From: Lawsonibacter sp.
Lineage (GTDB): Bacteria > Bacillota > Clostridia > Oscillospirales > Oscillospiraceae
Assembly: GCA_022796195.1 (NCBI GenBank)
Contig: JAAWIE010000187.1
Span: 1 to 36,734, forward strand
Direction of reading: 5' to 3'
Length of the DNA: 36,734 nucleotides
Made by a program: the position numbers and the translations under genes. The notes under the pieces were generated by a model. The model was not told where the DNA came from. It did not search any database and saw only the letters and a program-made list of their open reading frames with translations. Every line of letters begins with the position of its first letter. The first letter of the stretch is position 1. Shown one piece after another: positions 1-36,734 of the stretch.

Positions 1-3
1 GCG

Positions 4-12
4 TGATATAAT
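4..12 (+). promoter_or_regulatory. Extended -10 promoter element
   Basis: Positions 7-12 read TATAAT, preceded by TGA at 4-6, which together form a TGn extended -10 element. Transcription would begin near 18-19 and give a leader of about 280 nt before the first gene at 302. The -35 region lies outside the window, so it cannot be checked. The hexamer overlaps the left arm of an inverted repeat (9-24), which complicates the folding of the transcript. Confidence 0.45.
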
Positions 13-123
13 AGGGACAAATCAGAGGAAACCCAGTAAAATCAAGGGGTTGCAGATGATTTAGTCCTATTATTTTTTGCAACGAAACGGAGCAGACGGT
101 ATAGGACAGGCCTGTTATATATC

Positions 124-152
124 AAAATATCCCATATTGCATACGAAGTCAA
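124..152 (-). promoter_or_regulatory. Possible antisense promoter inside the leader
   Basis: On the minus strand, TTGACT (147-152) is followed after exactly 17 bp by TATTTT (124-129). This is a good match to a vegetative promoter pointing left. A transcript would start near 117 and be complementary to the leader segment 57-72, one partner of the competing hairpins described for this leader. No antisense terminator with a T-run is obvious. The existence of the RNA is inference. Confidence 0.35.
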
Positions 153-219
153 AGAAATTGTTTTGATGTTGGTTTCGTATTGCCGAAAAGGAGTGATAAC
201 TGAATATTGATTTTTAGGT

Positions 220-281
220 AGGACTAAATTGACTGGTTGGAACATGGTGTTTCGCTGTCGGTTTAGTCCTTTTGTATTTTT
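220..281 (+). terminator. Terminator/attenuator hairpin in the first leader
   Basis: Arms 220-233 and 257-270 pair over 14 positions (two G-U pairs), with a 23-nt loop, followed by a T-rich run at 271-281. The left arm (TAGGACTAAAT, 219-229) is also perfectly complementary to 59-69. An upstream segment can therefore sequester it and prevent the terminator. That is the layout of a transcriptional attenuator placed just before the gene at 302. Confidence 0.55.
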
Positions 282-301
282 ATGGCAAAGGAGAACATGG
301 T

Positions 302-634
302 ATGACTTTTAAGGAGTTAGAGCATTCTGATAAGTTTAATGATGAAGAAAGCATTTATTGGGTGGATGTTTCCGGGGTTCCGGAAAGGTTCGTGAATGAG
401 GCAAAGAGAATAGATGGAAGTGATTATTCCGGTGAATGCTTTGGCGTGTGCATACAGCATGACAGGAAAACAGGGGAGTTTGCCGCCATAGAGGACAGTC
501 CGGGGCACAGCCTCTATTATGTTGACAATCTTGGGTATAAGCACTGGCTTGATTACAGGCTGTCAGGGCAGGAACTGGAAAAGATAGTCAGTAAAATCTG
601 TATGTTCATTGAGGAAGAATGCGGGGAAAAGTAA
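302..634 (+). CDS. Hypothetical protein, 110 aa
   Basis: I do not recognise this family. The ATG at 302 is preferred over an in-frame ATG at 272 because AAAGGAG at 287-293 precedes it, and the 272 start would fall in the T-run of the upstream hairpin. The product is small, acidic and soluble, with no signal peptide or membrane segment. Aromatic residues are frequent (for example SIYWVDVSG and HSLYYVDNLG), suggesting a compact mixed alpha/beta fold. It ends 63 bp before the ParM-like gene on the same strand and is probably co-transcribed with it behind the attenuator-like leader. A role in maintenance or its control is only positional inference. Confidence 0.6.
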   Translation: MTFKELEHSDKFNDEESIYWVDVSGVPERFVNEAKRIDGSDYSGECFGVCIQHDRKTGEFAAIEDSPGHSLYYVDNLGYKHWLDYRLSGQELEKIVSKICMFIEEECGEK

Positions 635-697
635 CGGGTATGTTATAGAGCTGAATAAAGATAAGGAGCTGGTTGCATGAAAAGGAGGAAATTCAAA

Positions 698-1624
698 ATG
701 GATAACAAAATAGAAGTGATTGGAATCGACCACGGCTGGTCCGGCATGAAAACGGTGCATGAGGTATTTACTTCGGGCTGTAAGGAAATCAGCACGGAAC
801 CGGCCTTTACGGAGAATTTACTGGAGTATGGCGGGAAGTATTACAAGATTGGCAGCAAACGGCTTGAAGTAAAGGACACAAAGGTAACGGATGAAAATTA
901 CTACATGCTGACGCTGGCAGCGGTGGCAAAGGAACTGAAAATCAGGAGGAAGAAAACAGCCCATGTCCTTCTGGCGGTTGGGCTTCCGCTGACAAGGTTC
1001 GGGGACGAGAAGAAAGATTTTGTTTCTTACCTGTCAAAGAAAAAGGAAGTTTCCTTTACCTTTGAGAAAGAGAAGTACCATATTTTCATTGAGAATGTAT
1101 GTGTCTACCCTCAGTGTTATGCAGCGGTCATTGACCGGATTGACAAATTCCCAGAGAAACAGCTTGTGGTGGATATTGGTTCGTGGACAGTGGACATTAT
1201 GCCGATTATCAACCATCTGCCGGATGAATCGGCGTGCGTGACACAGCCGCATGGGATAATCACCTGCATACAGCAGATTAACAAGGAATGTGTGAGGCAG
1301 TTAAACGCAGAGGTGGACGAGTATGATATTCAGAAAGCTATGGTAAACGGTGGTGGGGACCTTCCGGAGAAGTATCAGGGGATTATCATTAAGGAAATCC
1401 GTGCTTACTGTCAGCAGATTTACCATAACATCAGGGAACTTGGCTACAACATGGACTTGACGCAGATTATCTTTGTGGGCGGCGGTGCCGGTGTGATGAA
1501 ACGCTTTGGTAACTTTGGGCAGGGGAATATCCAGTATATTGAGGATGTAAGGGCAAATGCGAAAGGATATGAAATGCTTGGGAATGCGTATCTGGCAAAG
1601 GCACAGAGGCGTAAGATCGGATAG
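698..1624 (+). CDS. parM: ParM/StbA-like actin-fold segregation ATPase
   Basis: Plasmid-type actin homologue, 308 aa. Three actin-fold nucleotide motifs are visible: phosphate-1 near the N-terminus (GIDHGWSGMKT), phosphate-2 (VVDIGSWTVDI, around residue 160) and the adenosine motif (FVGGGAGVMKRF, around residue 262). ParM proteins polymerise on ATP and push plasmid copies apart when capped by ParR bound to a centromere. The ATG at 698 is preferred because AAAGGAGG (679-686) sits just upstream. An in-frame ATG at 677 has a weaker AAGGAG and would add seven residues. A ParR-like gene follows 11 bp downstream, giving the usual parM-parR order. Presence on a conjugative element implies a phase as an autonomous or multi-copy circle. 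Confidence 0.85.
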   Translation: MDNKIEVIGIDHGWSGMKTVHEVFTSGCKEISTEPAFTENLLEYGGKYYKIGSKRLEVKDTKVTDENYYMLTLAAVAKELKIRRKKTAHVLLAVGLPLTRFGDEKKDFVSYLSKKKEVSFTFEKEKYHIFIENVCVYPQCYAAVIDRIDKFPEKQLVVDIGSWTVDIMPIINHLPDESACVTQPHGIITCIQQINKECVRQLNAEVDEYDIQKAMVNGGGDLPEKYQGIIIKEIRAYCQQIYHNIRELGYNMDLTQIIFVGGGAGVMKRFGNFGQGNIQYIEDVRANAKGYEMLGNAYLAKAQRRKIG

Positions 1625-1635
1625 GGGGGATTGCT

Positions 1636-2058
1636 ATGGCGAGCGGGGATTTATTCCGTGGGTTTCTGTTACGTTTCTCAATGAAAAAGGACCAGCATGT
1701 CAGGATGTTGGAGAAATTTGAGGACAATAGGCTCAATGGGGGAAAAGCCAAAACTCAGATTATTATGGACGCGCTGGAAATGTACTATCATGCTTTGAAA
1801 AGTGATGGTGGCAGCAGGGAGGATGAAACGCTTACAGTGCGGGAGATGGAGCAGAGGTTAGAACAGTTTAGACAGGAAATAAAGGAAGAGATGACACAGG
1901 AACTTTTCCGTATGATTATCAGCAGCATGGCAGGGCAGCCGTCAGTGGAATTTCCCATTAGGAAAGAGAAACAGGAGGGACCGGGGGAGGATGCGGCTGC
2001 GGACATCAGCGGGATGCCGGACATTATGGATAAGATTATGGACTGGAGCGAGAGTTAG
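1636..2058 (+). CDS. parR: ParR-like centromere-binding partner of ParM
   Basis: A 140-aa protein starting at the ATG after a GGGGGGA ribosome site. The first 55 residues look like a ribbon-helix-helix DNA-binding unit: a short strand (FLLRFSMKK), a helix (QHVRMLEKFEDNR) and a second helix (KTQIIMDALEMYYHAL). The rest is charged and helical, with an acidic tail (MPDIMDKIMDWSES) of the kind that contacts ParM filaments. ParR dimers bind arrays of short direct repeats. No such array lies immediately upstream of parM. The strongest iterated array in the window is at 10080-10298. The assignment rests on position after parM, size and fold pattern, not on a clear sequence signature. Confidence 0.65.
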   Translation: MASGDLFRGFLLRFSMKKDQHVRMLEKFEDNRLNGGKAKTQIIMDALEMYYHALKSDGGSREDETLTVREMEQRLEQFRQEIKEEMTQELFRMIISSMAGQPSVEFPIRKEKQEGPGEDAAADISGMPDIMDKIMDWSES

Positions 2059-2069
2059 GAGGAATCGGT

Positions 2070-2246
2070 ATGGTAAAGCAGGGAATCAAAGGTATTGCCC
2101 GTTTCATGGGCTGGATGTTCAAAGGTGCAGCATGGATTTTGATACACATTTTGAAACTGGCGCTGGCAGTATTGGAGATTGCCCTGCTTTTGGCCGGGAA
2201 TGTGTTGAAGATGATGCTGCTGGTCTTTCATGCAGGAAGATGTTAG
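2070..2246 (+). CDS. Small hydrophobic membrane peptide, 58 aa
   Basis: The reading frame from ATG 2070 to TAG 2244-2246 encodes 58 residues. TAGGAGG at 2057-2063 gives an ideal ribosome site and the gene starts 11 bp after parR. Residues 1-18 are basic (MVKQGIKGIARFMGW...) and residues about 20-54 are almost continuously hydrophobic with few charges (WILIHILKLALAVLEIALL). This suggests one long or two short amphipathic membrane helices. I do not recognise the family. Coupling to parR suggests either a membrane anchor for the partition complex or an element-specific toxin-like peptide; both are speculation. Confidence 0.6.
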   Translation: MVKQGIKGIARFMGWMFKGAAWILIHILKLALAVLEIALLLAGNVLKMMLLVFHAGRC

Positions 2247-2349
2247 GGGGCAATTATGAGAGAGAATAAAGGTTCTGTCCTTATCCGTGACAGAATGGTA
2301 ATGGAATAAGGGAAAGCCAGGTTTGCGGACCGGCTTTATGGGTTGAAAA

Positions 2350-2380
2350 GGCACGCTGAAAGAAAGAGCGTGTCTTTTTT
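2350..2380 (+). terminator. Intrinsic terminator before the adhesin
   Basis: GGCACGCT (2350-2357) pairs with AGCGTGTC (2367-2374) over eight positions with one G-U, around a 9-nt A-rich loop. Six T follow. It separates the par cluster from the adhesin gene. The preceding 2247-2349 holds a weaker AAAGCC...GGCTTT hairpin and a 17-codon open frame (2256-2309), which I do not call. Confidence 0.7.
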
Positions 2381-2469
2381 ATGCACAAATGCCGGGGAAA
2401 TGCCCGGTATCTGTGCCGGCAGGGAATATCCGCAGGAAACAAATTACTATGTATGAATGGAGGATGTAT

Positions 2470-5400
2470 ATGACAAAAAAGAGATTGAAAAGGGTACTGG
2501 CTCTGGCAATGGCTCTTGTTCTGATGGTGGGGGCTGTCATTCCCACTGCCGCTTATGCCAATGCAACTGGACCGGGTGCGGACGTGGCAGACAGTAACGG
2601 GACCGGTCAGGCGGAGGCGGAGCGGGAACCGGTGCTTTATGATGAAAAGGACAGGCCGGATTTGGAACCGGCGGAGATTGTAACGGCAGAGGACATTATC
2701 GTGGCAGCCGGCTATGGGTTTGACGTGGAGAAGTCCTTTGACGGGATTTCTTATGATAACAAGGCGGTCAAAGTCAGCTACTATGCAGAGCAGGGTTCCT
2801 TTGACGGGAATAAGCCGGGGGATTACAGCACTTATTACAAGGCAGAGCCGGCCAGTGGCAAAACTCCTTATCTTATCTGTAGGACGGTTTCCGTGCGTGA
2901 GCCGGAAACGGCTGTGGAGGAAAGCCGGGAGTCAGGAGAGGATCAGGACGGCAGCGGGGAAGAAGAACCTGCTCCCGGAGAGGGAGAAGGAGAGGTTACC
3001 CCATCGGATGCCGATGCCGGAAAGAAAGGTGCAGAGAGCCCTTTGTCAGAAGGGGAGATGGAAACCTTTGGCACAGGCGATACCATGATGGTCCGCATGG
3101 CTTCTGCCCCGGTGTTAAAGGCAGCGGCAAAATCTTCGGACAGCATGAAGGTATCGTGCAGCGGCTATGCGAAATATTGCGGACACAGCATGGGCATCAA
3201 GTATATTTCACAATCCGGGGATTACCATAACCATCTGGTTTACTGCCTGAACCTGAACAAGAATACGACGAATGGAAACGTAGGAGCCTCCGGTTCAAAG
3301 AGCAGCATAAAGCCGGAGATTACCTTCTGTATGGTAAACGGCGCCAGGACACTGAACGGGAAATGCCACAACAGCAAGTATTCCGCAGGTTCTGCCTCAG
3401 CCGATTATTTCATTACCGGTGCGTCAATCCATGTGTTAAACGGGGAAGTGAAGTTAAGCTATTATAACAATGGCAGCAGCGTTTACAAGAAAATAGAGGC
3501 ACTGGTATCGGATGCGAAAAAATATGATGAGGACGAGTATGACGAGGCAACGGGTGTTACGAAGTCCATCACTTATAAGATTTCCCCGAAAAAGACGGAG
3601 TGGCAGGACATGGGGGACGGGCTGTACCGTTCCAAAGAGAAGTTTGTCCGCACAAAAACAGGCACGATCACCAACGTGTCCTATAAAATCACGGGGCAGC
3701 CGGGCGGGCTGACGGTAGGCGAGTTAAAAACGGATGCCAGCGACATTGAGGATGATTCCGATTTGAAGAAGTATGATATCTGCGTGGCACAGACGGATGC
3801 AGACAAGCCGTCCTCCAATTTTTACCTGTACTGCAACGGGGAGGCAATGAAAAAGATCCTGGCGGCAGACAGCACCGTTAAGCTGACGGCAACCGCAAAA
3901 TCAAAAGAAAATGGCGGCAGGAAATGGACGCCTACGGTAGTGTCACAGCAGAAGATTACCTTTCTGGAGGAGTTTGAGCCGGGGACTGTGACGGCAAGCG
4001 TCAAAGTGACCTCCAAATTTAAGGAGGGCAGGTTTGAATTAAGAAAAACGAATGTTTATAACGGAGAACCGGTGGAAGGGGCAGCGTATTATCTGTATGA
4101 GGATGCGGAGTGTACCGATTTGCTGTGCAAACTGGAAAAAACTAATGCAAAAGGTCTGGCACTTTCGGGAAAAGAGGTGTTGACACAGAGCACTTATTAC
4201 CTGAAGGAAGTGAAGGAGGCGCCGGGTTACCAGAGGGATGAAACGGTTTATCCCGTGGGACTGGAATACTTTACCCTCTATGACAGCGATGGGAAAGTGA
4301 CACAGCAGGGAAAACCTATGCCGGTTGTGGAATATCCTGATAAAGTTGGCGTCATGGTAAAAAAGACGGACTCGGAATCCGGGAATTTTGTGAAAGGAGC
4401 CGGGTTTGCGGTGTTTACGGATGCCGGCTGTACGCAGCGTGTTTCTGTTGAGGGCGACGGCAAGGCAGAAGTGCCGGTATTCTATTATGATGAGGACCTG
4501 GATGTTGCCGCCTCTGAAAAGTTTGTAAAGACGCAGGATAAATACTATGTGAAAGAGGTTGTCATCCCGGACGGCTACCGTGATGACGGCAAGGTGTGGG
4601 AAGTGGCGCCGGATTATGGGGAGATTTCCGATTTCAGTGCAGAGAATACACCAATCCGCTGTGACGTGGCAGCGAAAAAGGAGGATAAGGAAACCGGGGC
4701 AGAGCCGCAGGGGGATGCGAAACTGTCCGGGGCCACTTACGGGCTGTATGCGGCAGAAACCATTGTTTACCCGGATGGGCGTGGCACGGTCACTTATGCA
4801 GGGAATGACAACATTACCAGCACGCAGGGGACGGATTTTGTGTCAACCGGCGTGCCGGCAGAGAAGGATGCCCTGCTTGCCACGGTAAAGACCGGGGAAC
4901 AGGCAGAGTTCAATTTTGGGAACCTGTATTTTGGCAATTATTATATCCGTGAGATAGAGCCGAGTGAGGGGTATCTGCTGGATGAAACCATTTATCCGGT
5001 CAACTTCCGTGAAGCACAGGACACCCATCACGATATTTCCCTTAACACAAAGGTCATTGAGACGGTAAAGAAACAGGCCTTTGAGATTATCAAGGTGTCT
5101 ACCGACGGTGCAAGCACGGAGACGGATTATGTCAAGGGTGCGGAGTTTACCGTAAAATTACAGTCGGACATTGATAAGAATGGATGGGATAACGCCAAAA
5201 CCCATGACGTGCTTGTGACGGATGAAAAAGGCTATGCACTCTCGAAAGAGCTGCCTTATGGGAAATATCTGGTAAAGGAAACAAAGGTGCCAAAGGATTT
5301 GTATAAAACAAAGGACTTTACCGTAACGGTTACGGAGGATTCCAGGGAGCCGCAGCAGTGGCGGGTGTTCAATGACGGACCGTTCAAGGCTTATATCCGC

Positions 5401-7242
5401 ATTGTGAAAAAGGATGCGGAAAACGGAAATACCGTACTGGTCTCCGGTGTGACTTTTAAGATTAAGAATACCGATACGGATGAATATGTGGAGCAGAAGG
5501 TAGGGGATAAGAAAATCAGTGAGTTTACCACGGACGAAACCGGAACCATCACCACGCCTTTGCAACTGAAATACGGAAATTATGCGGTGGAGGAGATTAC
5601 TGCACCGGAGGGGTATGTCATTACGGAGGAGAGTTTCCCGCTGGAGGTTACCACGGACGGCATGCTGAAAGTCTCGGAAGATATCGACGGCAATCCGGTC
5701 ATTGAAGTAGTCATTGAAAACAAGCCCGTCAAGGGCAGCATTTCCATCCATAAGTCCGGGGAGGTCCTGACTTCCATTGTCTATGACACCATTGTTGACC
5801 GCATCCTCAGTGAAGTTACGGATGAAAACAGGAGTGTGGATTTTAATTATGAGGAACAGCCGCTTGCGGGGGCAGTATTTCATGTCATTGCGGTGGAGGA
5901 TATTTACACCCCGGACCACCAGACGGATGAAAACGGGAACCGCACACTGGAAGTGATCGGAGGTGTCCCGGCAAGCAAAGGGGCAATCGTTGCAACGCTT
6001 ACCACGGATGAAAAAGGGGAGGCTTCCCTTGACCACCTTCCTCTTGGGAAATATCAGGTAGTGGAGGTGCAGCCGCCAAAGGGCTTTGCCGTCTGTGAGG
6101 AGCCAAAGGAGATCAGTCTTTCCTATGAAGATGAGCATACGGAAATTGTCTATGGGGAGGCGGAGTTTGTCAATGCAAGGGTAAAACCGGGGCTGTCGTT
6201 AATCAAGACGGACAGTGTAAGCACTTACCCGGTAGCTGATGCCACTTACGGCATTTACACGAAACAAGATATTTTGGGCATTACAGGAGAAGTCCTCGTA
6301 AAAAAGGATGATTTGGTGGATACGGCTGTGACGGATGAAAACGGGAAAGCGAAATTTGAGGCGGATTTGCCGCTGGGACTGTACTATGTGAAGGAAGTGG
6401 AGTCCCCGGAGGGGTACCTGTTAGACGAAACGGTGTATGACGTTGATTTTTCCTATACGGAGGAAATGGCGGCAACACCGACAGTAACGAAAGAACTGGA
6501 AATGAAGGACACACCGATTATCGTGGAGGTGTCGAAAACGGACATTACAACAGGGAAAGAGCTGCCGGGGGCAACGCTGGAAGTTATTGATTCCGATGGG
6601 GAAGTATATGCCTCATGGAAAACGGACGGGAAACCGTACCGATTGGAGGCTATCCCGGCAGGAAAGTACACCTTGCGGGAGACGGCAGCGCCGTATGGCT
6701 ACCTGATTGCAAATGAGGTGGAATTTACGGTTGAGCAGACTGGAGAGATTCAGAAAGTTGCCATGACCGATGAAAGGGTAAAGGGAAAGATTGCCCTTTA
6801 CAAAACCTGCAGCAAAACCGGAAAGCCGTTAAAGGGCGTCACGTTTGAACTCCGGGACAAAAAGGGGAAGAAACTGGAGACGCTGGTAACGGACAAGACC
6901 GGCTATGCGGAGACAGGGCTGCTTGACATCTGCACTTATAACAAAGACGGCAGCTTTGGGGAGGATATACCGTATTATATTGTGGAGACAAAGGCGGCGG
7001 ATGGTTATATCCTTGGCGATACCCCGCATGAGGTTCTGTTACAGTATGATGACAGTGCGACGGAGACCGTGGTTTATACGTTGAAATTAAAGAATAAGCC
7101 AGACAAGCCGAGGCTGCCGCAGACGGGCGGGAACTACCACCCGTGGATGTTTATCGCTCTGGGCGGTGTCTGCATTGCCGGCGGTGTGGTTTATGGCAGG
7201 AGACGCAAGAGAAAAGTGCGTAAAGGATTTCATAAGGCATGA
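2470..7242 (+). CDS. LPxTG cell-wall adhesin with about nine SpaA/CnaB repeats
   Basis: Sortase-anchored surface protein, 1590 aa. The ATG at 2470 is chosen over an upstream in-frame ATG (2389) because GGAGG (2459-2463) and a signal peptide (MTKKRLKRVLALAMALV..., cleavage near AYA-NA) start there. Residues ~30-220 are acidic linker. Residues ~225-345 resemble a thioester (TQXA-type) domain, with Cys259 in YCLN and TGAS at 315-318. About nine SpaA/CnaB domains begin near residues 522, 627, 731, 871, 975, 1090, 1241, 1351 and 1440. Each has an N-terminal Lys strand and an E-box such as YYVKEV or YLVKET, as in isopeptide-locked folds. LPQTG at 1549 is followed by a membrane helix and a basic tail. 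No sortase gene is present, so a host enzyme is implied. Likely role: mating-pair or host-surface attachment. Confidence 0.9.
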   Translation: MTKKRLKRVLALAMALVLMVGAVIPTAAYANATGPGADVADSNGTGQAEAEREPVLYDEKDRPDLEPAEIVTAEDIIVAAGYGFDVEKSFDGISYDNKAVKVSYYAEQGSFDGNKPGDYSTYYKAEPASGKTPYLICRTVSVREPETAVEESRESGEDQDGSGEEEPAPGEGEGEVTPSDADAGKKGAESPLSEGEMETFGTGDTMMVRMASAPVLKAAAKSSDSMKVSCSGYAKYCGHSMGIKYISQSGDYHNHLVYCLNLNKNTTNGNVGASGSKSSIKPEITFCMVNGARTLNGKCHNSKYSAGSASADYFITGASIHVLNGEVKLSYYNNGSSVYKKIEALVSDAKKYDEDEYDEATGVTKSITYKISPKKTEWQDMGDGLYRSKEKFVRTKTGTITNVSYKITGQPGGLTVGELKTDASDIEDDSDLKKYDICVAQTDADKPSSNFYLYCNGEAMKKILAADSTVKLTATAKSKENGGRKWTPTVVSQQKITFLEEFEPGTVTASVKVTSKFKEGRFELRKTNVYNGEPVEGAAYYLYEDAECTDLLCKLEKTNAKGLALSGKEVLTQSTYYLKEVKEAPGYQRDETVYPVGLEYFTLYDSDGKVTQQGKPMPVVEYPDKVGVMVKKTDSESGNFVKGAGFAVFTDAGCTQRVSVEGDGKAEVPVFYYDEDLDVAASEKFVKTQDKYYVKEVVIPDGYRDDGKVWEVAPDYGEISDFSAENTPIRCDVAAKKEDKETGAEPQGDAKLSGATYGLYAAETIVYPDGRGTVTYAGNDNITSTQGTDFVSTGVPAEKDALLATVKTGEQAEFNFGNLYFGNYYIREIEPSEGYLLDETIYPVNFREAQDTHHDISLNTKVIETVKKQAFEIIKVSTDGASTETDYVKGAEFTVKLQSDIDKNGWDNAKTHDVLVTDEKGYALSKELPYGKYLVKETKVPKDLYKTKDFTVTVTEDSREPQQWRVFNDGPFKAYIRIVKKDAENGNTVLVSGVTFKIKNTDTDEYVEQKVGDKKISEFTTDETGTITTPLQLKYGNYAVEEITAPEGYVITEESFPLEVTTDGMLKVSEDIDGNPVIEVVIENKPVKGSISIHKSGEVLTSIVYDTIVDRILSEVTDENRSVDFNYEEQPLAGAVFHVIAVEDIYTPDHQTDENGNRTLEVIGGVPASKGAIVATLTTDEKGEASLDHLPLGKYQVVEVQPPKGFAVCEEPKEISLSYEDEHTEIVYGEAEFVNARVKPGLSLIKTDSVSTYPVADATYGIYTKQDILGITGEVLVKKDDLVDTAVTDENGKAKFEADLPLGLYYVKEVESPEGYLLDETVYDVDFSYTEEMAATPTVTKELEMKDTPIIVEVSKTDITTGKELPGATLEVIDSDGEVYASWKTDGKPYRLEAIPAGKYTLRETAAPYGYLIANEVEFTVEQTGEIQKVAMTDERVKGKIALYKTCSKTGKPLKGVTFELRDKKGKKLETLVTDKTGYAETGLLDICTYNKDGSFGEDIPYYIVETKAADGYILGDTPHEVLLQYDDSATETVVYTLKLKNKPDKPRLPQTGGNYHPWMFIALGGVCIAGGVVYGRRRKRKVRKGFHKA

Positions 7243-7266
7243 AAGAACCATGCCTTATGAAATTCT
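7224..7266 (+). repeat. Long hairpin over the adhesin stop codon
   Basis: Arms 7224-7241 and 7249-7266 pair over 18 positions with one G-U, around a 7-nt loop. The left arm covers the last codons and part of the stop codon of the adhesin. No T-run follows, so it is not a standard intrinsic terminator. An mRNA 3' stabiliser or processing site is possible. Confidence 0.6.
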
Positions 7267-7280
7267 ATGATTACGCACCG

Positions 7281-7305
7281 GAAGAACGCAGAGGCAGCGT
7301 TCTTC
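7281..7305 (+). repeat. Second hairpin downstream of the adhesin
   Basis: GAAGAACGC (7281-7289) and GCGTTCTTC (7297-7305) form a perfect 9-bp stem with a 7-nt loop. There is no T-run directly after it. It lies 14 bp after the long hairpin, so the two form a tandem structured spacer between the adhesin and the DUF5688 gene. A weaker GGAGAG...CTCTCC hairpin with a T-rich tail follows at about 7333-7367. Confidence 0.5.
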
Positions 7306-7386
7306 ACTGACAGCAATTTTATATGAGATTTGGGAGAGGAGCCATACCGGTTTCTCTCCTGTTTATTTAGCAGGAGGTTTTTATAA

Positions 7387-8391
7387 ATGATGACTTATGA
7401 GGTATTTAAGGCAGTTGTAAAAGAGAAATTTCTAAGCTATCTGCCGGAGGAATACAGGGATGCCGAAGTGAATATCCGCCCGGTAAAGAAAGTGAACCGT
7501 ACACTGGATGCTTTGTCGGTGCTGAAGGACGATTCCCGGATGTTTTCCAGCATGTATGTGAATGAATTGTATGAGCAGTACCGGGAATACGGCGATCTGG
7601 AGATGATCCTCCGGGCAGCGGCATGGAAATATACACAGTCAGCAGACATGTTTAAGGAACAGCAGTCGGAAATGTTTATGGGCATAGAGCATTTTAAGGA
7701 AAACGTAATCATGTGTCTTATCAACACGGAGCAGAACCGGGAACTGCTGGCAGGCATACCAAGCAGGGCATTTCAGGACTTATCGGTTATTTATCGGTGG
7801 GTGGTTAAGAGTTCCCCGGATGAAATGGAAAGCAGCATTGTTTCCAATGAAATGGCGAAAATAGCCGGGATGACAGAGGAAGAACTGTTCCAGTGTGCAG
7901 TGGAAAATACAAGGCGTATTAACCCGGTATCGGTAACCTGTATGGGTAGTATGTTTGGCAGTATACCGGAGGGGACCATCCTACCGCCGGAAGTCAGGGA
8001 AGAACTGGAGCTGATAAAACGTACTTCGGACAATATGTGGATTATCAGCAACAGTTCAGGAATTTACGGCGCCGTTTCCATGTTATATGAGGAAAACTTA
8101 CACCAGTTGGCGGAAAAGCTGGGAGAAAACTTTTTTATCCTGCCCTCGTCCATTCATGAGGTGATTGCTGTCCCGGTGGAAATGACGGGGAAGAATATGA
8201 CAAACCTGATAGAAATGGTACAGGAAGCGAATATGAGCAGCGTGAGGCTGGAGGAACGCCTTTCAAACAGTGTTTACCACTATGACAGGAATGCAAGGAA
8301 AGTGACGCTGGCGGCAGAATCACCGGAAAAAAGGCTGGATGGAAAACAGGCAGAGCTGCCACTGATTCAGGAAGAAAAAAAGACAAGATAG
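7387..8391 (+). CDS. DUF5688 family protein
   Basis: Protein of 334 aa preceded by AGCAGGAGG (7370-7378). The N-terminus (MTYEVFKAVVKEKFLSYLPEEYRD, shown here by its first and last residues MTYE and EYRD) followed by VNIRPVKKVNRTLDAL matches my memory of the DUF5688 family, which is common on Lachnospiraceae mobile elements. It appears soluble, with no signal peptide or membrane helix. The C-terminal part contains a long segment (NMWIISNSSGIYGAVSMLY) followed by ILPSSIHEVIAVP, typical of the family. Its molecular function is unknown. It stands between the adhesin and the RadC-primase group, separated from the adhesin by tandem hairpins and followed after 9 bp by a 41-codon gene. Confidence 0.7.
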   Translation: MMTYEVFKAVVKEKFLSYLPEEYRDAEVNIRPVKKVNRTLDALSVLKDDSRMFSSMYVNELYEQYREYGDLEMILRAAAWKYTQSADMFKEQQSEMFMGIEHFKENVIMCLINTEQNRELLAGIPSRAFQDLSVIYRWVVKSSPDEMESSIVSNEMAKIAGMTEEELFQCAVENTRRINPVSVTCMGSMFGSIPEGTILPPEVREELELIKRTSDNMWIISNSSGIYGAVSMLYEENLHQLAEKLGENFFILPSSIHEVIAVPVEMTGKNMTNLIEMVQEANMSSVRLEERLSNSVYHYDRNARKVTLAAESPEKRLDGKQAELPLIQEEKKTR

Positions 8392-8400
8392 GGGCTGTAT

Positions 8401-8526
8401 ATGGAAGAAACTCAGACAAGGGATATTTCAGAAAAAGAACTTGTAAGGCTGTTGGAAACCATGCCGGATAACATGGTCATAAAGGTAATTTTCGGGGAGG
8501 AGGGAAAGGATGGGGAAGGGGAATGA
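8401..8526 (+). CDS. Small acidic protein, 41 aa
   Basis: Open frame from ATG 8401 to TGA 8524-8526, preceded by AGGGG (8391-8395) and starting 9 bp after the DUF5688 gene. It encodes 41 residues, acidic and helical at first (EKELVRLLETMPDN), then a short strand (MVIKVIF), ending in a Gly/Glu tail. Its last 17 bases overlap the start of the RadC-like gene in another frame, so translation of the two is probably coupled. Family unknown. Confidence 0.5.
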   Translation: MEETQTRDISEKELVRLLETMPDNMVIKVIFGEEGKDGEGE

Positions 8527-9052
8527 TTTTGCACTGGAGGTCGTGTCCGTCCGTCTGGTCCGGGATGCCCCTATTTATTCGGAAAGTAAAATTAGAAATT
8601 CCACGGATGTGATCCATCTGGTGGGGGAACAGCTTTGTGACATGGACCGGGAGGTAGTATGCGTCATCAACCTGAAAGCGGACAATACGCCCATTAACTG
8701 CCATTTTGCCAGTGTCGGAGCTTTGGATTATTCAATGGCACATCCGAGGGAACTATTAAAAGCCGGCATCTTATCCAATGCGGGAAAGATTATTCTTGCA
8801 CACAATCACGTTTCCGGAGACCTCATTCCGTCAGAGATGGATGTGAAACTGACAGATCAGATGCAGCAGGTATGCGGGCTGGTAGGGATTCCCCTGCTGG
8901 ACCATGTGATTGTAGGCGGGGATAACAGCCGGTACTTTAGTTTCCATGAAAAGGGGCTGGTAAAAAATCCGCACAGGGAATACCAGACCGATTACCGGAA
9001 ACTGGAATGGGACAGCCCGGCGGAGGTGGCAGAGAGGGGGAGAAGTAGATGA
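8510..9052 (+). CDS. radC: RadC-like JAB/MPN domain protein
   Basis: A 180-aa protein carrying the JAMM metal motif of RadC/JAB domains: His98-x-His100 in LAHNHVSGD, then Ser108 and Asp111 in LIPSEMD. The fold extends from about residue 30 to 150 and ends in the family-typical LLDHVIVGGDNSRYFSFHEKG. It lacks the N-terminal helix-hairpin-helix of chromosomal RadC, as is usual for copies on mobile elements. The precise function of these proteins is unsettled; a role in DNA metabolism of the incoming element is often assumed. GGAGGAGGGAAAGG lies just before the ATG. Its stop overlaps the primase start by 4 bp (ATGA), so the two are translationally coupled. Confidence 0.88.
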   Translation: MGKGNDFALEVVSVRLVRDAPIYSESKIRNSTDVIHLVGEQLCDMDREVVCVINLKADNTPINCHFASVGALDYSMAHPRELLKAGILSNAGKIILAHNHVSGDLIPSEMDVKLTDQMQQVCGLVGIPLLDHVIVGGDNSRYFSFHEKGLVKNPHREYQTDYRKLEWDSPAEVAERGRSR

Positions 9053-10086
9053 GGTTTACAGCGGAGGAGCTGGGCATTGCAAAACAGGCGGACCTCTGTG
9101 CCGTGGCGGAACGCATGGGCTATACCGTAAAAAGGATTGGGCATTACCATACGCTGAAAGAAATGGATTCCATACGGATTTATGAACGGAGCCACTGGTG
9201 CCGGTTCTCAAGGCGGTATGACAAAGGGGAGAATGGCGGCAGCCAGATTGACTTCCTGCGGGTGTTTGCGGGCATGGATGTGAAAGAGGCGGTGTTCTGG
9301 CTGCTGGATTTTGTGGGGTACCGCAGGGAGGAAAGCATGAATGACAAAGCCATTCATGCTGAAGAACCGTCCGCAGGCGGACTTGCCGCAGGGCGGCATT
9401 CTTCACGGAGAGACGTTCTTCAGAATCTTGCCCCGACGGGGAAAAAAGAAGAAAAGAAGAAACCGTTTGTACTGCCGGAGTTTGCCGGGAGCAATGCTTA
9501 CCTGTACCGTTATCTGGAGTATGAGCGGGGGATTGCCCGCCCGGTCATTGACTTCTTTGTGGGAAAAGGGATTTTATATGAGGCAAAAAATTACCACAAC
9601 ATTGTCTTTGTCGGGACGGACCGGGACGGCGTGCCGAAGTTTGCCAGTATGCGGGGTGTCTTTGACAGGAATGGAAAGGGCTTTAAGTGCGACGTGGCTG
9701 GCAATGACAAGAGGTACGGTTTCCATCTGTATTATGGGAAAAGCAGGAAAGTAATAGTGTTCGAGGCGGCAATCGACCTGATGAGCTATATTACCATGTT
9801 TCCGAAAGACAGGGCGAGCATGGTGGCACTTGGGATGCTGGCGGATGCCCCTCTGGAAACCTTCCTTGCGGAACACCCGGAGATGGAGGAAATACAATTC
9901 TGTCTGGATAATGACGGACCGGGCAGGAAAGCAGCGGCAAGCCTGCAGCAGAAATATACGGAGAAGGGCTACCGGACAGATGTGTTCCTGCCGCCGGAAC
10001 CGTATAAGGACTTCAACCAGTGGAATGTGGAAATGAGAAAAGCAAAAGAGCAGAAAGAAATCCGTGAAAATGCCAGAGTGATATAG
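9049..10086 (+). CDS. DUF3991/Toprim primase-like protein
   Basis: Protein of 345 aa. Residues 1-95 form the N-terminal domain common to DUF3991 primases of conjugative elements, with DSIRIYERSHWCRFSRRYD and GGSQIDFLRVFAGM. Residues ~140-340 hold the Toprim fold: catalytic Glu239 in VIVFEAAIDLM and the DxD pair Asp287/Asp289 in CLDNDGPG. Such proteins are thought to prime complementary-strand synthesis after transfer. No helicase domain is attached. The start overlaps the RadC stop. The stop codon is part of the first GATATAG box of the repeat array that follows, so gene and array are directly joined. Confidence 0.85.
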   Translation: MRFTAEELGIAKQADLCAVAERMGYTVKRIGHYHTLKEMDSIRIYERSHWCRFSRRYDKGENGGSQIDFLRVFAGMDVKEAVFWLLDFVGYRREESMNDKAIHAEEPSAGGLAAGRHSSRRDVLQNLAPTGKKEEKKKPFVLPEFAGSNAYLYRYLEYERGIARPVIDFFVGKGILYEAKNYHNIVFVGTDRDGVPKFASMRGVFDRNGKGFKCDVAGNDKRYGFHLYYGKSRKVIVFEAAIDLMSYITMFPKDRASMVALGMLADAPLETFLAEHPEMEEIQFCLDNDGPGRKAAASLQQKYTEKGYRTDVFLPPEPYKDFNQWNVEMRKAKEQKEIRENARVI

Positions 10087-10298
10087 GAATGATATAGTCC
10101 CAGTTTTTTCAGATATAGGAAAGATATAGGATTTGGGAAAATGATATAGGAAAGATATAGGATTTGGGAAAATGATATAGGAAAGATATAGCCATCGCTC
10201 AAGGGGGGATTTTCAGAGATATAGAAAAGATATAGAAACCGAAAGAAGGATATAGGAATGATATAGGGAACGCTGGATTTGATATAGAAAAGATATAG
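10080..10298 (+). repeat. Iteron array: 14 GATATAG boxes in 7 phased pairs
   Basis: GATATAG begins at 10080, 10091, 10112, 10123, 10143, 10154, 10174, 10185, 10218, 10229, 10249, 10260, 10281 and 10292. Each pair is exactly 11 bp start-to-start with a 4-nt spacer (GAAA, GAAT or AAAA). Pair-to-pair distances are 32, 31, 31, 44, 31 and 32 bp. All boxes lie on the same strand and roughly one face of the helix. The consensus pair is GATATAGGAAAGATATAG. This is the pattern of an iterated protein-binding site: a replication iteron, a ParR centromere or a relaxosome accessory site. It directly precedes the oriT-like repeats. Confidence 0.9.
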
Positions 10299-10340
10299 TT
10301 TTCCCTATAATAAGGCATATATCCTATTTTAGTGGGGGTT

Positions 10341-10452
10341 TCAGGGGTTACTCCCCTGACCAGAAAGCCGGACCTTTGGACGGCTTGCATTTTGTGACAC
10401 AAAATGCGTATCTGGCGAAACCTTTGGGAGTGGAAAGGAGGCAAAGGTTTCG
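10341..10452 (+). other. oriT: Putative origin of transfer (oriT)
   Basis: Four inverted repeats lie in 112 bp. TCAGGGG/CCCCTGA (10341-10347/10353-10359) has a 5-nt loop. AAGCCG/CGGCTT spans 10365-10370/10381-10386. GCATTTTGTG/CACAAAATGC (10387-10396/10398-10407) is a perfect 10-bp repeat around one base. CGAAACCTTTG/CAAAGGTTTCG spans 10416-10426/10442-10452. Between the last two is GTATCTGGCG (10408-10417), which resembles the ATCCTG-type nick site that follows an inverted repeat in MOBP origins. The region is noncoding and lies upstream of mobC and the relaxase. The exact nick position is not proven. The remainder, 10453-10581, shows no further structure. Confidence 0.55.
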
Positions 10453-10581
10453 GGGCAGGAGAGGATTTGCGGCAGGCAGGAAAGACAGGTAAGGAAAGGT
10501 GCTTTTTGTAACAGGGGCTGTCATAATGGCGGCTGTATGTTATGATTGATGCAGGAAAAAAACGGAGGGGAGGCGATAAGG

Positions 10582-10992
10582 ATGGCTGTCAAGGCATACA
10601 ATGATGAACTGAGGGCTTTGCTGGCGGGCGTGGAATGTGTACTGGCATATGACACGGCAGCGGATTATCTGGGGCTGACGAATGGTGGCTACAGGGAAAT
10701 GGTACAGATATTTGTCAGGGAGAAACAGGATATTGAGGGGACAGAGCAGTATGTGGTGTCGTCGTTAGTGGATATTGAATCGGCAGAATGTAACGGGCTG
10801 GTATGCACTACGGTAAACAGGACCATTACAGACCTTCTGGAACAGGATGGCGACGGGCAAATTATTACGGAGAGCCTGGCAAATTATTATGAGGAACATC
10901 ATAGGAGTTTTGATGGGCTTGAGATACCGGTACACCTGCGGCAGAGATTTGAGAAGTACAGGGCATGGGCGCGGGAATATTACAGGGAATAG
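10582..10992 (+). CDS. AbiEi antitoxin-like / hypothetical protein
   Basis: The ATG at 10582 is preferred (136 aa) because GGAGGGGAGG (10564-10573) precedes it at normal spacing. In-frame TTG 10546 and ATG 10549 lack a ribosome site. The pattern resembles AbiEi-type antitoxins: an N-terminal helical part (ALLAGVECVLAYDTAADYLG) followed by NGLVCTTVNRTITDLLEQDGDG and a helical end with ESLANYYEEH. In AbiEi proteins the matching segment reads roughly 'G..vT...RTi.Dll'. No AbiEii nucleotidyltransferase toxin follows, so it is either an orphan regulator or only distantly related. It is the first gene after the oriT-like region and ends just before an intrinsic terminator. Confidence 0.5.
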   Translation: MAVKAYNDELRALLAGVECVLAYDTAADYLGLTNGGYREMVQIFVREKQDIEGTEQYVVSSLVDIESAECNGLVCTTVNRTITDLLEQDGDGQIITESLANYYEEHHRSFDGLEIPVHLRQRFEKYRAWAREYYRE

Positions 10993-11008
10993 AAAATAAA
11001 GTTGTTAT

Positions 11009-11046
11009 GGCATCAGGCTGATTATCGTCTGGTGCCTTTTATTTTT
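11009..11046 (+). terminator. Intrinsic terminator
   Basis: GGCATCAG (11009-11016) pairs with CTGGTGCC (11029-11036) over eight positions with one G-U. It is followed by TTTTATTTTT. It lies between the AbiEi-like gene and the next gene, whose ribosome site begins 14 bp downstream. Confidence 0.75.
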
Positions 11047-11076
11047 ATATGGAAAGGAACAGGAGGTGCAGGGAGC

Positions 11077-11673
11077 ATGGGAATGGATGTGTTGGAAGTA
11101 AATACGCCGGGGGAGCTGGTGTTGTGGCTCCATCTGGTACAGTCGAAAGTCAGTATGGAGCAGGACGAGGCAGAAATCATTTTGGATTATATGGCAGAGC
11201 ATGGCATGACGTTAGCAGTCCGCAATCAGGAACTGGCGGTGCTGGATGCCGGGGAGGAATCCCCGGAGTATAAGTCATATTCCATAGATGATGCCATACA
11301 CGATGTTTGTGAGTGGAACCTGGAACTGATTCAGGATATGGAGGACGGTATGAAAAATCCGGCAGACCAGAAGGAATATAATCAGTTCAGTGACGCACTT
11401 GATATTCTGAAGAAACAGGAGACAGTGCTGGATGGGCTGTATCAACAGACAAAGTATGAGCAGATGGCACAGGAGTGTGCAGTGGAGGTAATTACTCTTG
11501 CGTTCGGAGATATATCGGAAGAAATGTGGAAAAAGATAGAGGCATGCAGACAGGGCAGGACAGAAAGGACCGAAGGGAAAAAAGTAAGCAGACAGCTAGG
11601 CGGGCAGCAGGAAAGCCCGGAAGTACAGGCGGAAAAACAGCAGGAGGAAAGCAGACAGGAAAGGGGGAGGTAG
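11077..11673 (+). CDS. Hypothetical protein upstream of mobC, 198 aa
   Basis: The frame is open from 11002, but ATG 11077 is chosen because AGGAGGTG (11061-11068) precedes it at 8 nt; the region before it is terminator and leader. The product is acidic and helical. Residues 1-60 include a compact segment (GELVLWLHLVQSKVSMEQDEAEIILDY, shown by its ends GELV and ILDY). The last 35 residues are a Gln/Glu/Arg-rich, probably disordered tail. Its stop codon directly abuts the mobC ATG (TAG then ATG), implying coupled translation. I do not recognise the family. Position suggests a relaxosome accessory or a regulator of mobilisation. Confidence 0.6.
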   Translation: MGMDVLEVNTPGELVLWLHLVQSKVSMEQDEAEIILDYMAEHGMTLAVRNQELAVLDAGEESPEYKSYSIDDAIHDVCEWNLELIQDMEDGMKNPADQKEYNQFSDALDILKKQETVLDGLYQQTKYEQMAQECAVEVITLAFGDISEEMWKKIEACRQGRTERTEGKKVSRQLGGQQESPEVQAEKQQEESRQERGR

Positions 11674-11997
11674 ATGGCAAAGGAGGTTGTAAAGCATTTC
11701 CGTCTGACCGCCCATGATGCCGGCATTTTTTCGGTAAAGGCGAGAGAGGCAGGAATGAAAGAATCTGATTATTTCCGGCTGCTGATAACGCAGGAGCCGA
11801 ACGACTACCCGGAAGTGAGGCAGGGGTTAAAAGCCCTTATCAATGAAGTGAACCGGATCGGCGTCAATATCAACGAAATCGTCCATAACAATAATTCGGG
11901 GCTGTACCGGGAATCGGACAAAATCCGTCTGGTTGCCTATATGCGGAAACTGAATGAAGGAATGGAAAGGGTGGTGGCGGCTCTTGGCTATCACTAA
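11674..11997 (+). CDS. mobC: MobC-like relaxosome accessory protein
   Basis: Protein of 107 aa with a ribosome site (AAGGGGGAGG) inside the end of the previous gene. The N-terminal half looks like a ribbon-helix-helix unit (KHFRLTAHDAGIFSVKAREAGM, strand plus helix). The C-terminal half carries the MobC signature LKALINEVNRIGVNINEIVHN, where the asparagine-rich helix is characteristic. MobC proteins bind oriT and help the relaxase open the duplex around the nick. The gene overlaps the relaxase start by 14 bp. The same DNA-binding fold makes it a second candidate, besides the ParR-like protein, for reading the GATATAG array 1.4 kb upstream. Confidence 0.87.
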   Translation: MAKEVVKHFRLTAHDAGIFSVKAREAGMKESDYFRLLITQEPNDYPEVRQGLKALINEVNRIGVNINEIVHNNNSGLYRESDKIRLVAYMRKLNEGMERVVAALGYH

Positions 11998-13432
11998 GAT
12001 TCTGACCATAAATGACAGCGGCGTGAAGTTTTCGGGGAAACATCTGGAGCAGGCGGTCTCCTATATCCTTGACCGGGAGAAAACGCAGGGTGGCAGGCTG
12101 GTAACGGGGATTAACTGCCAGCCGGGGAAAGCCTACGAACAGATGGCGGCAACGAAACGGAAGTATGGAAAGACGGATAAGAGGCAGGGCTACCACCTTA
12201 TCATTTCCTTTGAGGCGGGGGAGGTAAGACCGGACACTGCTTTTGAAATTATACGGAAATTTGTTGAGGAATATCTGGGGCAGGAGTATGAGGCTGTCCT
12301 TGCCGTCCATGACAATACTGCCCACGTCCACGGGCATATCATATTTAACAGTGTAAATTACCAAAACGGCAGGAAATACCGTTATGAAAAGGGGGACTGG
12401 GCAAAAAAGATACAGCCTATTACAAACCGTCTTTGTAGAGAATACGGACTTTCTACCATAGAGATAGAGGAACACGGCAGGAAACGTAATGAGGGATATA
12501 AAGATTGGAACGAGTTCCGGGACGGGAAATTCATCTGGCGGGACATGATACAGAGGGATGTGGATGCCTGCATCATGCAGGCGGAATCCTTTGAGGAGTT
12601 CCTGGACCTTATGGTGGAAAAGGAATATGACATCAAGCAAAATAAATATCTGGCGGTAAAGCCTAAAGGGATGCAGCGGTTCTGCCGTTGCAAATCTCTG
12701 GGGGAGGATTATACGGAGGAAAGGATACGGGAGAGAATCCGGATGGAAAGTCTGGAAACCTATGCCAAAAGGAACCGTGAACAAAATCCCCACACCATAG
12801 AACCGCCGGGGGATGAGTTCTTACGCAGGACAAAGCTGACCGGCATACAGAAAACCTATTATGCGAAAATCTGTCGCCTTCGCCATCTGGAACGGCTGCC
12901 CTACAGCAAGGCATGGGAATACCGGGAGGAAATCCGGAAAATGCAGGAAGTCCATGAGAAATACCTGTTCCTTGTAAAGAATGGGATTCACTCCCTTACG
13001 GAACTGGCAGCAGCCAGGGATAACCTGAAGGAAAAAGCAGCAGAGTGCGGAAAGGAAAGGCGGGAACTGTACCGGGAGAAAAGGCAGATGGCACCGCTGT
13101 TTTCCGTGGCGGATAAAATGATGGAATTAGCCCCGGCAGAAAAAAGTTATCAGGCAGGGGATGAATTTTTTGAAAAGGAACACCTGCGGTACCGGGCATT
13201 GGAGGGGCAGTTACGGAGCGAGGGGTATTCACTGGAAGAAACAGAAATGCTCCGTAAAAAATATAAGGATAAAGGCAGCGGCATTTATGAGAGACAGCGG
13301 GAAATCAGGAAAAGGCTGAAAATGGCCGGAGAAATGATAACTGAATTTACGGAAAGCCTGGAACGGGCAAGGGACAGGCAGGAAGAAAAAACAGAACAGG
13401 AAATGAGCAGGAACAGCCGGAGTCAGGAATGA
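11984..13432 (+). CDS. mobA: MOBP-type relaxase
   Basis: DNA-nicking relaxase, 482 aa. The frame is open from ATG 11954, but TTG 11984 gives the family-typical N-terminus MAITKIL and a normal 14-bp overlap with mobC, so I prefer it. Motif I contains a likely nucleophile, Tyr27, in AVSYILDREKT. The three-histidine metal motif is HVHGHIIFN (His114, His116, His118, Asn122). Residues ~1-250 form the nuclease domain. The remainder is a basic, helical and coiled-coil region (residues ~290-480) without a primase or helicase domain. It should cleave at oriT, form a covalent 5'-phosphotyrosine and be carried through the channel by VirD4. The last codons are part of a terminator hairpin. Confidence 0.9.
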   Translation: MAITKILTINDSGVKFSGKHLEQAVSYILDREKTQGGRLVTGINCQPGKAYEQMAATKRKYGKTDKRQGYHLIISFEAGEVRPDTAFEIIRKFVEEYLGQEYEAVLAVHDNTAHVHGHIIFNSVNYQNGRKYRYEKGDWAKKIQPITNRLCREYGLSTIEIEEHGRKRNEGYKDWNEFRDGKFIWRDMIQRDVDACIMQAESFEEFLDLMVEKEYDIKQNKYLAVKPKGMQRFCRCKSLGEDYTEERIRERIRMESLETYAKRNREQNPHTIEPPGDEFLRRTKLTGIQKTYYAKICRLRHLERLPYSKAWEYREEIRKMQEVHEKYLFLVKNGIHSLTELAAARDNLKEKAAECGKERRELYREKRQMAPLFSVADKMMELAPAEKSYQAGDEFFEKEHLRYRALEGQLRSEGYSLEETEMLRKKYKDKGSGIYERQREIRKRLKMAGEMITEFTESLERARDRQEEKTEQEMSRNSRSQE

Positions 13433-13453
13433 CTTGTTGCGGGCTGTTATTTT
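13412..13453 (+). terminator. Bipartite terminator over the relaxase stop
   Basis: AACAGCC (13412-13418) pairs with GGCTGTT (13442-13448), followed by ATTTTT. Inside it AGTCA/TGACT (13421-13425/13430-13434) closes a GGAA loop. The structure overlaps the relaxase stop codon, so translation could modulate it. Confidence 0.55.
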
Positions 13454-13489
13454 TATGGGCAGAGAATATATGAATGGAGGGCATGGCAG

Positions 13490-13858
13490 ATGGCAGAAAT
13501 AACTTTTTATGCGGCGGAGTGTATGGAGTTTCCGGAACAGATGGGGGAACTGCATGAAAACCTGGCGCTGTCAGAGGCAGTGGACGTGTATATGTGGATT
13601 TGCAGGAGGGGCAGGCCATATGGACCGGGAATCGGTTTTGTGTTGCAGGATGAAAGTATCCCGGATTATTCCGGCACCAAATGGCCGTTATATCAGGGCA
13701 GGGGGATTGCACAGGAGATGATTGACTTAATTCCTGCATACAGGGACCACCCTCTGGTAAAACAGGCAGTGGAGGATATGAAACCCTATTTGGAAAAGCT
13801 GGAGGGGGATAGAAAGGAAGAGCGCGGCATGGAACGCACCAGAGGAATGAGGAGATGA
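13490..13858 (+). CDS. Hypothetical protein, 122 aa
   Basis: The ATG at 13490 follows GGAGG (13476-13480). The sequence begins EITFYAAECMEFPEQMGE, then contains SEAVDVYMWI, GIGFVLQDES and HPLVKQAVEDMKPYLEKL. This pattern resembles a module that I associate with small stand-alone proteins and with parts of large polyvalent proteins on clostridial conjugative elements, but I cannot give it a reliable family name. There is no membrane segment. The C-terminal 15 residues are Arg/Glu-rich. It lies between the relaxase and a coiled-coil gene. The following 13859-13960 is noncoding, with one imperfect hairpin (TGGAATGCCG...CGGCA...TTCCA, 13869-13901). Confidence 0.6.
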   Translation: MAEITFYAAECMEFPEQMGELHENLALSEAVDVYMWICRRGRPYGPGIGFVLQDESIPDYSGTKWPLYQGRGIAQEMIDLIPAYRDHPLVKQAVEDMKPYLEKLEGDRKEERGMERTRGMRR

Positions 13859-13960
13859 CGGCTTTTGCTGGAATGCCGAGAGAACGGCAGGGAAGATTCC
13901 ATAGAAGAATCACCCAATGAATTGCAGTAAATAAGAAAAAACAGGAAAGTGAGGCAGGAT

Positions 13961-15157
13961 ATGGAGACAAGGAAACCGGAAAATGCGCAGGTTGCGGCTG
14001 CTGTAAGGGATTTTACCCAAAAGGGATGCAGGGATGACGTGCTGCGGATTGCAAAAGAAGATTTGGGGCTTGGCTATCCAAAAGAGCTGGCTGCCCTTTA
14101 TGCGGAATCAGGATGGCAGGTGGACCGATGTAAGAAATTTTCTTCCATTATGCGGGCGGACAGTGACAGGGAGCTGCTGCAGATGCTGGCGGATGGCGGG
14201 TTCAATCCCTACCAGATGCAGCTACTGGCAAATTATTATGGGAAAGGCGTGCCTGTGGCGCAGCTGCGGGATGTGGGTGCAAAGAACCTGACCGCTTACG
14301 ACATGGAGCAGGCATTAAAACGGATATATCAGGCAAACCGGGAGACGGAAACGGAAAAAGCAGGGGAAAGCCCGGAGAGTAAAGACTGGCAGGAGAAAAT
14401 TGTGTCTTTGACGGAGGAACTCAGGCAGCGGGAAAAGGAGCTGGAGGAGCAGCAGGAAATCAATAATAAACAGGCGTCAGAGAGTGCCGGACTCCGCATA
14501 AAAGCGGAGGACCTGGAAAAACAGGTAAGGGAACTGGAACAGGAGAAAGCAGGCTATGACAGTGAAAAGCGTTCCATTCTGGAGGAACGGGACCGTTTCT
14601 ATCAGCAGAGCCAGGTGCTTATGAGAGAAAAGGAACAGTTGATTGCCGACATTGAGGAAGTCCAGAAAGAAAAAGATGAGATGGGGCAGAGGTTAAAAGA
14701 GATGGAAAGTAAGGTTTTGACGGGGACAGTGGAAACACAGGCAGCAGGACAGGCCAGAAGCGGGCAGCAGACGGCAGGGGAACAGACGGTTGCCGGCGGA
14801 TCGGAAATAACAGCAGGACGGCAGATGGCAGAGCCTGCCGGGAGTGATTATTTTGCCGCTATCAGGGGCAGGAACGGGGAAAGGCACCTTGTTCCAGTGG
14901 AGAGAAGTGTGCGGAGAAAGCCGGACGGGCTGAAAGTCTTTGCGGAAAAATTATTTGGCAGGGGCAGACAGGATTCCGGGCTGATAAAGCAGCTTACCGG
15001 GAAAGGCTTAAACCCTGCACAGATGGAACAGGTCAGGATGGCGGTACAGGCAGGGCTTACGGAAAAGGAAGTGAACGACCTGATTGACAGCGGTTTCAGT
15101 GCGGAGGAAATGGCACAGGCGGTGGAAATCGTGGTTGCGGAAAAGGCATACCAGTAA
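13961..15157 (+). CDS. Coiled-coil protein with repeated helical ends
   Basis: Protein of 398 aa. The ATG at 13961 is preferred (GAGG at 13951-13954); an in-frame GTG at 13949 is possible. Residues ~125-255 are a long charged coiled coil rich in Glu, Lys and Gln. It is flanked by two related helical units. Near residue 75 these read GGFNPYQMQLLANYYGKGV, and near residue 347 they read GKGLNPAQMEQVRMAVQAG, each followed by a second helix with a MEQA/MAQA pattern. I do not recognise the family. The position between relaxase and PcfB-like gene suggests a cytosolic relaxosome or coupling scaffold; this is inference. Confidence 0.65.
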   Translation: METRKPENAQVAAAVRDFTQKGCRDDVLRIAKEDLGLGYPKELAALYAESGWQVDRCKKFSSIMRADSDRELLQMLADGGFNPYQMQLLANYYGKGVPVAQLRDVGAKNLTAYDMEQALKRIYQANRETETEKAGESPESKDWQEKIVSLTEELRQREKELEEQQEINNKQASESAGLRIKAEDLEKQVRELEQEKAGYDSEKRSILEERDRFYQQSQVLMREKEQLIADIEEVQKEKDEMGQRLKEMESKVLTGTVETQAAGQARSGQQTAGEQTVAGGSEITAGRQMAEPAGSDYFAAIRGRNGERHLVPVERSVRRKPDGLKVFAEKLFGRGRQDSGLIKQLTGKGLNPAQMEQVRMAVQAGLTEKEVNDLIDSGFSAEEMAQAVEIVVAEKAYQ

Positions 15158-15189
15158 CACAAATTTTTTGATACGACAGGAGGTAAAAA

Positions 15190-16266
15190 ATGTCAGAGAT
15201 AGCAGACGCAGTACAGATTATCCGTGTCACTTATGACGGGATAGAGATAGCCATGAAGATGGGCAGCGCCTCCATCCATTCCATGCAGAAAGCGCTGGAT
15301 TTGATTGTGGGGCTGCTGGAGCATGAGAAGGAGATGGGAAAGACAAACCTGAAGGGGCTGCTGGCAAAGGGCGGCGACATACAGGTGCTTTCCTTTGCAG
15401 ACGAGGATTTGAAGAAATTCCGGAAACTGGCAAAGAAATATGGGATTCTGTATTCGGAAATGCCGGATGCGGACAGGAATGACGGGCTCACGGAAGTAAT
15501 GTTCCATTCCGAGGCGGCGCCGAGGATACGGATGATGTCACAGAAGTTACAGGACGGCAGGGTATGGGGCATGGATGAATACTTAAAAAACGGCAATGAG
15601 GAAAAACTGAACCAGCTGTTACGGTATCTGGAGAATGAAAAAAACGGGAAGTCCCCACGGAAACTCCATGCGGATGAGACCGTCCGGGCAGAGGGAGCCA
15701 TTGACGGGCTGATACAGAAAGTCGGGCATTATGCTGTGGGGAAGAAGTCAGTCAGCGTGGCGGCGGTAAAGGAAGACCTGCAGGTGGGGGCAGACGAGGC
15801 AGAAAAGGTTATCGGGCAGCTTGCGAAAATCGGTGTCCTTGACCGGGCAGATGAGTCGGGCAATTACCGTGTCATCATGGAACGGGAGGCATTTGACCGG
15901 AGGATCAGCCGGTATCAGGAACTCAGCAGCCGCATGAGGCAGATAGCAGCCTCTAAGAATACTTCCCTTTTGGATATTACCATCACGAAACAGTTGATTG
16001 CACAGGAGAATGAACATGCGGTAAAGACAAGGGTGCCGGGGATGTACGGGCAGAATGAGGGATATATCTGGATAGACAAGGCGGACATTATGGAAATCCA
16101 TAACGGAAAGACGCTGCTCACCTATCTGGATAAAAATAAGGAATATAAGATATACTCCGCAGACAACCGGGTACTCCGCACCATCAAAGGGGAGGGACTT
16201 TACAGCGGGCATTATGACCGGGTGGAGGCGGCGGTAAGGCAGCGTTATAAGGTTTTTCTGCTGTAA
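15190..16266 (+). CDS. pcfB: PcfB-like (DUF3801) relaxosome-coupling protein
   Basis: Protein of 358 aa preceded by ACAGGAGG (15176-15183). The N-terminal ~115 residues match the DUF3801/PcfB pattern: DGIEIAMKMGSASI, then GKTNLKGLLAKGGDIQVLSF, DLKKFRKLAKKYGILY and EVMFHSE. In the enterococcal pCF10 system PcfB binds both relaxase and coupling protein. The C-terminal ~200 residues form a basic extension containing a winged-helix-like stretch (VAAVKEDLQVGADEAEKVIG). The gene ends 13 bp before virD4, as in Tn1549-type elements, supporting a role in presenting the relaxosome to the coupling protein. Confidence 0.82.
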   Translation: MSEIADAVQIIRVTYDGIEIAMKMGSASIHSMQKALDLIVGLLEHEKEMGKTNLKGLLAKGGDIQVLSFADEDLKKFRKLAKKYGILYSEMPDADRNDGLTEVMFHSEAAPRIRMMSQKLQDGRVWGMDEYLKNGNEEKLNQLLRYLENEKNGKSPRKLHADETVRAEGAIDGLIQKVGHYAVGKKSVSVAAVKEDLQVGADEAEKVIGQLAKIGVLDRADESGNYRVIMEREAFDRRISRYQELSSRMRQIAASKNTSLLDITITKQLIAQENEHAVKTRVPGMYGQNEGYIWIDKADIMEIHNGKTLLTYLDKNKEYKIYSADNRVLRTIKGEGLYSGHYDRVEAAVRQRYKVFLL

Positions 16267-16279
16267 GAAAGGAGAAGAA

Positions 16280-18580
16280 ATGAATACTACAAAAAAGAAA
16301 CCAAACATCATACTGATTGTGGTTGGTGCCCTTGCCTCTGCCTTTTTGGGGTATCTGATAGCAGGGGCATGGCGGGAGGGGATAGAGTTTAACGAGTTTC
16401 TGGGCCGTTTTACAGTCGTCTGTTCCTATCCCCTGCACGACTATTATAATGAATTTACTTTCCGCATGATCGGCTATGCACTGCTGGTATATGCGGTGGT
16501 AATTGTTATGTATTATACAAGCCAGAGGAACCTCATGCCGGGGAAAGAGTACGGCACTTCTAAACTGGCGGATATAAAGCAGGTCAACCGCTTTTTGGCG
16601 GATAAGGACGAGGGCAGGAACCGCATTTTGAGCCAGAATGTCCGCATGAGCCTTGACACAAGGCATACCAAACTTAATAACAATGTGCTGGTTATTGGCG
16701 GTTCTGGTGCAGGAAAGACGTTCTATGAGGTAAAGCCCAATCTCATGCAGTTAAACACTTCCTTTATTTTGACTGATCCGAAGGGGGAGCTGCTGCGCAG
16801 CGAGGGGGAAATGTTAAAGAATAATGGTTACAACGTGAAAGTCATCAACCTTCTGGAAATGGCAAAATCGGACTGTTACAATCCCTTTGCCTATATCCGG
16901 GAGGAAACGGACGTGGTAAAACTGATAACGAATATCATGAGCAATACCACGCCCAAAGGCTCGAATCCCTCGGATCCGTTCTGGGAGAAAGCGGAAGGGC
17001 TGTTCCTGCAGGCGCTTTTCTATTATGTGTGGCTGGAAGAAAAGCCGGCAAAACGGAATTTTGCCTCGGTGCTGAAACTCATGGAGGAGGCAGAGGTTAC
17101 GGAAAAGGGCAAGCCTTCCATGCTGGACACCAGAATGAAGTTTTTGGAGGCGACAAGCCCGTTGAAAGACAGCCACCCGGCGGTCAAACAGTATAATAAA
17201 TGTATGCGCGGCGCCGGCGACACGGTGCGTTCCATTATCATCAGTGCCAACTCCCGTCTGGCAACTCTGGAGAATAAGCAGGTCCTCCGTATGCTTTCAA
17301 GGGATGAGTTGAACCTTGCGGAGCTTGGGATTGGCGTCAATGGGGACGGAAAGACAAAAACGGCACTGTTCTGTGTGATACCGGATTCCGATAAGTCCTA
17401 CAACTATATTATCGGAATGCTCTACACGCAGATATTTCAGGAACTGTACTATCAGGCGGATTTCAACTGCGGCGGCAGGCTGCCGGTGCATGTCACCTTT
17501 ATGCTGGATGAATTTGCAAATGTTGCTTTGCCGGATGATTACTGTTCGCTGTTATCCACCATGCGCAGCAGGGAGATTTCTTCGGTTATCATTATCCAGA
17601 ACCTTGCACAGATAAAGGCGCTGTTTAAGGACACATGGGAAACAATCCCCGGAAATTCGGACACTTTGGTTTATCTCGGCGGCAATGAGGCCTCCACGCA
17701 TAAGTACATTTCGGAACTGCTTGGCAAGGCGACCATTGATAAAAAATCAAGCGGCGAGACAAGGGGGCGGCAGGGAAGTTCCTCAAGGAATTATGACGTC
17801 CTCGGCAGGGAGATAATGACACCTGATGAAGTCAGGAAGATGGACAATAAAAAATGCCTTATTTTTATCCGTGGGTTTGATCCGATACTGGACAATAAAT
17901 ATAATCCGTTCAAACACCCGGTATTTGCCCAGACCGCAGATGGAGAGGGAACGCCTTATGAGCATGAGCCGGCAGCAGAGGGGGAGAGTGCGGAACCGGG
18001 CTTTACAATTCTGAACAAAAAATCCCTTGCTTACTATGAGGGACTGAAAGAAAAGGGGGAGCCGGTTTATATCGACACAATCCCTTATGAGGACTTCATG
18101 CTGCTTGGGCAGGTGGATATAGAGAAACGGTTTACGGATTTGGATGAGCAGGAACAGCGGGAACGGCTGAATGAAGGTATGGAGCCGGGGCTGGAATTGG
18201 AATATGCTTTTGACATGGAAGATGAGACGGCGGATTCGTCAGGGGAAAATGCCGGAATGTCGGAATCCTTTGTAATAGGGGAGGCCGGAACGACAAAACC
18301 GCTTATGATGGGAAATGATAAAAAGCCGGAAACATCTATTACAGTGGGAACCGGGAAACCGGAGGTAGTGCCGGATAATGGAAAACAGGTGGCAGGTGGA
18401 AATGATAAGGCAGCAGATTCCATTTCTTACCGTATGTTCCACTGGAAATTTACCGTGGAGCAGAAAGAGGAAGTAAAGCGGGCAATGGCTGTCCGTGTGC
18501 CAAAGGAAGTGATACTGTCGTATTTTTACCCGGAAACTTCCGTTGTGCGGATGATGGAAATACGCAGGAGATATGAATAA
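16280..18580 (+). CDS. virD4: VirD4/TraG-type coupling protein
   Basis: T4SS coupling ATPase of 766 aa, with AAGGAG just before the ATG. Two N-terminal membrane helices (residues ~9-30 and ~58-76) precede the ATPase. Walker A is GGSGAGKT (140-147) and Walker B is MLDEFAN with Asp410-Glu411. Family-typical ILTDPKGELL, MRSREISSVIIIQN and FIRGFDPILDNKYNPF are all present. Residues ~560-720 are an acidic Gly/Glu-rich linker. The last ~45 residues form a basic helical segment (WKFTVEQKEEVKRAMAVRVP) that may dock the relaxosome. The gene is intact. AT-richer cargo begins immediately after its stop. Confidence 0.93.
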   Translation: MNTTKKKPNIILIVVGALASAFLGYLIAGAWREGIEFNEFLGRFTVVCSYPLHDYYNEFTFRMIGYALLVYAVVIVMYYTSQRNLMPGKEYGTSKLADIKQVNRFLADKDEGRNRILSQNVRMSLDTRHTKLNNNVLVIGGSGAGKTFYEVKPNLMQLNTSFILTDPKGELLRSEGEMLKNNGYNVKVINLLEMAKSDCYNPFAYIREETDVVKLITNIMSNTTPKGSNPSDPFWEKAEGLFLQALFYYVWLEEKPAKRNFASVLKLMEEAEVTEKGKPSMLDTRMKFLEATSPLKDSHPAVKQYNKCMRGAGDTVRSIIISANSRLATLENKQVLRMLSRDELNLAELGIGVNGDGKTKTALFCVIPDSDKSYNYIIGMLYTQIFQELYYQADFNCGGRLPVHVTFMLDEFANVALPDDYCSLLSTMRSREISSVIIIQNLAQIKALFKDTWETIPGNSDTLVYLGGNEASTHKYISELLGKATIDKKSSGETRGRQGSSSRNYDVLGREIMTPDEVRKMDNKKCLIFIRGFDPILDNKYNPFKHPVFAQTADGEGTPYEHEPAAEGESAEPGFTILNKKSLAYYEGLKEKGEPVYIDTIPYEDFMLLGQVDIEKRFTDLDEQEQRERLNEGMEPGLELEYAFDMEDETADSSGENAGMSESFVIGEAGTTKPLMMGNDKKPETSITVGTGKPEVVPDNGKQVAGGNDKAADSISYRMFHWKFTVEQKEEVKRAMAVRVPKEVILSYFYPETSVVRMMEIRRRYE

Positions 18581-18593
18581 ATTTGACTGGCAG

Positions 18594-18628
18594 TTGTGTA
18601 TTGGCGCATGTGCATGTTACAATATATT
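18594..18628 (+). promoter_or_regulatory. Candidate promoter for the cargo genes
   Basis: TTGTGT (18594-18599) and TACAAT (18618-18623) are separated by 18 bp, with TGT before the -10 (extended element). An alternative pair is TTGGCG (18601-18606) and TATATT (18623-18628) with 16 bp. It lies 14 bp after the virD4 stop and about 56 bp before the DUF1349 gene, so the cargo may be transcribed separately from the transfer operon. Confidence 0.45.
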
Positions 18629-18683
18629 CAATGCTACCGGAAAGCAACTGAATTGATATTGCAGTATGGAAGGAGAAACAGAC

Positions 18684-19301
18684 ATGGAGTTTGATGCAAA
18701 TGTTCTTGAATGGACAAGAGAACCTGAGCAGTATAAAATTGATAAAGATAAAATAGAAATAGTAACAATGCCTCAAACAGACCTTTGGCAAAGGACATAT
18801 TATCATTTTAGAAATGATAATGCACCTGTATTGCAGTTGGAAACAGAAGAAAAGTATTTTTCCTTTATTGTAAAAACAGACTTTTCAGAGAGCCATCATC
18901 GCTTTGACCAGTGTGGCATTGTTATGTATCTTGACAGTGAAAACTGGCTGAAAGGTTCCGTGGAATATGAAAATGATGAATTTCAGCATCTTGGAAGTGT
19001 CGTAACAAATCGCTATTCTGACTGGGCAACAACAGCGATACCCGCTGACATCAAAACGATGTGGTACAGGTTCAGCCGGAGGGAAGATGATTACTGTATC
19101 GAATGTTCAACAGATGGACTGTCCTTTACGCAAATGCGTGTCTGCCATATGTGGGAGGGGGCAGAAAAAATAAAATTTGGGATTTATGCCTGCAGTCCGG
19201 AGCAATCAACATTCAAAGCAGTCTTTACCGATATGCGGGTTACGGAATGTATGTGGAAAGCGCATGACGGGCAGGCTCCCGATATGGAACGAAATACCTG
19301 A
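18684..19301 (+). CDS. DUF1349 lectin-like protein (cargo)
   Basis: Protein of 205 aa. ATG 18684 is preferred because AAGGAG (18669-18674) lies between it and an in-frame ATG at 18666. The sequence has the pattern of DUF1349/concanavalin-like beta-sandwich proteins: LWQRTYYHFRNDNAP, FSFIVKTDFSESHHRFDQCG, VMYLDSENWLKGSVEY, then KIKFGIYACSPEQSTFKAVF. There is no signal peptide, so it is cytosolic. The function of the family is unclear; a carbohydrate-binding or regulatory role is usually supposed. The gene is visibly AT-richer than neighbours and interrupts the usual virD4-Maff2 order, so it is accessory cargo. It is probably co-transcribed with the reductase 35 bp downstream. Confidence 0.75.
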   Translation: MEFDANVLEWTREPEQYKIDKDKIEIVTMPQTDLWQRTYYHFRNDNAPVLQLETEEKYFSFIVKTDFSESHHRFDQCGIVMYLDSENWLKGSVEYENDEFQHLGSVVTNRYSDWATTAIPADIKTMWYRFSRREDDYCIECSTDGLSFTQMRVCHMWEGAEKIKFGIYACSPEQSTFKAVFTDMRVTECMWKAHDGQAPDMERNT

Positions 19302-19336
19302 TTTTGTTTGCAAAATAAAAATTAGAGGAGGCAGTA

Positions 19337-19921
19337 ATGAAGAAAGTTCTAGTGGTACAGGGAGGCGGTAGGCCAAAAGGGAATACGGCACAGCTTGTCA
19401 GCCATTTTGTAAAAGGGGCGGAAGAAAGCGGGCATTCGGTTGAGGTCATTTCGCTAGTAAAGAATGAAGTTAAAGGGTGTCTTGGCTGTAATGCCTGCAG
19501 GTATGGGAAACCATGTGTGCAGAAAGACGCATTTAACGATATTGTTCCCAAAATAAAAGATGCGGACTGTATCGTTTTTGCCTCACCGTTGTATTTCTGG
19601 ACGGTATCCTCCCGGATAAAAGCCTTTATTGAAAGGTTTTATTGTATCGCAGAGGAAGATTCCAACCCGCCATTGGGCAGATATGAAAGGTATCCGGTTA
19701 AGGACTGTGCGCTGCTTATGACTTCGGCAGATGATTTCTTTTGGACGTTTGAGCAGGCGGTTTCCTATTATCAGTTTACAATGGTAAACTATATTGGATT
19801 TCAGGACAGGGGGATGGTGCTTGCGGGAGGATGCGGGGACACGAACGGTAAACCGCAGATAGACAGGACAGCCCACTTGCAGGAGGCGTATGAATTTGGA
19901 AAGAATATCTATTCAGAGTGA
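19337..19921 (+). CDS. Flavodoxin-fold NAD(P)H-dependent FMN reductase
   Basis: Protein of 194 aa with AGAGGAGG before the ATG. The N-terminal strand and phosphate loop VLVVQGGGRPKGNT is a variant of the GSPRKGNT FMN-binding loop. ASPLYFWTVSSRIKAFIERF is the typical second flavin segment. Cys48, Cys51, Cys54 and Cys60 (CX2CX2CX5C) lie in the position where iron-sulfur flavoproteins bind a cluster, so it may be either a simple FMN reductase or an iron-sulfur flavoprotein. The substrate is not predictable; quinone or nitro compounds are typical. It forms an accessory pair with the DUF1349 gene and is not part of the transfer machinery. Confidence 0.85.
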   Translation: MKKVLVVQGGGRPKGNTAQLVSHFVKGAEESGHSVEVISLVKNEVKGCLGCNACRYGKPCVQKDAFNDIVPKIKDADCIVFASPLYFWTVSSRIKAFIERFYCIAEEDSNPPLGRYERYPVKDCALLMTSADDFFWTFEQAVSYYQFTMVNYIGFQDRGMVLAGGCGDTNGKPQIDRTAHLQEAYEFGKNIYSE

Positions 19922-19979
19922 TATTTTTCCGTTCTGGAATTTTGTTAAATAATGCTTTACAAAAGGGGGCGGTCTGCTT

Positions 19980-20171
19980 ATGGGAAAAAGTAATAAGGTG
20001 TGCCCAAACTGCGGAAGAAAAATGAAACAGCAGTTTATCGGTTTGCAGCACTGTAAATGTGGGATAAGCTGGAAGAAAGGTTCCGGCTTTTTTGAGAGGG
20101 ATTCCGATATGGTCTTTGCATTGGAGAAAAATGCAAATGGCAGACAGAACCCGGTTATCCGGCACAAATAA
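19980..20171 (+). CDS. Small zinc-ribbon protein, 63 aa
   Basis: A 63-residue protein preceded by GGGGGCGG seven bases before the ATG. CPNCG (Cys8, Cys11) and HCKCG (Cys25, Cys27) can hold one zinc ion in a zinc-ribbon knuckle. The remainder is basic and unstructured-looking, suggesting nucleic acid or protein binding. It lies after the reductase and before an intrinsic terminator, closing the cargo segment. A 12-bp direct repeat (AAAGGGGGCGGT, 19962-19973 and 20240-20251) brackets the gene and its terminator, which may mark a duplication or insertion scar. Confidence 0.6.
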   Translation: MGKSNKVCPNCGRKMKQQFIGLQHCKCGISWKKGSGFFERDSDMVFALEKNANGRQNPVIRHK

Positions 20172-20190
20172 AATAATGAACTGTAAATAT

Positions 20191-20226
20191 GACATCAGCT
20201 ATTGATTCAGGTTGGTGTCTTTTTTT
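20191..20226 (+). terminator. Intrinsic terminator closing the cargo segment
   Basis: GACATCAGC (20191-20199) pairs with GTTGGTGTC (20211-20219) over nine positions with two G-U pairs. Seven T follow directly. Confidence 0.75.
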
Positions 20227-20264
20227 GTGTCAAAACAGGAAAGGGGGCGGTTAAAGCATAACGC

Positions 20265-20403
20265 ACCGGGGAAAGCCCGGTTTCATGTAGCAGCGGGAGC
20301 AGTCCCGAAAAGATAAAGAAAAGCAGATGTGGATGGACTTGTTTCATCGGACGGAGATAAAAGCCGTGGATGGAAGAAGTCTGTCCGCATTTTTTGTCTC
20401 CGT
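20265..20403 (+). ncRNA. Structured RNA leader upstream of the Maff2 gene
   Basis: Three hairpins follow one another. ACCGGG/CCCGGT (20265-20270/20276-20281) has a GAAAG loop. CGGGA/TCCCG (20294-20298/20303-20307) has a GCAG loop. The third is a long composite stem: 20327-20340 with 20377-20390 (14 pairs), 20342-20348 with 20369-20375 (7 pairs) and ACGG/CCGT inside, followed by a T-run. ACGGAGA (20351-20357) is also complementary to TCTCCGT (20397-20403), followed by TTATTTTT, an alternative that cannot coexist with the intact long stem. It resembles a cis-acting attenuator or riboswitch; I matched it to no known class. Confidence 0.55.
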
Positions 20404-20424
20404 TATTTTTAAGGAAAAGGAAAA

Positions 20425-20508
20425 ATGCGACCTACGTTCGCAATGCAAGTTTGTGCCTGCGCTGCGGCACTAACTTTTGCAGCAAAGAGCAGCGCAGAAA
20501 AGAGGTAA
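20425..20508 (+). CDS. Putative 27-residue leader peptide
   Basis: Open frame ATG 20425 to TAA 20506-20508, with AAGGAAAAGG just upstream, encoding a 27-residue Ala/Cys-rich peptide. It ends 3 bp before the Maff2 ATG. Within it, CTGCGCTGC (20457-20465) and GCAGCGCAG (20489-20497) form a perfect 9-bp stem just before the Maff2 ribosome site (AGAGG, 20501-20505). Translation of the peptide would open this stem, so it looks like a translational-coupling leader. Expression is unproven. Confidence 0.4.
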   Translation: MRPTFAMQVCACAAALTFAAKSSAEKR

Positions 20509-20511
20509 GCA

Positions 20512-20865
20512 ATGATGAGAAACAACACAGGTAAGAAGAAACAAAACAAAATCGCCGGTTTCTGCAAAAGGGTTCTGGTTCCGTCCTTTACCGGGGCGGT
20601 GTATGCCATGTCGCAGATGACAGTGACGGCTTTTGCGGCAGGCGGCGACACCAGTGCGGTAACGAAACCGCTTGATAACTTAAAGACGTTAGTGATTGCG
20701 GTAATCGGGGCGGTGGGCGTCATTATCCTTGCAAAGAATGTCATGGAGTTTGCACAGGCATACCAGCAGCAGGATTCCTCTACCATGAACTCCGCACTGA
20801 AAGGAATTGTGGCAGGCGCGATGATGGCGGGGATTTCCTCCGTGCTGACGTTCTTAGGATTTTAA
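20512..20865 (+). CDS. Maff2-family pilin-like membrane protein
   Basis: Protein of 117 aa (ATG 20512, or 20515) with AGAGG upstream. A basic N-terminus and hydrophobic stretch end in VTAFA-AGG, a likely signal peptide. The mature part has two membrane helices, LVIAVIGAVGVIILAKNVM and IVAGAMMAGISSVLTFLGF, joined by a polar turn rich in Gln and Ser. This is VirB2-like topology, and the sequence matches my memory of the Maff2 family found beside VirB6 and VirB4 on Clostridia conjugative elements. It probably forms the extracellular or transmembrane conduit. It is preceded by the structured leader and leader peptide, suggesting that its level is specially controlled. Confidence 0.82.
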   Translation: MMRNNTGKKKQNKIAGFCKRVLVPSFTGAVYAMSQMTVTAFAAGGDTSAVTKPLDNLKTLVIAVIGAVGVIILAKNVMEFAQAYQQQDSSTMNSALKGIVAGAMMAGISSVLTFLGF

Positions 20866-20888
20866 CAGTGGAAATGGGGTGACTTGAA

Positions 20889-21731
20889 ATGGATATTTTT
20901 AAGCTGGGGGATAAAATCCTTGCCCTTCTGGAAGTGGTGTTCGGGTTCTGGAATAACCAGATTTCCCTTATCTTCGACCTGCTTGGGCAGTCCCCCGACG
21001 CATTTAAGGGAGGCGGACCGTGGAAAGTCATAGAGGGCATTGAACCGATTTTTGTGGCTGTCGGTTCTTCCATTGTGGTGCTGTTTTTTGTGATTGGGTT
21101 CTGCTCGGAGAGCATTGACATCCGGGAGGAAATGCGGTTTGAGGTAATCCTGCGCATCTTGATTCGGCTTGGTCTGGCGGAGTATATGGTAGCAAACAAT
21201 GTAACGATTATGAAAGCATTTTTTACTTCCATCGGAAATCTGGTAGGGCTGCTCAGTGCCGGGAACCGGACGGAACTGAAAATTGCAAAGGAGCAGGCGG
21301 ATATTATTAAAGATTTAGGGTTTGGGGAGAGCCTGATTATGCTGATATTGGCGGCGTTATTGTCGCTGATCGTGATAATCTGTGGTTTCTTCCTGCTTTA
21401 CACGGTATATTTCCGCTTTCTGAAACTGCTAATTATCGTGCCAATCGGTTCGATTGCCTACTCTACCATGAGTGGCAACCGGATGGTGGCGCACACAGCC
21501 GTCACTTACAGCAAATATTTCCTGTCGGTGGCATTTGAGGCGGTCACGATGGCGCTGGCGATTATCGTCTGCAATGCCTTTATCAATGCGGGGCTTCCGT
21601 CCTTTACAGGGGATTATTCGGATTGGGCAAAAACATTGATTTATCTGTGTGAGATGACCTTTACGATTGCACTGACCGTGGGAAGTGTCAAGGGAGCCCA
21701 GAGCCTTACCAGTAAGGCGTTAGGATTATAG
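20889..21731 (+). CDS. VirB6/TrbL-like channel membrane protein
   Basis: Polytopic membrane protein of 280 aa. About five to six hydrophobic segments are visible, including VAVGSSIVVLFFVIGFC (residues ~58-76), LIMLILAALLSLIVIICGFF (~152-175), LLIIVPIGSIAYS (~180-193), VAFEAVTMALAIIVCNAFI (~215-235) and a final TFTIALTVGSVKGAQS. Size, topology and position between the Maff2 and PrgI/VirB4 genes match the VirB6/TrbL component of Tn1549-type systems, which forms the inner membrane channel. It starts 23 bp after the Maff2 stop. The next gene begins 2 bp after its own stop. Confidence 0.82.
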   Translation: MDIFKLGDKILALLEVVFGFWNNQISLIFDLLGQSPDAFKGGGPWKVIEGIEPIFVAVGSSIVVLFFVIGFCSESIDIREEMRFEVILRILIRLGLAEYMVANNVTIMKAFFTSIGNLVGLLSAGNRTELKIAKEQADIIKDLGFGESLIMLILAALLSLIVIICGFFLLYTVYFRFLKLLIIVPIGSIAYSTMSGNRMVAHTAVTYSKYFLSVAFEAVTMALAIIVCNAFINAGLPSFTGDYSDWAKTLIYLCEMTFTIALTVGSVKGAQSLTSKALGL

Positions 21732-21733
21732 AA

Positions 21734-22174
21734 ATGGGGAATTGGATGAAAAAACAGTTGGAAATGGAAAGCCGTTTTTCGGGGAAGGTAACGCTGGAAC
21801 TGGAAATCAATTCGTATATGGATAATAACAGATTGTATATCGGCCTGGTGGAAGTGGGCGGGGAATACCCGGAACCCTTTGCGGATTTGACGGTAAATAT
21901 CAGTGCGCCATGCCCGGATTACTGCGGATATGTTGACACCAACAACTGCCCGGAACTGGAGAGGTTCATTGAGAAACACGGGCTTGGGGAATTTACCGGG
22001 CTGATGGGCGGCAGCGGTTTCTGTTCTTATCCGTTGTATCTGTTTAACCCGGAAAAGCTGCGTGAGGCAGCCCCGGAGGATATGGAACTGTTTGAACGGA
22101 CGGTAATGGGAATAACACCGGAAAGGGCGCAGGGAATAAGCAGGCAGCAGAAACAGCCGGAAAAGGCAAGGTAA
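21734..22174 (+). CDS. DUF4313 family protein
   Basis: Soluble protein of 146 aa starting 2 bp after the VirB6-like stop. The sequence reads as a beta-rich domain: YMDNNRLYIGLVEVGGEYPE, PFADLTVNISAPCPDYCGYV, DTNNCPELERFIEKHGLGE, then a Gly-rich SGFCSYPLYLFNPEKL. This agrees with my memory of DUF4313, a small family found almost only on Firmicutes conjugative elements. Its function is unknown. The tight spacing within the channel operon suggests a cytosolic accessory of transfer. The last ~25 residues are Gln/Arg-rich and probably flexible. Confidence 0.7.
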   Translation: MGNWMKKQLEMESRFSGKVTLELEINSYMDNNRLYIGLVEVGGEYPEPFADLTVNISAPCPDYCGYVDTNNCPELERFIEKHGLGEFTGLMGGSGFCSYPLYLFNPEKLREAAPEDMELFERTVMGITPERAQGISRQQKQPEKAR

Positions 22175-22215
22175 AAAGCGATAGTCAGAATGGAAGATAG
22201 AAAGGGGAATTTTAT

Positions 22216-22806
22216 TTGAAAATCAATAAAATAGCAGAGGAGGATTTATGCCGCATGGGGGATAAGGAGGGGCTTATCCTGCAGGGCTGCGGGGGCGATC
22301 CGAAAGAGTGGGTGGCCGGAATCAACCAGATGTTTACGGAAGAAGGGATTTTACTGGAGGGTACAGAGTTTACAGAGGTGTCCGTCTTTGAACATGACGG
22401 GCTGTCCTGCATTTTATATCCCTTTGAGAATGTAAAGATTGGCATGGGGAAACTTGCCGTGTGGCGGCTGCAGACGCATGAAACTTTTGGCAGCGCATGG
22501 CTGTCGGATTATGTGCCGAACCGTCTGGGCGGTTTTATCAAAGAATCCGTGGAAAAACCGGACTGTGCTCTGATTGGGGAAAATGGCAACATCTTTAATC
22601 TGGCGGGGATTGCCGCCGGAACACTCCGGGAGCATGGCATGAAAGAACAGGCAGAGGAAATGAAAAGCCGTGTCTGTTCCTCGCACAGTTATGAGGAGGC
22701 GCTCTGCATCATCGGGGAGTATGTCAATGTCACATCCGGGGACAGGCAGGAGCTTGTGGAAATGGAACAGGAAACAGAACGGCGGGAGTCGGGCATATCA
22801 AGATAA
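22216..22806 (+). CDS. Conserved element protein of unknown function, 196 aa
   Basis: A TTG at 22216 is used as start, supported by AAGGGGA at 22202-22208 and a family-like N-terminus (MKINKIAEEDL). An internal ATG at 22249 would remove a likely conserved segment. Recognisable stretches are LILQGCGGDPKEWVAGIN, KLAVWRLQTHETFGSAWLSD, IGENGNIFNLAGIAAGTL and YEEALCIIGEYVNVTS. I recall similar proteins from many clostridial conjugative elements, always without a known role. No membrane segment is visible. The last ~20 residues are Glu/Arg-rich. It lies in the channel operon between DUF4313 and PrgI. Confidence 0.7.
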   Translation: MKINKIAEEDLCRMGDKEGLILQGCGGDPKEWVAGINQMFTEEGILLEGTEFTEVSVFEHDGLSCILYPFENVKIGMGKLAVWRLQTHETFGSAWLSDYVPNRLGGFIKESVEKPDCALIGENGNIFNLAGIAAGTLREHGMKEQAEEMKSRVCSSHSYEEALCIIGEYVNVTSGDRQELVEMEQETERRESGISR

Positions 22807-22836
22807 CAGGGATATGTGGGAAAGGAGAGGATAACG

Positions 22837-23355
22837 GTGGTAATCGAAATCAACAAAAACATTGACAACTATAAGGAGTCTGTGGTGCTGGGGCTGTCGG
22901 CAAGGCAGCTTGTGTATTCTGTCTTATCCGTTGTGGCAGGCGGCGGTATTGTGCTGCTTTTGTACCGGCATGTGGGGTTGACGGTCAGCACCTATATTGC
23001 AATCCCGGTGGTTGCACCCATCGCCATGACGGGTTTCTATTCCTATCATGGCATGACCTTTGTGGAAATGATGAAATTAAAGATGCACTTTGCCTTTGCC
23101 AACCGCACCTACACCTATGTTTCCACGGAGGGGGAGCAGGCATTACAGAAGTTACGGCAGGAGGAAATGCAGGGGCAGCAGAAAAAGAAAAATAAGGACG
23201 GCAGCGGCAGGAGCAGGGAAAAGAATGAGACAGGCAATGGCTTTGATAAAGCAGACTTTATTAAAGCCAGAAATAAGATGTTCCGTATGCTTGCCATAAC
23301 CGTTTTATTTATCATTATATTTGCTGCATTTGCGGTCTGGTACAAGTACAGATAA
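22837..23355 (+). CDS. prgI: PrgI-like (VirB3-type) membrane protein
   Basis: The GTG at 22837 is preferred (172 aa) because GGAGAGG (22824-22830) sits 6 nt upstream and yields the family-typical start VIEINKNIDNYKES. The frame is open from GTG 22816. Two N-terminal membrane helices follow (VYSVLSVVAGGGIVLLLY and TYIAIPVVAPIAMTGFY), the PrgI/VirB3 pattern. A charged Lys/Gln-rich loop (residues ~110-140) comes next. A third C-terminal helix, MLAITVLFIIIFAAFAVWY, is less usual. PrgI anchors the VirB4 ATPase at the membrane. Here PrgI and VirB4 are separated by a DNA methyltransferase gene. Confidence 0.85.
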   Translation: MVIEINKNIDNYKESVVLGLSARQLVYSVLSVVAGGGIVLLLYRHVGLTVSTYIAIPVVAPIAMTGFYSYHGMTFVEMMKLKMHFAFANRTYTYVSTEGEQALQKLRQEEMQGQQKKKNKDGSGRSREKNETGNGFDKADFIKARNKMFRMLAITVLFIIIFAAFAVWYKYR

Positions 23356-23378
23356 AGGAAAAAGAATAAGCAGCAGTC

Positions 23379-23412
23379 AGGGCATTTTCCGCTTTTGGGG
23401 ATGCCTTTTTTG
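23379..23412 (+). terminator. Intrinsic terminator after prgI
   Basis: AGGGCAT (23379-23385) pairs with ATGCCTT (23401-23407) over seven positions including one G-U. A T-run extends to about 23412. Confidence 0.6.
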
Positions 23413-23434
23413 TTTGCGGTAAATGGGAGGAAAT

Positions 23435-24246
23435 ATGCAGGATTTAACACACATCAGCCTGTTTACGGGCATTGGCGGGCTTGACCTTGCGGCAGAGGCG
23501 GCGGGGTTCCGTACCATTGCACAGTGTGAATGGGCTGATTTTCAGAATGAGATATTAGAGAAACACTGGAAGGATGTGCCGAGGTTTAAGGACATCCGGG
23601 ATTTGAACAAGGAGGAGTTTTATGCGAGAACAAACGAACGAAATGTCACACTCATCTCAGGGGGATTCCCCTGCCAGCCGTTTTCCTTTGCCGGGAAGCG
23701 AAGGGGCTTTGAAGATGACCGTTACCTCTGGCCGGAAATGCTTAGAGTCATCAGAGAGCTCTCCCCCGCTTGGGTGCTTGGAGAAAATGTTGCTGGGTTC
23801 CTCAACATGGGCCTCGAAAAAACGGTTTCTGATTTGGAAGGAGCAGGCTATGAAGTCCGGGCCTTCGTATTACCTGCTCTCGCCGTCGGCGCGTGGCATG
23901 AGAGGAAACGGGTATTCATTGCCGGACACCTGTTTCACGAACCGGAGACGGAGGAGCAGAGGGAACTTTTTACGGAGGTTACAGACCTGACGATGAAACA
24001 GCACAAGATCAACCCGGAGTGGGTGGAATGGCTGATGGGCTTCCCCATCGGATGGACGGACACAGGTTATGGGAAAAAGAGCCAAAAGGGGTAAGCCGCA
24101 TTACGGAACCGCACCCGCTGTGGGGCAGCCGTATGTTTTCGCTTGGGAATGCGGTGGTGCCGCAGCAGGCTTATCCGGTACTGAAATGTATTGCGGATAT
24201 TGAGACAGGCAGGTGTGCATCACTCTGTCCGGAGAGGAACCAGTAA
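23435..24246 (+). pseudogene. dcm: C5 DNA methyltransferase, frame-disrupted near its C-terminus
   Basis: The first frame runs from ATG 23435 (GGGAGG upstream; in-frame ATG at 23423) to TAA 24092-24094. It contains SAM motif I ([17 protein letters not shown]), catalytic motif IV with Cys80 ([16 protein letters not shown]), motif VI (GENVAG) and motif VIII ([10 protein letters not shown]). The essential C-terminal motif X appears only in the -1 frame: RMFSLGNAVVPQQAYPVLK, ending at 24246. The switch falls near 24071-24091. There the sequence A-AAG-GGG lies right before the stop, fitting the X-XXY-YYZ slippery pattern. So this is either a decayed gene, an assembly error or a programmed -1 frameshift. 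Likely role when intact: self-methylation against host restriction. Confidence 0.75.
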
Positions 24247-24266
24247 AAAGAAAACAGTGTATAACA

Positions 24267-24297
24267 GGGAGCCGGCAGGGATTTTTCAGCGGCTCCC
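24267..24297 (+). terminator. GC-rich hairpin before virB4
   Basis: GGGAGCCG (24267-24274) and CGGCTCCC (24290-24297) form a perfect 8-bp stem. Only ATTATCTT follows, so termination would be weak. Confidence 0.45.
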
Positions 24298-24375
24298 ATT
24301 ATCTTAAATGGGGAATTTTTATCCTATTTATCTGTAATCAAAGGCATACAGGGGTATGCAGAAAAGAGGTTAAAC

Positions 24376-27114
24376 ATGGGATTATTTTCAGATGGGTTTA
24401 AGGAACTGAAAAAGGCGGATGTGCCCCTTTACAGAACCCCAAAATCCATACAGGAGACAATAGAAATAGTATCGGTGGCAGAAAACGGGATATTTGAGGT
24501 GTGCAGGGGCAGGAATGCGTCCATGAATAAATATTCCAAATGCTACCGGTTTACAGACATTAACTATACAACGGCAAATGAGGAAGAACAGGAAAGCATT
24601 TTTGAGAGGTACTGCAAGTTCCTTAATTCGCTGGACTGCCAGTTCAAAATCACGGTCAACAACAAGAATAAGGACATGGCGGATTTGCGGGAGATGGTGC
24701 TGCTTTCCTACAGGCAGGACGGGTTTGACCGGTTCCGCAAAATCTACAATGACATCATAGAGGACAAAATCCGTGAGGGCAGGCAGGGAATTGAGCAGGA
24801 ACGGTATCTCACGCTGACGGTGGAGAGAAAGAACTTTGAGGAGGCAAAGGCGCAGTTTGCCACGCTGGAGGCTGTGCTGCACAAAGGATTTGGGGAGCTT
24901 GGCACGGAAATAGAGCCGCTTTCCGGCAATGAGAGGTTAAAGGTGCTGCATGACTTTTACCATCTCGGCAGGGAGGACGGCTTTGATTTTGACATCCGGC
25001 ACGCAAAGAGGGTAGGCGCTGACTTCCGCAATGATTTATGTAACGGGATGCTGAAATATTTCCCGGAGCATATCGAGGACGAGGGCAAGTATGTGAGGGC
25101 GCTGTTCATCAAAAAATATCCGAGCAGCCTTTCCGACCGGTTCTTAAATATCATCACTTCCTTACCCGTCCACTCCATTGTGAGCATTGACGTGGTGCCG
25201 GTGCCAAAGGACATGACGACAAAGGAGCTGCAGAAGAAATACCTCGGCATTGAGAGCGACATTATCAAGCAGCAGCGGGTAAGGAATAAGAACAATGATT
25301 TTTCCTCGGAAATTTCCTATGCAAAACGCATGGAGAAAAAGGACATTGAGGAAATCATGGACGACGTGCGGGAGAACGACCAGTGCCTATTTTATACGGC
25401 AGTCAGCATAATCCTTGTGGCGGAGAGTAAGGAGGAGCTGGAGAGCGTGACGGAGACGGTGGAGAGCATTGGCAAGAGCCATTCCGTCACCATCGACACC
25501 CACTACCTGAAACAGAGGGAGGCACTAAACACCGCACTCCCCATCGGGGTAAGGCAGGTGGAGACCATGCGTACCATGCTTACACAGTCCCTTGCGGCGT
25601 TGCTGCCCTTTAACGTGCAGGAATTGAATGATGCCGGGGGCAACTATTACGGCATTAACCAGATCAGCAGGAATATCAACGTGGGGAACCGCAAGAAACT
25701 GATAAACGGCAACGGGTTCATTTTCGGCGTACCGGGTTCCGGCAAGTCGTTCTTTGCCAAGCAGGAAATGGGCAGCGTGTTTTTGAATACCACGGACGAC
25801 GTAATCGTGATAGACCCAATGGGCGAATATTTTGACATTGCAAAAACCTATGGCGGCGCAGTGGTGAATTTATCCGCTTATACAAGGAATTTTGTCAACC
25901 CGCTGGAGGCGGATATGGCACACATCAATGAGAAAGGGTTGCGGGAGGTAATCGCTGACAAGTCGGAATTTATGCTTTCCCTCTGCGACCAGTTGTTAGG
26001 CAATGCCCTGAACCAGAAACACCACTCCATCATAGACCGCTGTGTCCGGGGGCTCTACATGGCGGCATGGAAACAGCATCGGGTTCCGGTCATGTCGGAT
26101 TTTTACCGCATACTCAAAATGCAGAAGGAGATGGAGGCACAGGAATTAGCCCTCTCCCTTGAACTGTTTGTGGAGGGTTCGCTCAATATTTTCAACCACC
26201 ATACAAACGTGGACGTGGATAACCGTTTCACGGTGTACGGCATACAGGATTTGGGGAGCCAGCTTGCACCGGTGGCAATGCTTGTGATGATGGAGGCAAT
26301 TCAGCAGAGGATTCTTGACAATGCAAAACGTGGCAGGGCGACGTGGCTGTATATCGACGAATGCCATGTGCTGCTTGGCAGTGAATACAGCGCAAAGTAT
26401 TTGCAGCAGTTATGGAAAAAAGTCAGAAAGCAGGGCGGGCTCTGCACCGGAATCAGCCAGAACGTGTCGGATTTATTACAGAATTATATCGCAACGACAC
26501 TGTTATCCAACAGTGAGTTTGTGGTGCTGTTAAAGCAGTCAAACGTGGACAGTGCAAAGCTGGCGGAGACCATCGGCGTGTCGGATGCACAGTTACGCTT
26601 TGTCAGCAATTCTTCCAGTGGAACCGGGCTGCTAAAATGCGGGAGCGTTGTCATTCCCTTTGACAACAGGATAAGCAAAGATACGGATTTGTACCGTCTG
26701 TATAACACGAACCTCCATGAGAAGATAGCGGAGGGGGCATTGCAGGGGAAACCGGACAGCGTTTTTGAAAGTGGGGCAGGAATGGCAGACGCTTTTATAC
26801 CGCAGACAGCAGTACAGGGAACAGAGCCGGCAGATGATTTTTTACCGGAGTGGGCTATGCCGGAAGTGGCGGTGCCGCAGGCAGAACCGGCGGGGGATTT
26901 TATGCCGGAGCTGGAAGCACCGGGATGGGACATGGCAGAAAGTATTTCCCCGGAAAGCAGCAGCCAGGCGGACAGCATGGCGTTGTTTTCAGAGGACACA
27001 GCGCCTACAAAAATATATGAGCCAAAGCGTCATAAAAAAGAAAGCGGTTCTGCTTTCCCGGAGCCGGAGCAGGCGGCAGAAACAGCAGGAAATGACTGGA
27101 TGATATATGGTTAG
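24376..27114 (+). CDS. virB4: VirB4-type T4SS ATPase
   Basis: Protein of 912 aa; the ATG follows AGAGG (24364-24368). Walker A is GVPGSGKS (451-458) and Walker B is WLYIDECHVLLG with Asp661-Glu662. TAVSIILVAESKEEL and NGFIFGVPGSGKSFF are typical of the Gram-positive VirB4/TraE group. The N-terminal ~400 residues form the membrane-associated portion. Residues ~795-910 are an acidic Pro/Glu/Ala-rich tail with short repeats (two PAGDFMPEL/PADDFLPEW-like units), probably flexible. VirB4 powers assembly and substrate transfer and binds PrgI. A strong terminator follows the stop. Confidence 0.93.
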   Translation: MGLFSDGFKELKKADVPLYRTPKSIQETIEIVSVAENGIFEVCRGRNASMNKYSKCYRFTDINYTTANEEEQESIFERYCKFLNSLDCQFKITVNNKNKDMADLREMVLLSYRQDGFDRFRKIYNDIIEDKIREGRQGIEQERYLTLTVERKNFEEAKAQFATLEAVLHKGFGELGTEIEPLSGNERLKVLHDFYHLGREDGFDFDIRHAKRVGADFRNDLCNGMLKYFPEHIEDEGKYVRALFIKKYPSSLSDRFLNIITSLPVHSIVSIDVVPVPKDMTTKELQKKYLGIESDIIKQQRVRNKNNDFSSEISYAKRMEKKDIEEIMDDVRENDQCLFYTAVSIILVAESKEELESVTETVESIGKSHSVTIDTHYLKQREALNTALPIGVRQVETMRTMLTQSLAALLPFNVQELNDAGGNYYGINQISRNINVGNRKKLINGNGFIFGVPGSGKSFFAKQEMGSVFLNTTDDVIVIDPMGEYFDIAKTYGGAVVNLSAYTRNFVNPLEADMAHINEKGLREVIADKSEFMLSLCDQLLGNALNQKHHSIIDRCVRGLYMAAWKQHRVPVMSDFYRILKMQKEMEAQELALSLELFVEGSLNIFNHHTNVDVDNRFTVYGIQDLGSQLAPVAMLVMMEAIQQRILDNAKRGRATWLYIDECHVLLGSEYSAKYLQQLWKKVRKQGGLCTGISQNVSDLLQNYIATTLLSNSEFVVLLKQSNVDSAKLAETIGVSDAQLRFVSNSSSGTGLLKCGSVVIPFDNRISKDTDLYRLYNTNLHEKIAEGALQGKPDSVFESGAGMADAFIPQTAVQGTEPADDFLPEWAMPEVAVPQAEPAGDFMPELEAPGWDMAESISPESSSQADSMALFSEDTAPTKIYEPKRHKKESGSAFPEPEQAAETAGNDWMIYG

Positions 27115-27120
27115 GTTATG

Positions 27121-27147
27121 CCGGGGAAGAAATCCCCGGTTTTCTTT
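27121..27147 (+). terminator. Strong intrinsic terminator after virB4
   Basis: CCGGGGA (27121-27127) and TCCCCGG (27133-27139) form a perfect 7-bp GC-rich stem with an AGAAA loop. TTTTCTTTT follows. It starts 6 bp after the virB4 stop. Confidence 0.85.
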
Positions 27148-27166
27148 TGGAAGGGCGTGAGGAAAA

Positions 27167-29092
27167 TTGAAAATCAAAAAAGAAGATGACAGACCGATGG
27201 TAATCCATACAAAGAAAAAGCCCAAGCTGCACCTGCATACGGGGAAAAAGCCGGTGGCAAAGAAAAAGGCGGGGAATACATCTGTAACCGTAAAAAGAAG
27301 AAAGCCACATTCAGGTATCAGGGAAAGGCTTACAGAGTCCGGCAGGTCGGTCAAGGTCCGTAAACAGAGCCTGAAAACGATGGCGGCAGCAGGGATAAGG
27401 GCTGGGGCAGGACAAGTGGAAGGCGGCGAAGAAATAAAGGAGAGCTTTGATCTGGCAGCGACAGCGGCAGCCCCGGCAGTGGGCGTCACGTCTGGGGCGG
27501 GAAAGCTGTACCGCAGGAAAAAGGCAGAAAATAAGGAGAAGGAAAGAAAAGCAGGAATTAAGAAAAAACAGGGGCAGAAAGATACCGGGCGGGCTGAAAC
27601 TTCTGACCGTTCCGGGAAAGATGCCGGTAATAAGCAAAAAGGCCGGAATGGGAAGAAAAGAAACAGAAAAAAGGACAGTTCCGGTAAAAAGCGTGGGAAA
27701 GGTTCCGTCAATGGTGCCGTTAAGGGGCATATGATTGACACGTTCCTTGAGGCATTCCGTACAGAGCGCCAGGAGCAGAAAGATTTGATTACTTCCACGA
27801 AGTCAGCGGCAAAGGCGGCTGCCCTGCTGCTTGCAAAACAGGCAGCGGTGGTGCTTGCCCCTTTACTGCTTGTCGTATTTTTTGTAATTGCCATTGCGGG
27901 GATTATTGTGGTTGCCATACTGGCGGTTATTTATAATTCCCCGCTTGCTATCTTTTTTCCGTTGCCGGACACCGGGTATGACAATCCCCGGACGGTGTTA
28001 AGCGAGTATTACCGGGATTTTAACAGCCAGATTACTTCATTGGAAGAAAAGGGGTATGTAATCACTTACCAGAACAGTGAGGATGGTGTCCCCATATCCA
28101 ACTTTAATGACACCCTTATGGTGTATATGGTAAAGTATGGCACCGGGCAGGCGGCCTATGTTATGGATGACGAGGGGAAGAAAAACCTGAAGGAAGTCTT
28201 TGACGAGATGAATTATTATGACAGTTCAAGCAGTAAGACGCAGATTCCGGCAGGGGCGTCGTTGGGGAAAGTGGTTACCACGGGTTACTGTAACTGTTCC
28301 CTTTGCTGCGGGAAATGGGCGGGCGGCCATACGGCCTCCGGCACTGTTCCAAAGGGAGACCATACGCTGGCGGTGGATGCCCACAGCCCGAAGGTGCCGA
28401 TGGGGACAAAGATTGTGATGAATGGGAAAACGTATAAGGTGGAAGATACGGGGAATTTTGCCAGATACGGCACGGACTTTGATATTTATTTTGATAGCCA
28501 TGCAGCAGCGCAGGCATGGGGTAAGCGGAAAGTGGAGGCGTTTCTGGCAGAGGGCGATGAGAATACCGTGGAGGTCACGGTGTCCGGGACGCTGGTACAC
28601 AACCTGACGTACAAGGATTACCTTGCACTGGATAAACTGACAGAGGAACAAAAGGACTGGCTGGAATCCATGATGAGTGATGAAATGCAGGAGAGCTTAG
28701 CAGCAGGTACGGGAGGACAGGCAGTTGCCGACCTTGCCATGACAAAGATTGGCTGCCGGTACAGCCAGGACAAGCGGTATCAGGAGGGGTATTACGACTG
28801 CAGTTCCCTTGTGCAGAGACTGTATAAGGAGGCAGGCATTACCCTCCCGGCGACAGCGGCCACGCAGGGGGAATACTGTTATAAAAATGCCATGATTATC
28901 AATAAAAAGGATTTGAAACCGGGCGACCTGATATTTTATTCCTATGAAAAAAACGGGGAGTTCCGCAATATTTCCCATGTGGCAATCTATGTGGGGGATG
29001 GGAAGATGGTCCATGCGGCAAACCCGTCAAGGGGCGTGGTGCTTGATCCGCTGCGGACAAACAGTGTTGTATTTTATGCCAGGCTGTATTAG
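27167..29092 (+). CDS. Membrane-anchored 3D-domain and NlpC/P60 wall hydrolase
   Basis: Protein of 641 aa from a TTG start (TGAGG 4 nt upstream). The next in-frame ATG (27197) has no ribosome site. Residues 1-205 are very basic and low in complexity, so cytosolic. One membrane helix (~222-255, VLAPLLLVVFFVIAIAGIIVV) follows, and the rest lies outside. Residues ~368-462 are a 3D/double-psi barrel domain (VTTGYCNCSLCCGKWAGG, TASGTVPKGDHTLAVD, FDIYFDSHAAAQAWG). Residues ~512-641 are NlpC/P60, with Cys545 in YDCSSL, His604 in HVAIYVG and His616 in VHAAN. It should cut peptidoglycan so that the channel can cross the wall (VirB1 role). Pairing a 3D domain with NlpC/P60 after a long basic tail is noteworthy. 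Confidence 0.9.
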   Translation: MKIKKEDDRPMVIHTKKKPKLHLHTGKKPVAKKKAGNTSVTVKRRKPHSGIRERLTESGRSVKVRKQSLKTMAAAGIRAGAGQVEGGEEIKESFDLAATAAAPAVGVTSGAGKLYRRKKAENKEKERKAGIKKKQGQKDTGRAETSDRSGKDAGNKQKGRNGKKRNRKKDSSGKKRGKGSVNGAVKGHMIDTFLEAFRTERQEQKDLITSTKSAAKAAALLLAKQAAVVLAPLLLVVFFVIAIAGIIVVAILAVIYNSPLAIFFPLPDTGYDNPRTVLSEYYRDFNSQITSLEEKGYVITYQNSEDGVPISNFNDTLMVYMVKYGTGQAAYVMDDEGKKNLKEVFDEMNYYDSSSSKTQIPAGASLGKVVTTGYCNCSLCCGKWAGGHTASGTVPKGDHTLAVDAHSPKVPMGTKIVMNGKTYKVEDTGNFARYGTDFDIYFDSHAAAQAWGKRKVEAFLAEGDENTVEVTVSGTLVHNLTYKDYLALDKLTEEQKDWLESMMSDEMQESLAAGTGGQAVADLAMTKIGCRYSQDKRYQEGYYDCSSLVQRLYKEAGITLPATAATQGEYCYKNAMIINKKDLKPGDLIFYSYEKNGEFRNISHVAIYVGDGKMVHAANPSRGVVLDPLRTNSVVFYARLY

Positions 29093-29108
29093 GCGGTCCG
29101 GCATTTTT
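29076..29108 (+). terminator. Terminator over the end of the hydrolase gene
   Basis: ATGCC (29076-29080) pairs with GGCAT (29100-29104), followed by TTTTT. One mismatch and a further G-C pair extend the stem. It overlaps the last codons of the hydrolase gene. The same CGGCATTTTT-GAAAGGA arrangement recurs before the paralogue at 30064. Confidence 0.5.
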
Positions 29109-29125
29109 GGAAAGGAAGTGAGGGC

Positions 29126-29989
29126 ATGAAGTTAAATGATATGCTTTTTGTCATAGCCCACCGCCAGGAGGCAGAAACCAACATGCTTATGACATTTGGG
29201 GAGTACAGGGAAAGGGTCCTGTACTACTGGTGCCAGACAATGGAAGGGGCAGCGAGGCATATAGAGGAAATCCTGACGGGGCGGCAGGATAAGGAGGCGT
29301 GGGCAACAATCAACCACGGGAAGGACTATGGCTATGATGTGCGTTTCTGTCTTGGCGAGCAGGATTTGAAGGATTTTCTCCACGGGCATTTCAATAGCTG
29401 GCCGGAATGGTATCTTGATACCGGCAGGTGCAGTGATGAGTGTCTCAGGGCATTGGAGGAATATAATTTTGACCGTAACGGGGTTTCCATAGGGGACACC
29501 TACTGGTATGAGGAACGGGAGCGCCCTTTTGGGCGGGGCGGGCTTTTACGGGATTTTGACGGTACGGAGTACCGGATTATGGAATATTACAATCAGGATA
29601 ACCTCCTGCTGTTCAACCAGGAAACCGGCAGCCTCTTAGTCGCTGTAGGTGTAAAGTGCTATGACCGCTATCCTTATGCCGGAAAAGCTTCAGAGGGAAA
29701 CAGGGAGACAGGGATAAAATGGGAAAAAGCCGTTTACCTGAACCCGGTTCCGTCGCAGATTGATTTTATGGCATTAAAGGAACAGTACAGTAAAATGAGG
29801 CCGGAGCCTGCCAGACAGGAAACGGACAGGGAGATACAGGAGGCAGTTTCAAAAGCCGGGGATATACCGGCAGGATATCTTGGGGAAACGATTGACCGGG
29901 CAATAGAAATATATAAATGCCGGATTGATGGCAGTGGGGAAACACAGCGGGAGACAAGGCATCCGGCATTGAATGGCAGGGGGCGGTAA
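29126..29989 (+). CDS. Hypothetical protein, tandem paralogue 1
   Basis: Protein of 287 aa starting at an ATG after GGAAGTGAGGG. The family is unknown to me. It is clearly related to the next gene. Shared stretches are KLNDMLFVI versus KIQDMVLVI, ETNMLM in both, FLHGHFN versus FLHGSYN, RALEEYNFDRNG versus WALEEYNLDVNG, and LLVAVGVKCYDRYPYAGK versus FLVAVGVAYYERYPYAGK. The protein is soluble, acidic and aromatic-rich. The repeated Asn-Leu-Leu strand and 'DRYPYAGK' segment suggest a compact alpha/beta domain, with a helical C-terminal part (ETIDRAIEIYKC). It lies between the wall hydrolase and the giant helicase. No function can be assigned. Confidence 0.65.
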   Translation: MKLNDMLFVIAHRQEAETNMLMTFGEYRERVLYYWCQTMEGAARHIEEILTGRQDKEAWATINHGKDYGYDVRFCLGEQDLKDFLHGHFNSWPEWYLDTGRCSDECLRALEEYNFDRNGVSIGDTYWYEERERPFGRGGLLRDFDGTEYRIMEYYNQDNLLLFNQETGSLLVAVGVKCYDRYPYAGKASEGNRETGIKWEKAVYLNPVPSQIDFMALKEQYSKMRPEPARQETDREIQEAVSKAGDIPAGYLGETIDRAIEIYKCRIDGSGETQRETRHPALNGRGR

Positions 29990-30015
29990 GTCAGGGAATA
30001 TATATATAGAAGATT

Positions 30016-30049
30016 TGCCGGGGCTGTGTTAGCTGCTTCGGCATTTTTT
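30016..30049 (+). terminator. Intrinsic terminator between the paralogues
   Basis: TGCCGGGGC (30016-30024) pairs with GCTTCGGCA (30035-30043) over nine positions with two G-U pairs. Six T follow. The ribosome site of the next gene starts only 2-3 nt after the T-run. Confidence 0.75.
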
Positions 30050-30063
30050 GAAAGGAGAGGACT

Positions 30064-30933
30064 ATGAAAATACAGGATATGGTTCTTGTGATACAGAACA
30101 TCAAAGGGAAAGAAACAAACATGTTGATGATATTGGAAGAATACAAGGAGGCGTATCTCTTTGTATCGTCTTTATCAAGGGAGGAATCAGCACAGGCATT
30201 GAAAGAGCTGTTTGACACAAAGTTTTCAGAGGCCGGGGAGGGATGGGCGGAACGCTACATTACGGCAAACAAAAGTTACTATGCCAAATTTTGCAGCGGC
30301 AGTGATGAGCTGCAGTGTTTTCTCCACGGGAGTTACAATGACGATAAGGAGTTTCTTTTTGACCGGGAGGAAAGCAGCAGGGAATGTATGTGGGCGCTGG
30401 AGGAATACAACCTGGATGTGAATGGTGGGGCAAAGGGCAGCATGTTCCACTATGAGCAGAGGGATCATGCGTTTCAGCCAGGGGAAGTCTTGCACAACTT
30501 TAACGGGACGGATTATAAAGTGATGGAGTGTTACAGCAGAAACAACCTCCTGATGATGAACATGGCAGCGGGGACTTTTCTGGTGGCAGTGGGTGTGGCA
30601 TATTATGAGCGTTATCCTTATGCCGGGAAATATACAAAGGACAATGCGGAAACCGGCATTGAATGGGGGCATGGGCATTATCTTTCGGGAAAATTGTCTG
30701 ACATTGACTTTGCGGCACTCCGGGCGCAGTATTGTGAGCCATATCAGCAGAAAGGAATCAGTTTTCCCATTGAAATCCGTGAGGTGCTGTCAAGGGTGGA
30801 AAACATTGAGGCGGAAACTTTGGGGGATGCCATTGACAAGGCAATGGAGTTGTATAAAAAATCAGAGGTTGTCCTGGATGCGGAGGATTTTAAGGATGTT
30901 TCCTATCTCCCGGCAAAGGCAGAAAGCAGATAG
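30064..30933 (+). CDS. Hypothetical protein, tandem paralogue 2
   Basis: Protein of 289 aa with AAAGGAGAGG before the ATG. It is a diverged duplicate of the preceding gene: the same length, the same order of conserved blocks (KIQDMVLVI, ETNMLM, CFLHGSYN, ALEEYNLDVNG, GTDYKVMECY, NNLLMMN, RYPYAGKYTK, ETGIEWGHG) and the same helical C-terminus (LGDAIDKAMELYKK). Upstream sequences match too: CGGCATTTTTTGAAAGGA here and CGGCATTTTTGGAAAGGA before the first copy. The duplicated unit therefore included the terminator and ribosome site. Divergence between copies indicates an old duplication with both retained. No function can be assigned. The giant gene follows after 12 bp. Confidence 0.65.
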   Translation: MKIQDMVLVIQNIKGKETNMLMILEEYKEAYLFVSSLSREESAQALKELFDTKFSEAGEGWAERYITANKSYYAKFCSGSDELQCFLHGSYNDDKEFLFDREESSRECMWALEEYNLDVNGGAKGSMFHYEQRDHAFQPGEVLHNFNGTDYKVMECYSRNNLLMMNMAAGTFLVAVGVAYYERYPYAGKYTKDNAETGIEWGHGHYLSGKLSDIDFAALRAQYCEPYQQKGISFPIEIREVLSRVENIEAETLGDAIDKAMELYKKSEVVLDAEDFKDVSYLPAKAESR

Positions 30934-30945
30934 GGGGAGCAGCGT

Positions 30946-33900
30946 ATGGGCGTAGAATATATGGCCCGCCAGATTTATCAGGATGTGATTACAAGGGTAA
31001 CACGGACGGAGGCAGACTGGAAGGCGGTCTGCCGTCTGGCAGGGCAGATATACCGGTATGAGTTTGACAACGTGCTGATGGTGTATGCACAGAATCCGTC
31101 TGCCACGCTGGTTGCCGATTATGACACATGGAAAAAGGTACACCGGTATGTTAAACGGGGCAGCAGGGGGATTGCCATCTTCCCATCAAGGGCATTAAAG
31201 CCGGGGCTGCGGTATGTGTTTGACATCAGCGACACCGGGGGAAAAAATGTAAAGCTGACATGGGATTTGGAGGGGGAGAATCTGCCGGATTTGCTGTCAG
31301 CACTCTGGAAACGGGGAGAGGTACCGGAGGCACCGAAAACAGACAGAAAAAGCCAGATGGAGCAGCTAAAAGCCTTTACAAAGCAGGAAGTGCGCGGTAT
31401 TCTAAAAGAGGACTTCGGGAAACAGTTTGCCGAGGCCGCCATGCTTGCAGGACGTGAGATAACCGGCGGAGAGAATGAAACGCCAGAGCCTGCCGCACAA
31501 AGGCTGGTTTTTAACAGTATATTTTATGCGGTGGGGACAAGATGCGGATTTGACTTAAGCAGCGGAGAACTGGACTTAGGTGCAATAGTTAATGTGAAAG
31601 ACGAGGGCTGCATTAGCGTACTTGGTACTCTGGTAAGTGACGTATCCTGTACCGTTCTTCGGAATATGAACCGTGAGATTATGAGCATTGAAAAAGAGAG
31701 GAAGGCAAGGCGGATGGGACATTCGCCTGACAAATTGGGGAGCAAACACTCCAATTTGCAGCAGAACCCTTCCGGAAAAGGAGGCAGGAATGGCACTGGA
31801 GATCAGTTACCACGAGGGAGAGGACGGGATGCTGTACCCGGACATCAAAGCAGCGGAACAGACGGAAACAGGGACGTTAGGGAAGTTCGGAATCATGGCG
31901 CGGGAGTATCTGGAGGAAAACTACCCGCAGAGATACCAAAGCCTGGTAAGGTTCGGGAACCTCTACACGAAACTGAAGGAAGTGGAGGAGGAGGCAAACC
32001 GGATGTTAGACAGCCTCATGGAGAAGTATCTGGAAAGCCACAGGCCGGAGAACCCGCAGTCCACAATGGAGATGTTCCACATCAGAAAGCAGGGGATGAT
32101 GGAGGCGGAGGAAATCATCCGCCACGACCTCATCAACCAGTTTCATTAGAAACGCAGGAAGAATTATATGATGAAAGGGCAAGCCTTTCATCATCAGCAT
32201 TTGCAATTTCACCCTTGCAAGCAAGTGAAATTGCTGCATTTAATAAAGAGCTGGATGACTTAAATTCATTCGGTACAGAGAGGGAAGCCGTTTACAGACA
32301 GGCTTCTCTTTTTGATTATAAAGAAACAGGGATTGATGATGAACGGGAAGAAACAGCCAGACCGGAAGTGCAGGATGCACAGAAACAGCTTGACGGCTAT
32401 GCCATTCCGGACGAGGCAGACCAGATGGGAATACCGGATGCCGTGCGGTTTGAACAGGAGCAGCGGGAAAAGGGGCAGGAGAAAAAATCGTCAGTTATCA
32501 CCAATAAAACAGACGGAGTAAACACAGAGGACGTCACAGGGAACACTCCAACAGGAGAAAATTTGTTTTTAGAGTTTGCCGATACCGGAAAGAAAGAACA
32601 GGTTCCGGCAGCAGATACGGAAAATCAAACATCAGTACAGCCCCAAAACTATGTGATTGACATTCACAATCAGGAGACAGGCAGGGAAAAAACACGCTAC
32701 AAATGGAACGTGGATGCAATAAAAACCTTAAAACAGTTGGAATCAGAGGGCAGGGCTGCCACACCGCAGGAGCAGGAAGTCCTTGCGAGGTATGCCGGGT
32801 GGGGCGGCACGTCACAGGCATTTGATGAAAAAAGCGAAAGCTGGCAGAAAGAGTATGCGGAACTGAAAACACTCCTTACCCCGGAGGAATACCGGGAGGC
32901 GAGGGCAACGGTCACGACGGCATTTTATACGCCGCCTGCGGTTGCTGCTGCCGTGGGGGAGGCGCTGGTGCAGTTTGGGTTTCAGGGCGGGAACGTGCTG
33001 GAGCCGTCTATGGGGACGGGGCATTTCTTTGGGACCATGCCGGAGCAGCTGCGGGGCAGCAGGCTTTTCGGCGTGGAAAAGGACAGTATCAGCGGCAGGA
33101 TTGCAAAGCTTTTGTACCCGCAGGCAGAGATACAGGTAAAGGGATTTGAGGAAACGGATTTCCCAGACAACTTTTTTGACGTGGTGGTGGGCAACGTGCC
33201 CTTTGGTGACTTTAAGGTTTATGACAGGAAGTACAATGCGGAGAATTTCAAAATCCACGATTACTTTGTGGCAAAGTCCATCGACAAGGTAAGGCCGGGC
33301 GGCATTGTTGCCGTGATTACCACCAAAGGGACAATGGATAAGAAAAACAGCAGCGTCCGGAAATATCTGGCGGAACGGGCAGAGCTTGTCGGGGCGGTCA
33401 GGCTGCCAAACAGCGCCTTTAAGGCAGAAGCGGGGACGGAGGTCACCAGTGATATTTTATTCTTCCAGAAAAGGGAGCGTAAAATAGCAGCGGAGCCGGA
33501 CTGGGTTCATCTCGGCATGACGGAGGACGGGGTTGCCGTCAATTCCTACTTCGTAGAACACCCGGAAATGATGCTGGGGCATATGGAATATGATACCGGT
33601 AGGTATGGCAGCGATTCCGGTTATACGGTGTGTGTCAATGATGATAAGGATTTTGAACTGCAGGGGGCATTGCAGCAGGCGTTAGGCCGCCTTTCCGTGC
33701 AGATACCGGATTATGAAATTTTACAGGAGGGGAAACCGGAAGAGAGCCTGCCTGCCGATCCGGACGTGAAGAATTACACCTACACGTTTGTGGACGGGGT
33801 TTTGTATTACCGGAAGGATTCCAGAATGCACCGGCAGGAGGTGGGGAATACCGTGCTTGAAAGGATAAAGGGAATGGATGGAATCCGGAAATGCACAAGG

Positions 33901-36669
33901 CACCTGATAGACATCCAGTTAAACGGCTGCAGTGAGGGGGAGTTAAAGGCGGCACAGATAGAATTAAATGCCGTATATGATAAATATACAGAAAAATACG
34001 GGTATATCACTTCACAGGGCAATTCAAGGGCCTTCCGGGACGACGAGGATTACCCTCTTTTATGTTCACTGGAAAATGTGGACGAGGAGGGGCTTGTCAC
34101 GAAAGCGGATATGTTCACAAAGCAGACCATCCGGGCAGTAAATAAGACGGAACGGGTGGAGACGGCGGTGGAGGCACTGAACCTTTCCGTATGTGAATAT
34201 AACGGCGTCAACATTCCCTATATGCTACAGATTTATGAGCCGGACATCAGCGGATATGCGGGAAAAATCAGGGAAAGGCAGGAGGATGGCCGGACAGAAG
34301 TTGCCTTTTCCGAAGATGCCGGGGAGAAATTAAAGCGGGAAAAGCTGATTGAGGAACTGAAAGGCATTATTTTCTTAAACCCGCAGAAATATTTAGAGCA
34401 TGACGGGAACCGGGGGTGGGAGACGGCAGATGAATACCTGTCCGGCAATGTCAGGGACAAGCTGCGGCTGGCAAAGGCAGCCGCAGGGGAACACCCGGAA
34501 CTGTTTGGGGACAACGTGGCGGCGCTGGAGCAGGTGCAGCCGCAGGATTTGGATGCCGGGGAGATTGACGTGCGGATCGGCACGACATGGATTGAACCGG
34601 AGGACTATGAGAAATTCCTGTATGAAACCCTCCATACGCCGGAGAGGGCGCAGGCAGGGCGGTATGCCTATGCCACTTCCGGAATACGGGTGCAGTTGAA
34701 TAAATTCCAGATGGAGTGGTTTGTGGAAAATAAATCTTTGGATAAGACTTCGGTAGCGGCAACCAAAACCTACGGCACTTCAAGGATGGATGCCTATACG
34801 ATTTTTGAGAATACCCTGAATCTGCGTACTGTCACGGTTAGGGACCGGATTGAGGACGGCGGCGGGAAATATCATTATGAAACAAACCAGAAAGAGACCA
34901 TGCTGGCACGGGAGAAACAGAATCAGTTAAAGGAGGCGTTCCGTGAATGGATATTTGCAGAGCCGGAGAGGAGGAATAAATATGTCAGGTATTATAATGA
35001 GACCTTTAACAATGTGCGGCTGCGGGAGTATGACGGCAGCCATTTACAGTTCCCCGGCATGAACCCGGACATCCGGTTGAAACCGCACCAGAAAAATGCG
35101 GTGGCAAGGATACTGATGGGCGGTAACACCCTGCTTGCCCACTGCGTGGGGGCGGGCAAGAGCTTTGAGATGATGGCGGCGTGCATGGAGCAGAAACGGC
35201 TTGGGCTTGCAAATAAGACGGCAATGATTGTGCCAAAGCCTTTAATCAGCCAGACCGCCAGTGAATTTTTACGTTTGTACCCATCCGCAAATATCTTAGT
35301 GGCAACGGAACGGGATTTTGAGAAAAAACGCAGGAAACAGTTCATTTCTCGCATTGCCACCGGGGATTATGACTGTATTATCATGTCACACTCGCAGTTT
35401 GAGAAAATCCCGGTATCAAAGGAGAGGAGGGAGATGCTGCTAAACCGCCAGATTGACGACATCAGCTTTGCCATAGCGGAAATGAAGGAGCGCAACCAGG
35501 AGCAGTGGACCATCAAGCAGATGGAGGCGCAGAAAGCACGGATGGAGGAACAGCTACAGAAAATGGCGGATGAGATACGGAAAGATGACAATATCACCTT
35601 TGAGGAGCTGGGCATTGACTCCATCCTGGTGGACGAGGCACACGCCTTTAAGAACCTTGCCGTATTTTCAAAGATGAACGTGGCGGGCATAACCGGCAGC
35701 GGCAGCCAGAGGGCAATGGATATGTACCTCAAATGCCAGTACATCAATGAAATAAACGGCGGACGGGGCGTTGTGTTCGCCACGGGAACCCCCATCAGCA
35801 ACACGATGGTGGAAATGTATGTCATGCAGCAGTTTTTACAGAAAGATACTTTGGAGCAGCTGGGGATTTTCCATTTTGATTCATGGGCTGCAAACTTCGG
35901 GGAGCAGACAACAGCGCTGGAGCTGACTGTGGAAGGCAGCGGGTTCCGGTTCAAGACAAGGTTTAATAAGTTTACCAACCTGCCGGAGCTGATGAACATC
36001 TTCCGGGAAACAGCGGACATTCAGACAAGGGACATGCTTGACCTTGACACCCCGGAGCTCAGGGACGGGAAATATATCATTGTGGAGAGCGAGCCGGACT
36101 GGTATGTGAAACAGGTAATGGAGACTTTCGTGCAGAGGGCGGAGGCAATCCGTAACGGGAAGGTCAATCCGAAAGAGGACAACTTCCTTAAAATCACCCA
36201 TGAGGCAAGGCTGCTGGGTACGGATGCCAGGCTTTTAACCCCGGATGCACCGGAGAGCGTGGACGGCAAGCTGAATAAAGTGGTGGAAAATGTTCTGTAT
36301 GAGTACCATAAGGCGGAAAAAGTGGGGAAGGTTGGCACGCAGCTTATCTTTTCCGACATCGGGACACCGAAACGCTCATGGAGCCGGGATATGTTAAGCA
36401 GACCGTGGCATGAAACCGGCACTTTTGATGTTTACAACTATATCAAGACGGAACTGGTAAGGCAGGGCATCCCTGCGGAGGAAATCGCATTTATACACGA
36501 CTGCAAAACTGATGCACAGAGGGACGCCCTGTTCCGGGAAATGCGGGCCGGCACAAAGAAAGTGCTGATTGGTTCCACCGACAAATGCGGGACCGGGGTA
36601 AACGTGCAGACACACCTTGTTGCCATGCACCACTGCGACTGCCCGTGGGTGCGACTTGAAGTCGCATAG
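30946..36669 (+). CDS. Giant ArdC-like / N6-methylase / SNF2 helicase protein (interrupted)
   Basis: GGGGGAG (30933-30939) precedes the ATG. Residues ~15-100 resemble an ArdC-type ssDNA-binding domain ([31 protein letters not shown]). Residues ~280-400 are low-complexity Gly/Arg/His/Pro because the DNA there encodes a TnpV-like protein in another frame. Residues ~590-850 are an N6-adenine methylase: [11 protein letters not shown], motif [14 protein letters not shown] (from 684) and motif IV NVPF (750-753). The helicase follows, with Walker A VGAGKS (Lys1405), DEAH (1563-1566) and [10 protein letters not shown]. The reading frame reaches helicase motif V ([13 protein letters not shown]), then CPW. 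From 36649 it runs into group II intron-like sequence, stopping at 36669. Motif VI and the rest must lie beyond the intron. Role inferred: processing or protection of transferred DNA. Confidence 0.88.
31790..32149 (+). CDS. tnpV: TnpV-like protein nested in the helicase gene
   Basis: A 119-aa reading frame lies wholly inside the giant gene, in the +1 frame on the same strand. AAGGAGG (31778-31784) stands 5 nt before its ATG, an ideal ribosome site for an internal position. The sequence follows the TnpV family pattern: [55 protein letters not shown], then a helical end with [14 protein letters not shown]. TnpV is a small accessory protein known from Tn4451-type and other Clostridia elements; its function is unresolved. 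The frame is open upstream to 31688, but only the ATG at 31790 has a ribosome site. In this stretch the host frame encodes a compositionally biased linker, so the TnpV frame is the constrained one. Confidence 0.72.
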
Positions 36670-36734
36670 ATAATTGTTTAACAACGAAATATTGATTAAA
36701 CCCGCTATTCCGTTAGCGGTAGCCTAGTGCCACC
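36649..36734 (+). mobile_element. 5' end of a group II intron, truncated by the window
   Basis: Directly after the Trp codon of the helicase CPW segment, the sequence begins GTGCGAC, matching the GUGYG 5' end of bacterial group II introns. GTGCGAC (36649-36655) and GTCGCAT (36661-36667) form a 7-bp stem around TTGAA, as often seen at such ends. CCGCTA/TAGCGG (from about 36702 to 36719) forms another stem. The interrupted reading frame stops after six intron-derived codons. The intron-encoded reverse transcriptase and 3' end lie beyond the window. If it splices, the helicase reading frame would be restored. Confidence 0.65.

Follow-up and report, generated by a model that had tools for sequence, protein, structure and literature searches.

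Between the primase gene and the mobilisation genes of a Lawsonibacter element lies a row of short, evenly spaced repeats, which raises the question of which protein reads them and for what function. The initial annotation had offered a ParR centromere, replication iterons or a relaxosome site, with ParR, MobC or the primase as possible readers. We analysed the whole stretch of DNA on which the element is found, one entire 36.7-kb contig of a 197-contig genome (referred to here as the window), together with related loci (numbered L013 to L073). From sequence comparison, we consider it likely that a type II ParM/ParR-like partition system encoded by the element itself uses the array as its parC centromere. 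The array is about 8 kb away from parMR, flanked by the primase on one side and a putative oriT on the other.

The array is composed of exact GATATAG boxes on the + strand, starting at positions 10080, 10091, 10112, 10123, 10143, 10154, 10174, 10185, 10218, 10229, 10249, 10260, 10281 and 10292. They form seven copies of a 19-nt pair with 11 bp from start to start within every pair, and the pairs follow one another at spacings of 32, 31, 31, 44, 31 and 32 bp. The computed positions thus bear out the description in the initial annotation of 14 boxes in seven pairs of a single orientation, with an 11-bp phase, a recurrence of 31-32 bp and one 44-bp gap. None of 2000 shuffled versions of the 245-bp segment, with dinucleotide composition preserved, contained more than 3 boxes or 1 pair. 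The best-fit period of 10.58 bp, with a phase coherence of R = 0.95, places the boxes on one face of the helix, confirming the helical phasing proposed before, and the primase ORF ends at 10086, so that its TAG stop lies, as had been noted, inside box 1. A control in which the sequence is read backwards is uninformative for this array, as GATATAG is identical when reversed. A tandem-repeat search of the window returned the array as its sole row, and the exact pair occurs seven times in its own genome, every time in this array; likewise, no paired-box pattern was detected outside the array, including upstream of parM, on either strand of the window and of L014-L024. The spacer between the two clusters contains no terminator-like hairpin by scan in the window, while L018 and L024 each carry one inside their long inter-cluster spacer (11040-11057 in both).

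Table 1. Features of the window that bear on the array, in the order of their coordinates.
Feature	Position	Strand	Basis or remark
ParM-like actin-family ATPase	677..1624	+	ALP_N, MreB-like_C; nearest solved sequence Alp12
ParR-like adaptor, 140 aa, proposed array reader	1636..2058	+	directly downstream of parM
DUF3991/TOPRIM primase, stop codon in box 1	9049..10086	+	
Array of 14 GATATAG boxes in 7 pairs, proposed ParR-binding centromere (parC)	10080..10298	+	sequence
First cluster, 4 pairs 31-32 bp apart	10080..10191	+	
Long spacer between clusters, pair spacing 44 bp	10192..10217	+	
Second cluster, 3 pairs	10218..10298	+	
Putative oriT block: CAGGGG..CCCCTG hairpin, 10-bp inverted repeat GCATTTTGTG/CACAAAATGC, then GTATCTGGC	10334..10416	+	read from sequence
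MobC/NikA-like relaxosome protein, tested as rival reader	11674..11997	+	
MobA/VirD2-family relaxase	11954..13432	+	

The genes around the array (Table 1) run in the order parM, the 140-aa ORF, a SpaA-type surface protein, RadC and the primase, and behind the array follow the putative oriT block, MobC/NikA, the relaxase, the coupling protein and T4SS genes; the last three are the reason why we refer to the element as an ICE. The ParM-like ORF matches ALP_N (1.9e-11) and MreB-like_C (1.9e-6), each above the curated cut-off, and Alp12 among PDB sequences (2.3e-7); it also matches the ParM family NF010498 at 1.6e-9, yet far below the curated cut-off of that family. The order of parM followed by parR is kept in the relatives where both genes were found. 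The block behind the array resembles the block at the same place in relatives, and by position and conservation we take it to be a putative oriT with a presumed nick site. The loci for the comparison of this block were chosen by the motif GCGTATCT[AGT]GC, of which the window row matched a chance occurrence inside parM, and the invariance of this motif is therefore partly a product of the selection. Elsewhere in the window, the surface protein between parR and the primase (2389-7242, 1617 aa) has a weak LPXTG anchor match, and 16 of the 18 fetched loci gave a match to a relative of it, L021 and L025 being short contigs. A DUF5688 gene (7387-8391) is highly variable among otherwise close relatives (34-94% identity), and its variation is not in step with the box. 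A C5 cytosine methylase ORF (23423-24246) matches the first half of the Pfam model only, overlaps a second small ORF and looks truncated.

A search of genome contigs with the primase yielded 18 loci (L014-L031), and by reading, an array lies between the primase stop and an oriT-like block in all 18, with boxes that differ between loci (GATATAG, GGTGTAG or inverted-repeat units). Eleven of them (L014-L024) carry direct GATATAG-like or GGTGTAG-like boxes at spacings of 11, 20-22 or 31-33 bp, corresponding to about one, two and three helical turns, the exceptions being a 43-bp spacing in L021 and, in L014 and L022, a single trailing match each that lies beyond the array. The number of boxes is 12 in six of these eleven loci (L015, L017, L018, L021, L023 and L024) and 17-18 in L016, L019 and L020. 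The array of L014 is split by an insertion of about 3.6 kb (10960-14677 of that locus). The remaining seven loci (L025-L031) have other units, often inverted repeats; in each of these seven and in L032 and L040 (9/9), autocorrelation places a lag of 31-33 bp within its top six. L027 and L032 clearly show two groups of three units, the search pattern caught five units in each of L025, L026 and L040 and two each in L028 and L029, and the arrays of L030 and L031 are the least regular. An array is still present in L040, with a primase of 57% identity, and behind seven more distant primases (27-41% identity; L038, L041-L046) none was found by reading 600 bases. The initial annotation had made its proposal depend on the presence of the array in close relatives, and here the outcome is divided: among 300 family genomes, the exact three-box pattern was found in its own alone, whereas an array with another box is found in every one of the primase relatives. 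What has changed in the relatives is the box, while the array was kept. One further match to the exact three-box pattern is on a viral contig (L013). Genome searches at strict cut-offs with the primase or relaxase gave 4/400, 2/394 and 1/291 genomes, the own genome included each time.

Of all the genes open to comparison, ParR alone changes in step with the sequence of the array. Outside parR and the array, which are 9.9 kb apart, L027 and L029 share about 98% identity over 16.6 kb: 8 of 166 bins of 100 bp fall below 90% identity and coincide with parR (501-1000) and the array (10901-11200), the rest having a median of 98%. The boxes are built of GTGAGTC/GACGCAC arms in L027 and of GGCTCC/GGAGTACC in L029. 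ParR is 61% identical between the two, as compared to 97% for ParM, 100% for RadC, 95% for the primase, 99% for both MobC and the relaxase and 100% over the visible part of T4CP, where the comparison ends, so that a second co-switching gene beyond it is possible for this pair. L028 and L029, with 89% identity in MobC, have a common box (array similarity 0.92) and 99% identical ParR. The pair L027/L028 is less clean, since six of the 14 bins (out of 163) below 90% identity lie outside parR and the array.

The same association appears when loci with GATATAG boxes (the window, L014 and L015) are compared with those with GGTGTAG boxes (up to 6 loci) over the 24 informative of 29 ORFs; for the later T4SS ORFs, the comparison can be as small as 2 loci against 2 to 5. 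In ParR, 32 of 139 columns (23%) separate the groups, a count of non-independent events, as the two box groups may be clades, while the other 23 informative ORFs reach at most 4.8% (highest count 14/289). MobC (0/107), ParM (0/312; 85-97% identity between the groups) and T4CP (0/413) have no separating column, and the relaxase (1/477, 0.2%) and the primase (1/332, 0.3%) have one each. The window itself groups with L015 in ParR and box, and with L016 in most of its backbone, MobC excepted: its backbone is closer to L016 (mean 93%) than to L015 (91%), with the order reversed in MobC (95% against 97%), and ParR (51% to L016, 64% to L015) and array similarity (0.16 and 0.83, respectively) go with L015. 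A partial Mantel test over 15 loci gave rank correlations with array similarity of 0.36 for the primase, 0.31 for ParR and 0.23 for RadC and leaves ParR and the primase undistinguished; a previous run with 13 loci, for which the arrays of L023 and L024 had not yet been trimmed, had ParR in the lead with 0.66, followed by T4CP (0.54) and orf402 (0.47). The linkage of the primase to the array may stem from the physical overlap of its end with box 1.

By this covariation, the array is probably cognate to the ParR adaptor. Within a short stretch of the N-terminal segment of ParR, residues 9 and 11 switch with the box from G/[LP] to [HNQ]/[ST], while R13 is kept in both groups; we take the spacing of these two residues to match that of the DNA-contacting residues in Arc-type ribbon-helix-helix proteins. 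Between L027 and L029, the C-terminal tail is identical in 25 of 26 positions as opposed to 17 of 60 in residues 59-118, a pattern that would fit a tail in contact with the conserved ParM. The window ParR matches no family in Pfam, NCBIfam or the PDB sequences, and a Foldseek search with its model returned no match at E 0.001 or better. The AlphaFold models are poor (pLDDT 53.6 for the window ParR, with helices at 19-29 and 39-56, and 58.4 for that of L031) and, lacking any strand in either case, do not support the ribbon-helix-helix fold that the adaptor may have. A profile comparison of ParR with MobC revealed no relation (probability 0.3%). In the proposed mechanism, ParR dimers would bind the 7-bp boxes directly, two dimers per pair, one helical turn apart and on one face of the DNA. 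The resulting wrapped assembly would be curved, and the C-terminal tails of ParR would engage ParM filaments, which could then part copies of the excised element at division.

Genomes that harbour more than one such element provide a further view on the boxes. A 13-mer oriT search hit 25 places in 14 genomes, 14 known loci and 11 new ones. The new loci comprise three elements with array and ParMR (L063, L065 and L070), one with array and primase but no ParMR in about 35 kb (L068, with L073), two array remnants without primase (L061 and L071), two oriT-like places without a clear array (L062 and L064, the latter possibly holding a decayed one) and three that look like chance matches (L066, L067 and L069). 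Where two copies with array and ParMR reside in one genome, their boxes differ by reading in all three cases (L018/L063, L017/L065 and L030/L070), which in this small sample fits incompatibility groups. The remnant L071, which has neither primase nor ParMR nearby, carries GATATAG boxes like its co-resident L014, and this common box counts against strict exclusivity. In the Enterococcus plasmid pEG81-1 (L032), a fragment consisting of primase, array, MobC and relaxase lies between fexA and optrA (about 19989-23766), and the gene order is the same in pEF7150-3 (L047), the array having been read in L032 only. No ParM or ParR was found among the + strand ORFs of L032, and none of the 23 plasmid records matching the window ParM is from Enterococcus.

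Segregation is the function we favour, with control of transfer as its main rival. According to the latter, ParR would read the array mainly for transfer, either to regulate the mobilisation genes from an operator or to load the relaxosome beside oriT, and segregation would be secondary or absent. The array abuts the oriT-like block in 18 relatives, paired boxes are absent upstream of parM, and both StbA/stbDRs of R388 (PMC3098194) and ParM/ParR of R1 (PMC4949242) influence conjugation, all of which agrees with such a role. The conservation of ParM and of the ParR tail while the remainder of ParR varies fits segregation instead, and promoter-like sites near the array number 4 as compared to 2.6 +/- 1.6 in shuffles; we judge transfer as the main function to be rather unlikely, while a second role of the array in conjugation is plausible.

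The other explanations replace ParR as the reader or dispense with a reader altogether. Binding by MobC (NikA-like) or the relaxase within the relaxosome would suit an array that adjoins the oriT-like block and the mobC-relaxase genes and that stays with the mobilisation module in the Enterococcus plasmid; it is very improbable given the near absence of separating columns in both proteins and a MobC that hardly changes between L027 and L029 despite their different boxes. Slightly less probable still is a role as replication iterons, with the primase or an unseen initiator as reader, to which the overlap of box 1 with the primase stop and the partial rank correlation of the primase would point: the primase likewise stays nearly constant across the box switch, no initiator family appeared in Pfam scans of 30 ORFs of the window, the contig being partial, and the distant primases have no such array behind them. 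Among the readers named in the initial annotation, covariation thus favours ParR and disfavours MobC and the primase, as it does the relaxase. A tandem repeat without function could account for the differing copy number among relatives, and we give this almost no credence, as place and helical spacing persist while the sequence changes in step with ParR.

With the array read as the ParR centromere, the ParM/ParR system in a family of ICE-like elements from gut Clostridia appears to be split, its centromere set against oriT, and to come in many natural pairings of ParR and box. L027/L029 and the GATATAG/GGTGTAG loci would then represent natural specificity swaps, in which DNA reading by ParR, the coupling of partition to transfer and incompatibility by box type could be studied. 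More tentatively, one ParR-bound site might serve both routes of inheritance, ParM/ParR segregating the excised element and also bringing the adjacent oriT to the conjugation channel; matched alleles of parR and array, exchanged together though 8-10 kb apart, would define incompatibility groups that let several related ICEs share one cell.

The sequence before parM was also read in relatives of varying distance. In L022-L024, a coding stretch appears by eye to precede parM, which we take to be of a ParB-like family. Two clostridial elements with ParM of 38-39% identity (L041 and L042) have an apparent coding sequence right upstream of parM, so that their centromere may also be elsewhere. In pRUMAL02 of R. 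albus, a ParM/ParR-like pair lies directly before mobC, and TTGACA-like repeats are seen by eye upstream of parM, where an autocorrelation scan gave no strong signal; the usual place of the centromere may thus exist in a distant relative.

ParMRC partition itself is known, and the array is most likely a ParM/ParR centromere detached from its operon and located beside oriT. No published description of the array was among the papers listed under the topics of ParM/ParR centromeres in such ICEs and of DUF3991 with a relaxase or repeats, in a literature search that covered mainly openly accessible papers. The usual site of parC in type II systems is upstream of parM (PMC9426499, PMC5016525), whereas the array lies 8 kb downstream of parR. 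With the ParMRC systems of R1 and pSK41 the present system shares an actin-like ATPase, an adaptor gene behind it and tandem iterons, and parC of R1 likewise has 11-bp repeats in two separate regions (PMC9426499, PMC5016525). It differs from them in that their parC is upstream of parM and not about 8 kb off beside a putative oriT, in the grouping of boxes into pairs every 31-32 bp and in an adaptor that matches no PDB sequence. In the pSK41 complex, one turn holds 12 ParR dimers (PMC5016525), a number equal to the most frequent box count among the direct-box relatives, which may be coincidence.

On SXT/R391, srpMRC is also a ParMR-type system on an ICE, presented as the first known case of partition stabilising a family of ICEs, and its centromere is in the intergenic region of oriT; srpC, however, adjoins srpM (PMC4489591), and the likeness concerns the layout. 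The stbDRs of R388, which form two sets of five repeats, each 9 bp long and 2 nt from the next (an 11-bp period), are near oriT and act on both stability and transfer, but the ATPase StbB is Walker-type and not actin-like, and the repeats are at the promoter of their own operon (PMC3098194). A link between partition proteins and transfer is also known from R1, where ParM/ParR stimulate the relaxase (PMC4949242), and from NAH7, whose ParR is a homologue of KorA that binds to the oriT region (PMC12421886). The pCW3-like ParMRC systems of C. perfringens resemble the present one in having ParR/parC specificity families in otherwise similar conjugative elements, and their ParR_B sites consist of two 8-bp repeats 3 bp apart, that is, in an 11-bp phase (PMC9426499). 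There, the specificity of ParR and parC determines plasmid incompatibility, parC is upstream of parM, and ParM differs as well (15-54% identity between families) (PMC9426499), unlike the ParM of the elements described here, which is 85-97% identical between box groups and 97% identical across the L027/L029 switch.
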